DNA of 54,802 bases from Caulobacter sp. (lineage in GTDB: Bacteria; Pseudomonadota; Alphaproteobacteria; Caulobacterales; Caulobacteraceae). Below, in pieces: positions 1 through 54,802 of this stretch. Position 1 is the first letter of the stretch. The number at the start of each line of letters is the position of its first letter. The notes under the pieces are model-generated. The model was not told the origin of the DNA, made no database searches, and saw nothing but the letters and a program-made list of their open reading frames with translations. Location: the NCBI GenBank assembly GCA_026225565.1, contig JAMFTA010000055.1, forward strand, positions 1 through 54,802, in the 5' to 3' direction. The translations under genes and the position numbers were made by a program.

Positions 1-122
1 ACTGCTCATCGGTCAAACAATCAGGATCAACGGCCGCCATCAGGACTGATCTCCAAAAATCAGCCTTGAATCACAACTCCCTTCGCCAGGGAATCCCACA
101 GCCCTTAAATCCTGACTACGTC

Positions 123-659
123 CTAGCCCGCCGGCGGCTCCGCCACCGCCCGCACCACCGCATTGGCCGCCTTGGCCAGGCGGACCAGTTCGGGGGGCGC
201 ATCCTCGGGCGCCTCGCTGACCGAGGCCGCCAGCTCTTGGGCCAGCTTCAGCAGCAAAGGGGCGTTGGCGATCAGCCGCGCCTGCCACTCGATCTTGACA
301 GGATCGCGGTCGTATTCTGCGCCGGGGGTGCGCCAGCCGCCCCAATCGTTGGCGTCGGTGACCACCACGGGAAAGGTGCCAGGGAAGGGATGGTGGGCGG
401 ATTCCTCGGGCGCCTGCCACTTGTTGCGCGCCCGCATCAGCCGCCAGGGGCCGACGTCCGGGGTGATCGTCCCCTCGGCCACATCCTCGGCCTTCAACTC
501 GTCGGCGCGAAACTCCCGGCCAAGGCCTACCTCATAGGTGATCTTGACCGGCTCATCGAAGCCCTTGGTCCAGATCGGAATCAGTTTTTCGATGGTGGCC
601 CAGGCGCCCACGGCCTCGACCCAGACCTTCTGATGCTTGTGAAACTGAGCTTTAGCCAC
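123..659 (-). CDS. Conserved hypothetical protein, 178 aa
   Basis: This is a complete soluble-looking ORF with ATG start and no signal peptide or membrane segment. It begins MAKAQFHKHQKVWVEAVG and is rich in Trp and acidic residues (a WGGWRTPG stretch lies near residue 107), followed by an Ala/Leu-rich helical C-terminal third. I do not recognise a named domain. Codon use is like the backbone (G/C in third positions), so it is probably a native gene. It stands alone, with its own short upstream gap of about 100 bases before the next minus-strand gene's end. The overlapping plus-strand reading frames here lack family resemblance and are taken as shadows. No function is proposed. Confidence 0.6.
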   Translation of the reverse strand: MAKAQFHKHQKVWVEAVGAWATIEKLIPIWTKGFDEPVKITYEVGLGREFRADELKAEDVAEGTITPDVGPWRLMRARNKWQAPEESAHHPFPGTFPVVVTDANDWGGWRTPGAEYDRDPVKIEWQARLIANAPLLLKLAQELAASVSEAPEDAPPELVRLAKAANAVVRAVAEPPAG

Positions 660-763
660 GCCGCCGTCCCTGAACTGTGCGGCCGGAGTTTGCCTTCAAA
701 AGCTTGACGCGAGGTCAATCTTTCCAAGTCCCTCGCAGGCGCTCATCCCGGTCGAAAGGGCGC

Positions 764-1780
764 CTAAGCCTGTAGCTCGGCAGCGACGGCGCTCAGGTAG
801 CTGCGCCAGCGCTGGCCCATGTGGGCTGTGGTGTAGCGGTCCAAGACCGTCCGCCGGGCCAGGGCGATCACCGGCGCGCGTTCCGGGGCCAGGGCGGCGA
901 TGACGGCGGCGGCTAGGGTCTGGGGGTCGGGATCGGGCGGCAGGCCGACCACCAACCCTGGATGGTCCAGCGCAACGCCCACGGCCGTGGCTGCCACGGG
1001 CACGCCCGCGTGCCAGGCCTCCGCCATCACCAGGGAGAAGCCTTCGGTGAGGCTGGCCACGATGCAGACGTCCATGGCCGCGTAGAAGTCGCCGATGTTG
1101 CTCGCCTGCTCTGGAGAGACGAAGCGGCAGTCGGCCAGGGCGGCGGCCTTCGCGGCCAGGGCTGGGTTCTGCGCGTGGGGGCCGATGTAGAGGGCAACGG
1201 CGCCGGGAATTAGCGCCGCCGCCCGAGCCGCCGCCAGCGGGTTCTTGCCAAGGCTCCAGCGGCCGACAAAGCCGATGACGATGGCTGAGGGGGGAATATC
1301 CAGGCCGCCGCGCACCGCCCCTCGATCGCGCAGGGGCGCCAGCCGCTCCACATCGACGCCATTGGGGATAGTGGTCACCTCCACGCCCGGGGGGAAGGCG
1401 GCGCGGGCCACTTCAGAGACCGCGACCCCTTTTAGATAGCCGCCATGGGCCATGATCCCCTTGTAGTAGTTGTTCATTCCGTGGGCGACGGCGATCACGC
1501 GGCGACTGTGGCGGGTCACGATATCGATCTCGCTGGGGGCGATGACCAGGGCGTCTGAGGGGATATCCTCCAAGGCGAGCCTTTCCCACGATTGCAGCAG
1601 CCCCTCGGCCGTCGCGTCTATCGCCACGTCCCGAGTTGCGGACAGCCGCCAGGGCAGGGCGGACAGGCCCTTGGCCATGGCGTGAACCCATTGCTCGGTT
1701 CCGCCCACGTCGAAGCCGGGCAGATGGAAGTGAAGATGGGGACGCGCCAGTGCCGGCTCCTCAAGGGGATAGAGGTTCAC
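764..1780 (-). CDS. Glycosyltransferase family 4 (GT-B fold)
   Basis: This is a predicted sugar transferase that moves a nucleotide-sugar residue to a lipid, polysaccharide or protein acceptor at the inner face of the membrane. The N-terminal half has the glycine-rich acceptor-side loop FDVGGTEQWVHAM (residues 23-35). The linker IPNGVDVERL (138-147) and FVGRWSLGKNP (171-181) are typical GT4 signatures. The donor-site E-x7-E type motif is TEGFSLVMAEAW (245-256). At 338 residues it is slightly short but complete for the family. It is divergent from the GT2 gene at 1986, with a 205-base gap that should hold both promoters. The glycosyltransferases around it suggest surface polysaccharide work. 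Donor and acceptor cannot be told from sequence. Confidence 0.85.
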   Translation of the reverse strand: MNLYPLEEPALARPHLHFHLPGFDVGGTEQWVHAMAKGLSALPWRLSATRDVAIDATAEGLLQSWERLALEDIPSDALVIAPSEIDIVTRHSRRVIAVAHGMNNYYKGIMAHGGYLKGVAVSEVARAAFPPGVEVTTIPNGVDVERLAPLRDRGAVRGGLDIPPSAIVIGFVGRWSLGKNPLAAARAAALIPGAVALYIGPHAQNPALAAKAAALADCRFVSPEQASNIGDFYAAMDVCIVASLTEGFSLVMAEAWHAGVPVAATAVGVALDHPGLVVGLPPDPDPQTLAAAVIAALAPERAPVIALARRTVLDRYTTAHMGQRWRSYLSAVAAELQA

Positions 1781-1985
1781 CGCGCTTGAGGCGCCCTGGT
1801 CAGGCTCCCGCGCGGCGCGGCAGATTTGGACGCCAAGTCCTCGGCGCGCAAGGCGTCACCTTGGCGGATCGCGGCCGGTTTGCGCCAAGGCCGTCGTCTC
1901 TGGCGGTTTTGATCCAGTTGGCGGATAAGACGCGCCGTGACGAACGGACCGCCGCTCCAGTGAAGCGTTCGATGAGGGACGGATT

Positions 1986-2861
1986 TTGAAGGGTATAAGC
2001 TCTGTCCTGCGCCGGTTTGGGATCGGCGGGCGAAAGCCGTCATCTGCGGCGCGTGAAGCGCCCCTGTTCACCATCGTCATTCCCACCTGCGACCGGCCGG
2101 GCGCCTTGGCCCGGGCGCTGCAGAGCGTCCGCCAGCAGAGCGACCCCCGCTGGAGCGTGATCGTCGTGGACGACGGGTTGATGCCCACAACGGTGTCTGA
2201 TGCCGACGCCCTGGGCCTCGATCTTCAGGTGATCCGAACCAGCGGCCGGATCGGCGCCCCGGCGGCGCGCAACCTCGGCATGGGGAGCGCCAAGACCCCA
2301 TGGATCGTCTTCCTGGACGACGACGATGAATTCTTGCCCCACTTCCTCGCCAATCTGGCGGCGGGCGTGGGCGATCATGAGGGACGCGGGGTGCTGGCGA
2401 TCACCGACCTGCTCGTGCTCGACTACGACAAGGCGGGCGCGCTGCTGCGCGAACGCATCAAGACCTTCACATCGGCTCAAACGCCCCTCGGGCACGACAT
2501 CCATCAAGCGCTCAGGACCGGCATGTCGGGCTTGGCGATCAACCGCTTGGCGCTGCAGCAGGCGGGGCCGATGGACACCAGCTATCGGGTGATGGACGAT
2601 TCCGAGTGGATCCTAAGGTTGGTCGAGGCGGGCAGCCAGATCGTTTTCGTCTCGCCTCCTGGCGTGCGGGTGCACAGCGACGCCAGCATCGATCGCCTGT
2701 CGAACGCCCACTATTTCGACGAGCGGATCGCCGAATGCCGGCGAGCCAAGGACCGTTATCAGACCCTGGGCGGCCGGTTTCCCGGCCTCGGCGAGCTGTT
2801 TGACGCTATCATCACGGGGCTGGAGCGGCAGATGGCCCTCGCGCCCAACAGCCCGCCCTAG
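1986..2861 (+). CDS. Glycosyltransferase family 2 (GT-A fold)
   Basis: This is an inverting GT2-type transferase that uses a nucleotide sugar with a divalent metal. The entry strand is FTIVIPTCDRP (28-38), followed by VIVVDDG (58-64). The metal-binding DxD-type cluster is FLDDDDEF (109-116), in the context PWIVFLDDDDE. No membrane segments are seen, so it is probably cytosolic. The start used is TTG at 1986; the first family-like residues come about 27 codons later, so a later start is possible. Its 3' end overlaps the convergent aminotransferase end by four bases. Together with the GT4 genes at 764 and 4012 it probably belongs to a surface glycan locus, which is inference. Confidence 0.82.
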   Translation: MKGISSVLRRFGIGGRKPSSAAREAPLFTIVIPTCDRPGALARALQSVRQQSDPRWSVIVVDDGLMPTTVSDADALGLDLQVIRTSGRIGAPAARNLGMGSAKTPWIVFLDDDDEFLPHFLANLAAGVGDHEGRGVLAITDLLVLDYDKAGALLRERIKTFTSAQTPLGHDIHQALRTGMSGLAINRLALQQAGPMDTSYRVMDDSEWILRLVEAGSQIVFVSPPGVRVHSDASIDRLSNAHYFDERIAECRRAKDRYQTLGGRFPGLGELFDAIITGLERQMALAPNSPP

Positions 2862-4015
2862 CCGAAAAGGCGCTTGGCCTTGGCCAGAGCTTCGATCCCT
2901 GCGTCAAGCGTCGCGTCCTTCTTGGCGTGGCAGAGGCGGACGATGGCGGTCACCGGGGCCTCCGCATAAAAGGCCGACACCGGGATGGCCGCCACCCCGG
3001 CCTCCTTAACCGCGCGTAGGCAGAAGCTGCGGTCGTCCAGGGCGACGCCCGAGGCGGCCAGGTCGATGTTGAGGAAATAGGTGCCCTGGCTCGGCAGCAC
3101 CGCATAGCCGGCGTCCCTCAGCCCATCCGACAGTCGGTCGCGCGAGCGCTGGTAGCCGGCCTTCAGCGCGTCGAAATAGGCGTCGTCCTTGCCAAGCCCA
3201 TAGGCCAGAGCCGCCTGGGTGGCCGGATTGACGGCGAAGGCGATGAACTGGTGGGCCTTGGCGATGACGGCGGCGAGGGCCGGCGGGGCGCAGACCCAGC
3301 CCACCTTCCAGCCGGTGAGGGAGAAGATCTTTCCCCCCGAGCCGATCTTCACGCAGCGCTCCGCCATGCCCGGCAGGGTCGCCAGGGAGATATGCCGCCG
3401 TCCGTCGAACAGGATCTGCTCCCACACCTCGTCGCAGAGGGCCACCACGTCGAACCGCCGGCAAAAATCCGCCAGCAAGGTCAGCTGATCCTCTCCATAG
3501 ACCACGGCGGCCGGGTTCTGGGGCGAGTTGAAGACGACCAGCCGGGTCTTCTCATTGAACACGGCCTCAAGGTCCGCCTCGGTGATCCGCCACTCCGGCG
3601 GCTTCAGGCTGACGAAGCGGGGTACGCCCCCGGCCTGCAGCACCAGGGGCAGGTAGACGTCGAACATGGGCTGGAACAGCACCACCTCGTCCCCCGGCGC
3701 GACCAGGGCGAGGATTGAGGCGGCCAGACCCTCGGTCGCGCCGGCGGTAACCACGATCTGTGCGTCCGGATCGAGGGCGAGCCCCTGGAAACGGCGGTAG
3801 TGATCGGCGACGGCGGCGCGCAGCGCCGGCGAGCCCAGCATGGGGGCATATTGATTGGAGCCGTGCAGGATCGCTTCGGCGGCCTTGGCGCGCACGTCGT
3901 CCGGCCCGTTGCTGTCGGGAAAGCCCTGACCCAGGTTCACCGCGTCGTGGCGCCGGGCGAGGCCCGACATCTCCTCGAAAACCGTGGTCTGGAGCCCCGA
4001 GAACAGGGGGTTCAA
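2858..4015 (-). CDS. PLP-dependent class I/II aminotransferase
   Basis: This is a fold-type I aminotransferase of the kynurenine/methionine aminotransferase subgroup, often annotated as YbdL-like or N-succinyldiaminopimelate aminotransferase-like. The N-terminus MNPLFSGLQTTVFEEMSGLA and NLGQGFPD (27-34) are characteristic. Substrate/PLP contacts are NSPQNPA (163-169) and the PLP-ring Asp in LCDEVWE (193-199). The Schiff-base Lys is K229 in GSGGKIFSLTGWKVGW, where the more usual SGSK reads SGGK. The length of 385 residues fits the family. Its start overlaps the stop of the upstream GT4 gene in an ATGA, which indicates one transcript with translational coupling. The exact amino donor is not decidable. 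Confidence 0.88.
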   Translation of the reverse strand: MNPLFSGLQTTVFEEMSGLARRHDAVNLGQGFPDSNGPDDVRAKAAEAILHGSNQYAPMLGSPALRAAVADHYRRFQGLALDPDAQIVVTAGATEGLAASILALVAPGDEVVLFQPMFDVYLPLVLQAGGVPRFVSLKPPEWRITEADLEAVFNEKTRLVVFNSPQNPAAVVYGEDQLTLLADFCRRFDVVALCDEVWEQILFDGRRHISLATLPGMAERCVKIGSGGKIFSLTGWKVGWVCAPPALAAVIAKAHQFIAFAVNPATQAALAYGLGKDDAYFDALKAGYQRSRDRLSDGLRDAGYAVLPSQGTYFLNIDLAASGVALDDRSFCLRAVKEAGVAAIPVSAFYAEAPVTAIVRLCHAKKDATLDAGIEALAKAKRLFG

Positions 4016-5190
4016 AACGATGGCGCCAGGTTCATTCGCGGCCGGAGCGGAACCACCACCGAGCTTGCGCGCGGCGGCGCGCCGCAGAGACCGGCGTAGA
4101 GGGCCGAGAGATTCTCGAAGGTGGCGTCCCAGCTATGGCGCTCTTCCGCCCGCCGCCGCGCCGCCAGGCCGATCTCCTGCACGTCCCGGGCGAACAGGGC
4201 CTCGATGGCCTCGGCCATGGCGGCGGGCGCAGCGCGGGGGGCCAGCTGACCCACCTCTTCGTCCACCAACTCGCCGATGCCCCCGGACGCCACCCCAACC
4301 ATGGGCAGGCCGCAGGCCATGGCCTCCAGCGCCACCAGGCCAAAGGGCTCGCGATCGTTGGCGTGGACGAAGGCGTCGCAGGAGGCCAGGAGCCGCGCCA
4401 CTTCGCCGGGATCGCGCACATAGTCGATGAGGCTCGTATTGGCCTGGGGCTTGGCCAGGGCGCCGGCGCCCACCAGCATCAGGTGATAGTCGGGGCCGAG
4501 CTTGGCCACCGCCTCCAGCAAAACCTCGATATTCTTTTCCCGCGCCGCGCGGCCGGCGAACACTAAGAGCTTGCTGTCGGCCTTCAGGCCCAGCTGGCGG
4601 CGCACCCCCTCGCGGTCGGCCATGGCGGGATGGAAGAGGTCGGTGTCGACGCCCAAGGGCTGCACCGTCACCCGCGGCACCCCGGCATAGGCCAGGCGCT
4701 CGGCGATGTGGCGGCTGGGGGCCACCACCCGGTCGAAGCGGCGAAATAGCTGCGCCCACCGGCGGCGCACCGGCGGCTCGGCCCATTCGCCCAGATGCAG
4801 GGCGGCGAGGGCGGCGGGATCGGAATGGCAAAAGCCCACCACCGGCGCGCCCACCCGCTCTCCCGCCTCCAGCGCCGCATGGCCGGGACCGTAAGGGTCC
4901 CCCGCCTCGATCACGTCCGGTCGAAGCCGCACCAGATGGTCGGCCCACCGCTTGATAGAGGTCGGGCAGCGATAGCCGTCGGCGAAGGGCAGATTGGGCG
5001 CGGCTATGGTCATCATCCCCCCGCTGCGCTGGGTGTCCTCGCCCGGCACCACCAGGGTGTGGCGAATCCCGGGGCGATGGCGGGCCAGCCAGGCGCCCTT
5101 GGCGGTGAGGTAGCGCTTCACCCCGCCGGACCGGGGTGCGAAGAGCATGGTGGTGTCGATCAGGTGGGGAGCGGTGCGGCTGCGCTCCAT
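4012..5190 (-). CDS. Glycosyltransferase family 4 (GT-B fold), second copy
   Basis: This is a second GT4-type transferase, unlike the one at 764. It begins MERSRTAPHLIDTTM and shows the acceptor-side loop RSGGVKRYL, then VQPLGVDTDLFHP, FAGRAAREKN and the donor-site motif EPFGLVALEAMACGLPMVG. This is the standard GT4 order. The frame stays open upstream to 5313, so an ATG there would add 41 residues. I prefer 5190 because family similarity begins soon after it, but neither start has a clear Shine-Dalgarno sequence. The 3' end overlaps the aminotransferase start by four bases, so the two genes are likely co-transcribed. Substrate unknown. Confidence 0.83.
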   Translation of the reverse strand: MERSRTAPHLIDTTMLFAPRSGGVKRYLTAKGAWLARHRPGIRHTLVVPGEDTQRSGGMMTIAAPNLPFADGYRCPTSIKRWADHLVRLRPDVIEAGDPYGPGHAALEAGERVGAPVVGFCHSDPAALAALHLGEWAEPPVRRRWAQLFRRFDRVVAPSRHIAERLAYAGVPRVTVQPLGVDTDLFHPAMADREGVRRQLGLKADSKLLVFAGRAAREKNIEVLLEAVAKLGPDYHLMLVGAGALAKPQANTSLIDYVRDPGEVARLLASCDAFVHANDREPFGLVALEAMACGLPMVGVASGGIGELVDEEVGQLAPRAAPAAMAEAIEALFARDVQEIGLAARRRAEERHSWDATFENLSALYAGLCGAPPRASSVVVPLRPRMNLAPSF

Positions 5191-5410
5191 TTCGGGGTCG
5201 ATCCACGCCCGACTGATAGCGTCTATGCCGTGGAACAGGCGATCGGGGCGCAGCTGAAGATCGAACACCAATGGACGTCCCTTTCCACCAAGATCACCAA
5301 TCGCTAAGTCCAACGCACGGAACGTTGTTTTCGTTCGCTGGGCTGGGCTCCATGGTCGGGAACGATAAGGCGAGGGTCAAGCCTGAACACCTGCTGAACG
5401 GAGCCATGGC

Positions 5411-6586
5411 GTGCATGTGATCGTGGTGGGCGCAGGTCTGGGCGGGCTGGCCCTGGCCCTGGCCCTGGCGCGGGCCGGGATCGACGCCACGGCGGTCGAA
5501 CAGGCAGAGGCATTCGGCGAGGTGGGCGCGGGGCTGCAGCTCAGCCCCAACGCCATGGGTGCGCTGCGGTCCTTGGGGGCGGAAGAGGCGGTGCGGGCCG
5601 CAGGCTTCGCCCCGCAGGCGGCCGAGGTACGGAGCCACCGCGGCGCCCTGTTGCTGAAAAATCCCTTGGGCGCGGCGGCCGAGGCCCGTTGGGGCGCCCC
5701 CTATCTGCAGATCCACCGGGCCGATCTGCACGCCATTCTCTTGCAGGCGGTGCAGGAGGTTGGACGCACCACCCTGCGCCTCGGCGCGCGGGTGGCGGCG
5801 GTGGAGGCGGGCGGCGTGGTGCTGGAGGGCGGCGAGCGCCTGACCGGCGACGCCGTGATCGGCTGCGACGGGGTGCGCTCAGTTGTGCGCGCCGCGCTCT
5901 GGGGCGAGGGGGCGGCGCGCTCCACCGGCGACGTGGCCTGGCGGGGCGTCGTGCCGGCGGACCGGTTGCCGGCCGGGCTGATCGCGCCCATGGCCGCCGT
6001 CTGGACCGGCCCCCACCGCCACTTCGTCCACTACCCGGTGCGCGGCGGGGCCCTGATCAACTTCATCGCCGTCACCGAGGAGAAGCACTGGCGGATCGAA
6101 TCCTGGTCCGAGCCGGGAGACAAGGCGGCCTTGGCGGCGGAGTTCACCGGCTGGCCGCCCTCGGTGCAGGCGTTGATCGCCGGGGCGGACAGCGTCATGC
6201 GCTGGGCCCTCTATGGCCGCCCGCCGCTTCCCCGCTGGTCGAAGGGGAGCGCGAGCCTCTTGGGCGACGCCGCCCACCCCATGCTCCCCTTCCTGGCCCA
6301 GGGCGCGGCCATGGCCATCGAGGACGCGGTGGTGCTGGCCCGCTGTCTTGCGAGCGGGGAGGGGACCGAGCCTTCGCTGGCCCGCTATGAAGAGGCCCGC
6401 CGCGCTCGCACCGCCAAGGTTCAGGCGTGGTCCCGCCGCAACGCGACCCTCTTCCATCTGCCCGGTCCGGCGACGAGGGCGGCCTTCGGCGGCGCCGCCC
6501 TGATCGACCGCGTCACCCCCGGCGGCGGGGCTGGGCGCTTCGACTGGCTCTATGGCTATGACGCCGCAGCCACGCGTGTTTGGTAA
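5411..6586 (+). CDS. FAD-dependent monooxygenase, salicylate hydroxylase/UbiH-like
   Basis: This is a group A flavoprotein monooxygenase using NAD(P)H and O2 on an aromatic or similar small substrate. The Rossmann GAGLGGLA lies at residues 7-14. The conserved Asp-Gly of the NAD(P)H/FAD motif is GCDGVRS (151-157). The second FAD motif is LLGDAAHPMLPFLAQG (284-299). Its 391 residues match 6-hydroxynicotinate/salicylate monooxygenase-like proteins. The start is GTG at 5411; the ATG at 5406 is out of frame. No partner genes for an aromatic pathway are adjacent, so the substrate remains open. It is divergent from the GT4/aminotransferase operon across about 220 bases. Confidence 0.85.
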   Translation: MHVIVVGAGLGGLALALALARAGIDATAVEQAEAFGEVGAGLQLSPNAMGALRSLGAEEAVRAAGFAPQAAEVRSHRGALLLKNPLGAAAEARWGAPYLQIHRADLHAILLQAVQEVGRTTLRLGARVAAVEAGGVVLEGGERLTGDAVIGCDGVRSVVRAALWGEGAARSTGDVAWRGVVPADRLPAGLIAPMAAVWTGPHRHFVHYPVRGGALINFIAVTEEKHWRIESWSEPGDKAALAAEFTGWPPSVQALIAGADSVMRWALYGRPPLPRWSKGSASLLGDAAHPMLPFLAQGAAMAIEDAVVLARCLASGEGTEPSLARYEEARRARTAKVQAWSRRNATLFHLPGPATRAAFGGAALIDRVTPGGGAGRFDWLYGYDAAATRVW

Positions 6587-6590
6587 TGTC

Positions 6591-7292
6591 TCAGTTCAAA
6601 TTTCCTGGACCGTTTTTGTGACCGAAGACCCATGTGATCCACAAAGACTTCAGGAGCGCGAACTGCCGGTCAACTTTGGCCCCGAGACCTTGCCTGCGCT
6701 TTATTGCTGGTCGACCGTTCAGAGTTTCACCAACGTCTAGAAACTCGTCTATATTTTTCGAAAGAAGGAGGGGGTAGTGTTTCTGAATTGTCTCCTCTGG
6801 CCAATCCCACCACTTAACAAGGAGAAGTCGTTCAATCTGTTGCGGAGTAAATCGCCATCGCCGGATTTTAGCGGGATTGCCGGCTACAATAGCATAATCT
6901 GGAACATCCTTCGTTACCACGGCATATGCGGAAACGCATGCCCCGTTCCCGATCTTTACTCCCGATAATATCGCCGATCCCTGGCCAAGCCATACGTCGT
7001 GACCCAATAAAACGTCACCCCGACTATGAGGGTGGCCTGGGATGGATACAGCTTCAGGATCTAAAGCGCTAAACGGAAAAGTAGTAATCCAATCCGTTCG
7101 ATGATTGCCGCCTAAAAATATGCTGACTTCAGAACCGATGGAGCAAAAATTCCCAGCATGGAATTTTTGTCCTTCACCCCAAGAAAGTATCCGTGGATCG
7201 CCGTATGAATTCAATCCGGCAGTATACCCCATGCCAGGATATATTGCATCGAGATATTCTTGCAGAAACGGGACGCCACGGATAAGATTCAT
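6591..7292 (-). CDS. CatB-like hexapeptide-repeat O-acetyltransferase
   Basis: This is a left-handed beta-helix acyltransferase of the xenobiotic (CatB/Vat) type, transferring acetyl from acetyl-CoA to a hydroxyl. Visible signatures are FHAGNFCSIGSEVSIFLGG, then DVLLGHDVWLGQGSAILSGV, and the CoA-side SAYAVVTKDVPDYAIVAGNPAK. These are hexapeptide repeats with the extended loop found in CatB. The catalytic-type His is expected in LGGNHRTDW. The C-terminal 80 residues extend beyond the usual core and are unassigned. The gene is clearly AT-richer and uses more A/T third positions than its neighbours, which suggests recent transfer. Near the glycan genes it could modify a surface sugar; this is inferred. 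Antibiotic resistance cannot be claimed. Confidence 0.8.
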   Translation of the reverse strand: MNLIRGVPFLQEYLDAIYPGMGYTAGLNSYGDPRILSWGEGQKFHAGNFCSIGSEVSIFLGGNHRTDWITTFPFSALDPEAVSIPGHPHSRGDVLLGHDVWLGQGSAILSGVKIGNGACVSAYAVVTKDVPDYAIVAGNPAKIRRWRFTPQQIERLLLVKWWDWPEETIQKHYPLLLSKNIDEFLDVGETLNGRPAIKRRQGLGAKVDRQFALLKSLWITWVFGHKNGPGNLN

Positions 7293-7568
7293 GATGATGG
7301 GGCCTTAGCATCTAATCTAAAGATCGGATCGCTTGTGTATCTGCTTAGCCTTTCAGGCGAAAGCCTCAAAGGGTGAAATGTATCACAACGCCTGCGCGGC
7401 CTGAGATAGTCGAGGTGGCTGGCATGCCTCGACGGCGGATTCGAACGGCGACACCACCGCGTCTAACTTCGGTTGGCGCGGGGCCTTGCGAAGGCCTATA
7501 TTCTGAGGTCAAAGCGCGCGTCGCGTCCCGCCGCGCAGGATTGGCCCGGTGGGCAAGGAGCAAACGTC

Positions 7569-7790
7569 ATGATGGGTAGCCTCAGCCCAATGCACTGGAT
7601 CATCATCCTGGTGGTCGCAGCGCTCGTCTTCGGCGGCCGTGGCAAGCTGTCTGGCCTGATGGGCGACGCCGCCAAGGGCATCAAGGCCTTTCGCGACGGC
7701 CTGAAGGAAGAGGACAAGCCCGCCGCAGCGGTCGCCCCCACCCCCTTGCCGCCCGTGGCCGTTCCCGAGCGGGAAGAGATTAAGCCATAA
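7569..7790 (+). CDS. tatA: Sec-independent translocase subunit TatA
   Basis: TatA forms the size-fitting channel of the twin-arginine export system for folded proteins in the inner membrane. The 73-residue protein has one N-terminal membrane helix ([15 protein letters not shown]), then the conserved Phe-Gly hinge region [11 protein letters not shown], an amphipathic helix ([17 protein letters not shown]) and a Pro-rich tail. The start at 7569 is chosen because AAGGAG stands 8 bases upstream; an in-frame ATG follows directly at 7572, and the open frame upstream to 7473 has no such support. It is the first gene of tatA-tatB-tatC. About 275 bases upstream have no gene and should hold the operon promoter. 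Confidence 0.95.
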
Positions 7791-7843
7791 CTCGCCGCGC
7801 CCGCGCCTGACGGCGCGCCCTAAGCCATAAAGATAGAGCCGGC

Positions 7844-8323
7844 ATGTTTCCCCTAGAACAGGGCGCGTTCGAGATGATCTTGATCGGCGCCATCGCGCTG
7901 ATCGTGGTCGGTCCCAAGGACCTGCCGATGCTGATGCGCAAGGTCGGCCAGTTCACCGCCAAGATGCGCGGTCTGGCCGCCGAATTTCGCGCCAGTTTCG
8001 ACGAGATGGCCCGCCAGTCGGAACTCGACGATCTGAGGAAGGAGGTCGAGGCCCTGCGCACGGGCGCCTCCATCGCCCCGATCAGCCAGGAGATCGACCA
8101 GCACCTCTCGGGCGGCTTCAACCCCTATCCGACGGGCTATCCCTCGGCCCCCGAGGCGACACTTCCCGTGGTGACCAACACACCCGTGGCCGACGTGGCA
8201 CCCCCGGCCACGGAGACCGCAGCCGATTCCGCGCCGATCCCAGAAGCCCCGCCCAAGAAACCCCGCGCCCCGCGCAAGCCCAGGGCCAAGCCGGCCGAAA
8301 GCGCCGGGGAGACCGCTGAGTGA
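7844..8323 (+). CDS. tatB: Sec-independent translocase subunit TatB
   Basis: TatB forms the twin-arginine signal receptor with TatC. The N-terminus FEMILIGAIALIVVGPKDLP is the classic TatB membrane helix with the Gly-Pro hinge. A charged amphipathic/coiled region follows (KVGQFTAKMRGLAAEFRASF), ending in an Ala/Pro/Lys-rich low-complexity tail (residues 100-159) that is probably disordered. At 159 residues it has usual length for Caulobacterales. The gap after tatA is 53 bases, and the 3' end overlaps the tatC start in GTGA, so TatB and TatC are likely made in step. Confidence 0.95.
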   Translation: MFPLEQGAFEMILIGAIALIVVGPKDLPMLMRKVGQFTAKMRGLAAEFRASFDEMARQSELDDLRKEVEALRTGASIAPISQEIDQHLSGGFNPYPTGYPSAPEATLPVVTNTPVADVAPPATETAADSAPIPEAPPKKPRAPRKPRAKPAESAGETAE

Positions 8324-9174
8324 GCGCCTATGACGAGGCCGAGATCGAGGGCTCCCGCGCGCCGCTGCTCTCCCATCTGGCGGAGCTGCGCTCGCGGCTG
8401 ATCGTCTGCGCGGCGGCGATCCTGGTGGGCTTCGTGGCCTGTTTCTTCTTCTCGCAAGACATCTACCTCTTTCTGGTGCGCCCGTTCCAGATGGCTTCGG
8501 CGCTGAGCTCCCAGACCCAGAAGCCCGGTCCGTTCGACCTGATCCTGGCCGTCTCCGGCGTCATCCACCCCGTCGCTACGCACACCCCGACTCTGCAGGC
8601 CACCGGGCCCTTGGAGATATTCTTCACCAAGATGAAGCTGGCGGTGTTTGGGGCGGTGGTGGTCACCTTTCCGGTGCTGGCCTGGCAGCTTTATCGCTTC
8701 GTGGCGCCGGGGCTCTATAAGAAGGAGCGGCGGGCGTTTCTGCCCTTCCTGATCGCCTCGCCGGTGCTGTTCTTCCTGGGCGCGGCCCTGGTCTATTTCG
8801 TCATGCTGCCGTTCGTGATGTGGTTTTCCCTGAGCCAGCAGGTGACTTCAACCGCGGTGAACATCGTCCTGATCCCCAAGGTGTCGGACTATCTGGATCT
8901 GGTCACCAAGCTGCTCTTAGCCTTCGGCCTCTGCTTCCAGCTGCCGGTGGTCTTGTCCCTGGCCGGCATTGCGGGCCTGGTGGACGCCAAGCAGCTGGCC
9001 GGGTTCCGCAAATATGCGCTCTTGGGCATTATCGTCGTCTCGGCCATGGTGACCCCGCCGGACATGATCAGCCCCTTCCTGCTCGCCGGGCCCATCTACC
9101 TGCTCTACGAAGGCTCGATCCTCTGCGTGCGGCTGATGCAGCTGCGCCGCAAGCGCGAGGATGCGCTGATCTAA
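8320..9174 (+). CDS. tatC: Sec-independent translocase subunit TatC
   Basis: TatC is the polytopic membrane core that binds twin-arginine signal peptides. The hallmark N-terminal motif is LLSHLAELRSRLI (residues 10-22), followed by six predicted membrane helices. Further signatures are GPLEIFFTKMKLAVFGA, the PGLYKKERRAFLPF segment and a late KYALLGIIVVSAMVTPPDM helix. The length of 284 residues is slightly longer than the E. coli protein, mainly in the first periplasmic loop (about residues 60-90). The start is GTG at 8320, overlapping the tatB stop. It is followed by an inverted repeat that may end the operon before serS. Confidence 0.96.
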   Translation: MSAYDEAEIEGSRAPLLSHLAELRSRLIVCAAAILVGFVACFFFSQDIYLFLVRPFQMASALSSQTQKPGPFDLILAVSGVIHPVATHTPTLQATGPLEIFFTKMKLAVFGAVVVTFPVLAWQLYRFVAPGLYKKERRAFLPFLIASPVLFFLGAALVYFVMLPFVMWFSLSQQVTSTAVNIVLIPKVSDYLDLVTKLLLAFGLCFQLPVVLSLAGIAGLVDAKQLAGFRKYALLGIIVVSAMVTPPDMISPFLLAGPIYLLYEGSILCVRLMQLRRKREDALI

Positions 9175-9191
9175 ACCCACATCAAAAAGGT

Positions 9192-9319
9192 CGTCATCCT
9201 CGGGCTTGTCCCGAGGACCCATACGCGCTGAGCTAGCCGCGATGAGCGTGGGGCGGGCCTTACCACCCTAACCCATGCGGTCGAGTTTATGGGTCCTCGG
9301 GACAAGCCCGAGGATGACG
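9192..9319. repeat. Intergenic inverted repeat with two identical 32-base arms
   Basis: Bases 9192-9223 and 9288-9319 are perfect reverse complements of each other, separated by 64 bases. Each arm itself contains a small hairpin (CCTCGGG - 5 bases - CCCGAGG). This looks like a dispersed REP/palindromic element of the kind common between genes in Caulobacterales and Sphingomonadales. It lies between tatC and serS and could act as a terminator or processing site for the tat transcript. No ORF in it is credible. Confidence 0.85.
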
Positions 9320-9358
9320 ATGTTGTGGGTTGGGGGAGCGGCGCCGTCGGAATGGTGA

Positions 9359-10954
<1,596 letters not shown>

Positions 10955-11112
10955 CTCCTCTCCCCCTCGGAGGGGGAGAGGCCGGGAGAGGGGGGGCTCG
11001 CACCGCCATTTCCGGAAGGGCGCCTGAGGCGGGCCGCCTCTTGCGCCACACACCGCACCCGCACCGCGTTTACCCCCATCCCCGACCCTTCCCCCTTCGA
11101 GGGAGAAGGGGG
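10955..11112. repeat. G/C-rich inverted repeat, copy A, between serS and glyS remnant
   Basis: A purine/pyrimidine-asymmetric arm (10955-10998, CTCTCCCCCTCGGAGGGGGA type) is paired with a reverse-complementary arm near 11072-11112 (CCCTTCCCCCTTCGAGGG type), about 75 bases apart. It is the same element as copy B at 11757. Read in the glyS frame, the right arm encodes [13 protein letters not shown], the same peptide as copy B encodes. It marks the exact point where serS stops and the glyS similarity begins. Confidence 0.8.
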
Positions 11113-11113
11113 T

Positions 11114-12190
11114 TTTGAGCCCGACGGCTCTGAAGACCCCGGCTCGTCGATCGAGGACATCCTGGCGTTTGAACCCCCGCGGCCGCGCTGGTTCGACGGG
11201 CTTTCGGCGGCGCAGGTGGATCAGGTCGCCGACGCCGTGCGCGACCACTATAGGCCCGCCGGCCCCTCCGACAGCGTGCCCACCGCGCCGGTCACTGTGG
11301 CCCTCGCCTTGGCCGACAAGCTCGACACCCTGGTCGGCTTCTTCGCCATCGACGAAAAGCCGACCGGCTCGCGCGATCCGTTCGCGCTCAGGCGGGCGGC
11401 TTTGGGGGTGATCCGCCTATGCTTGGATAACAATGCTAGGGTTCAGCTGCAGCGGGTTGTTCGACAGGCCGTTATCATAGCAGCGGAAACTGAGGCAGGC
11501 TTTCAGGGCGCGTCAGCCGCCAGCTTTTCAGAGTCATTGTTGGCCTTCTTCGCCGACCGCCTGAAGGTCCTGCTCCGGGACGAAGGCAAGCGCCACGACC
11601 TCGTGGATGCGGTGTTCGCCCTCGGAGACGACGACCTTGTGCGCATCGTCGCGCGGGTGGAGGCCCTGTCGGTCTTCCTGGCCACCGAGGACGGCGCGAG
11701 CCTCCTGGCCGGTTACAAGCGCGCATCGCAGTTGCTGAAGGCGGAAGAGAAGAAATCCTCCCTCTCCCTCGAAGGGGGAGGGACCGAGGGTGGGGGTGTC
11801 GGGCAGGGCGGGGCGGCAGAAGGCTCGGGGGGCGCCTCCGGAGGCACATCCGGAAACCGCAGCGCGAGCACCCCCATCCCCGACCCTTCCCCCTTCGAGG
11901 GGGAAGGGAGTTTGAATCCGCTCCTCTCCGACGCCGCTCCGCCGGAGGAAGCCGCCCTGATGGCCGCCCTGCGCGTGGTGCAGGGCGAGGTGGACGATGC
12001 GCTGCAGCGCGAAGACTTCACCCGCGCCATGCAGAAGCTTGCCCATTTGCGCGCCCCGGTTGACGCCTTCTTCGACAAGGTGCTGGTCAACGATCCCGAT
12101 CCGCAGATTCGGCTCAATCGCTTACGGCTCTTGACGCAGGTGCGTGATACGGCGAACCGAGTGGCGGACTTTTCATTGATTTCGGGGTAA
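11114..12190 (+). pseudogene. glyS: C-terminal fragment of glycyl-tRNA synthetase beta subunit
   Basis: The recognisable part covers roughly the last 40% of GlyS. It includes [21 protein letters not shown], the [15 protein letters not shown] signature, then [20 protein letters not shown] and the C-terminal [20 protein letters not shown] and VADFSLISG. The N-terminal catalytic-associated and HD-like parts are absent, and no start codon with a Shine-Dalgarno sequence precedes it. The first usable one is GTG at 11216. The frame is open from base 10955 directly after the serS stop. About 50 residues (SSLSLEGGG to SPFEGEGSL) derive from repeat copy B. A functional beta subunit cannot be made from this alone, so this is a rearranged or misassembled glyS, or a gene whose 5' part lies elsewhere. 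Downstream ppdK is a usual glyS neighbour in several alphaproteobacteria (from memory). Confidence 0.75.
11757..11912. repeat. G/C-rich inverted repeat, copy B, translated inside glyS remnant
   Basis: The left arm (11757-11798, CTCCCTCGAAGGGGGAGGG type) is complementary to the right arm (about 11868-11912, CCCTTCCCCCTTCGAGGG type). It lies wholly inside the glyS frame without a stop and adds about 50 low-complexity Gly/Ser/Pro residues between LLKAEEKK and the [11 protein letters not shown] helix. It is in the same orientation as copy A about 800 bases upstream. Confidence 0.8.
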
Positions 12191-12210
12191 AGCCCAAAAG
12201 TACGCGCTGT

Positions 12211-12302
12211 CATCCCGGCCCGCTTGCGGAACCGGGACCCTGATGGCGCTTGCGATGTTAAAGCTGGGTTCCGGATGGGCGCTTTGCGCCCTTGCGGGAT
12301 GG
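12211..12302. repeat. REP-like imperfect palindrome upstream of ppdK
   Basis: Between the glyS remnant and ppdK, CATCCCGG (12211) and the complementary CGGGATG (ending 12301) form outer arms. Inside are GGAACCGGGACCC and GGGTTCCGG arms and a perfect GGGCGC-TTT-GCGCCC hairpin. It looks like a dispersed intergenic element or terminator. No gene is seen in this 134-base gap. Confidence 0.65.
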
Positions 12303-12324
12303 CAAGATGAGCTGAGGAACAAGC

Positions 12325-15015
12325 ATGGCTGACGGCGCGCAACCGACCACCACCACCCGCTGGGTCTATTCGTTTGGCGGCGGCTCGGCCGATGGCGACG
12401 CCTCGATGAAGAATTTGCTCGGGGGCAAGGGCGCCAATCTCGCCGAGATGTCGGCGCTGGGCCTGCCGGTGCCGCCGGGCTTCACCGTCACCACCGAAGC
12501 CTGCGTCCACTACTTCAAGGAAGGCCAGGCCTATCCCGAAGGGCTGGAAGTCCAGGTCGAGGAGCGGCTGAAGACGGTCGAGGGCCTGACCGGCAAGCGC
12601 TTCGGCGACGCCGCCAACCCGCTTCTGGTCTCCGTGCGTTCGGGCGCCCGCGCCTCCATGCCCGGCATGATGGATACGGTGCTGAACCTCGGGCTCAACG
12701 ACGCCACGGTGGAGGGCCTCGCCAAGCTTTCCGGCGACCGGCGTTTCGCCTTCGACAGCTATCGCCGCTTCATCCAGATGTATTCCAACGTGGTGCTTGG
12801 CCTGGAGCACCACGCCTTCGAGGAGATCCTGGACGATCACAAGGATCGCCTGGACATCGTCATCGACACCGACCTCACCGCCGAGAACTGGGAAGAGGTG
12901 GTGCGCGACTATAAGAGGGTGGTGCGCAGTGAGCTGGGCAAGGACTTCCCGCAAGACCCCAAGGCCCAGCTCTGGGGCGCGGTGGGCGCCGTCTTCGCCA
13001 GCTGGATGAACGACCGGGCCAAGTTCTATCGCCGTATGCACGACATCCCCGAAAGCTGGGGCACCGCCGTCAACATCCAGTCGATGGTGTTCGGCAATAT
13101 GGGCGACACCTCGGCCACGGGGGTGGCCTTCACCCGCAATCCCTCCACCGGCGAGAACCGCCTCTATGGCGAGTTCCTGATCAACGCCCAGGGCGAGGAC
13201 GTGGTGGCCGGCATCCGCACCCCCCAGAACCTGACCAAGATCGCCCGCGAGGAGATGGGCGAGACCGCTCCCTCCATGGAAGAGGCGATGCCGCAGGTGT
13301 TCGCCCAGTTCAAGGACGTGGTGGAGCGCTTGGAGCGCCACTATCGCGACATGCAGGACATCGAGTTCACGGTCGAACAGGCCAAGCTCTACATGCTGCA
13401 GACCCGCAGCGGCAAACGCACCGCCAAGGCCGCCCTGAAGGTGGCCGTGGACCAGGTGGCCGAGGGCCTGATCACCGAGGAGGAAGCTGTGATGCGGGTC
13501 GAGCCCTCGTCGCTTGACCAGCTGCTGCACCCCACCATCGATCCGGCGGCCAAGCGGGACATCATCGCCCAGGGCCTGCCGGCCTCTCCTGGCGCCGCCA
13601 CCGGCAAGATCGTCTTCGATGCGGACGAGGCCGAGCGCCTGGGCTCCATCGGCGAATCGGTGATCCTGGTGCGGGACGAAACCTCCCCCGAAGACATCCA
13701 CGGTATGCACGCCGCCAAGGGCGTGGTGACGGCGCGGGGCGGCATGACCAGCCACGCGGCGGTGGTGGCGCGCGGCATGGGGCGCCCCTGTGTCTCCGGC
13801 GCCGGCGAGCTGCACATCGACGCCAAGGGCGGGGTGCTGACCGCTCGCGGCCGCACCTTCAAGGCCGGCGACATCATCACCATCGACGGGTCGAAGGGCG
13901 AGATACTGGCCGGGGCCATGGACATGGTCGAGCCGGAGCTTTCCGGCGATTTCGCCTCCTTGATGATCTGGGCCGACCGCGCGCGCCGGCTGAAGGTGCG
14001 CGCCAACGCCGAAACGCCGCTGGACGCCAAGACCGCGCGCGGCTTCGGCGCCGAAGGCATCGGCCTTTGCCGCACCGAGCACATGTTCTTCGACGAGACC
14101 CGCATCGCCGCGGTGCGGGAGATGATCCTGGCCGACGACGAGGGCGGCCGCCGGGCGGCCCTGGCCAAGATCCTGCCGTTCCAGCGGTCGGACTTCTCTG
14201 AGCTCTTCACCATCATGGCCGGCCTGCCCGTGACCATCCGCCTGCTCGACCCGCCCCTGCACGAGTTCCTGCCCCACACCGACGCCGAGTGCGACGCCCT
14301 GGCCGCCGCCGCAGGCCTCGACGCCGCCAAGCTGAAGCGCCGCACCGCCGAGCTGCAAGAGACCAACCCCATGTTGGGCTGGCGCGGGTGCCGGCTGGGC
14401 GTCGCCTTCCCGGAAATCTACGAGATGCAGGTGCAGGCCATCTTCGAGGCCGCCTGCGCCATCGCCAAGACCACCGACGCCCCCATCGTGGAGGTGATGC
14501 ACCCCCTGGTCGCCAAGGGCGAGGAGATGAAGTTCCTGCGCGAACTGACCGATCGCATTGCGAAGCAAGTTATCGCGAAGAGCGGGATCGAAGTGCCCTA
14601 TAAGGTCGGGGCCATGATCGAGCTGCCGCGCGCGGCGCTTCGGGCCGACGAGCTGGCGGCGTCGGCGGAGTTCTTCTCCTTTGGCACCAACGACCTGACC
14701 CAGACCACCTTCGGCATCAGCCGCGACGATTCAGGGAGGTTCCTGGACGCCTATATCCAGAAGGGCATCTTCGAGAAGGACCCCTTCGTCTCCATCGACC
14801 AGGATGGGGTGGGCGCCTTGATGAAGATCGGCGTCGAGCGTGGCCGCTCGGCCCGCCCGGACGTGAAGCTGGGCATCTGCGGCGAGCATGGGGGCGATCC
14901 GGCCTCCATCGCCTTCTGCGAAAGCATCGGGCTCGACTACGTCTCCTGCTCGCCCTACCGTGTCCCGATCGCCCGCTTGGCCGCGGCGCAGGCGGCGCTT
15001 TCGGCCAAGCGCTAA
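12325..15015 (+). CDS. ppdK: Pyruvate, phosphate dikinase
   Basis: This cytosolic enzyme interconverts pyruvate + ATP + Pi with PEP + AMP + PPi, linking glycolysis and gluconeogenesis. The domain order is normal: N-terminal ATP-grasp region (FGGGSADGDASMKNLLGGKG at about residue 17), the swivelling phosphohistidine domain with catalytic His near residue 477 in GGMTSHAAVVARGMGRPCVSG, and the C-terminal TIM-barrel PEP domain (GLCRTEHMFF, then FFSFGTNDLTQTTFG and GICGEHGGDP with the active-site Cys). Its 896 residues fit the family. Start ATG at 12325 follows a GAGGAAC-type ribosome site. A long antisense frame here is a shadow. Confidence 0.96.
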   Translation: MADGAQPTTTTRWVYSFGGGSADGDASMKNLLGGKGANLAEMSALGLPVPPGFTVTTEACVHYFKEGQAYPEGLEVQVEERLKTVEGLTGKRFGDAANPLLVSVRSGARASMPGMMDTVLNLGLNDATVEGLAKLSGDRRFAFDSYRRFIQMYSNVVLGLEHHAFEEILDDHKDRLDIVIDTDLTAENWEEVVRDYKRVVRSELGKDFPQDPKAQLWGAVGAVFASWMNDRAKFYRRMHDIPESWGTAVNIQSMVFGNMGDTSATGVAFTRNPSTGENRLYGEFLINAQGEDVVAGIRTPQNLTKIAREEMGETAPSMEEAMPQVFAQFKDVVERLERHYRDMQDIEFTVEQAKLYMLQTRSGKRTAKAALKVAVDQVAEGLITEEEAVMRVEPSSLDQLLHPTIDPAAKRDIIAQGLPASPGAATGKIVFDADEAERLGSIGESVILVRDETSPEDIHGMHAAKGVVTARGGMTSHAAVVARGMGRPCVSGAGELHIDAKGGVLTARGRTFKAGDIITIDGSKGEILAGAMDMVEPELSGDFASLMIWADRARRLKVRANAETPLDAKTARGFGAEGIGLCRTEHMFFDETRIAAVREMILADDEGGRRAALAKILPFQRSDFSELFTIMAGLPVTIRLLDPPLHEFLPHTDAECDALAAAAGLDAAKLKRRTAELQETNPMLGWRGCRLGVAFPEIYEMQVQAIFEAACAIAKTTDAPIVEVMHPLVAKGEEMKFLRELTDRIAKQVIAKSGIEVPYKVGAMIELPRAALRADELAASAEFFSFGTNDLTQTTFGISRDDSGRFLDAYIQKGIFEKDPFVSIDQDGVGALMKIGVERGRSARPDVKLGICGEHGGDPASIAFCESIGLDYVSCSPYRVPIARLAAAQAALSAKR

Positions 15016-15033
15016 GCGACGTTCGAGGGCAGG

Positions 15034-15591
15034 ATGACCGACTTCATGGAGAACAACGAGCAGCGCGAACGCGCGGCCGAGGCGCGCCATGAGAAGGACG
15101 CCTTCGTCTCGCGGGTGTCGATCCTGGTGGCGATGCTGGCGGTGGTGACCGCCGCCACCTCCAGCCTGGAGAATACCGAGACCGCCGCCACCATCACCGG
15201 CTTCTCCAAGGCCGTGCTGGCCCAGGACAAGGCCACCGACCAGTGGAACTTCTTCGAGGCCAAGAGCCTGAAGAAGAACATCTACGACGTGGCCTCAGCC
15301 CAGGGCGGCCCCAAGGCCGACGACTTCGCCAAGAAGGCCGCCCACGAAGCGGCGGATCAGAAAGACCTGCAGACCACCGCCAAGAGCTTCGAAAAACAGC
15401 GCGACGAAGCCCTGGAAGACAGCGAAAAGCACGAGCACCGCCACCACCGCCTGGCCATCGCCGCCACCTTGCTGGAGATCGGCATCGCCATCTCCACCAT
15501 CGCCATCATCACCAGGAAGCACTGGCCCTGGGCCATGTCGGCGATCCTCGGCGTGGCGGGCGTGGCCACGGCGGTTTCGGCGTTTATCTGA
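15034..15591 (+). CDS. DUF4337-family membrane protein
   Basis: This is a 185-residue protein with one predicted membrane helix near the N-terminus (SRVSILVAMLAVVTAATSSL) and two near the C-terminus (LAIAATLLEIGIAISTIAII and WAMSAILGVAGVATAVSAFI). A long charged helical region lies between them (residues 60-135, many Lys/Glu/Asp, ending EKHEHRHHR). This layout and the QDKATDQWNFFEAKSLKK segment match the DUF4337 family, whose function is unknown. It starts 18 bases after ppdK on the same strand and is probably co-transcribed. It ends 20 bases before the convergent glpD end. Confidence 0.75.
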   Translation: MTDFMENNEQRERAAEARHEKDAFVSRVSILVAMLAVVTAATSSLENTETAATITGFSKAVLAQDKATDQWNFFEAKSLKKNIYDVASAQGGPKADDFAKKAAHEAADQKDLQTTAKSFEKQRDEALEDSEKHEHRHHRLAIAATLLEIGIAISTIAIITRKHWPWAMSAILGVAGVATAVSAFI

Positions 15592-15605
15592 GCGCAAAGT
15601 TCGCT

Positions 15606-15633
15606 CCCGTTCATCCCGCGGGAATGAGCGGAG
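15606..15633. terminator. Hairpin at the DUF4337/glpD convergent junction
   Basis: An imperfect palindrome centred on CCCGCGGG (about 15616-15623), with CGTTCAT/ATGAGCG outer arms, covers the glpD stop codon and follows the plus-strand gene by about 15 bases. A closely related but perfect version lies at 23182-23207. The position between convergent genes suits a bidirectional terminator. Confidence 0.5.
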
Positions 15634-17143
15634 TGGGGTTGAGCCGTTTGGCTATATAGGCCGCCAGCCGCGCCTCATCCTCAGCCGACGCCCGCAGGTT
15701 CAGCTTTGACCGGCGATAGAGCACATCCTGCGCCGTCCGCGCCCACTCCTTGTCCATCAGATAGTTGACCTCCCGCGCGGTGAGATCGGCCAGCAGCACC
15801 TCGCCAAGGTCCTCCGCCGCCGTCGCCCCATCCAGCCAGGCAAACGCCCGTGTGCCGTAGCTCCGCACCAGCCGCCGGGCGTGGGCGGGGGCCAGGAAGG
15901 GGTATTGCTCCATCAGCTCGCCGATCAAGACCTCCACCCCGCCCCGGGGGAAGTCGCCGCCGGGCAGGGCCGCCTTGCCGGTCCAGCTCGGACCGCCCAC
16001 GGCGGGCAGGTGCGGCGCCAGCTTCTTCAAAGCGGCTTCCGCCAGCCGCCGATAGGTGGTGATCTTGCCGCCATAGACCGACAGCACCGGCGCTTCACCG
16101 CCCGGCGCATCCAGGCTCAGCACATAGTCGCGCGTCGCCTCCTGGGCGTCGCTGGCCCCATCGTCGACCAGCGCCCGCACCCCGGACCAGGCCCAGACCA
16201 CGTCCGCCGGGGTCACCGCCCGCTCGAAATACTCATCCACTGCGGCGCAGAGGTAGGCGATCTCTTCCGCACTGGCCTCGATCTTCTCCGGTGCGGCCTT
16301 CCAGTCGCGATCGGTGGTGCCGATCATGGTGAAATCCCCCTGCCAGGGAATGGTGAAGACGATCCGCCCGTCGCCGTTCTGGAAAATATAGGCGCGGTCG
16401 TGATCGTAGAGCTTCTTGGTGACGATGTGGCTCCCCTGCACCAGGCGCACGCCGGACGGCTTGGCGGCGCCCGCGATGTCCAGCGTATCGTTCACCCAGG
16501 GGCCGGTGGCGTTGACCAGCGCCTTGGCGGTGACGGTGGTTCGCACCCCCGCCATGTCCTCAGAGGTGATGCGCCAAACCCCGCCCTCGCGCTGGGCCGC
16601 GATCACCCGGGCGCCAACCCGGATATCGGCGCCGCGGGCGTGGGCGTCCATGGCGTTCAGCACCACCAGGCGCGCATCGTCGGTCTGGCAATCGGTATAG
16701 GCGAAGCCATGTTTATACTTGCGTTTCAGTGGCTTGCCGACCTCATCTGCGGTCAGGTCCAGGCTCTCGGCCGGCTGTAATCCGCCGCGGCCGCCCAGAT
16801 GGTCGTAGATGAAGAGGCCGAGCCTCAGCATCCAGCGCGGCCGCAGCCCCTCATGATGGGGAAGCACGAACCGGATCGGATGGGTCAGGTGGGGCGAGAT
16901 GCGCCAGAGCACGCCGCGCTCGGCCAGGGCCTCATGCACCAGGCGAAACTCATATTGCTCCAGATAGCGCAGGCCCCCGTGGATCAGCTTGGTGGAGGCC
17001 GAGGAGGTGGCCCCCGCCAGATCCCCCTTCTCGAACAGCACCACCTTGGCGCCCCGGCCCGCCGCGTCGCGGGCGACGCCGCAGCCGTTGATCCCGCCGC
17101 CGACGATCGCCAGGTCGAAGTCAGACGGGGGGATCTCGGTCAC
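15611..17143 (-). CDS. glpD: FAD-dependent glycerol-3-phosphate dehydrogenase
   Basis: This aerobic, membrane-associated enzyme oxidises sn-glycerol-3-phosphate to dihydroxyacetone phosphate and passes electrons to ubiquinone. The FAD Rossmann motif is AIVGGGINGCGVARDAAGRG (residues 12-31). The signature SASTKLIHGGLRYLEQYEF follows near residue 48. FTIPWQGDFTMIGTTDRDW and the late SVYGGKITTYRRLAE stretch are typical GlpD blocks. The 510 residues are of full length with the C-terminal cap domain. It is a single gene here; no glpK or glpR is adjacent. Start ATG 17143. It is divergent from the SOS operon. Confidence 0.94.
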   Translation of the reverse strand: MTEIPPSDFDLAIVGGGINGCGVARDAAGRGAKVVLFEKGDLAGATSSASTKLIHGGLRYLEQYEFRLVHEALAERGVLWRISPHLTHPIRFVLPHHEGLRPRWMLRLGLFIYDHLGGRGGLQPAESLDLTADEVGKPLKRKYKHGFAYTDCQTDDARLVVLNAMDAHARGADIRVGARVIAAQREGGVWRITSEDMAGVRTTVTAKALVNATGPWVNDTLDIAGAAKPSGVRLVQGSHIVTKKLYDHDRAYIFQNGDGRIVFTIPWQGDFTMIGTTDRDWKAAPEKIEASAEEIAYLCAAVDEYFERAVTPADVVWAWSGVRALVDDGASDAQEATRDYVLSLDAPGGEAPVLSVYGGKITTYRRLAEAALKKLAPHLPAVGGPSWTGKAALPGGDFPRGGVEVLIGELMEQYPFLAPAHARRLVRSYGTRAFAWLDGATAAEDLGEVLLADLTAREVNYLMDKEWARTAQDVLYRRSKLNLRASAEDEARLAAYIAKRLNPTPLIPAG

Positions 17144-17234
17144 GGGCGGCCCTTCGCTTTCCCCAGCGGTTTATAGGCGCGAGCGCCGGAGGGGAACCGC
17201 GACGAAGATTCCGTGTTCAATGATTCGACAAAAT

Positions 17235-17249
17235 GTTCTGGTTATGTTC
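17235..17249 (+). promoter_or_regulatory. LexA (SOS) box
   Basis: GTTC at 17235-17238 and GTTC at 17246-17249 are separated by exactly 7 bases. This is the alphaproteobacterial LexA operator (GTTC-N7-GTTC). It lies 25 bases before the small leader ORF and 127 before imuA, so it should repress the mutasome operon until DNA damage. Confidence 0.88.
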
Positions 17250-17273
17250 TAGTCTGGGCCGGAGGACGAAGCC

Positions 17274-17360
17274 ATGCAGCTTTCCCTGAATTTCGGCGAG
17301 ACGGCCCCCGCCGGCCCCAAGGTGGCGGCGTCGTGCGCGCGCCATGGCCGCGTTCGCTAG
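17274..17360 (+). CDS. Small leader ORF, 28 aa, of the SOS operon
   Basis: An ATG at 17274 is preceded by GGAGGAC with good spacing and opens a 28-codon frame (MQLSLNFGETAPAGPK...) ending TAG at 17358-17360, 15 bases before the imuA start. It is the best ribosome site between the LexA box and imuA, whereas imuA itself has no clear site. It may be a leader peptide that couples translation, or the displaced 5' end of imuA by frameshift. No known family is recognised. Confidence 0.4.
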   Translation: MQLSLNFGETAPAGPKVAASCARHGRVR

Positions 17361-17375
17361 GCCGATGGTCCTCCC

Positions 17376-18260
17376 ATGGTCGCCGACGTCAAGCTTGCGG
17401 GGCTGCGCCGCCGTATCGAGCGCCTGGAAGCGGCTGGACCTGCGCGCCTGGGCGAGGGGGCTGCTACGGGCTTGCGCCTGGGGCATGGGGATGTGGATCG
17501 GCATTTCACCGCCGGCGGCCTTGGCTGGGGTTCGCATCAGTTGGCGGGAACGGCGGGGGATGGGCTCTCCGCGCGCGCTTTTGGCCTCATGCTCTTGGCC
17601 CGTTATCTGGCGGAGCGGCCATCCGCCCGCGCCCTGGTGGTGCAAGAAGCCTCCGCCTTAAGGGAGACCGGCGGCCTCTATGGGCCGGGGCTGCACGCCC
17701 TGGGCCTGGATCCCGGCCGGCTGGTGCTTGTGCAGACGGCGGACGGGGCCGGAGCCCTGCGGGCGATCAACGACGCCCTGCGCGCCCGCGCGCCGGACAT
17801 CCTCTTGGCCGAGCTCGGCGACGGGGCGGGGCTGGCGGACCTGTCGGTCACCCGCCGCTTCAATCTGGCGGCGCAAAAGGCCCGCGCCCTGGTGCTGCTC
17901 ACCACCCCGGACCTTTCGGCCACCAGCGCGGCCCTTACCCGTTGGCGCGTCGCCGCCGCTCCCAGCGTCTCGACGCCCGGCGATGGGCGAAGGCGACGGC
18001 TCGGCCCGCCGACCCTCTCGCTCGATCTCGTCCGCAACCGTCATGGGCGGACGGGGCAATGGATTTTGCAGTGGAACAGCCATGACCGCGCCTTCCAGTC
18101 CGTCCCCCTCCAGTCCGCGTTTGGCGCCCCTAGCGGGATCGTCCTGCGCCCCCTCCCGGCGGTGGCTGCATCTGTGGCTGCCGCGGCTGGCGATCGAGCG
18201 GGTGATGCGCGGGCCGCATCCGCCGCTCGCCCCCCTGGCCCTTATCGCCAAGCGGGATAA
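17376..18260 (+). CDS. imuA: Mutasome accessory protein ImuA (RecA/SulA-like)
   Basis: ImuA works with ImuB and DnaE2 in damage-induced, error-prone translesion synthesis. The 294-residue ORF starts MVADVKLAGLRRRIERLE, a usual ImuA entry. It continues with GGLGWGSHQLAG, the RALVVQEASALRETGGLYGPGLHALGLDP block (Walker-like region degenerate, as in the family), and LARYLAERP. The family resemblance fades after about residue 240, where the reading frame runs 179 bases into imuB. This overlap is unusually long and could mean the original stop was lost by a small frameshift near 18060. It is the first main gene behind the LexA box. Confidence 0.82.
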   Translation: MVADVKLAGLRRRIERLEAAGPARLGEGAATGLRLGHGDVDRHFTAGGLGWGSHQLAGTAGDGLSARAFGLMLLARYLAERPSARALVVQEASALRETGGLYGPGLHALGLDPGRLVLVQTADGAGALRAINDALRARAPDILLAELGDGAGLADLSVTRRFNLAAQKARALVLLTTPDLSATSAALTRWRVAAAPSVSTPGDGRRRRLGPPTLSLDLVRNRHGRTGQWILQWNSHDRAFQSVPLQSAFGAPSGIVLRPLPAVAASVAAAAGDRAGDARAASAARPPGPYRQAG

Positions 18261-19761
18261 CACCCTGCGGCTCGCGGCCATGGACGAAGCGGCGCTGGCG
18301 CTCGGCCTGGAGGTCGGCCTGCCGCTCGCCGCCGCCCGCGCCCGCGCGCCCGAGCTGACGGTGCTCGACGCCGACCCGGCGGCCGACCGGGCGGTGCTCG
18401 CCGCCATCGGCGAAGCCTGCCGCCGCTACACCCCCGCCTTGTCGCTCGATCCGCCCGAGGGCGTGCATCTGGACATTACCGGCGCCGCACCCCTGTTCGG
18501 CGGCGAGGTCGCCTTGATCGCCGACCTGACCGCCCGGCTGCGGCGCCAGGGCTTCACCGCGCGCACCGGCGTCGCCGACACCCTGGGCCTGGCCTGGGCG
18601 CTCGCCCATTATGGCGACCCGCGCCGGCCGACGGCGGTGGAGGCCCTGCCGGTCGCCGCCCTGCGCCTCGATCCCGACAGCGTCGGCGTGCTGCACCGCC
18701 TGGGCCTGCGCCGGGTGGGTCCAATCCTGGCCATGCCGCGCCCGGCCCTGGCCCGGCGCCTCGGGGAGCATCTGCTGCATCGCCTCGACGAGACCCTCGG
18801 CTTTCGCGGGGCGGCGGTGGCGCTGGTTCCAGAGCCCGAACCCTTCTATGTGCAGCACCGCCTGGCCGAACCGATCGCGCTTGAGCACCAGGTGCTGCGC
18901 CTCATCGCCTGGCTGGCGGAACGGTTGGCCGAGCGGCTGGACCGGCGCCGGGTCGGCGGGCGCACCTTCGCCCTGGAGCTCTTCCGGGTGGATGGGGCGA
19001 GAAAGCGCCTCCTGGTGCAGGCCGGCCGGCCGCTGCGCGATCCCCGCCGCATCGCCGCCCTGTTCACCGAGCGGCTGGCCGGGCTGAACGAGGGGCTGGA
19101 GGCGGACTTCGGCTTCGATCTCCTGCGGCTGAGCGCCGATGGCGCCGAGCCGATCGGCGCCGGGACGGGCGATCTCCTCGGAGCCCCCGACGATGGGGAT
19201 TTTGTCGCCCTGATCGACCGGTTGTCGGTGCGCCACGGCCCCGTCGCCGTGCGCCGCCTCGCGCCCGACCCGCAAAGTCGCATCCCGGAACAGGCAGTGA
19301 AGACCACAGCCCTGACCGACAAGGCCGCCGATGGCTGGAAAGATGAGATGCCGGCCGTCTATAATGGGGTTTTGCTGCGCCCCGCCACCCTGTTCGCCCC
19401 GCCCCAGCCGATCGAGGCGATCGCCGGGGTGCCCGAAGACCCTCCCGAACGGTTCTCCTGGCGGCGGCTGTCGCACCGGGTGGTGCGGGCGGAAGGGCCT
19501 GAGCGCATCGCCTGGGAATGGTGGCGGGGGGCGGAGCCCGAGCGGGCGGCGGAGGAGGACGCCCGCACTCGGCTCTCGGCGAAACCGCCCGCGCCCGCAA
19601 ACGATGGTTTGCTCGGATCGCTCCAGCCCGCGCCAGACCGCGCCTTTCGCGACTACTATCGGGTGGAGGACGACCAGGGCCGGCGCTTTTGGGTGTTCCG
19701 CGAAGGCGCCTTCGCCCCCGGTCTGCGCCCGCGCTGGTTCCTGCACGGCCTCTTCCCATGA
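18082..19761 (+). CDS. imuB: ImuB, inactive Y-family polymerase-like protein
   Basis: ImuB is a DinB/UmuC-like scaffold that lacks polymerase activity and bridges the beta clamp and DnaE2. Family similarity begins at RRWLHLWLPRLAIERVMRG and continues through LGLEVGLPLAAARARAPEL, GVHLDITGAAPLFGGE (the catalytic acidic pair of true polymerases is not kept) and TGVADTLGLAWALAHYG. The C-terminal half carries YRVEDDQGRRFWVFREG. The start at ATG 18082 gives 559 residues; the open frame upstream to 17680 is a shadow of imuA. The stop overlaps the dnaE2 start in ATGA. Confidence 0.88.
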   Translation: MTAPSSPSPSSPRLAPLAGSSCAPSRRWLHLWLPRLAIERVMRGPHPPLAPLALIAKRDNTLRLAAMDEAALALGLEVGLPLAAARARAPELTVLDADPAADRAVLAAIGEACRRYTPALSLDPPEGVHLDITGAAPLFGGEVALIADLTARLRRQGFTARTGVADTLGLAWALAHYGDPRRPTAVEALPVAALRLDPDSVGVLHRLGLRRVGPILAMPRPALARRLGEHLLHRLDETLGFRGAAVALVPEPEPFYVQHRLAEPIALEHQVLRLIAWLAERLAERLDRRRVGGRTFALELFRVDGARKRLLVQAGRPLRDPRRIAALFTERLAGLNEGLEADFGFDLLRLSADGAEPIGAGTGDLLGAPDDGDFVALIDRLSVRHGPVAVRRLAPDPQSRIPEQAVKTTALTDKAADGWKDEMPAVYNGVLLRPATLFAPPQPIEAIAGVPEDPPERFSWRRLSHRVVRAEGPERIAWEWWRGAEPERAAEEDARTRLSAKPPAPANDGLLGSLQPAPDRAFRDYYRVEDDQGRRFWVFREGAFAPGLRPRWFLHGLFP

Positions 19762-22700
19762 GCGCGCCCATCCCGGACGCTGGCCCCGCCTATGTAGAGC
19801 TGGCCATGACCAGCTGTTTCTCCTTCCTGCGCGGGGCCTCCACGCCCGAGGAGCTGGCCCTGCAGGCGATGGCGCTGGGCTATTCGGGGTTCGCGGTCGC
19901 CGACATCAACACCCTGGCCGGGGCGGTGCGGCCCTATTCCAAGATCAAGCAGATGAAGAAGGCGGCGGCGGAGGAGGGCCGGTCGTTCGAGTATGAGGGC
20001 TACATCGTCGGTTGCCGGTTGCGCTTCGAATGCGGTGCGCCGGACGTCCTGGCCTATCCGCAGGATCGCGAGGGTTACGCCCGCCTGTCGCGCCTGCTCA
20101 CCCACGGCAACACCGGGGCGGGGACCGAGAAGGGCGACTGCCGGCTGCTCTTCGAAGATTTGCTGGCGGACACTGAGGGGCTAAGTCTGGCGATGGCGGC
20201 GCCGGAGCGGCCGGATGGGAGCCTGCCGGGCCATCTGGACCGGTTGATCGAGGCGGCGCCCGATCGGGTGTGGCTGGCCGCCGGCATGGGCTATGGCCCG
20301 ATGGACGGGCGGCGGCTGGACGGCCTGGCGGATGTGGCGGAAGAGACCGGCGCGCGGCTCCTGGCCATCGGCGACGTGCTTTATCACACGCCGGAGCGGC
20401 GGGAGCTGCAGGACATCATGACCTGCATCCGCGAGCACGCCTCGCTGGAGACGGCGGGGCGGACCCTGGAGCCCAACGCCGAGCGCCACCTGAAAGACCG
20501 CCGCGAGATCGCCCGCCTTTATCGCGACCACCCCGAGGCGGTGGCCGAGACGGTGCGGCTGGCGGCGCGCTGCCGGTTTTCGCTGAAACAGCTGCAATAC
20601 CAATACCCCCATGAGCCGACCCCGCCAGGCAAGACCTCGCAAGCGCATCTGGAGGACCTGGCCTGGGCCGGCGCGCACTGGCGCTATCCGGGGGGGGCGC
20701 CAGCCAAGGTGGCGGCGAACCTGAAGGACGAGTTCGCCCTGATCGCCGCGCGGGGCTACGCCCCCTACTTCCTCACCGTCCACGATGTGGTCAAATTCGC
20801 CCGCGGCGAGGGGATCCTGTGCCAGGGGCGGGGTTCGGCGGCCAATAGCACCGTCTGCTTCTGTCTGGGGGTGACGGCGGTGGACCCGACCGAGACCGAC
20901 TTGCTGTTCGCCCGCTTCGTCTCCGCCGAACGGGACGAGCCCCCCGATATCGACGTGGATTTCGAGCACGAGCGGCGCGAAGAGGTGATCCAATACATCT
21001 ACCGCCGCTATGGCCGCCACCGCGCCGCCATCTGCGCCACCGTCATCCACTATCGGCCCAGGAGCGCCATCCGCGAGGTGGGCAAGGTGCTGGGCCTGAC
21101 CGAGGATGTCACCGGGGCGCTCGCCGGCACCGTCTGGGGCAGTTGGGGCGACGGCTTGCCGCAGGAGCATGTGCGCCAGGCGGGGCTCGATCCCGATAAT
21201 CCGGCGATCCGGCGGGCGGTGCGGCTGGCGCGCGAGCTGATCGGCTTTCCGCGCCACCTGTCCCAGCACGTGGGCGGCTTTGTGCTGACCGAGCGGCGGC
21301 TGGACGAGATCGTGCCCATCGCCAACGCCGCCATGGACGACCGCACCTTCATCGAATGGGATAAGGACGATATCGACGCCCTGAACATCATGAAGGTGGA
21401 TGTGCTGGCGCTGGGAATGCTCACCTGCATCCGCAAAGCTTTTGATTTATTGGAGCAACAGGGGACGCCGGTCGCCGACATGGCCGATCTGCCCCCCGAC
21501 CAGCCGGACGTCTACGCCATGGTCTCCGCCGCCGACACCATCGGCGTGTTCCAGATCGAAAGCCGGGCGCAGATGAGCATGTTGCCCCGGCTGAAGCCCC
21601 AGACCTTCTACGACCTGGTGATCGAGGTGGCCATCGTGCGGCCAGGGCCGATCCAAGGCGACATGGTTCACCCCTATCTGCGCCGCAGGTCCGGGCTGGA
21701 AGCGGTTGATTTTCCTCATCCTTCGCCGCAATACCCGCAGGATGAACTGAAGGGCGTCTTGGGGCGCACCCTGGGCGTGCCGCTGTTCCAGGAGCAGGCG
21801 ATGCAGCTGGCCATCGTCGCCGCCGAGTTCAAGCCGCATGAGGCCGATGGCCTGCGCCGCGCCATGGCCACGTTTCGCAACGTCGGCACCATAGACAACT
21901 ATCGGGAAATGCTGATCGAGGGGATGGTGCGGCGGGGCTATCAGCGGGATTTCGCCGCGCGCTGCTTCAAACAGATCGAGGGTTTCGGCGCCTATGGCTT
22001 TCCTGAAAGCCACGCCGCCAGTTTCGCCAAGCTGGTCTATGTCTCGGCCTATCTGAAATGCCGCCACCCGGCGGTGTTCGCCGCCGCCCTGCTCAATTCC
22101 CAGCCCATGGGTTTTTACGCCCCGGCGCAGATCGTGCGCGACGCCCGCGAGCACGGGGTGACGGTCTTGCCTGTGGATGTGGAGCACTCAGGCTGGGACT
22201 GCACCCTGGAGGACGACCGGCCGGGGCGGCCGGCGCTGCGGCTCGGCCTTCGGCAAATCGATGGGTTTTCAGAGGCTTGGGCGGAGCAGCTGGTCGCCGG
22301 GCGGGGCGCGGGGTTCTGCGATTTCGACGCCTTGGTGCGCCGATCCGGCCTGACCCAGGCGCAGCTGCAAAGGCTGGCCGACGCCGACGCTATGCGCTCC
22401 ATCGGCCTGGACCGCCGCCAGGCCCTTTGGCAGGTGCGCGGCGTCTCCCGCGCCGCCCCCGCGCCGCTGCTGCAGGATCTGCCCGACGCGGAGCCGACGC
22501 CGGATCTCCCGGCCTTGGGCCTGGCGCAGCACGTGCTGGCCGACTACCAGACCACGCGACTGTCGTTGAAGGCGCACCCGGTGAGTTTCCTGCGGCAAGC
22601 CTTTGACAAGGAAGGAATTATCCCCTGCGCCTCGCTGATCCGTTTGAAGGATCGCGCCGCCGTCTGCACCGCCGGGGTGGTGCTGGTGCGCCAGCGGCCG

Positions 22701-23063
22701 GGCACGGGCAAGGTGTGTTTCATCACCCTGGAGGACGAGACCGGCGTCGCCAACCTGGTGGTCATGCCCGAGGTGTTCGCCAAATACCGGCGGGCGATCA
22801 TGAGCGCGCGGCTGATCGTGGCCCACGGCCGCATCCAGAAAAGCGTCGAGGGCGTCGTGCATGTGCAGGCCCATCGGCTCGTGGACCGCACCGCCGCCTT
22901 GAAGGTGCTGGATCGGGAGGCGGACCTGTTCGCGGGGCTGCCCGACACCTCCGCGCCCGTCGATCATGGGCGCACCGACGGGCCTAGCGCCGGCGGGCCC
23001 AGCGGGAGCGGGCGCCACCCCCGCGACGTGCGGGTGATCCTGCCGTCCCGGGATTTTCACTGA
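19758..23063 (+). CDS. dnaE2: Error-prone DNA polymerase DnaE2
   Basis: This C-family polymerase does mutagenic translesion synthesis with ImuA/ImuB. The N-terminal PHP domain starts YVELAMTSCFSFLRGASTPEEL. The palm carries the catalytic acidic pair in PPDIDVDFEHERREEVIQYI, preceded by GRGSAANSTVCF. QHVGGFVLTERRLDEIVPI, EQAMQLAIVAAEFKPHEADG and FPESHAASFAKLVYVSAYLK are DnaE2 signatures. The C-terminal OB domain is around VCFITLEDETGVANLVV. About 1,101 residues match DnaE2 and not the longer DnaE1. The ATG at 19758 overlaps the imuB stop; the frame open from 19518 is inside imuB. A palindrome at 23182 probably ends the transcript. Confidence 0.94.
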   Translation: MSAPIPDAGPAYVELAMTSCFSFLRGASTPEELALQAMALGYSGFAVADINTLAGAVRPYSKIKQMKKAAAEEGRSFEYEGYIVGCRLRFECGAPDVLAYPQDREGYARLSRLLTHGNTGAGTEKGDCRLLFEDLLADTEGLSLAMAAPERPDGSLPGHLDRLIEAAPDRVWLAAGMGYGPMDGRRLDGLADVAEETGARLLAIGDVLYHTPERRELQDIMTCIREHASLETAGRTLEPNAERHLKDRREIARLYRDHPEAVAETVRLAARCRFSLKQLQYQYPHEPTPPGKTSQAHLEDLAWAGAHWRYPGGAPAKVAANLKDEFALIAARGYAPYFLTVHDVVKFARGEGILCQGRGSAANSTVCFCLGVTAVDPTETDLLFARFVSAERDEPPDIDVDFEHERREEVIQYIYRRYGRHRAAICATVIHYRPRSAIREVGKVLGLTEDVTGALAGTVWGSWGDGLPQEHVRQAGLDPDNPAIRRAVRLARELIGFPRHLSQHVGGFVLTERRLDEIVPIANAAMDDRTFIEWDKDDIDALNIMKVDVLALGMLTCIRKAFDLLEQQGTPVADMADLPPDQPDVYAMVSAADTIGVFQIESRAQMSMLPRLKPQTFYDLVIEVAIVRPGPIQGDMVHPYLRRRSGLEAVDFPHPSPQYPQDELKGVLGRTLGVPLFQEQAMQLAIVAAEFKPHEADGLRRAMATFRNVGTIDNYREMLIEGMVRRGYQRDFAARCFKQIEGFGAYGFPESHAASFAKLVYVSAYLKCRHPAVFAAALLNSQPMGFYAPAQIVRDAREHGVTVLPVDVEHSGWDCTLEDDRPGRPALRLGLRQIDGFSEAWAEQLVAGRGAGFCDFDALVRRSGLTQAQLQRLADADAMRSIGLDRRQALWQVRGVSRAAPAPLLQDLPDAEPTPDLPALGLAQHVLADYQTTRLSLKAHPVSFLRQAFDKEGIIPCASLIRLKDRAAVCTAGVVLVRQRPGTGKVCFITLEDETGVANLVVMPEVFAKYRRAIMSARLIVAHGRIQKSVEGVVHVQAHRLVDRTAALKVLDREADLFAGLPDTSAPVDHGRTDGPSAGGPSGSGRHPRDVRVILPSRDFH

Positions 23064-23181
23064 GGCTGTCGCTCTGAAATCACCACGTGACGACAAGGGC
23101 GATTTGGCGGTTAGTTCGATAGGTGATTTCGACGACGAATGGTGAATTCAGTTTCGTCAAAGTCGCTGCGCCCTCAGCATT

Positions 23182-23207
23182 CCGCTCATCCCCGCGGGGA
23201 TGAGCGG
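23182..23207. terminator. Perfect 26-base palindrome between dnaE2 and the aldo/keto reductase
   Basis: CCGCTCATCCCC and GGGGATGAGCGG face each other around a central GC, a perfect self-complementary sequence. It lies between two convergent genes, so it probably serves as a bidirectional terminator. A degenerate relative lies at 15606, so it is also a dispersed repeat family. Confidence 0.65.
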
Positions 23208-23254
23208 TTGGAGGAGCCAGGCTCTAAGTCAACGCGCCCTCAAGGCCGCCAGTC

Positions 23255-24304
23255 CTATCCCCCCTTCACCGCCTCAAAGGACTTGGGCACCCGGTCGCCG
23301 CTCTGGCGCTCGAACATCCAGCCTGGATATTCGGGGGTGAGGGCGCTGATGTCGTCCAGGGTCTTCAGCTCCTCGGCGGTCAGCTTAAGGGCGGTGGCGG
23401 CCAGATTGTCGTCCAGCTGTTCGACGGTCTTGGCGCCGATAATAATGCTGGTGACGAAGGGCTTGGCCAGGACATAGGCCAAAGCCACCCGCGCCACCGA
23501 AATCCCCTTGACGGTGGCGATCCCGCGCATGGCGTCGACGATCGGCCAGGCGCGCTCCTTGTTCACCGGCGGAAAGTCGAAGCTGGCGCGGCGCGCGCCC
23601 TCCGGTCCGTTCGAGCCCGGCCCGAACTTGCCGGACAGCAAACCGCCGGCCAGGGGCGACCAGACCATCAGGCCGATCTTCTGGTCCTCCATCATCGGAA
23701 CCAGCTCGCGCTCCAGGTCCCGCCCGGCGATGGAATAATAGGCCTGCAGGCTCTCAAAACGGGCGAAATCCTTATGCTCGGCATAGGCCGCCGCCTTCAT
23801 AATCTTCCACGCCGGCCAGTTAGAGACGCCGACGTAGCGGACCAGACCCTCGCGCACGAGGTCGTCCAGCGCCCGAACCGTCTCTTCCACCGGCGTCACC
23901 GGATCGTTGCCGTGGATCTGGTAGAGGTCGATATAGTCGAGCTTCATCCGCTCCAGGCTCTGCTTGATCCCGTCCATGATGTGGCCGCGCGAGGCGCCGC
24001 GATCGTTCGGCCCCTTGCCCATTTCGCCGTAGACCTTGGTGGCGATCACCACGTCCGAGCGCTTGATCCCGAGATTGACCAGGGATTGGCCGACCATGAT
24101 CTCCGAATGGCCGGCGGAATAGACGTCCGCCGTGTCGATGAAGTTCACCCCGCCGTCCAGCGCCCGCTTGATCAGCGTGTCGGCCGCGTCCTGCTCCAGG
24201 TTGCCGATCGCCTGCCAAATGCCCTTGCCGCCGCCGATGGTCATGGCGCCGAGGCAGATTTCAGAAACGAACAGGCCGGTGCGGCCAAGCTGACGATAGC
24301 GCAT
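23255..24304 (-). CDS. Aldo/keto reductase
   Basis: This is an NADPH-dependent (beta/alpha)8-barrel oxidoreductase of the AKR11/13-like bacterial group, acting on carbonyl compounds. It begins MRYRQLGRTGLFVSEICLGA. The catalytic tetrad is visible: Asp and Tyr in NFIDTADVYSAGHSE, Lys in VVIATKVYGEMG and His in YIDLYQIHGND. The cofactor-side segment is ALAYVLAKPFVTSIIIGAKT. I choose ATG 24304 because the conserved MRYRQLG entry starts there; the frame is open to 24364, adding 20 unlikely residues. It is a single gene. Substrate cannot be read from sequence. Confidence 0.88.
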   Translation of the reverse strand: MRYRQLGRTGLFVSEICLGAMTIGGGKGIWQAIGNLEQDAADTLIKRALDGGVNFIDTADVYSAGHSEIMVGQSLVNLGIKRSDVVIATKVYGEMGKGPNDRGASRGHIMDGIKQSLERMKLDYIDLYQIHGNDPVTPVEETVRALDDLVREGLVRYVGVSNWPAWKIMKAAAYAEHKDFARFESLQAYYSIAGRDLERELVPMMEDQKIGLMVWSPLAGGLLSGKFGPGSNGPEGARRASFDFPPVNKERAWPIVDAMRGIATVKGISVARVALAYVLAKPFVTSIIIGAKTVEQLDDNLAATALKLTAEELKTLDDISALTPEYPGWMFERQSGDRVPKSFEAVKGG

Positions 24305-24540
24305 CTGCGCCTCCGGACGATGTGGGGGTGGGTTTAGGGTAGAAGCGGGCCAGGGGCTCGGCAAGGCGCTCGCCGATCACAATGGCCGTGATCGGCGGGC
24401 ATTGCGAGCTTCAGCCTTGGCCGCCGCCCCGTCCAGCGCGTAGAGGAGCTTTGGCCGCCCGCCCGGCGCGCGTCTGCACCGACGATTGAAATCGCTCAAG
24501 CTCAAGGCTCAAACCCTATGGCAGATCCAAGGCGGCTCCG

Positions 24541-25374
24541 CTGAATTACCGCCATCACTTCCACGCCGGAAACTTCGCCGATCTCTTGAAGCACGCCCTG
24601 TGGCTGCGGCTCCTGGCGCGGCTGACAGCCGACCCCGCGCCGCTGACGGCGATCGACACCCACGCCGGCGCCGGGCTCTACGATCTGCAGGACGCCGTGG
24701 CCCAGCGCTCGCGCGAGGCCGAGGCGGGAATCGCCCGCCTGATGGCCGGACGGGCGCCCGAGGTGTTCGACACCTTGAAAGCCGCCGTGACCGCTGAGAA
24801 CCCCGACGGCAAGCTGCGCTTCTATCCGGGCTCCCCGCTGCTGACCGTCAAGGGCCTGCGCAAGGGCGACCGCTACCTCGGCTGCGAGCTGCGGGACGAC
24901 GATCAGGCGGCGCTGCAGACCCTGCTGGATCGGCGCGCGCGGGGTGGAGCCGAGGCGCGGGCGGTGCTGGCCGACGGCTATGGCGAGCTGGGCGGCGGCG
25001 GGGATCGGCGGCGGCGCGCCTATATCGTCGATCCGCCGTTCGAGCGCGGCGACGAATACGCCCAGATCGTCGATGGGGTCGGGCGGGCGCTGGACGCCGA
25101 TCCCGGCTGCGTGATCGCCATCTGGACCCCCTTGAAGGATCTGGAGACCTTCGACTTCCTGCTCCGGGGCCTGGAGGCCATCGATCCGCCCTCGCTCTTG
25201 GCGGTGGAGGCGCGGCTGCGGCCCCTGATGGACCCGATGAAGATGAACGGCGCGGCCATGGTGTTCGTCAACGCGCTGGAACTGGAGGCGGACGCGCGCG
25301 CGGCGGCGGAATGGGTGGTGGACGCCTGCGGGATGAGCGGCGGCAAGGCCCAGGTGCGCCGGCTGGTAGGCTGA
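24541..25374 (+). CDS. rlmJ: 23S rRNA (adenine2030-N6)-methyltransferase RlmJ
   Basis: RlmJ methylates A2030 of 23S rRNA using SAM. The conserved N-terminus LNYRHHFHAGNFADLLKHAL begins only if translation starts at CTG 24541. The nearest standard start in frame (TTG 24586) would cut into this motif, and no ATG/GTG/TTG lies upstream before the stop at 24487. AAGG about 8 bases before the CTG can serve as ribosome site. The SAM loop is TAIDTHAGAGLYDL and the catalytic DPP[FY]-type motif is YIVDPPFERGDEY. About 277 residues is normal. A rare CTG start, or a small sequence error that removed an ATG, are the two readings. Confidence 0.85.
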   Translation: MNYRHHFHAGNFADLLKHALWLRLLARLTADPAPLTAIDTHAGAGLYDLQDAVAQRSREAEAGIARLMAGRAPEVFDTLKAAVTAENPDGKLRFYPGSPLLTVKGLRKGDRYLGCELRDDDQAALQTLLDRRARGGAEARAVLADGYGELGGGGDRRRRAYIVDPPFERGDEYAQIVDGVGRALDADPGCVIAIWTPLKDLETFDFLLRGLEAIDPPSLLAVEARLRPLMDPMKMNGAAMVFVNALELEADARAAAEWVVDACGMSGGKAQVRRLVG

Positions 25375-25460
25375 CCCGCCGGGCGGGAACAACCTTAGTC
25401 TTCAGGCGCTCGTTCAGTCATGGTGGAGCGCGGCCGCGCTGTCGCTTTGAGGGGATCGAA

Positions 25461-25937
25461 ATGCTGCACGTTCGTTCGCTGAAGGACGTCGAGAGGGCGC
25501 GGGGCGCCATCGCCCGCATCGGCAAGCTGTCCGACAATGTAATTGGCATCGGCCCGTTCGGCATCGGCATCGACGGCATACTGGCGTGGGTTCCGGGCCT
25601 GGGCGACGTCTATTCCATCGCCGCCGGGGGCATGTTGCTGCTGATGGGGGTTCGCACCCGCGCGCCTCTGCATAACCTGATCCAGGTGGGCGCGATCATC
25701 GGCCTGCGCACCGGCATCGGCGCGGCGGCCATCCCGTTCCTGGGTCCCATCTATCCGATTTCCGGGGCCCTCGTGGACCTGTTTCGCGGGCACAAGATGT
25801 CGGCGGAACTCCTGATCAAGGCCATCGACAAGACCGTCTATGTGGAAGGCCGCAAGAGCGATCCCATGCGTCCTGAACTCGCCGAACAGCTGGCGGCGGC
25901 GCGAAGCAAGGGCGCGCGGATCGTCTATCTGGGGTGA
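25461..25937 (+). CDS. DUF4112-family membrane protein
   Basis: This is a 158-residue protein with the DUF4112 layout. A short charged N-terminus (LHVRSLKDVERARGAIARIG) is followed by IGPFGIGIDGILAWVPGLGD and two or three hydrophobic segments (SIAAGGMLLLMG; QVGAIIGLRTGIGAAAIPFLG). A basic cytosolic tail carries LVDLFRGHKMSAELL. GAGGGG stands a good distance before ATG 25461; the upstream open frame to 25311 overlaps rlmJ and is not needed. Function of the family is unknown. It follows rlmJ by 86 bases on the same strand. Confidence 0.8.
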   Translation: MLHVRSLKDVERARGAIARIGKLSDNVIGIGPFGIGIDGILAWVPGLGDVYSIAAGGMLLLMGVRTRAPLHNLIQVGAIIGLRTGIGAAAIPFLGPIYPISGALVDLFRGHKMSAELLIKAIDKTVYVEGRKSDPMRPELAEQLAAARSKGARIVYLG

Positions 25938-26063
25938 GGCCCTTATCGCCACCGACCTGAACGGGCGCTGGCCGGCGCGGTCCTCCCACGCTCACCGCCG
26001 CGTTCTGCGACGCCATGGAACACGGTCTTCGCCGTGCGCCCCGGAGAAATAATCTCTCTATAG

Positions 26064-26109
26064 GTGCATATCACAATTTACAGTTGTAAATATCTCCAAT
26101 TATATGCAC
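26064..26109. promoter_or_regulatory. Nested inverted repeats in an AT-rich promoter
   Basis: GTGCATAT (26064-26071) pairs perfectly with ATATGCAC (26102-26109). Nested inside, ATTTAC (26076-26081) and GTAAAT (26086-26091) form a second perfect inverted repeat with a 4-base loop. A further TGCATAT lies at 26118. The region is sharply AT-rich against the backbone and sits 27 bases before the Cys-rich gene. An operator for a dimeric regulator, or a transferred fragment boundary, are both possible. Confidence 0.55.
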
Positions 26110-26135
26110 TCATAACTTGCATATGGAGATGCATC

Positions 26136-26498
26136 ATGGCCACGGCAGCCTACCCAGAGTTTAGTGCAGAAGCCATAGCTCAAGCGCTCGAAGCGGCGCA
26201 AAGGCACAGCGCACCGCGTTTACAGGCCGCATCAGGTCAAGGTTTGGTGTTTGCCGACGGCGCGCTGAAGGTCAGCGCCCAGTGCATCAGCGTGACGGTC
26301 AACAACGGTCAGGTGTGCCTGAACCTTCCGGTGGTCGGTTCTGAGTGCTTCTCGGTTCCCTCATGGGTGCCGAACGGGACCGCTGTCCAAGCCTGCCTGG
26401 ATATCTGTACGAAGTGGGGCATTCCCTGCGGCGTCGAGGTGACGGTTTCCCTCGCCGGGCAGAAAATCTTCACCAAGGGCTTTGGATGCAGCTGTTAG
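26136..26498 (+). CDS. Small Cys-rich protein of unknown family, 120 aa
   Basis: I do not recognise this protein. The N-terminal 35 residues look helical and lack a classic signal peptide (MATAAYPEFSAEAIAQALEA). The rest looks like a beta-rich domain with eight Cys, spaced around CISVTVNNGQVC, SEC, ACLDICTKWGIPC and the terminal GFGCSC. Paired disulphides or metal binding are possible. GGAG stands 7 bases before ATG 26136; the frame open to 26064 lies in the palindromic promoter. Third-position bias is weaker than in neighbours. It is flanked by a strong terminator at 26541. The layout (Ala-rich leader, Cys-rich core, own AT-rich promoter) resembles secreted or modified peptides, but there is no export or maturation gene next to it. 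Confidence 0.7.
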   Translation: MATAAYPEFSAEAIAQALEAAQRHSAPRLQAASGQGLVFADGALKVSAQCISVTVNNGQVCLNLPVVGSECFSVPSWVPNGTAVQACLDICTKWGIPCGVEVTVSLAGQKIFTKGFGCSC

Positions 26499-26540
26499 GC
26501 TGACGGTTCGCCGATCATCCAAGGCCGTTGACGTTTGGCG

Positions 26541-26572
26541 GCGGGCAGGCGGGTTATGGCCCGCCTGCCCGC
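26541..26572. terminator. Strong hairpin terminator, 13-base stem
   Basis: GCGGGCAGGCGGG (26541-26553) pairs perfectly with CCCGCCTGCCCGC (26560-26572) around a 6-base loop, followed by a T-rich stretch (TCGTTTCGG). It lies between the convergent Cys-rich gene and the mutase gene and should stop transcription from at least the plus strand. Confidence 0.82.
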
Positions 26573-26592
26573 TCGTTTCGGTTCGGTTCAGA

Positions 26593-28751
<2,159 letters not shown>

Positions 28752-28755
<4 letters not shown>

Positions 28756-30596
28756 GCGGCTGCTCCGCCGTTCAGGCTGTTCAGGATCGTATCGAGGGCC
28801 GCTTCGATGTCGGCGCCGGCGTAGAGGTAGCCGTCGACGCCGGCGGCGGTGAGGGCGGCTTCCTGCTCGCCGGGGCGGCCGGCCAGATAGATGCGTTTGG
28901 CGCCCTTGGCCTTCAGCGCGCGGGCTGCGTCGCCGCCGGTCTCGGCGTAGAGGGCGTCCGAGCCGCAGAGCACCACCAGGGGCGCGCCGTCATAGGCGTC
29001 AGCCTCGCCGAGCTCGGAGGCTATGCCGCCGGCGGCGAGCACGTTGCGGGCGAAACCGACCCGGCCGGTGTAGTCCTTGGGGGCGCCCAGGGTGGCCAGA
29101 TAGGCGGTGGGCGCGGCGGGGAGGGCCTTGGCGCGGGCGCGCAGGGCCTCAAAACCGCTGGAGACGCGGGACGCGACCAGCGGCGGGCAGGCGCTGTCGG
29201 CGCCGGGCTGGGCCGGGCTCGGGGCGGCCTTGGCGTAGGGGGCGGGATCAACCGGATCGACCTCCACCGGCGCTTCCAAGAGGTTGGGAAATTCGGAGAC
29301 GCCCACCAGCCCGGCCTTGCGCTTGGCGATGTCGGCGGCGCGGGCGGCGTGGGCCGTCGCGGCCGCCTGCGCGACAAAGCCAGAGGTCAGGGCAGAAATA
29401 ATCCCGCCCTGCGCCTCGATAGATTGGAAGATCGCCCAGGCGGCGCGGGCAGTCTGGTCGGTCAGGGTCTCGATGTACCAGGCGCCGCCGGCGGGATCGG
29501 CTACCCGGCCGAGGTGCGCCTCTTCCATCAGAACAAGCTGGATGTTGCGGCTCTGGCGGCGGGCGAAGGGGGTGGCGCGGCCCAGCGGCTGGGTGAAGGG
29601 CTCCAACATGATGCTTTCCGCGCCGCCGATGCTGGCCCCGAACGCCGCCGAGGTCAGGCGCAGCATGTTCACCCAGGGATCCAGGGTCGAGAGCATCCGC
29701 CGGGAGGAGCGAGCCTCGATGCGGACGGTCGGCGCTGTGGAGGAGAGCGCGCCCGCCACCCGCGCCCACACCGCTCGCGCGGCGCGCATCTTGGCGATGG
29801 CGGCGAAATAGTCGGCGTCGGCGGCGAGGCTGAGGGCCACCTTGCCCAGCGCCGCATCCATATCCGCCCCCGCCGCGACCATGGCCTTGACGTAGGCGAG
29901 GCCGGATGCGGCCATCACCGCGATCTCCTGGGCGTCGGTTCCGCCCGCTTCGTGCGCTGCCTGGCCGGAGGCGAGGACGGCGGTTTTCGCGTCGATGGCG
30001 AGGGCCGCCTCAGCCGCCGCCGCAACGTGGCCTTCGATCGGACCGGGGCTGGCGCCCGCCCGCGCGAAGGCGCTGAGCGGGTCCATGTGCAGCGCCAAGT
30101 GCGGGCGCAGGGTCTTGGCGTGGGCGATCTCGCCCAGCCACCCGGCCGCCTCCACCCCCAGCCACCCGGCGTCCAGCGCCACCGGGGCCAGGTCGAACAG
30201 CACCCCCTCCAGCGCCTCGGCCAAATCGGCCTTCGATCCCACGGCGACGCCGTGTGCGCCCGTGGGGTCGATCTTTACCAAGAGCGAGCTGGCGCCCCCG
30301 TGCAGATCGGCCAGGGCCAGGGTGTTGGCTTCGGCCGGATTGGGATGATCGACCAGGGCGCGGATGTCCCAGGCCCGGTCGGCGTCGTGGGCGGCGCGGC
30401 CGCGCAGCGCTTCCGCCAGGGGCTTGCCGGCGTTGGCGGCGGTGTAGAGGGGCTGGATGGCGATCCCGTCGTAGGTTTTCGACACCAGGCGCTTTTGGAA
30501 GTCGGCGCCGGCCAGGGTCTTGTCCACCAGGGCGCGCCAAGCCGCCTCGTCAGCGGGTTGAAAACCAGCCGTCAAAGAGATCGCGCCGTCGTCCAT
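28752..30596 (-). CDS. mutA: Methylmalonyl-CoA mutase, small subunit
   Basis: This is the partner of the large subunit, structurally similar but without working catalysis. It keeps the barrel fold ([41 protein letters not shown]), but the C-terminal cobalamin-like domain ([19 protein letters not shown]) has lost the DxHxxG motif, as usual for this subunit. ATG 30596 ([15 protein letters not shown]) is chosen; the frame open to 30650 adds 18 residues without support. About 614 residues fits. It is the first gene of the two-gene operon and divergent from the nitronate monooxygenase gene. Confidence 0.92.
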
Positions 30597-30736
30597 CGCA
30601 TCATCCTCAATATTGCGGCGACAAAAGGCCCCGGCTGCAATCCCAGTCAAGCCCGTCTGCTTGCCCTGACGGCGTAGGCTTATAAGGTGCCCACTCCTCG
30701 ATCAGCAGGCGAAAGCCTCAAAAGGAAACGACATTC

Positions 30737-31744
30737 ATGGCCTTGCCTCCTATTCTGCGCGACCGTCTGCGCCTGCCAGTAATCGCCTCGCCGCTGTTTA
30801 TCATCTCCAATCCGGCCCTGGTGATCGCACAGTGCAAGGCGGGGGTGGTCGGCGCCTTCCCCTCGCTGAACGCGCGGCCCCTGTCGCAGCTGGACGAGTG
30901 GCTGGCCCAGATCACCGAGGAATTGGCGGCCTGGGATCGCGATCATCCGGACCAACTCTCCGCCCCCTTCGCCGTCAATCAGATCGTGCACAAGACCAAT
31001 AACCGGCTGGAGCAGGACCTGGAGCTCTGCGTGAAATACAAGGCGCCCCTGGTGATCACCTCCCTCGGCGCGCGGGAGGATGTGAACCAGGCGATCCACG
31101 CCTATGGGGGGATCACCCTGCACGACGTGATCACCGGCGCCTTCGCCCACAAGGCCATCGAGAAGGGCGCCGATGGGCTGGTCCTCGTGGCGGCAGGGGC
31201 GGGGGGGCACGCCGGCGCCCTTTCGCCCTTCGCGCTGGTCCAGGAAGTCCGCCAATGGTTCGACGGGCCGGTGGCCCTTTCGGGCTCCATCGCCAGCGGA
31301 TCGTCGATCCTGGCGGCCCAGGCCATGGGGGCGGATTTGGCCTATATGGGCTCGGCCTTCATCGCCACGAAGGAGGCGAACGCGCCTCAGGCCTATAAGG
31401 ACATGATCGTCGACAGCACCGCCGAGGACATCGTCTACTCTAACCTATTCACCGGAATTCACGGCAATTACCTGCGCCCCTCCATCGTCAAGGCGGGGAT
31501 GGACCCGGATCATTTGCCCGACAGCGATCCCTCGGCCATGAACTTCGGTTCCGGCGGCAACCAGGAAGCCAAGGCGTGGCGCGACATATGGGGTTGCGGC
31601 CAGGGCATAGGGGCGATTCACGACGTGCCGAGCGCCGCCGATCTGGTCGCCCGGCTGACCGACGAGTACCGCGCGGCGCAAGGCGCGCTGGCCGCCAAGG
31701 TGGCGCTGACGGAGGGGGATCGCCTGGCCAGCGTGACGCAGTAA
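30737..31744 (+). CDS. Nitronate monooxygenase (2-nitropropane dioxygenase-like)
   Basis: This is an FMN-dependent TIM-barrel enzyme that detoxifies alkyl nitronates such as propionate-3-nitronate. Family blocks are LRLPVIASPLFIISNPALVI, the flavin-side VLVAAGAGGHAGALSPFALV with its conserved His, PVALSGSIASGSSILAAQA, and GADLAYMGSAFIATKEANA. Its 335 residues match class I/II-like bacterial members. GGAAACG before ATG 30737 is a modest ribosome site. The position next to propionyl-CoA genes is suggestive because propionate-3-nitronate is a known poison of that pathway, but this link is inference. Confidence 0.88.
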   Translation: MALPPILRDRLRLPVIASPLFIISNPALVIAQCKAGVVGAFPSLNARPLSQLDEWLAQITEELAAWDRDHPDQLSAPFAVNQIVHKTNNRLEQDLELCVKYKAPLVITSLGAREDVNQAIHAYGGITLHDVITGAFAHKAIEKGADGLVLVAAGAGGHAGALSPFALVQEVRQWFDGPVALSGSIASGSSILAAQAMGADLAYMGSAFIATKEANAPQAYKDMIVDSTAEDIVYSNLFTGIHGNYLRPSIVKAGMDPDHLPDSDPSAMNFGSGGNQEAKAWRDIWGCGQGIGAIHDVPSAADLVARLTDEYRAAQGALAAKVALTEGDRLASVTQ

Positions 31745-31827
31745 TCCCCACCCTTATCCAACCCCAAAAAAACAGGCGCACACTCTCCTGAGATCGCGGC
31801 TCGCCGCAGCCATCTTGGGAGACAGCC

Positions 31828-32649
31828 TTGTCCGACGACGCCACCCCGCGCCTAGCCCTGCCCTATCTGGCGGCGGCCCAGGCGCAAAAGCATGTGACCA
31901 TGAACGCCGCCCTCGCCCTCCTGGACGGACTGGTGCAGACGGCGGTGGAGAGCCGCAGCACGGCGGCCGAGCCCACAGCGCCGGCGGACGGCGCAATCTA
32001 CATTCTGCCGGCGGGAGCGGTGGGCATTGACTGGGCCGGCCGCGCCGCCGGAACCGCCCTGCGCTTTGAGGCGGGCGCCTGGAGCGTGCTGCAAAGCCAA
32101 CCGGGGTGGCTCGCCTATGTGAAGGACGAGGGGGTGCTGTTGGTGCAGGGGAGCGCCGGCTGGGGCGACGTCGGCCTGGCGCTGCGGTCCCTGCAAAACC
32201 TCACCCAACTGGGCGTCGGCACGACCGCCGACGGGACCAACCTGCTCTCGGTGAAGACGGCGGCGGTGCTGTTCTCCAACCTCGGCGCCGACCTGCAGCT
32301 GAAGTTGAACAAGGCGGCGACGGCCAATACCGGCTCGATGCTGTTGCAGAGCGGCTATTCGGGGCGGGCGGAGGTCGGCCTCTGCGGCGACGATAATCTG
32401 CATCTGAAGGTCTCGCCGGACGGGTCGGCCTGGAGCGACGCCCTGGTGGTCTCCAGCGGCGCCGGCGCGCGGGTGGCGGTGGACGGGGCGGTGCAGGTGA
32501 AAAGCCTGGCGAAAGCCGCGCTGCCGACCGCCGCTTCGCAGGGGGCAGGAGCTCTGCTGTTCGTCTCCGACGAGGTCGGCGGCGCTACGCTGGCGTTTTC
32601 CGACGGCGCCAGTTGGCGCCGGGTCGCCGACCGCGCCGTCGTGGCCTGA
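31828..32649 (+). CDS. DUF2793 protein (phage/GTA tail-type)
   Basis: The N-terminal 120 residues match DUF2793: LALPYLAAAQAQKHVTMNAA, then AIYILPAGAVGIDWAGRAA and QSQPGWLAYVKDEGVLLV. DUF2793 proteins are found in prophage and gene-transfer-agent tail regions and probably take part in host binding. The C-terminal half (LLQSGYSGRAEVGLCGDDNLHLK) looks like a beta-rich fibre segment. Start is TTG 31828 after GGGAGAC. It opens a five-gene plus-strand block (to 35805) that looks like a tail tip and lysis module without capsid or packaging genes. Confidence 0.78.
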   Translation: MSDDATPRLALPYLAAAQAQKHVTMNAALALLDGLVQTAVESRSTAAEPTAPADGAIYILPAGAVGIDWAGRAAGTALRFEAGAWSVLQSQPGWLAYVKDEGVLLVQGSAGWGDVGLALRSLQNLTQLGVGTTADGTNLLSVKTAAVLFSNLGADLQLKLNKAATANTGSMLLQSGYSGRAEVGLCGDDNLHLKVSPDGSAWSDALVVSSGAGARVAVDGAVQVKSLAKAALPTAASQGAGALLFVSDEVGGATLAFSDGASWRRVADRAVVA

Positions 32650-32664
32650 GCGGGGAGGACCGGC

Positions 32665-33312
32665 ATGGCTAAGGTACGGATCGAATGGGTGCGTCTGGGC
32701 GCGCTCGGGGGCGGGGGCGGCGCGGCGGTGAACCAGCCGCTTGAACTATTCGGCGCGGCCGAGGTGTTGAGCGTCGCCACCGCCCCGGTGTCGGTGACGG
32801 CGCCCGCCTTCACCCAGGGCGAGCCGGGGGTGGAAGGGTCCGCCTTCGCCCGCATCACCGGGCTTTCGGGCGCGGCGCACGTGGCCTGGGGGGCGGCGCC
32901 GGCCAGTGAGACCACAGGCTGGCGTGTCGAGGCCGGCGGCTTCGCCCTGGTCCCGATGAAGTCGGGGGATGGGCTCTCCTTGGTGCAGGCGCTCGATCCG
33001 CCGTCGCCGGTAGGTTCCGCCGCCATGCGGGCGGTGGCCACCAGCCGCGCGGGCGTCATCGCAGCCGCCGCCGCGGCGCAGGATCTGATGGCTGCCAACC
33101 CCGATCGCAACGGCTGGCTGATCCAGAACCAGTCCGCCGCCAACCTGTTTGTCCGCAGCAAGGGCGCGGCGGGGACCGCCGTGGCCACCGCCGACGGGCA
33201 AAGCCTCTTGGTGCCCCCCGGCGGCTATTACGAGCCGTCCAAGGTCACCCCGCACGCATTGTCGATCATCGGTCTGGCCGCCGGCCAGGCCTTCTTTGCC
33301 GAGGAGTGGTGA
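32665..33312 (+). CDS. Hypothetical tail-module protein, 215 aa
   Basis: This is an unrecognised protein, Gly/Ala-rich at the N-terminus (RLGALGGGGGAAV), then beta-type segments (FARITGLSGAAHVAWGAAP). The C-terminal domain (NGWLIQNQSAANLFVRSKG) resembles the small beta-barrel ends seen in tail or spike proteins. It starts 15 bases after the DUF2793 gene with GGGGAGG before ATG, and ends where the next gene starts, so it is in the same transcript. A structural virion role is inferred from position only. Confidence 0.6.
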   Translation: MAKVRIEWVRLGALGGGGGAAVNQPLELFGAAEVLSVATAPVSVTAPAFTQGEPGVEGSAFARITGLSGAAHVAWGAAPASETTGWRVEAGGFALVPMKSGDGLSLVQALDPPSPVGSAAMRAVATSRAGVIAAAAAAQDLMAANPDRNGWLIQNQSAANLFVRSKGAAGTAVATADGQSLLVPPGGYYEPSKVTPHALSIIGLAAGQAFFAEEW

Positions 33313-33314
33313 GC

Positions 33315-35116
33315 ATGGGTCTTAGCGTTCCAGTCGATCCGGCCTTGGCCCGGTCGATCTACAATCCCGCCGGGCTCGGCTTCATGCCGCCGAGCACCCC
33401 ATGGCTGACCGACACGATGAACGGGCTCGATCTCTACCGCCTGGGCTTTGGCATGACGCCGACCATCCATTTCGATCCGGCGGCGGCGGAGACCTCGCGC
33501 AACCTTGGGACCTATCAGAACCCCTACACCACCACCGCCCAGCTTCAGGCGCGCTGCGCCGGCTTCATGGGCGGGCAGGTCTTGGGGGTGAAGCGGGGAA
33601 GCTTTGTGCGGGGGACCCTGGCGCTGACCTGCTACGGCGCCAGCGGCGCGCCCTTCGTCATCGTCCCTTACGGCGACGCCCTGGCCATGCCGGTGTTTTC
33701 CGGCGGCACGGTGCGGACGGCCTGGAGCGCCTATCCCGCCGACCCCCGCATCTGGCAGCTTTCCGGCGTCGCCCAGGCGGTGGATCTGTTCGCCGAGGGC
33801 GAGCGGCTGTTCGCTGTCGCCGGCGCCAACCTCGCCGCCAAGATCGCCCCCTGCAGGCCTTCATCGCCGCCCCTCTTCCCGGCGTGGCGGGCGCCTTCGC
33901 CTGGGATGGCGCCACCCTCTACGCCTGGTTCGCCGATGGCGCTTCTGCGACCCTCGGACAGGTGGAGACGGCAGACAGCGCCAACGCCATCCTCATCAAT
34001 TACCCGGACGTGGCCGGCGCCGGCTTTGTCACCCTGGCCGGCATGGCGGGGATCATGACCCGCTATAGCGCCATCAGCGTCGGGCCCGCCAATGTGGTGG
34101 GAACCAATGCGCCCGCCGGCCTGCAGATCATCGCCTGCCAGGGCGGCCGCACCGGCGCCCAGCTCGATACGACCCTCAGCGCCGACGCCTTCCAGGTCTA
34201 TGGCATCGACGACGCCCACCGCGTTTCGAGCCTCTACATCGCCGGCAACTACGCCTTCGACACCCTGAACAACGCCTATGAGGTGGCGGCCGCCGTGTCG
34301 GGGACCATCGAGCGCAACATCGGCTGGAACGCCGGCGGCAACTCCATCGTCGAGATGTGGGCCCTGTGCTCGGACCTCACCGTACAGTTCAATCGCGGCT
34401 ACAACGATCCCCTGGCCGGCCAGCGCCTGTCGTCGAGCTATCACAACGGCGGGGTGTGGCGGACCAACTATTCCACGGTCACCGGCGCGGCCAGCGACGA
34501 CGCCAAGAGCGGCGGCAATGCGGTCCGCTTCAACTACATCCAGGACCCCGGCAACAACGGCATCGACGTGCTCGGCGGGACCGGGGACCGGTATTACAAC
34601 AACACCGTCGTCGGCGCCCGCCAGGGCTGGGGCAATGGCTGGTATGTGCGGGGCGCGGGGGCCACAGGCCACAGCCTCTTCAACAATCTGTTCGTCGCCA
34701 CGGCCCCGACCGCCGGCTTCGTCTTTTTCGCCCAGATCGATGCGGGGACGGCGGCGCCTGCGCTGGATCACAACGCCTACGCCAACCTCGCCAACCCCAC
34801 AGGCTCAGGCGGCGCCTGGCGGGATGGGGCGAACCAGCTCTACGACATTACGAGCTGGCGGACGGCCACCGGCGGGGAGGCCCACTCCCACGCCACCCTT
34901 GGCGACACAGACGGACCGTCGTTCGGCTTCGCCGGGGACGAGTTCGCGCCCCTGGCCCTTAGCGCCGGCTATGGGGGAGCGACCGACTACACCCTGACGA
35001 GCTCGATCGTGCAGGGGGCCGGCGCCTCGATCGCCGCCAGCGGCCCCGCCTGCGACATCGACGGGCGGGCCATCGCCACGCCGGCGTCCCCCAACATCGG
35101 CTGCTGGCAGGGCTGA
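33315..35116 (+). pseudogene. Right-handed parallel beta-helix protein with a frameshift
   Basis: Two overlapping frames make one protein. The 5' part (MGLSVPVDPALARSIYNPAG... to LAAKIAP) runs to about 33850, and the 3' part (AAPLPGVAGAFAWDG... to NIGCWQG) continues in the frame one base away. The change falls at the C-run 33847-33851; one more C would join them as ...IAP-LQAFIAAPLPG. The 3' part is full of beta-helix rungs (SSLYIAGNYAFDTLNNAYEV; NTVVGARQGWGNGWYVRG; HSLFNNLFVATAP), as in phage tailspikes and polysaccharide lyases. Start ATG 33315 follows GAGGAG. Either a sequencing error in the homopolymer or a true inactivation explains this. Confidence 0.72.
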
Positions 35117-35120
35117 GCGC

Positions 35121-35546
35121 ATGACCGAGACCGACGACCTGCTCACCGCACGCCTGATCGCCCATGAGGGGCTCAGGCTCAAACCCTATCGCGACACCGC
35201 CGGCAAGCTGACCATCGGCGTCGGCCGCAACCTCGACGACGTGGGCCTGACCCGCGCCGAGGCCCTGTTCCTGCTCGCGGGCGACATCGCCGCCGTGCGC
35301 GGCGCGCTCGACCGTCGCTGGCCCTGGTGGCGGGCCATGGACCCCGTGCGCCGGGACGTCTTGACCGAGCTGGCCTTCAACCTCGGAGCCTCCGGGCTGG
35401 CGAGTTTCAAAGACTTCCTGGGATTGCTCAAGACCGGCGCATTCGCGGCGGCGGCGAGCGATCTTCTGGGCACCCAATGGGCCGGTCAAGTCGGCGACCG
35501 CGCTCAGCAATTGGCCGTCCTGCTTCGCACCGGCCAGCCGACATAA
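35121..35546 (+). CDS. GH24 phage-type lysozyme (endolysin)
   Basis: This is a muramidase that cuts peptidoglycan. The GH24 (T4/lambdoid R-type) active-site block is IAHEGLRLKPYRDTAGKLTI followed by GVGRNLDD, with catalytic Glu, Asp and Thr in the usual E-x8-D-x5-T order. DVLTELAFNLGASGLASFKD and LGTQWAGQVGDRAQQLAVLL are further family blocks. 141 residues is compact and has no signal peptide, so it needs a holin; the next gene suits that. It starts 4 bases after the beta-helix gene. Confidence 0.88.
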   Translation: MTETDDLLTARLIAHEGLRLKPYRDTAGKLTIGVGRNLDDVGLTRAEALFLLAGDIAAVRGALDRRWPWWRAMDPVRRDVLTELAFNLGASGLASFKDFLGLLKTGAFAAAASDLLGTQWAGQVGDRAQQLAVLLRTGQPT

Positions 35547-35562
35547 CCCGAAAGGACCACAT

Positions 35563-35805
35563 ATGGACACCACCAAACCCGCCGTCGCCTCCACCAGCGT
35601 CTGGGGCAGCCTCATCGCCCTTGTGGGCGCGTTCGCCCCGATCATCCTCAGCGCTGTCGGGGTGAAGGCGCCGGCCGATCAGGCCGCGACCCTTTCCACC
35701 GCCACCCAGCTGGCCACCGGCGTGGGCGCCGCCGTCGCCCTCTATGGCCGGCTGACCGCCACCAAGAAGATCAGCGGTCTGACCAGCGTCGCCACCGCCG
35801 CGTAA
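35563..35805 (+). CDS. Putative holin-like small membrane protein, 80 aa
   Basis: This is a short protein with one clear hydrophobic segment (SLIALVGAFAPIILSAVGV) and a second weaker one (ATGVGAAVALYGRLTA), ending in a Lys-containing tail. Size, topology and the place right after the lysozyme suggest a pore-forming holin. AAAGGA precedes ATG 35563. No named holin family is certain, so the function is inferred by context. Confidence 0.6.
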   Translation: MDTTKPAVASTSVWGSLIALVGAFAPIILSAVGVKAPADQAATLSTATQLATGVGAAVALYGRLTATKKISGLTSVATAA

Positions 35806-35890
35806 CGCCGGGGCGTTGCAATAGCCTCTGGGATTTCCCGCCGTTCCCGGCTACTCGAAGGCGAGCGCGCTAACGAGAGCCGGGGACGGA

Positions 35891-37894
35891 ATGTTTTCCA
35901 AGATACTGATCGCCAACCGTGGGGAAATCGCGGTTCGGATTATCAAGACCTGCCGCCGGATGGGGATCAAGACCGTGGTGGTCTATTCGGAGGCCGACGC
36001 CGACAGCCTGGCGGTGGAAATGGCCGACGAGACCGTCTTCATCGGTCCGCCCCCCGCCAACCAATCCTATCTCGACGCCGACAAGATCATCGCCGCCTGT
36101 AAGGCGACGGGCGCTGAGGCCGTGCATCCGGGCTTCGGCTTCCTGTCGGAAAAGGCGGAGTTCGCCCAGCGCTGCAAGGACGAGGGGATCGTCTTCATCG
36201 GCCCCAACGCCCACGCCATCTCGGCCATGGGCGACAAGATCGAATCCAAGAAATTCGCCGAGCGGGCAGGGGTCTCCTGCGTGCCCGGCCATATCGGCGA
36301 GATCGACGACGTCGCCCACGCGGTGAAGATTTCCGAAGAGATCGGCTATCCGGTGATGATCAAGGCCTCCGCCGGCGGCGGCGGCAAGGGCATCCGCGTC
36401 GCCTACACGCGCGCCGAGGTGGAGGAGGGCTTCCCGGCTGTGCGCGCCGAGGCCAAGGGCGCCTTTGGCGACGACCGCATCTTCATCGAGAAATTCATCA
36501 CCTCGCCCCGCCATATCGAAATCCAGGTGCTGGGCGACAAGCACGGCCACGTGGTGCACCTGTTCGAGCGCGAATGCTCCATCCAGCGCCGCAATCAAAA
36601 GGTGATCGAAGAGGCGCCCTCGCCGCTGCTCGATCCCGAAACCCGCTCCGCCATGGGCGCGCAAGCGGTGGCCCTCGCCCAGGCGGTGAACTACGATTCC
36701 GCTGGCACGGTGGAGTTCGTCGCCGGCCAGGACAAGAGCTTCTACTTCCTGGAAATGAACACGCGCCTGCAGGTCGAGCACCCGGTGACCGAGCTGATCA
36801 CCGGCCTCGATCTGGTCGAACAGATGCTGCGCTCGGCGGCCGGCGAGGCGATGGCCTTCACCCAGGACGATCTGAAGATCAAAGGCTGGGCGGTGGAAAG
36901 CCGCATCTATGCCGAAGACCCCTATCGCGGCTTTTTGCCCTCCATCGGGCGCCTGGTCCGCTACGACCCGCCGGCCGAGGGCGAGCGCGGCGCCTATGCC
37001 GTCCGCAACGACGCAGGCGTGCGGGAAGGGGACGAGATCTCCATGTTCTACGACCCGATGATCTCCAAGCTCTGCACATGGGGGCAGACGCGGGCCGAAG
37101 CCGTGGCCGGCATGGGCCGGGCGCTGGAGGACTTCCACATCGAGGGCCTGGGTCACAACGTGCCCTTCCTGGCGGCGGTGATGGATCAGGAGCGCTTCAA
37201 GTCCGGCAAGATCTCCACCGCCTACATCAAGGAGGAGTTCCCCGACGGCTTCCACGGAACCGAACCCACCCCCTTCCAGGCCGATGTGATGACCGCCGTG
37301 GCGTCCCATATGCACAAGACCCTGGCCAGCCGCGCCCGAAAGATCGGCAACGGGCTCGCCGGCCCTCTGGCGCGCACCGAGTGGACGGTGGTGGTGGGCG
37401 AGGCGGCCCCGCGCCACGTGCGCCTGACCGCCAACGGCACGGAGCTGGACGTGGCGCTCTTGGACGAAGACCGCACCCTGGCCTTGGAAGCCATCGACTG
37501 GCGCCCCGGCAAGGCGGTGTTCAAAGGCGCTCTGGACGGTCAGGCCTTCACGGTAGAAGTCCACCCGGCTGCAGAGGGCTTCGTCATCCGCCACCGGGCC
37601 GCTAAGGCCCGCGTCCTGGTGCTGACGCCCCTTTCCGCCGAGCTGCACCAGCGCCTGCCCAAGCGCGAACCCGCCGACACCTCCAAGCTGATCGTCTCCC
37701 CCATGCCGGGGCTGGTGGTCTCGCTGCATGTGGAACTGGGCCAAGAGGTCCAGGCCGGCGAGACCGTGGCCATCATCGAAGCCATGAAGATGCAGAACAT
37801 CATCAAGGCCGAACGCACCGGCGTGGTGAAGATGGTCGGCGCCAAGGCGGGGGATAGTGTTGCGGCGGATGAGGTGCTGGTGGAGTTCTCTTGA
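35891..37894 (+). CDS. pccA: Propionyl-CoA (acetyl-CoA) carboxylase alpha subunit, biotin-carrying
   Basis: This subunit carboxylates biotin with ATP and bicarbonate and feeds the beta subunit, giving methylmalonyl-CoA. The biotin carboxylase domain starts FSKILIANRGEIAVRIIKTC and has the ATP-grasp loop ASAGGGGKGIRVA and the EMNTRLQVEHPVTELI signature. The linker (BT) domain spans about residues 460-590. The C-terminal biotinyl domain has the target Lys in EAMKMQN (about 633). 667 residues is the PCC-alpha size. With the mutase genes it makes the propionate-to-succinyl-CoA route. The beta subunit and epimerase are not in the window. Confidence 0.94.
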   Translation: MFSKILIANRGEIAVRIIKTCRRMGIKTVVVYSEADADSLAVEMADETVFIGPPPANQSYLDADKIIAACKATGAEAVHPGFGFLSEKAEFAQRCKDEGIVFIGPNAHAISAMGDKIESKKFAERAGVSCVPGHIGEIDDVAHAVKISEEIGYPVMIKASAGGGGKGIRVAYTRAEVEEGFPAVRAEAKGAFGDDRIFIEKFITSPRHIEIQVLGDKHGHVVHLFERECSIQRRNQKVIEEAPSPLLDPETRSAMGAQAVALAQAVNYDSAGTVEFVAGQDKSFYFLEMNTRLQVEHPVTELITGLDLVEQMLRSAAGEAMAFTQDDLKIKGWAVESRIYAEDPYRGFLPSIGRLVRYDPPAEGERGAYAVRNDAGVREGDEISMFYDPMISKLCTWGQTRAEAVAGMGRALEDFHIEGLGHNVPFLAAVMDQERFKSGKISTAYIKEEFPDGFHGTEPTPFQADVMTAVASHMHKTLASRARKIGNGLAGPLARTEWTVVVGEAAPRHVRLTANGTELDVALLDEDRTLALEAIDWRPGKAVFKGALDGQAFTVEVHPAAEGFVIRHRAAKARVLVLTPLSAELHQRLPKREPADTSKLIVSPMPGLVVSLHVELGQEVQAGETVAIIEAMKMQNIIKAERTGVVKMVGAKAGDSVAADEVLVEFS

Positions 37895-37930
37895 TGCGTG
37901 TATCGTTCCCTGGGGTTGGGGGACAAGTGC

Positions 37931-38383
37931 ATGGGTCTGGTAGAGAGTTTTTTCGGTTATAGAGGCCGCATGGGGCGCGGTGCGTACCTAGGGTGCGGGG
38001 TCGTGACGAATCTCGTTTCGTCGGTGCCGCGTGTTGCCAGAACCTTTTATCAATCCAGCGATCTCACGTTGCCATTGTGGCTATCGGGCTCGTTTGTACT
38101 TCTTTGGGTATTTCTGCTTTGGCCGATTTCCGCAATAATGGTTAAGCGGGGGCATGATCGGGGACGGCCGGCCTGGTTTAGCGTGGGGCTGCTTGTCGCT
38201 GTTCTGTCGGCGTTTGCAGCGGTTGGGTTCACCCAGTATTCAGTACCCGCAGTAATAGTTCTTGGTCTACTCGCCGTGTATCAATTTTTGGATTACACCT
38301 GCTGGCCCGCTTCAGCCAAAGCGAAGAAGTATGGTGGGAGCGACGGTATGCTCCATATTGAGCGCCCGCTTGTGCTGTCTTAG
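37931..38383 (+). CDS. DUF805-family membrane protein
   Basis: This is an inner-membrane protein of unknown function. It begins VESFFGYRGRMGRGAYL, the DUF805 entry with its Arg/Gly-rich start. Four hydrophobic segments follow (GVVTNLVSSV; LWLSGSFVLLWVFLLWPISA; WFSVGLLVAVLSAFAAVGF; PAVIVLGLLAVYQFLDY), with the family motif KRGHDRGRPAW between the second and third. The start could also be GTG 37898. The gene is more AT-rich than pccA and lipB, so it may be a later arrival. Confidence 0.78.
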   Translation: MGLVESFFGYRGRMGRGAYLGCGVVTNLVSSVPRVARTFYQSSDLTLPLWLSGSFVLLWVFLLWPISAIMVKRGHDRGRPAWFSVGLLVAVLSAFAAVGFTQYSVPAVIVLGLLAVYQFLDYTCWPASAKAKKYGGSDGMLHIERPLVLS

Positions 38384-38409
38384 TTAGGAATGAACTTCGC
38401 CTCGTCAGA

Positions 38410-39129
38410 CTAAATCGGCGCTTCCGCCGCCTCCACCCCCCCAAACACCCGCCCAAAGCTCGCCTTCAGCGCCGCGTCCGCCTCGTCCATGGTCACCGGC
38501 AAACCGAGGTCCACCAGGCTGGTCACCCCGTGGGCGCTGATGCCGCAGGGGACGATGCCGGCGAAGTGTTCCAAATCCGGCTCCACGTTCAGGCTGACGC
38601 CATGGAACGACACCCATTTGCGCAGCTTCACTCCGATAGCGGCGATCTTGTCCTCCCGGGGGGGCAGGCCGGGGGTGCGGCGCTCCACCCAGACGCCCAC
38701 CCGGCCGTCCTTGATCTCGCCGGTGACGTTGAAGGCGTCGAGCGCCCCGATCACCCAGGCCTCCAGGGAAGCGACAAAGGCGCGCACGTCGCGGCGGCGG
38801 GCGGTCAGGTCCAGCATCACATAGGCCACCCTTTGCCCCGGCCCATGATAGGTGAACTGTCCCCCCCGCCCGGTCTGATGCACCGGGAAGCGGTCGGGCG
38901 CTAGCAGGTCTCCGGCCTTCGAAGACACGCCGGCGGTATAGAGGGGCGGGTGCTCCAGGAGCCAGACCAGCTCCCCCGCCTCGCCGGATGCTATGGCGGC
39001 GGCGCGCGCCTCCATGGCGGCGACGGCCGCCTCGTAGGGCACGGGCTCGGGCGAGACCGCCCAGCCGGCGGGCCGTCCGTCGGTGCGAAAAAAATCCAAG
39101 GCCGGTTTATTTAACTTCGCTGCAAGCAT
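38410..39129 (-). CDS. lipB: Octanoyl-[ACP]:protein N-octanoyltransferase LipB
   Basis: LipB moves octanoyl from acyl carrier protein to lipoyl domains, the first step of lipoate synthesis. Signatures are [40 protein letters not shown], the catalytic Lys in [17 protein letters not shown] and the catalytic Cys in GIVPCGI. Its 239 residues are normal. It is divergent from the FliN-like gene with only 60 bases between. LipA is not in the window. Confidence 0.94.
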
Positions 39130-39189
39130 AGCCCTTCAATGTGGCGCCGGGCGCCCCTGGTACAAGCGGCGCCTTGGGGAATCGCGCGC

Positions 39190-39441
39190 GTGAGTCAGGT
39201 CAATTCCGTTATCGTGGAGATCTCCGTGGTGCTGGGGCGCAGCATCCTGCCGATGCAGCAGCTCCTTCGCATGGGGCGCGGCGCGGTGATTCCGCTCGAC
39301 GCCAACGAGCACGACGAGGTGTGGATCCTGGCCAACAACCATCCGGTGGCCCGGGGCGAGATCCAGATCTCCGACGACCGCATCGCCATCAGCGTCACCG
39401 GCCCCGCCGACGTCTACGACTTCATGGCCGGCAACGCCTAA
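39190..39441 (+). CDS. Orphan FliN/SpoA-domain protein, 83 aa
   Basis: This is a compact SpoA-type domain like the C-terminus of the flagellar switch protein FliN: VIVEISVVLGRSILPMQQLL, GRGAVIPLDANEHDEVWILA and NNHPVARGEIQ. The GTG start at 39190 matches where FliN similarity begins; the longer frame from 39139 has no support. No flagellar genes are near. It could be the real FliN in a scattered flagellar set or a paralogue for another export or switch complex; the sequence cannot decide. Confidence 0.75.
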   Translation: MSQVNSVIVEISVVLGRSILPMQQLLRMGRGAVIPLDANEHDEVWILANNHPVARGEIQISDDRIAISVTGPADVYDFMAGNA

Positions 39442-39462
39442 ACCGCGACTGGGCCTAAACCG

Positions 39463-41022
39463 CTACTTGACCAAGGGCGCGAGCTTGGCCGCCTCCTGCG
39501 CGTCCAGCTGCGGCTTCTTGAAGTTTGTGCGCGGGGCGACGACTTCGCCAAACTCCATCAGTTGATCCCCCGCCGGCCTATAGGCCGGCCACGCTGGCCC
39601 ACACGCGGGCGCGGCGCCGGTTGGCGCCCCGGTCTTGGCGAAGGCGACCCAGCAGCCATGCACCACCTTGGTCAGGGCGCGGTCCTCAGGAGTGGGCGGG
39701 CCGCGGCTCAGCTTGGGATCGAGATGATCCCAGCTGTCGAAGACGAAGGGGATGTCCGAGGCGTGGGGCGCGCCGGGCAGATAGTCCTTATAAACCGCTC
39801 GCCGGAACGAGAAATAATAGAGCCAGGCGGGCGCGCCGCCGCTTTCCTTCGCCGCGATCCAGCGGGCCGGGCCACCCATCACCGCATCGGTGAACATGAC
39901 GTAGCCTTTCGCCCTTTCGCTCGGCGCGTCGGCATAGGCGGCCTTCAAGGCGTCGGGCTGGACGGCGAAATAGACCTCCGGCGGAAGGCCGAAGGCGCCC
40001 ATCAAGGAGGCCTCGAAGCTGTTGGAGCCGATGATCAGGGGCACGTCCATGGCGCGGCCGTGGGCGAAGGCTGCGGTCGTATCCTCAGCCATCAGGCGGC
40101 CATCGACGATCGGGCCATAGCGCTCCTCGGTCCTGACCAGGGCGTCGGCCGGGAGAGCGCGCAGCCGATCGAGGGCGGCGCCTGCGCCGGCGAGGGCTTC
40201 CCCCAGGGCCTGGCCCTTGGCCTCCGCCTCCGCCAGGGAGACGGGCTTGTCCCATCCGCCGCCGGACTCGACGATGGCCTTGGCGAACAGGCCCCGCGCC
40301 GAGGGGGTGCTCATCAGCGCCAGGGTGTCGACGCCGCCGGCGGATTCGCCAAATACGGTGACGTTCCTGGGATCGCCGCCAAAGGCCTCGATGTTCCGCT
40401 GCACCCATTTGAGGGCGGCGATCTGGTCCATCAGGGCGTAGTTTCCGAGCGGCGCTCCGGGCGCGGCCGCCTTGGTCAGGGCCGGATGGGCGAAAAAGCC
40501 CAGGGCCCCCAGGCGATAGTTGATCGAGACCAGGATCACCCCGTCCCGCGCGAAGGCCGAGCCGTCGTAGGAACTGACGGCGTTGGAGCCATAGACATTG
40601 CCGCCGCCGTAGATCCACACCATCACCGGCGCGACCTTCGCTGACGCGCCCTTCTCTGGCGTGTTCAGGGCGGCCCGCGGCGCGAACACATTCAGGCTCA
40701 GGCAGTCCTCGCTCGTGCCCCCCATGGCCCCGCCGCCATTGGGGCGATCCGGGCGCATGGTCTGAGGACAGGCTGGGCCGTAGGCGAGGGCGGGGCGCTC
40801 CCCGCTCCAGCGCGGCGCCGGCGCGGGCGGCTCCCAGCGCAGGGCGCCCACCGGCGGGGCGGCGAAGGGAATGGCCTTGAAGGTGGCGACGCCATCGACC
40901 GCATCGCCCAAGAGCGCGCCGGATTCGATCCGCACTCCCACGGGCTCGGCCTGGGCCCCGCCGACGGCGGCCAGCAGCGCCAGGCTGGCGAGCGACGCCC
41001 GCAAAGCTGTGATCGTCCCCAT
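39463..41022 (-). CDS. Secreted type B carboxylesterase
   Basis: This is an alpha/beta-hydrolase of the carboxylesterase/lipase type B family, probably periplasmic. The signal peptide is ALRASLASLALLAAVGGAQA with an AQA cleavage site. TFKAIPFAAPPVGALRW and SEDCLSLNVFAP are family starts. The oxyanion-hole stretch is VMVWIYGGGNVYG, the nucleophile Ser is in VFGESAGG (near residue 225) and the His in GAPHASDIPFVF. ATG 41022 is chosen because the signal peptide follows at once; the open frame to 41097 adds an unlikely basic stretch. About 519 residues. Natural ester unknown. Confidence 0.88.
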   Translation of the reverse strand: MGTITALRASLASLALLAAVGGAQAEPVGVRIESGALLGDAVDGVATFKAIPFAAPPVGALRWEPPAPAPRWSGERPALAYGPACPQTMRPDRPNGGGAMGGTSEDCLSLNVFAPRAALNTPEKGASAKVAPVMVWIYGGGNVYGSNAVSSYDGSAFARDGVILVSINYRLGALGFFAHPALTKAAAPGAPLGNYALMDQIAALKWVQRNIEAFGGDPRNVTVFGESAGGVDTLALMSTPSARGLFAKAIVESGGGWDKPVSLAEAEAKGQALGEALAGAGAALDRLRALPADALVRTEERYGPIVDGRLMAEDTTAAFAHGRAMDVPLIIGSNSFEASLMGAFGLPPEVYFAVQPDALKAAYADAPSERAKGYVMFTDAVMGGPARWIAAKESGGAPAWLYYFSFRRAVYKDYLPGAPHASDIPFVFDSWDHLDPKLSRGPPTPEDRALTKVVHGCWVAFAKTGAPTGAAPACGPAWPAYRPAGDQLMEFGEVVAPRTNFKKPQLDAQEAAKLAPLVK

Positions 41023-41166
41023 GATCTTCCACCCCGAGCGGTTCTTATGGCGCGCCGAACGCCGCTGACCATCCCCCGGGGGTTTAGATAGGGTCAAGTC
41101 AAAGCTTCTCCCGATCCGCCCTTCCCAAAGCGGATCAGGTTTGCTACCCCCCGCGCTCCCAAGCGA

Positions 41167-41253
41167 GCGGTCGTGGCGGAATTGGTAGACGCGCAGCGTT
41201 GAGGTCGCTGTTCCTTAACCGGAGTGGAAGTTCGAGTCTTCTCGACCGCACCA
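41167..41253 (+). tRNA. tRNA-Leu(GAG)
   Basis: An 87-base cloverleaf with encoded CCA. The acceptor stem GCGGTCG pairs with CGACCGC (41243-41249), with discriminator A and then CCA. The anticodon stem CAGCG/CGCTG encloses the loop TTGAGGT, giving anticodon GAG. A long variable arm as in tRNA-Leu and a T-arm with GTTCGAGTC are present. The integrase follows 195 bases later, so its 3' end is the likely insertion target. Confidence 0.95.
41230..41253. other. Probable left attachment site of the mobile element
   Basis: Tyrosine integrases of the P4 type usually recombine in the 3' part of a tRNA gene, from the T-arm to the CCA. The integrase gene begins just downstream and reads away from the tRNA, so the crossover should lie in the T-arm to CCA stretch. 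No second copy of this stretch is visible up to 54802, so the right end must lie outside the window. Exact limits are not determined. Confidence 0.5.
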
Positions 41254-41394
41254 GGGCAGTTTTCGGGGGCGTCCCAGGACGTCCCCCGAGAGCCCACAAA
41301 GTCCCAAAACCTTATATAAATCAACAAGTCTTGGCGTTCTGCGGCGTCGGGGATGTCCCGGTGCGTCCCGGCGAGATCCGTGACAGCCCAGAAA

Positions 41395-41449
41395 ATTGGG
41401 GGTATATTTGGGGGTATTTTGAAATACCCCGTTTGGCGATACCCCCAAT
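41395..41449. promoter_or_regulatory. Nested inverted/direct repeats over the integrase start
   Basis: ATTGGGGGTAT (41395-41405) is perfectly complementary to ATACCCCCAAT (41439-41449), which includes the first two bases of the integrase ATG. Nested inside, GGGGTATTT (41411-41419) pairs with AAATACCCC (41422-41430). GGGGGTAT also occurs twice directly. Between the tRNA and this site several CGTCCC/TGTCCC copies occur (41268-41371). They could be arm-type integrase or excisionase sites, or a self-repression operator hiding the start in an RNA hairpin. Confidence 0.6.
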
Positions 41450-42713
41450 GGCCCTAACTGATGTTCAGGTTCGCAACGCCAAGGCTCAAAAGGCTGCTTA
41501 CAAATTAGCTGACGGCCAGGGCCTTTTTTTGCAGGTCACAAGCAGCGGGGCGAAGCTCTGGCGGATGAAGTTTCGCCAAGGCGGGAAGGAAGGCCTTCTC
41601 AGTTTTGGCCCCTATCCGGAGGTGACGTTGGGCGCCGCGCGAGAAAGGCGTGATGAGGCCCGCCGTCAAATCAGAGACGGCAAGAGCCCAGCGCTTGAGA
41701 AACGGCGGGAGGCGATCCTGGCTAAGGCCGCGGCCGGGAACACGTTCGCCGTAATCGCCGAGGAAGTCGTTGCGAAGCGGGAGCGAGAGGGCTTGGCCCC
41801 CACGACGGCGACCAAGCTTCGTTGGTATGGCTCGTTGCTCGGCTCAGTGTGCGACCGCCCCATCAGTGAGATTGAGGCGTTCGAGCTGCTCGATCAGTTG
41901 CGGAAGATAGAGGCCTCAGGACGCTACGAGACGGCGGTAAACACACTGGCATTTGCCGGTAGGGTGTTCCGCTACGCCATCGCTACAAGTCGCGCGCGGC
42001 GCGACGTGGCGGCAGATCTGCGAGGTGCGCTCACCTCGCCGAAGGTCACGCACCACGCGGCGATCCTCGACCTCGAAGGAGCGGGGCGGATCATGCGATC
42101 CATCGATGCCTATACGGGCCAGCGCGTCACCGGACGCGCATTGGCCATGATGGCGCATACATTCCCTCGCCCTGGAGAGCTGCGGCTCGCCGAGTGGTGC
42201 GAATTCGATTTGCGCGACGCAACGTGGCGCATCCCCGCGGCCCGAACAAAGATGCGTAAGGAGCATCTCATTCCGCTTTCGCGTCAGGCGCTAGCGATCC
42301 TGGAGGATCTTCGAGCAATGAGCGGAGGGGAGGGCCTCGTGTTTCCTTCAATCCGCAATCGCGGAAAGCCTTTAAGTGAAAACACGCTCAATACGTCGTT
42401 GCGCGGCATGGGCTACGGCGCAGACGAAATGACTTCGCACGGCTTTCGAGCCATGGCGTCGACCTTGTTGAACGAATCCGGAAAGTGGAATCCAGACGCC
42501 ATCGAGCGTTCGCTAGCCCACGGCGACAGTGACACCGTGCGAGGCGCCTACCATCGCGGTCTCCACTGGGCTGAGCGGGTGAAGATGATGCAGTGGTGGA
42601 GCGACTATCTAGAAGCGCTGCGAGACTCCACAAACGTCCAATCGCTAAAATCCAGATCAAGGGCGAGCCAACGCGCCCCGGGCAGGCCTCAGCCTGGGTC
42701 GCTCGCCCGATAG
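41448..42713 (+). CDS. P4-type tyrosine integrase
   Basis: This is a site-specific recombinase that integrates and excises the element at tRNA-Leu. The N-terminal arm-binding domain (DUF4102 type) is LTDVQVRNAKAQKAAYKLAD to LSFGPYPEVTLGAARE. The core-binding domain follows at about 95-190. The catalytic domain shows Arg in TFPRPGELRLAEW (about 241), HGFR in MTSHGFRAMAST (about 330) and Tyr in VRGAYHRGLHW (about 366). ATG 41448 gives 421 residues, normal for the group; the open frame back to 41199 runs into the tRNA. The C-terminal end is extended and basic. Confidence 0.93.
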   Translation: MALTDVQVRNAKAQKAAYKLADGQGLFLQVTSSGAKLWRMKFRQGGKEGLLSFGPYPEVTLGAARERRDEARRQIRDGKSPALEKRREAILAKAAAGNTFAVIAEEVVAKREREGLAPTTATKLRWYGSLLGSVCDRPISEIEAFELLDQLRKIEASGRYETAVNTLAFAGRVFRYAIATSRARRDVAADLRGALTSPKVTHHAAILDLEGAGRIMRSIDAYTGQRVTGRALAMMAHTFPRPGELRLAEWCEFDLRDATWRIPAARTKMRKEHLIPLSRQALAILEDLRAMSGGEGLVFPSIRNRGKPLSENTLNTSLRGMGYGADEMTSHGFRAMASTLLNESGKWNPDAIERSLAHGDSDTVRGAYHRGLHWAERVKMMQWWSDYLEALRDSTNVQSLKSRSRASQRAPGRPQPGSLAR

Positions 42714-42892
42714 GTCGAAGGACTGTCGATCCAACGGCTAACCGCCGACTCATGCCAGCCAGCGCTGTGGACGCTGATCTTTACTTGCCGGGGGAAGGTG
42801 CCCTCCGAGATCTTGCGATAGACGCTTGTGCGCGACAGCCCGGTCCGCTCGAGCACGGCCTTAAGCCGCATAATCCTCTCTGACCCGGACAT
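42689..42892 (-). CDS. AlpA-like excisionase/regulator
   Basis: This is a small MerR/Xis-type winged-helix protein, as commonly found beside P4-type integrases, where AlpA activates excision. The core is RLKAVLERTGLSRTSVYRKI, then EGTFPRQVKISVHSAGWHES and AVSRWI, a full AlpA signature. I choose ATG 42892 (MSGSERIM), giving 67 residues; 42907 is an alternative. It overlaps the last bases of the upstream minus-strand gene by about 32 and the integrase end by 25, the latter convergent. Regulation of the element is its likely job. Confidence 0.82.
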   Translation of the reverse strand: MSGSERIMRLKAVLERTGLSRTSVYRKISEGTFPRQVKISVHSAGWHESAVSRWIDSPSTYRASDPG

Positions 42893-43577
42893 GAGACGCA
42901 CTTTCATCAGCTTTGGCGGGCGGTATCTCCGCAAAGCTCGCCAAGGCGTCATATGCAGGAACGCCGGTGAGGGGGACGGGGGGCGGGTCCGGAAAGCGAT
43001 GGTCTCGGTCCATCTCCGCGAGCCAGTCACGGATCGCCGGAGCGTCTGGCTCCGGGGCAGCCTCGACGGGCCCCGAAGAATAGAAGAGCCCGCCCATGAG
43101 CCCTGACGACGCAAAGATGTCGTTCACCATCGCGGACGAATTGGCGTCCCACACTCTCTGAGCCACCATCTGGACGGCTCGTTCGAAGGTCCTGACGGTC
43201 TCTCTGAAGGAATCGAGGTCGAGATCCAGCGGAGCTTCAATGCCAGCCACATCAACCGCGACACGCAGGTTGCTGTCGCTGTGTTGGGCAGCAGCAGCTT
43301 CGAACATGCGCAGAATGTCCGCGGCCATGCGAGGGTAGGGCGCAAGGGCCCGAAAGACGCTCGTGAGGAGGCGCTCCGGTGACGTGTCGTGAATGCGGAG
43401 CAGTTCGCCGACGTCGCCATCCGCAACCCGAAAGATGTCCGTTCGGATTTCCTTGACGAAGCCGTCGTCGTAGGTCTCGACTTCGCTGGGTTGGGTCGAA
43501 GTCGTGAGGCCCGCCCTTTGCCGGAGCGCATCCCAGAGTTGGGCGCCGCTTTGTAGGATTTCCGGATGATCGCCCAT
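42861..43577 (-). CDS. Hypothetical element protein, about 238 aa
   Basis: This is an unrecognised acidic soluble protein. It begins MGDHPEILQSGAQLWDALRQ; the middle is helical (LLTSVFRALAPYPRMAADIL) and contains the acidic stretch APLDLDLDSFRETVRTFERA. The C-terminal third is Pro/Asp-rich and probably flexible. No membrane segment or catalytic motif is seen. It is read towards alpA and overlaps it, and is divergent from the NA37-like gene across 285 bases. The genes on both sides of that gap may share control. Start 43598 is possible. Confidence 0.6.
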   Translation of the reverse strand: MGDHPEILQSGAQLWDALRQRAGLTTSTQPSEVETYDDGFVKEIRTDIFRVADGDVGELLRIHDTSPERLLTSVFRALAPYPRMAADILRMFEAAAAQHSDSNLRVAVDVAGIEAPLDLDLDSFRETVRTFERAVQMVAQRVWDANSSAMVNDIFASSGLMGGLFYSSGPVEAAPEPDAPAIRDWLAEMDRDHRFPDPPPVPLTGVPAYDALASFAEIPPAKADESASHVRVREDYAA

Positions 43578-43862
43578 ATCCGCGCCTTTCGTTCGCAATG
43601 ACTATAGCGGGAGCCGGTGCATTGCTCACCTTTGATGGTTGGGATCCATCCGATGACTGGCTCGCACCGCCCGCTTCCAGCACAATCGGGCACCGTGATC
43701 TGACCGTGTCCGTGTAGAGCGTGTTTCCTAATTGTTCTGGTCGCGCTACGGTTATAATGCAAAGAGCCAGATGAATCGGCCCTGGCGTCCCGAGAGGCAC
43801 GGTCCGCCATCGACACCCGCCCGGGTTGCGGCCTACCTTGACCGAAATGTGGAGGGCGAGGA

Positions 43863-44918
43863 ATGGGATTCTTATCGAACGAGGAGGCCGCCGCGCTGCG
43901 GATCACCCGAATGATCCTGCATGTGGTGGGTGATGGGGAGTTCCAGCCAGAACCTGAACTTGCGGAGGTTGAACAGGAGCAGTTCTTCCTGGATCGCCTT
44001 CAAGACGTCAATGCATCCGGGCTGTTCAAGTTCAAACCAACGTCTCCGACCAAGTCGGCCATCGGCGACATAGCTTCGGGGGTGACGTCGTTCGAGGCCG
44101 GCGCCCAAGCCCTGGCCCGAGAATTCTCGAAATGGCATGTCGGCACCAGCGTCAACGGCGCCTTCTTTATCTTCGAATTGAATGCTGGCGTGGCGGGAAC
44201 GCAGCTCTATGGGATGGTGAAATACGACTATAAGGCCGCGGTCGAGCGGACCGAGGACCAAGGGCAGGTTCACCTACGGCGGATCATCGATGCGTTTGTG
44301 GAGGATAAAAAGGCGTTGCAGAAATCCTGCCTCGTCCGGGTCGTCGATGGCGTCGTCATTGATGAGATCTCGGCCAAGGACCGAATGGGATCGGCGCCCA
44401 ATCTCACCGACTATTTCATGAAGTTCCTTGAAGTTGAGCGGGATCGATCAGATGAGGAACTCAATCGGTCCGTCAACGAGGGCCTGCGCCAGGTGCTGAA
44501 TGACACCCGCGATCTCTTGCCAGGCAAAGACGTCGGCTTGGCGTTGGCGATGGCAAAGGACATCCTCCGAAACCGACAGCTGATTGATGAGGAGGCGATC
44601 GCGGAGGCCGTGTTCACGGCGGCGGGAAATCCCGAAGGCGAGGATGAGCGAAAGCTCATCCAACGTGCGATCAATTCCCAAGTGAAGCGGCAAAAACTGA
44701 CGGGTCTGTCGTTCAAGCCTGATGCCCAGGTGCTCCGGCGATCTCAACGCCGACGGCTCCGGACCGCCGAGGGCGTCGTGCTGGAATATCCAACCGACCT
44801 GGAGAACGCCAGCGTCAAACGCACCGTCCATGCGGATGGCAGCGCCACATTTGTGATCGAGACTAAGAGAGTCGAGGATGACCAAATCGTCCGTGAGCGA
44901 GCTGGCGCTTCGAATTGA
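43863..44918 (+). CDS. NA37/NdpA-like nucleoid-associated protein
   Basis: The 351-residue protein resembles the 37-kDa nucleoid-associated family (PF04245; E. coli YejK): GAFFIFELNAGVAGTQLYGM, then HLRRIIDAFVEDKKALQKSC, LVRVVDGVVIDEISAKDR and the family block NLTDYFMKFLEVE near residue 182, where YejK has a VADFFMDFLG-type sequence. The C-terminal 100 residues (KRQKLTGLSFKPDAQVL; ATFVIETKR) are less clear. A nucleic-acid-binding or sensing role is possible. GGAGG 7 bases before ATG 43863. It overlaps the next gene by 41 bases, so the two products probably act together. In a mobile element such pairs are often defence modules; that is inference. Confidence 0.62.
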   Translation: MGFLSNEEAAALRITRMILHVVGDGEFQPEPELAEVEQEQFFLDRLQDVNASGLFKFKPTSPTKSAIGDIASGVTSFEAGAQALAREFSKWHVGTSVNGAFFIFELNAGVAGTQLYGMVKYDYKAAVERTEDQGQVHLRRIIDAFVEDKKALQKSCLVRVVDGVVIDEISAKDRMGSAPNLTDYFMKFLEVERDRSDEELNRSVNEGLRQVLNDTRDLLPGKDVGLALAMAKDILRNRQLIDEEAIAEAVFTAAGNPEGEDERKLIQRAINSQVKRQKLTGLSFKPDAQVLRRSQRRRLRTAEGVVLEYPTDLENASVKRTVHADGSATFVIETKRVEDDQIVRERAGASN

Positions 44919-46185
44919 CGAATTGGTGGCTGTCGGACCCGCCGTGCTGGTCGAGACACCCACCAATGTCATCCTTTCGGGCTTAACCGCCAGCCATGCG
45001 AAAGACTTCGCCGCCGCGACTCAAGCGCTCGGCTGGGCCATTACGCTTGAGGACTCGTCCGATGCCGAGTGCACGATCGCCCAGATCGGCGAGGATCTGC
45101 AGCCCTACCGACTGCGGATCACCAAGCCCGCGCCAGAGACCGGCATTCGCTATCTCACAAACGGAGGATTTCAGGCTTGGCTGAAAGAGGCCTCCGCGGT
45201 CGGCAAGGTCGAAGTCTGTCGTCTGAGCGCGTCGTACGCGACCTTCGGCTATGTCGCGGCGCCCTGGGAATCCACGGTCAAAGCGGCTACTGGGCCGCCT
45301 CTAAAATCTCCCCGCACGCTTGTTCGCGAGGCGGCGCCGATCCGGGTGGCACCGGAGGATATCCGGCCTTGGCTTCTAGCTGATGCCTCCGATGCTGCTT
45401 GGGACGATCCGGTGTTTGCTCTGTGGGCGCAACAGGCTGCGACAATGCTCTCTCGCGCATTGGCGACGGAAATCGAACCGGATGACTGTGCGTTGGTGTT
45501 CGCGGGACCTCCAAAAATCAAGCTCGACCCGCCGGCGGTGGATCTCGCCCAGACCCTGGGCAAGACCGGTTTCGCTGCGCTCCAGACGGCTGCGCGCTGG
45601 GTCTACGAAAATGAGCGCGAGACGGAAACGCGCCACAGGCTATTCGCCATTGAGGTCGCCCGGTCCGCCACCGCTCGGACCAACGTCGGCGCGGTTTTGG
45701 CGGCCTGCGGCGCTCAGGCCTTGGAGGGTGCACGCCTCGCGTTCCAACTGGGGTTGGAGGATCTGAGCCGCGATACGCTGAAGGCCTTGGCGGATCTGCG
45801 CAAAGGGCTCGGCGACGACGCCGCGAAGCTGGCCGATTCAACGCGGCAAATTGCAGCCGCGGTTGCCGGTGCGCTCGTGTTGGGCCTCGGCCTCGTCGCC
45901 GCGAAGCTCGGGACGACGGCGCCTAAGCCGCTCATCGTTGTCTTGGCTTTTGTTCTCACCGGCTACGTCGCCGCCGTGATCGCTAGCAACTTGCAGTTCG
46001 TCCTGCTGCAGCGCTCCATCCGAAAGGAATGGCGCGGTCGGCTATATCGGTTTCTGACCTCGGAGGACTACCAGCGCATGGTGTCCAAGCCGGCTCACGA
46101 CGCGGAATTGTCGACCTTCATTGCCATGGGGATCGGCGCGTTGCTGGCCCTGATCATGCTGGGCGCCGTCGTTTTTCTACCATAG
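44878..46185 (+). CDS. Membrane-anchored partner protein of the NA37-like gene
   Basis: This is an unrecognised 435-residue protein. The N-terminal soluble part is mixed alpha/beta (VGPAVLVETPTNVILSGL; FQAWLKEASAVGKVEVCRLS). A central helical part follows (TRHRLFAIEVARSATARTNV; DLSRDTLKALADLRKGLGDD). Three hydrophobic segments close it: AAVAGALVLGLGLVAAKLG, LIVVLAFVLTGYVAAVIAS and, at the C-terminus, TFIAMGIGALLALIMLGAVV. This layout (cytosolic sensing part, coiled linker, C-terminal membrane helices) suits a membrane-acting effector. It starts inside the 3' end of the NA37-like gene, after GTCGAGG. No homologous family is known to me. Confidence 0.7.
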   Translation: MTKSSVSELALRIDELVAVGPAVLVETPTNVILSGLTASHAKDFAAATQALGWAITLEDSSDAECTIAQIGEDLQPYRLRITKPAPETGIRYLTNGGFQAWLKEASAVGKVEVCRLSASYATFGYVAAPWESTVKAATGPPLKSPRTLVREAAPIRVAPEDIRPWLLADASDAAWDDPVFALWAQQAATMLSRALATEIEPDDCALVFAGPPKIKLDPPAVDLAQTLGKTGFAALQTAARWVYENERETETRHRLFAIEVARSATARTNVGAVLAACGAQALEGARLAFQLGLEDLSRDTLKALADLRKGLGDDAAKLADSTRQIAAAVAGALVLGLGLVAAKLGTTAPKPLIVVLAFVLTGYVAAVIASNLQFVLLQRSIRKEWRGRLYRFLTSEDYQRMVSKPAHDAELSTFIAMGIGALLALIMLGAVVFLP

Positions 46186-46285
46186 AGGCTCGAGGCGTAG
46201 CGTCAGGCGCAGCCGATTGACCATGACTAGGCCGCTCTCGCTGGGGCAAGGTCCGGCTCGGGGTCAGGCGCCACTATGGCCTTGC

Positions 46286-47122
46286 TCATTGCATTGGGGA
46301 CAAGGGCGGCAGAACGCGCAGCGCGTCCTGCTTATTAATGCGTTCAACAAGCGGCGATATCTTAGCGACGGGAAGCCCACGGAGACTGTCGAGCTTGGCT
46401 TTCGCCGCCAACACCTGATCGGTGAACGTCTTATTCGTCTCAAGTCTGGCGAACAGGACCGTGGCCGCGAGCCGGCCGGCGGCTAGGTCAGACGGATAGT
46501 GGAAGCCGCAAATCAGGCGGCTCTCGCCGAACTGGTAGCCTTTGGCAAAGAGGGCGTCGGTGCGGTCGGGCGCGAGCTGCGACAAGACCAAGGCCCACAG
46601 CATCCCGACCGCCGCGTGAGTCGATGGGTAGGAGCCGCTCTCGTTGAGCTGATATTGGGTGTCATCGACGTCGTGCGGGCAAACCGCCAGGTTGGGAAAT
46701 TGCACATAGGGACGAACGCGGCCGCCGGTGCCGTCGGCCTTGACCTTGAGCTTCACGGGCTTGACCAGAGCCTCAAGATCGAGCTGCGCGAGATGGATCG
46801 TGTTCAAGATGATCTGAGCATTCGCGGGCGTGAGGGTTACGCCCAGCGCATTGCTGAAGCGAGGGGCGACGTCGGCAGGCATGTAGACGTCATCGAGATG
46901 AGCTTCGGCCCCGCGAGGGCCAGCCGCAAGGGCGCGCGTGCCCAGATAGGTGGCGAGATCCGCGGTTTCCACGGCGCTGTCCGGCGAAGGCGTTGGGGGC
47001 ATCCAGGTTAGGACCTTCAAATCCTGATCGCCGAGAAAGCCTCCGGTGGGCGCCGCCCAGGCCGGGCCGCCGCAAATCATGAGGATGGCGAGCGCGCCGC
47101 CCGCCAAACGGCCCATCAACAT
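46286..47122 (-). CDS. Secreted class A acid phosphatase (PAP2 superfamily)
   Basis: This is a periplasmic non-specific acid phosphatase of the PhoN type. The signal peptide is RLAGGALAILMICGGPAWAA. The three active-site blocks are complete: K-x6-RP type in VKADGTGGRVRPY (about 130-140), PSTHA in NESGSYPSTHAAVG (about 160) and the SR-x5-HYPSD type block in ESRLICGFHYPSD (about 200). 278 residues is usual. It lies 24 bases after the unknown membrane gene and is read with it and the PLD gene. Standing in a mobile element beside a PLD-family gene, it may act on phospholipid or nucleotide products; this is inference. Confidence 0.88.
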   Translation of the reverse strand: MLMGRLAGGALAILMICGGPAWAAPTGGFLGDQDLKVLTWMPPTPSPDSAVETADLATYLGTRALAAGPRGAEAHLDDVYMPADVAPRFSNALGVTLTPANAQIILNTIHLAQLDLEALVKPVKLKVKADGTGGRVRPYVQFPNLAVCPHDVDDTQYQLNESGSYPSTHAAVGMLWALVLSQLAPDRTDALFAKGYQFGESRLICGFHYPSDLAAGRLAATVLFARLETNKTFTDQVLAAKAKLDSLRGLPVAKISPLVERINKQDALRVLPPLSPMQ

Positions 47123-47146
47123 GGCATTCCCCCGACGAATGAAGCT

Positions 47147-47872
47147 TCACGCATCTGCCCGGTCGCTCGGCTGCGGCTCTTCGATCACCGCGCGCGTCCA
47201 CCGGCAAAATCCATCCACGCCCACCTGCATCAGCAGCAAAGCCATGCCCCCGATGACCGGCGCACCAACCGCCGCGAGGACCGGCGTCAAGTGACTGGCG
47301 ACCGTTACGGCGACCATCGAGGCGGCGCCGACGGACAGTCCCGTCACCGTGGGATCGGTCAACTGCACGCCCGCACGCTTCGCTTGAGCAATCGCGTCGC
47401 GGACGGCCTTCGACGTGCGCGGATCGCTGCAGATGCGCTCGCGGAACGCTTCGAAGACGAATTTTCCCAAGTTGAACTCGTAGTGATAGTAGCTCAGCAT
47501 CGCGAGTGCTTCGTCGTCGGAAAGGAGGCTGCCCCGTTGCTCGCTGAGAAGTTCCCGCATGAAGGCGTACTGCCAAGCGGAGTCTTTCAGACCGCGCAGT
47601 TCGTCATCAGCCTTCCAATCGAGACGAAAAACTGCCCCCGTCGACTCCGACGGCGGCCGCGCGATCTGGATGGCGAAGGGCTCCTTGACCATGACGCCGA
47701 TCAGGCGGGCGAACTGCCGACGCGCCAGCGGTGTTTCGACGTTGGCGAGCACATTCTGCAAACTCAGATGGTAGTGCCGCTCCGACAGGTCGTTCAGGGC
47801 GACCGCGGTCGCCGCGACCGCGGCCTCGAAATCGCCCGGTCGAGGGGCCGCCCCGTTATAGGTTTCCGCCAC
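47147..47872 (-). CDS. Unknown membrane-associated protein, 241 aa
   Basis: I do not recognise this family. The N-terminal 150 residues are soluble and helical (ALNDLSERHYHLSLQNVLAN; LLSDDEALAMLSYYHYEFNL). The C-terminal part has a hydrophobic Ala/Val/Gly stretch (LSVGAASMVAVTVASHLTPV; LAAVGAPVIGGMALLLMQVG) that could form one or two membrane helices, ending in a short Asp/Arg tail. The start is GTG 47872. It lies 45 bases after the PLD gene and 24 before the phosphatase gene, so the three are likely one operon. Confidence 0.6.
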   Translation of the reverse strand: MAETYNGAAPRPGDFEAAVAATAVALNDLSERHYHLSLQNVLANVETPLARRQFARLIGVMVKEPFAIQIARPPSESTGAVFRLDWKADDELRGLKDSAWQYAFMRELLSEQRGSLLSDDEALAMLSYYHYEFNLGKFVFEAFRERICSDPRTSKAVRDAIAQAKRAGVQLTDPTVTGLSVGAASMVAVTVASHLTPVLAAVGAPVIGGMALLLMQVGVDGFCRWTRAVIEEPQPSDRADA

Positions 47873-47917
47873 GATCGTGCTCCCCGTTTAGTCGCCAGCC
47901 AGCGCTCAACTTCACTC

Positions 47918-49849
47918 CTAGAGGAACGCGCGCAGCCCCTTGTCTCCCGTGAGATCCGCATCCTGCCACTTATCAGTGGTTGAGAGAAATCCCTCTTGGG
48001 GTGCGTCGGGATCGATCGCGGGGCCGCCCGCCAGCAGGCGATCCCGCTCGCGCTGTTCCTGCACCGCCCGGAACCGATAGTGCTCGAAAACGTCGAGCAC
48101 ATGGACCGCGTAGGCCTGCGCCAGGGCCGGGAGGCCCTGCACGATCAAGAGATTATCGTCATTGGCGTAAGACGCCTTGAACCCGAGATTGTGACTTCCG
48201 GTTACGACGACGCAATCCTCCGAAAACGGATCGATGACGACGATCTTGTCGTGTATGATGGCGAAACCGGCCGATAGCAGCTCCGGCTCGAAATCGCCGA
48301 AATGTGCGCCGATCGCGGCGGCTCTGATCGTCAGAACTTTCGGCGCGCCCTCAGGAGAAAATACCGAAGGCGACGGCAGTTTGGAGGCGGTCTTATCCGC
48401 GGATTTTGGCGCCGCAACATAGTTGGGCATAGCCTGTGGGTCGCTGATCGCGCCCAAGACCAGCAACTCGGCGTTCTCCTTGCCGAGTTCGATGGCCATG
48501 TCGATGACGCTTTTGACGCCTTCGGGGGAGGGCATGAAGGTCAGGAACAGGATCGCCGCCTTGGCCTGTCGCATGAGTGCGAAGACGTCGGTCAGATCTG
48601 CGGGCGGCGGCGACGTCGCGGTCTTGCTGGTGGCGAACGTGTTGGGCGAGCACCACATCCGAGCGGTCGTCGGCGCCGGCAAGTCCGAAGCGGGATAGGC
48701 GTGGCCATCGGCCTCTCGCAGCGGGGCCTGCTGTACGTTGTGGTTAGGCTGGCTGGTGTCGGCTTGGGGCGGAAACGTGGCCGTGTCGTCCTTGAGCCGG
48801 TTCCAGTAGTCGAGATAGGCGCGGGCCAGGTCGGGTGACCGCGAGATGATCGTGTTGTTGGATTGGGTGCAAAGGCCGGTGTCCGTCCAGTTGGTGCTGC
48901 CTGTCAAAACCGCCTTGGCCACGCCGTCGGGGCCAACCTGAACGACGAACTTGTTGTGGCCGATCCGGCTGGTGTTGTTGAACAGGCGGTCGATCACTTC
49001 GCTCGCGGTGCCGTGCAGAGTCTGCCGCGCCGCATGATTTTCCGTGTCCCAGGCGGGGTCGCTTTTTGTCGGGGACCCTGCCGTGGACAGGATCAGGTGT
49101 AAGCGCGCGCCGAGGCCGGACAGCCGGCCGATCAATTCTGGGTCCGACAGTTCGTAGAGCGCGGCGTGCACCGTGTCGCCTGGTGTAAGCCCGGCAAGAA
49201 AGGATTTGAGCGTCGGCAAAACGTCGCCGGTCAGAAAGGCCCGGATGGGATCTGCGGGGTCTTTGGTGTGCGTGCGCAGGTCCTGCGCGCTCGGCGCCCT
49301 GCCTGGCGCCGTACCGAGCTGCCTTCTCAGATTCTGTGTCGACAAGATGCCGTTGGTGAAGACCGCGGTGAAGTCGCCGAAGTCGGTTGTCGCGGCGATG
49401 GGTTCAGTCGAAAACGCCTCGTCCGCGCACAGATACAGCGGAACGGCGTCGCCCATCATCTTGGTGGGGTCGGCGCTTGAGAAGACATCCGGGTTGGCGG
49501 CGCGCCAATCGGCGACCGCCTGGCGGCCCGGCGCGGCGTGGCCGACCGGCCAAATATCATAGTGGCAGGCAAAGGGCAGGCGAATGTCCAGGGTGTCGCG
49601 GCTTCGCCTCAGGGTCAAATCGCGCCACTCGAACTTCTGGATCGGCCATACGCTGACATCTTGCGGTAGCCAGTTCGGGTTGGACTGGCCCTCAAAGGCG
49701 ACCCATGCGGGCAGGAGGCGACGCTCGCCGTTTGCGTGGACCCGCACGATCATGAAGCCCAAAAGGCCATCAATCCTATCGTGGATGTCCCAGGCCAGAT
49801 AGGCGACTTCGTTATTGCACCACGCTCGACCTTTAGTGATGGGTGTCAT
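47918..49849 (-). CDS. Phospholipase D-family protein with two HKD motifs
   Basis: This PLD-superfamily enzyme may act on phospholipids or as a nuclease. HKD motif 1 is RIGHNKFVVQVGPDG with GSTNW following (about 297-320). Motif 2 is AIIHDKIVVIDPFSEDC with GSHN following (about 530-552). Both have the His, Lys and Asn that make the shared active site. The N-terminal 190 residues (NNEVAYLAWDIHDRIDGLLG; FACHYDIWPVG) are an extra domain I cannot name. There is no signal peptide. ATG 49849 gives 643 residues; the frame open to 50065 adds a basic stretch with no Shine-Dalgarno and is rejected. It is first in a three-gene minus-strand unit. Confidence 0.82.
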   Translation of the reverse strand: MTPITKGRAWCNNEVAYLAWDIHDRIDGLLGFMIVRVHANGERRLLPAWVAFEGQSNPNWLPQDVSVWPIQKFEWRDLTLRRSRDTLDIRLPFACHYDIWPVGHAAPGRQAVADWRAANPDVFSSADPTKMMGDAVPLYLCADEAFSTEPIAATTDFGDFTAVFTNGILSTQNLRRQLGTAPGRAPSAQDLRTHTKDPADPIRAFLTGDVLPTLKSFLAGLTPGDTVHAALYELSDPELIGRLSGLGARLHLILSTAGSPTKSDPAWDTENHAARQTLHGTASEVIDRLFNNTSRIGHNKFVVQVGPDGVAKAVLTGSTNWTDTGLCTQSNNTIISRSPDLARAYLDYWNRLKDDTATFPPQADTSQPNHNVQQAPLREADGHAYPASDLPAPTTARMWCSPNTFATSKTATSPPPADLTDVFALMRQAKAAILFLTFMPSPEGVKSVIDMAIELGKENAELLVLGAISDPQAMPNYVAAPKSADKTASKLPSPSVFSPEGAPKVLTIRAAAIGAHFGDFEPELLSAGFAIIHDKIVVIDPFSEDCVVVTGSHNLGFKASYANDDNLLIVQGLPALAQAYAVHVLDVFEHYRFRAVQEQRERDRLLAGGPAIDPDAPQEGFLSTTDKWQDADLTGDKGLRAFL

Positions 49850-50137
49850 TGGAGCCCCCCGCGCAGCGTGTAGTTGTCTATATTTCTGTGACACTTTTAT
49901 GGTTGTGCCTGGATCGAATGGGCATGCGTTCAGCGGAGATAGGCGACCAAGCGATACGGTCGATCTCCGTCTACGTCGGCGAAAGGTCCGCACCGCTGCG
50001 GATTCCGAGCTGGTGCGCCGCCATTCCGTCAGAAAGCCCTGTAGCGTCCAATTTCTAGCCGCCATGCATCAGGGCGGGTCGACTTCATTATTGTCGAGGT
50101 TAACGGCGCGCCGCTTCAATCATTTGCGGGGGGCGGA
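49850..50137. other. Gene-free gap upstream of the PLD operon
   Basis: Both strands were read and no supported gene was found. The first 80 bases next to the PLD start are AT-richer (around 49878-49905, TATATTTCTGTGACACTTTT) and probably hold the promoter of the minus-strand operon. The rest looks like decayed coding sequence without a recognisable product. Confidence 0.4.
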
Positions 50138-50365
50138 TCAGTTGCGCCACCGCTGGCCGAGTTCGTCGGCGAACCACATCTCGGCGTCGTAGAGAGGACT
50201 CATGCGAGACCGAAAAGAAAAGACGCCCGTATAGCGGGCCTCCAGCCAGATTCGGAAGTCGGTGAAGCTCGGGTGCTCCCGCATCGCTTCCGGTTGCTCC
50301 CTCTGCCAGTCATGGCAGAGCCGGCGGACGATCTGCTCGCTTTCCGGTTTCGTGTACTTCACCAT
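50138..50365 (-). CDS. Small hypothetical protein, 75 aa
   Basis: This is a short charged protein with many aromatic residues (MVKYTKPESEQIVRRLCHDW; EHPSFTDFRIWLEARY; YDAEMWFADELGQRW). Proteins of this look are frequent as unnamed neighbours of Ti-type transfer regions, as far as I recall. No motif gives a function. ATG 50365; it is divergent from the repeat array and Fic gene. Confidence 0.5.
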   Translation of the reverse strand: MVKYTKPESEQIVRRLCHDWQREQPEAMREHPSFTDFRIWLEARYTGVFSFRSRMSPLYDAEMWFADELGQRWRN

Positions 50366-50448
50366 GTCCCCGAGACTACCGCGGGGGAGGCGATTCGTCA
50401 GGTGACCTGACCCCCTTTGACCGCGAAGCGGTCGCCAAAGCGCGACGG

Positions 50449-50587
50449 CTTACGCGAATTGAGCGGACACTGCCCGCTCTTATGCAAATTTGACGGACAT
50501 TCGGTCGAGTCGCTTGCCGCTTATGCGAAGGTGCCTTATGCAAATCTGGCGGACATTTTTCTGTCTTACGCGAATTTTACGGACATT
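50449..50587 (+). repeat. Four imperfect 23-base direct repeats before the Fic gene
   Basis: Copies at 50449-50471, 50479-50501, 50535-50557 and 50565-50587 share CTTAYGCRAAT-x5-CGGACA. Copies 1-2 and 3-4 are each spaced exactly 30 bases start to start, with 56 bases between the pairs. A half copy (CTTATGCGAA) lies at 50520. The last core word, GGCGGACAT, returns over the Fic start codon. Possible roles are operator sites for the winged-helix part of the Fic protein, or the multiple end repeats of an IS21-like element remnant. Confidence 0.7.
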
Positions 50588-50616
50588 TTCGCCCTCCAGC
50601 GGAGTGTAAGGCTATC

Positions 50617-52194
50617 ATGGCGGACATCTTCTTCACGGGCCTGGGAGACGAAGCTCAAGATCGGAAGATCCGAAGGGATCTCGCTGCTGGCAAGCTTCAG
50701 CGTCTGGCGAATGGCGTTTATGCCGACCTGTCCAGCGGGCCGGTGGAGGGTGTCGTACTGCGCAACTGGGCCAAGATCGCAGCCCGGCTTGTGCCGGATG
50801 GCGTCGTCACCGATCGATCCGGCATCGAGGCCCAGCCCTGGCGGGACCGTTCGGGCGGCACGCCAAAGGGAGAGGCCATCCTCTTCATGAGCGCCCCGCG
50901 CAGCCGCGCAGCCATCGCCTTGCCAGGACTGGTCATCAACATCCGCCAGGGTGCCGGTCCAGCAGGCGAGGACATACCCTACCTCGGAACCCATCTCGCC
51001 AGCGAGACCCGCCGCCTGCTCGACAATCTGGCGCCGTCCCGCACGCGCTCCGGGCCTGCCCGGACCCTCGGTTCTGCCGAGGTGGAGAAGCGCCTGGACA
51101 GCCTTTGCACTATCCACGGCGTCAGCCAACTCAACACCATTCGGGATAAGGCCCGGCAGTTGGCGCCGCTGATCGATCGTGAGGCGGAGTTTAAGACGCT
51201 GAACGCGATGATCAGCACCTTGCTGCAGACACGTGAGGCCAAGGCGCTGACGCCCCAAGGCCAGGCGCGCGCCGAGGGCCATCCGCTCGATCCCGCCTGC
51301 GTCGAACGCCTGATCAAGCTGGTAGAGTTTATGCAGGCCCGCGCGCCCGTCACCGTGGCCAACGGCGACACTTCTCCCGACCGCAACCGCGCCGGGGCGT
51401 TCATGGAGGCCTATTTCTCGAATTTCATCGAAGGAACTCAGTTCGCCATCGGTGAAGCTGTGGAGATCGTCTTCGAAGGCCGGGTCCCTGAAACCCGCCC
51501 GGAAGACGGCCATGACGTGCTGGGCACCTATCTCCAGCTCATGGACTTGGGTGAACGTTCGGCCACCTCGATCGACGCCGACGCCTTCATCGACGAGGTC
51601 CAAGAGCGCCATCGACATCTGATGGCGCCTCGCCCGTCCATCTTGCCGGGAGTCCTCAAGACCAAGCCCAACCAAGCCGGGAACACCGCCTTTGTCCATC
51701 CCGACCTCGTGCGCGGGACGCTGCGCGAAGGCGTGAGCATCCTTCGCTCCATCTCCGATCCGTTTTCCCGGGCCATATTCGTTCATTTTCTCTTGGTCGA
51801 CGTCCACCCGTTCAATGACGGCAACGGCCGCATCAGCCGGATCATGATGACGAAGGAGCTGCTGGCCGCCGGTTTGTCCCGCATCATCATCCCGACGGTG
51901 TTCCGCAACGACTATTTCGACGCCTTGCGTGCGCTCTCCCGTCGCGACGACCCTTCGATCTTCGTGCGATCCTTGGAGTTCTGCCAGAAGGTCACCGCCG
52001 CCTGTTCGGCTCCAACGGCCGATCAGGCGATCGAAGCCTGGGCCCACGCGTACGGGTTCTGCGAGGACAGCCGCCATGCCCGCCTGTCGATGCCCAACCC
52101 CGCATTGCCGATCGAGAGCCGCAACGGTATTCCCGCGCCCTCGGACTATTGGGCGGCGATCGCGGGGGACAACGGAACGAGCCTTTTCCGCTAA
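50617..52194 (+). CDS. Winged-helix (AbiEi-like) - Fic domain fusion protein
   Basis: The C-terminal part is a Fic AMP-transferase: HPFNDGNGRISR (about 398-409) is the catalytic motif with His. The self-inhibiting alpha-helix motif (S/T-x3-E-G type) is present as SNFIEGT (about 268-274), so the enzyme is probably held inactive by itself (class II). The N-terminal 100 residues (KIRRDLAAGKLQRLANGVYA, followed by VVTDRSGIEA and the GPAGEDIPYLGT turn) look like the winged-helix antitoxin type found in AbiEi/type IV toxin-antitoxin regulators, suggesting DNA binding. The 525 residues thus seem to combine regulator and toxin or signalling enzyme. No separate antitoxin gene is adjacent. The target protein is unknown. 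Confidence 0.84.
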   Translation: MADIFFTGLGDEAQDRKIRRDLAAGKLQRLANGVYADLSSGPVEGVVLRNWAKIAARLVPDGVVTDRSGIEAQPWRDRSGGTPKGEAILFMSAPRSRAAIALPGLVINIRQGAGPAGEDIPYLGTHLASETRRLLDNLAPSRTRSGPARTLGSAEVEKRLDSLCTIHGVSQLNTIRDKARQLAPLIDREAEFKTLNAMISTLLQTREAKALTPQGQARAEGHPLDPACVERLIKLVEFMQARAPVTVANGDTSPDRNRAGAFMEAYFSNFIEGTQFAIGEAVEIVFEGRVPETRPEDGHDVLGTYLQLMDLGERSATSIDADAFIDEVQERHRHLMAPRPSILPGVLKTKPNQAGNTAFVHPDLVRGTLREGVSILRSISDPFSRAIFVHFLLVDVHPFNDGNGRISRIMMTKELLAAGLSRIIIPTVFRNDYFDALRALSRRDDPSIFVRSLEFCQKVTAACSAPTADQAIEAWAHAYGFCEDSRHARLSMPNPALPIESRNGIPAPSDYWAAIAGDNGTSLFR

Positions 52195-52283
52195 CTCAGG
52201 GCCGCCGATCGAATGTTATAGCGCCCATGACGAAGAAGGAGCCAAAGCACGGGGCGTATCAACGGAGTGCGGCACGGTAGAGG

Positions 52284-52547
52284 TTGGCGCCTGGGGCGAG
52301 ACCATTGCGATCAACGTTTGCTTCTGCGACGCCTGAGGTCCAAAAGCCTGTCGAGTTCACGATCGGCCTTTTTGACTTCCCCGTGGGCCCCATCGATCGA
52401 GGCGCGACCTTCCATGCGGTGTCCGGCTCGATTTCCGCGAATACGAACACTGAGACCGCCTTGCGAAGGGCGCTTACCGAAGCGGGTATAATCTTCATCG
52501 ATGAGAACGGCGAAGGACCGGGTGTCCGGTTGCGCAAAGGCGGTTAG
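52284..52547 (+). pseudogene. Fragment ending like an XRE-type regulator
   Basis: The last 32 residues (ETALRRALTEAGIIFIDENG followed by EGPGVRLRKGG) match the usual C-terminus of small helix-turn-helix regulators. The upstream part (EFTIGLFDFPVGPIDRGATF) does not contain the helix-turn-helix itself. TTG 52284 is the only start, without a good ribosome site. I read it as a remnant left by recombination. It ends 36 bases before the convergent traD end. Confidence 0.35.
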
Positions 52548-52582
52548 TTCGAACCTGCGTTGTTGTTCGAGGCAGCCTTTGA

Positions 52583-52894
52583 TCAACGAGACGGTTGGGT
52601 GGGGTCTCTGGCATCTGTGGCGCCGATCTCGAACGCCCGTTGCCCACGCCTTCGCCAAAGCACCAAGGCTTGCTCGCGCTCTTCACTGCGGAGCGTCAGC
52701 GCGAGCGTCAGGAACGCGCCATAGAGCATCGCTCGATCGTCGCCTGTCAGGTCGACCAGTCCGGCCTTTGTGACGAGGCCGCCAAGCTCGATCAGATGAC
52801 GAGTCCGCTCCCGTCTCTTCATCACCCATGCTCGCGTGTCGGTCCGCGCCCGCTGCGCCTCAAGGCGTCGCCGTGCCGCCTCCGTCCGGCGCAT
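52583..52894 (-). CDS. traD: Conjugal transfer protein TraD (Ti-type)
   Basis: This small protein resembles the TraD of Ti-plasmid DNA-processing regions (not the F-type coupling protein). Features are the basic start MRRTEAARRRLEAQRARTDT, then RERTRHLIELGGLVTKAGLV and LTGDDRAMLYGAFLTLALTL. The usual Ti protein is about 70 residues; with ATG 52894 this has 103, and 52939 is another possible start. It overlaps the traC end by about 35 bases. It is thought to assist the relaxosome. It is read away from oriT, as in Ti plasmids. Confidence 0.75.
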   Translation of the reverse strand: MRRTEAARRRLEAQRARTDTRAWVMKRRERTRHLIELGGLVTKAGLVDLTGDDRAMLYGAFLTLALTLRSEEREQALVLWRRRGQRAFEIGATDARDPTQPSR

Positions 52895-53165
52895 TGCCGA
52901 GATCGTCGCCGCCAGCGCCGCGCGTCGTGCCGCGTGCATGCCGGCGAAAGAACGCGGCGCCACGCTTACGCCAGCGCTCAGCCTGGACTTGGTCCTTGAG
53001 CTCCCCCAGATCGAGCAGCGCGCCCGCCAGGGTCTCGATGTCGGTGGTGTCCGCGCCGGTGGCGATAACCAAGTCGCCAAGCTGCCGAACCTTGCGGTTC
53101 TTCAGCATTTTAGTCTTGTCTTCGAGCGTCTTCAGTTCAGCGTCCAAGTCCCTGGGCTTGCGCAT
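52860..53165 (-). CDS. traC: Conjugal transfer protein TraC (Ti-type)
   Basis: This is a relaxosome accessory protein of about 100 residues: RKPRDLDAELKTLEDKTKML, KNRKVRQLGDLVIATGADTT and LAGALLDLGELKDQVQAERW. It has the order and charge pattern of Ti-type TraC. A GGAAGG-type site precedes ATG 53165; GTG 53171 is less well placed. It is the first gene left of the oriT-like site and divergent from traA, matching the Ti-plasmid arrangement traD-traC-oriT-traA. Confidence 0.8.
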   Translation of the reverse strand: MRKPRDLDAELKTLEDKTKMLKNRKVRQLGDLVIATGADTTDIETLAGALLDLGELKDQVQAERWRKRGAAFFRRHARGTTRGAGGDDLGNAPDGGGTATP

Positions 53166-53277
53166 GTCCACCTTCCTTGATGAGCGATGGCCTGAGGATA
53201 ATGCAGGGCTGTCCGGAAGGCTCTATGTGCGGCGGAACACTCTGGTACAGTCCGGTCCATCCCGAGATTCTTTCTTT

Positions 53278-53325
53278 CGAGGGCGCGCTTATACGTCGTG
53301 CCGACGTGCTCTTCAGGGCGTAATT
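53278..53325. other. Probable origin of transfer (oriT, Ti/RSF1010-like)
   Basis: Between divergent traC and traA lies GAGGGCGCGCTTATACGTCG, close to the nic-region core I remember from Ti/RSF1010-type origins (AAGGGCGCAATTATACGTCG-like). A short inverted repeat follows (ACGTC 53293-53297, GACGT 53303-53307). Position, orientation and the MOBQ-type relaxase next to it support this. The exact nic site is not proven. Confidence 0.7.
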
Positions 53326-53336
53326 GGATCGCCATC

Positions 53337-54802
53337 ATGGCGATCTATCATTTCTCCGCGAAGGTCATCAGCCGCAGCGCCGGCTCCAGCGCCGTGGCCT
53401 CGGCCGCCTATCGTTCCGCCTCGCGGCTGCGGGACGATCGACTGGATCGCTCCCACGACTTCACCAACAAGAGCGGCGTCGTTCATTCCGAGGTGATGCT
53501 GCCGGACGGCGCGCCCGAGGAGTTTCGGGAGCGCGAACGGCTTTGGAATGCCGTCGAAGCCGGAGAAGTGCGCAAAGACGCTCAGCTGTCCCGGGAGATC
53601 GAGTTCGCCATTCCTCGAGAACTCGATCAGGCGCAGGGCATCGAGCTGGCGCGTGACTTCGTGCAGCAGGAGTTCGTCGATCGCGGCATGATCGCTGACG
53701 TCAATGTGCATTGGGACATCGGGGCGGATGGCCTGGCCAAGCCCCACGCACACGTCATGCTGTCGATGCGCGAAGTGGACGAGAACGGCTTCGGCGCCAA
53801 GGTTCGCGATTGGAACCGCACCGAGCTAGTCGAGCATTGGCGTCAGGCCTGGGAGGGCCACGCCAATGCTCGACTAGCATCCCTCGACATCGACGTGCGC
53901 ATCGACCACCGCAGCTTCGAAGCTCAGGGCCTGGACCTGGAACCCCAGAGCAAGATCGGCGCGGCCGCAGGTCGCCGGTTTGAGGAGGGCTTGGACGCCG
54001 ATCGGCTGGAAGAGCACATCGAGATCGCCCGCTCCAACGGCGAGCGGATCGTCAACGATCCCAGCATCGCCTTGGACGCCATCACCAAGCAGCAGGCGAC
54101 CTTCACCAGGAAGGACCTGGCGATGTTCATCCATCGCCATTCTGATGGGAAGGACCAGTTCGACGCCGCCATGAGCGCGGTGCAGACCTCGCCTGATCTC
54201 GTGGAGCTCGGCAAGGACGGGCTTGGGCAAGAGCGCTTCACCAGCCGTGACATGGTGGCGGTGGAGGAGCGCCTGCATCACGCCGCTGAATTGATGGCGG
54301 AGCGTGAACGTCACCGCGTCGGGGAGCGGGAGCAGGGTAGGGCGCTCGCCCAGGCTGAAGCCGGGGGCATGGTCCTTTCCGATCAGCAGCGAGAAGCCTT
54401 TACCCATGTCACCGATGGTCATGATCTCAGCGTCGTGGTCGGCTATGCCGGCACGGGTAAATCCGCGCTGCTCGGCGTCGCGCGCGAGGCTTGGGAAGGC
54501 GCGGGTTACGAGGTCCAAGGCATCGCCCTTTCGGGGATCGCCGCAGAGAACCTTGAGGCGGGCTCCGGCATCGCCTCGCGCACCATCGCCAGCTTGGAGC
54601 ACCAGTGGGCGAAGGCGGACCCGGAGCACCAACAGCACCTCACCTCCCGTTCGATCCTGGTGATCGACGAGGCGGGGATGATCGGCTCACGGCAGATGGA
54701 GCGGGTGCTGAGTCACGCGCAGGAGCATGGCGCCAAGGTGGTGCTTGTGGGCGATCCCGAGCAGCTGCAGGCCATCGAAGCGGGAGCCGCCTTCCGCTCC
54801 AT
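53337..54802 (+). CDS. traA: TraA relaxase-helicase, cut by the window end
   Basis: This MOBQ/Ti-type relaxase nicks oriT and unwinds the transferred strand. MAIYHFSAKVISRSAGSSAV with AASAYR-type continuation (SAAYRSA) is the usual start with the catalytic Tyr region. The metal-binding His triad is in DVNVHWD and KPHAHVM (about 124-139). The helicase part begins near residue 350, with Walker A in VVGYAGTGKSALL (about 369) and Walker B in ILVIDEAGMIG (about 440). 488 codons are seen; the family has about 1,000-1,100 or more, so roughly half is missing. The frame is open to the last base. Confidence 0.93.
   Translation, partial: MAIYHFSAKVISRSAGSSAVASAAYRSASRLRDDRLDRSHDFTNKSGVVHSEVMLPDGAPEEFRERERLWNAVEAGEVRKDAQLSREIEFAIPRELDQAQGIELARDFVQQEFVDRGMIADVNVHWDIGADGLAKPHAHVMLSMREVDENGFGAKVRDWNRTELVEHWRQAWEGHANARLASLDIDVRIDHRSFEAQGLDLEPQSKIGAAAGRRFEEGLDADRLEEHIEIARSNGERIVNDPSIALDAITKQQATFTRKDLAMFIHRHSDGKDQFDAAMSAVQTSPDLVELGKDGLGQERFTSRDMVAVEERLHHAAELMAERERHRVGEREQGRALAQAEAGGMVLSDQQREAFTHVTDGHDLSVVVGYAGTGKSALLGVAREAWEGAGYEVQGIALSGIAAENLEAGSGIASRTIASLEHQWAKADPEHQQHLTSRSILVIDEAGMIGSRQMERVLSHAQEHGAKVVLVGDPEQLQAIEAGAAFRS

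Follow-up and report, generated by a model that had tools for sequence, protein, structure and literature searches.

Does the small open reading frame in the AT-rich DNA at 26064-26498 of this 54,802-nucleotide stretch (the whole of it referred to below as the window) encode a genuine protein, how did it arrive there, and what is the function of the inverted repeats ahead of it? The earlier note had described a 120-residue protein of no known family with eight cysteines, expressed from a promoter carrying two perfect nested inverted repeats in AT-rich DNA and closed by a 13-base-stem terminator, and had read it as a self-contained unit, compatible with a transferred gene for a secreted, metal-binding or modified peptide. 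The features discussed below are listed in Table 1.

Table 1. Features of the cysteine-rich gene and its surroundings (positions in the window).
Feature	Position	Strand	Basis or detail
Left flank: DUF4112 protein gene, outside the unit	25461..25937	+	Pfam domain
Extra DNA relative to G188, where the stop codons of the two flanking genes almost touch	25938..26592	.	comparison with G188
Outer inverted repeat, left arm GTGCATAT	26064..26071	+	perfect, 8 bp
Inner palindrome ATTTACA-GT-TGTAAAT, 7-bp arms 26076-26082 / 26085-26091	26076..26091	+	perfect
Anti-Shine-Dalgarno arm ATCTCCA	26092..26098	+	perfect 7-bp complement of 26124-26130
ATATGCA, overlapping the right arm of the outer repeat	26102..26108	+	perfect complement of 26118-26124
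Outer inverted repeat, right arm ATATGCAC	26102..26109	+	perfect, 8 bp
TGCATAT	26118..26124	+	partner of 26102-26108
Shine-Dalgarno GGAG (26125-26128) within TGGAGAT	26124..26130	+	7 nt ahead of the ATG
Coding sequence, 120 aa, eight Cys	26136..26498	+	ATG start, ORF reading and homologue comparison
N-terminal helix-like segment (residues 1-48) and Cys core (50-120)	within 26136..26498	+	models, alignment
Terminator-like hairpin, 13-bp perfect arms 26541-26553 / 26560-26572	26540..26573	+	terminator scan
Right flank gene, outside the unit	26593..28755	-	ORF

Position 26064 is only an in-frame GTG, lying in the AT-rich DNA upstream of the ATG at 26136. The ATG frame gives the 120-residue protein with eight cysteines, and an equivalent methionine is available as a start in the homologues. 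The GC content of the upstream stretch is 0.32 against 0.66 for the whole window, while the gene itself has a GC content of 0.60 and a GC3 of 0.70 (neighbour GC3, 0.91). In all 12 family pairs tested, synonymous change exceeded amino-acid change, as for L005/L006 (dS 0.51, dN 0.04) and L056/L060 (0.50 vs 0.13); pairs that include the window are near saturation at synonymous sites. Homologues and purifying selection together indicate that ORF 26136-26498 is a genuine gene. A spurious frame in AT-rich intergenic DNA would suit a protein without a curated family match, but this reading is ruled out by 33 homologues elsewhere and is opposed by the purifying selection, and we give it almost no credence.

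The protein matched none of the curated families searched. Its best Pfam match was DUF5949 (14.9 bits, below the cut-off of 22.7), the best NCBIfam score was 13.8 bits (cut-off 415), and PHROGs and PADLOC gave zero matches; with the empty PADLOC search, a known defence protein was set aside. When 13 family members were scanned against the four libraries, the lowest E value was 0.0041, for a single member with NCBIfam StpX, and the best values in Pfam and PHROG were 0.022 and 0.041. An hmmsearch of the PDB sequences gave nothing convincing (best E 0.73), and a literature text search with the peptide string GCISVTVNNGQVC returned no match. Searches of Pfam, NCBIfam, PHROGs, PADLOC and the PDB sequences thus bear out the statement that the protein has no known family.

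Homology searches, a check that the earlier note had proposed and for which it had named an absence of homologues as the contrary outcome, returned 33 homologues besides the window (one of them, L014, frameshifted) and one fragment. They occur in Sphingomonas and elsewhere in its family, and also in the family of Aquibium and the wider order. The scan of a genome-contig collection gave 11 relatives, nine of which carry the title Sphingomonas and the other two 'uncultured bacterium' and Aquibium carbonis, with 49-64% identity to the window protein over the best segment; named relatives include S. glacialis, S. faeni, Leaf230, PAMC 26605 and A. carbonis. The nearest Sphingomonas sequence is L055 (70% identity). 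Profile searches were then summarized by genome set, these sets being overlapping samples except for the window's own family. The window genome itself was the sole hit both in its own family (1/390) and in a sample of its class (1/385). Around the S. glacialis genome G771, the family search gave 3/397, counting G771 and one fragment; the A. carbonis family gave 11/247, of which six, including A. carbonis, were counted as real; the A. carbonis order 5/297, A. carbonis included; and a genus sample around S. glacialis 20/201, 8 of them already found in the contig-collection scan.

Several weak matches were discarded. On reading, L002 and L003 in the window genome proved to be unrelated or broken frames, and L024-L028 (E 0.003-0.009, from the A. 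carbonis family search) were left uncounted: L024 sits in a long unrelated ORF that we take for CbiD, L025, L026 and L028 are long frames matching one common profile segment, and L027 is a poor short frame. L017, the fragment of about 47 residues, was left out of all counts, and L014 out of the tree and the cysteine counts. After merging of identical proteins, 27 sequences entered the tree, and 28 distinct sequences were obtained with L065. In L014 (Sphingomonas sp. Leaf208) a frameshift breaks the homologue, and its close relatives L008-L013 are intact. By these comparisons the homologues constitute a small-protein family that lacks a name in the curated libraries searched.

The distribution of the family bears on how the window acquired the gene. 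In the 27-sequence tree, the window protein falls within a clade otherwise made up of Sphingomonas sequences (support 100/100), and a tree in which all 16 Sphingomonadaceae-side rows form a clade without the window was rejected (p-AU 0.0006). Placing the six other eight-cysteine sequences together with the window outside was not rejected (p-AU 0.465), and the window and the Sphingomonas eight-cysteine sequences could be sisters. Holding the ten Aquibium-order rows together was not rejected either (p-AU 0.11).

In G188, of the same genus, only a few bases separate the end of the DUF4112 gene from that of the right-flank gene, which we take to be methylmalonyl-CoA mutase-like; the two are close together in G274 and 141 bases apart in G178. 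By this comparison, about 650 bases including the cysteine-rich gene are extra in the window. The gap in G187 holds a different reading frame (contig C23, L087), so the site may be insertion-tolerant. This flank pair is adjacent in only 4 of the 9 relatives with a DUF4112 gene; in the other five, the pair is separated or no mutase gene was found. Somewhat lower GC is common for the family in other hosts, which makes low GC weak evidence for transfer. No mobile element was seen adjoining the gene. Cargo of a phage or plasmid was rejected, since phages and viral contigs yielded no homologue and plasmids gave only a partial match (30% identity, E 0.7, Ensifer). With the 1/390 distribution, the tree, the rejected topology and the empty site in G188, gain by transfer into the window lineage, as the earlier note had suggested, is well supported. 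The direction rests on the distribution, 1/390 in the window's own family against 20/201 in the Sphingomonas genus sample, and the donor was probably a Sphingomonas-like bacterium.

The gene appeared solitary in 14 loci, where gene calls over flanks of about 4-6.5 kb were judged by eye (the window, L004-L008, L010, L029-L034 and the fragment locus, L010 being the sole L008-type duplicate kept). This fits a self-contained unit. Neighbours vary between lineages and are common within them; L007, L030 and L032 share a neighbour of about 1000 aa. In L004-L006 (S. glacialis group) a tRNA gene, a possible integration point, precedes the homologue at a distance of about 130 bases; this tRNA has an Rfam match in L004, and L005 and L006 show a similar 3' end. 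At the other end of the unit, the 13-bp hairpin described in the earlier note is present. As a terminator it is only terminator-like, since its tail CGTTTCGGTT is a weak T-run and the scan found 1 terminator against 0.6 expected in shuffles.

Further regions of the window were observed in passing. A tRNA-Leu (GAG) gene at 41167-41253 overlaps the start of a phage-integrase-domain ORF (41199-42713), and some 12 kb further along, the contig end truncates a MobA/MobL relaxase that also has a helicase-like domain (53298-54802). A PLD-like ORF (47918-50065) and a Fic ORF (50617-52194) lie between integrase and relaxase, and GC falls to 0.59-0.65 across the region. The stretch 41167-54802 resembles an integrative mobilisable element sited at a tRNA gene, and two overlapping ORFs of 351 and 435 aa in it (43863-46185), with no Pfam match, are candidate cargo. 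At 31828-33312 a DUF2793 protein is followed by a 215-aa protein with no Pfam match; we presume these genes to be phage-tail or gene-transfer-agent-like. A 233-aa ORF at 6591-7292 has unusually flat codon-position GC and lies at the edge of a low-GC stretch (0.578 at 7001-8000).

The protein is divided into two parts that are conserved very differently. The N-terminal part consists of about 48 variable residues with one partly conserved motif, predicted to be helical (F-D-x3-I-x2-A-L-x-A-A), and the C-terminal core of 71 residues is strongly conserved: of 16 positions invariant among the 28 distinct sequences, 15 lie in the last 71 residues and one, F9, in the first 49. The window cysteines are at 50, 61, 71, 87, 91, 98, 118 and 120, six of which (50, 61, 71, 87, 91 and 120) are invariant in 28/28. 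Cys98 and Cys118 are both present in 7 sequences and both absent in 21. The seven carriers (the window, L004-L006, L055, L061 and L062) form one clade (100/100), so the extra pair counts as one event only, though such joint presence or absence is what a paired role would predict. The gaps between the invariant cysteines are 10, 9, 15, 3 and 28 residues, a spacing that to our knowledge fits no motif. This spacing lacks the CxxC and CC clusters of metallothioneins and zinc ribbons, and a single CxC was found in 7 of the 28 sequences.

AlphaFold2 models were poor (mean pLDDT 40.7 for the whole protein and 48.9 for the core). Both nevertheless arrange the core as three strands, a helix and two strands, the whole-protein model adding an N-terminal helix, which we use as a lead only. 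Foldseek on the low-confidence core model gave no match at E <= 0.001, a result that is uninterpretable because the model is too poor. By simple hydropathy, not SignalP, none of the 28 sequences has a strong N-terminal hydrophobic segment of Sec/Tat or lipoprotein type; the maximal mean Kyte-Doolittle value over 10 residues within the first 40 was 0.05-1.26 (window 1.05). The suggestion that the protein is secreted accordingly finds no support in these signal-peptide data.

Judged from the sequence, the cysteines may either bind metal or form disulphides, and two roles other than the one we propose below have to be weighed. The gene might encode a bacteriocin- or RiPP-like precursor, in which residues 1-48 are a leader cut before Cys50 and the core is exported and possibly modified. 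The two-part architecture, with its border right at the first cysteine, would suit this, as would the Gly-Gly found ahead of the border in 9 of the 28 distinct members; as there is no Sec signal, another export route would be needed. However, the residue pair before the first core cysteine is Ala-Gly in 1 member and another pair in 18, the window itself having Ala-Gln, so that the Gly-Gly expected throughout a double-glycine leader class is missing in most members. RiPP precursors usually conserve the leader over the core, and here the core is more conserved. In addition, no NCBIfam or Pfam leader-family match was among those listed, and no modifying or export gene was recognised by eye among the neighbours in the 14 loci. 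We consider a precursor unlikely. A stress-induced thiol or metal-buffer protein of the cytosol would agree with the lack of a visible signal peptide, the even number of cysteines and the solitary gene. The cysteine spacing, without CxxC or CC and with CxC in a quarter of the members, speaks against it, and we find this role doubtful.

The DNA ahead of the gene contains the two inverted repeats, which are nested yet not concentric. When 26045-26135 was shuffled 5000 times with its dinucleotides preserved, 8.4% of the shuffles contained an 8-bp repeat with a gap of up to 40 and 12.4% a 7-bp repeat with a short gap, but only 0.12% had the nested arrangement. A sigma-70 scan, which does not cover other promoter types, found no sigma-70-like site in 25900-26650. 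The repeats and the AT-richness reported by the earlier note stand, its promoter is not confirmed, and the "promoter palindrome" is better restated as a structured leader or an operator.

Folded from 26060, the RNA adopts a branched fold with GGAG base-paired. The fold of the whole leader reaches a z of only -1.76 (12 of 200 shuffles being equally stable), and those of 12 relatives range from z -2.88 to +0.59. When the Shine-Dalgarno and the start were kept fixed and the upstream part was shuffled, the Shine-Dalgarno accessibility in the window was 0.00, where the shuffles averaged 0.30 (p 0.015). In the closest relative, L055, the Shine-Dalgarno is occluded by a 9-bp complement (TATCTCTCC/GGAGAGATA, p 0.027), and it is likewise occluded in L061 (p 0.032) and L054 (p 0.007) by sequences different from those of the window. 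L062 is borderline (accessibility 0.205, p 0.21), and L004, with L005 and L006 of the same clade, is not occluded, so that among the four other distinct relatives in the window clade the pairing is clear in two, borderline in one and absent in one. For the wider family, 23 of 33 leaders were counted (close relatives and the L065 leader left out). Accessibility was <= 0.2 in 8 of these 23, as compared with 3 of the 32 neighbouring genes (Fisher p 0.038), with 15/23 above 0.2; only 4/23 reached p <= 0.05. The combined p of 0.020 assumes independent leaders, and these are related; a rank test of family leaders against controls gave p 0.18.

In the model, the window accessibility stayed at 0.00-0.02 from 4 to 48 °C. 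An RNA thermometer was rejected on this lack of melting, and the model shows no simple switch. Pairing the outer repeat instead gives an alternative fold that would cost 5.4 kcal/mol more (-16.8 vs -22.2 kcal/mol). Rfam gave no match in the window leader up to E 5, and on six homologue loci a tRNA was the sole match at the gathering score. Control by RNA through Shine-Dalgarno occlusion is thus a reasonable reading of the modelled folds, which are suggestive.

Its main rival is a DNA operator, with the nested repeats bound by a repressor or activator dimer and the RNA fold a by-product of their symmetry. Long inverted repeats also lie farther upstream of L055 (16-bp arms), L064 and L063 (9-bp each). 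Each lineage has its own upstream DNA: the motif ATyCGATTCGGA is common to ten Sphingomonadaceae leaders, and nine leaders (the Aquibium-order set together with L029 and the window) have TACAACC in common, whose match in the window falls inside the inner palindrome (TACAACTGTAAA). Such lineage-specific motifs favour transcriptional control in those other homologues. Each motif beat 60/60 shuffles, but both were fitted on the same related sequences, which inflates this significance (10 and 9 chosen leaders; an earlier run with 22 and 11 leaders and 12 shuffles each also beat all). Moreover, neither the window (best score 1.4) nor L054 (3.6) carries ATyCGATTCGGA. The earlier note had proposed searching the genome for further copies of the palindrome. 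The inner repeat, the one of the two that was searched genome-wide, had no other mismatch-free copy and four other sites with two mismatches each, equal to the control scan (5 vs 5). The BlaI/CopY-type operator motif is TACAnnTGTA; however, the PF03965 repressor is absent from the one genome searched (0/1, 98% complete), while a control was positive in 7/14, and with no palindrome copies beyond control a BlaI/CopY regulon was rejected. We regard an operator as possible, though less than probable.

We thus propose that the locus is a transferred single-gene unit for a cysteine-stapled mini-domain whose translation is probably restrained by its leader RNA, a reading that we hold to be evenly balanced as a whole. 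The horizontally acquired unit would encode a small cysteine-rich protein made from its own transcript, with a core predicted to fold as a beta-beta-beta-alpha-beta-beta mini-domain. The core cysteines would staple it in pairs, by disulphides or, if the protein stays cytoplasmic, by shared metal sites. The modelled leader RNA would pair the Shine-Dalgarno and thereby restrain translation, and a competing fold or a factor acting in trans would open it, heat alone being insufficient. The gene, its cysteine pattern, its solitary look and its transfer are carried by sequence comparison, and the fold, the cysteine pairing and the RNA control are what we infer beyond it. A bolder version would make this a new fold class: a cysteine-stapled beta-beta-beta-alpha-beta-beta core, exported through a non-Sec leader and encoded by a one-gene unit moving between alphaproteobacteria, with a leader RNA hiding the ribosome-binding site until a signal arrives. 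We consider this version a long shot.

The family is compact and well conserved, it has a clear cysteine signature, and its transfer history is legible in the flanking DNA. Since one small gene makes up the unit and homologues exist in named Sphingomonas and Aquibium strains, its role, its cysteine chemistry and the leader control are directly testable. Compared with leader RNAs that occlude the Shine-Dalgarno (thermometers and translational riboswitches), the window leader similarly holds its Shine-Dalgarno in a hairpin for which a competing fold can be drawn, but it differs in having no Rfam match, no thermal opening and relatives that are mostly unpaired. Metallothioneins, bacteriocins and disulphide-rich peptides resemble it as small, cysteine-rich products of solitary genes, whereas the window family has no convincing library match. 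The Sphingomonas and Aquibium homologues, although they differ in host family, flanks and upstream sequence, belong to the same family, with the same six cysteines and a solitary gene wherever the flanks were read.
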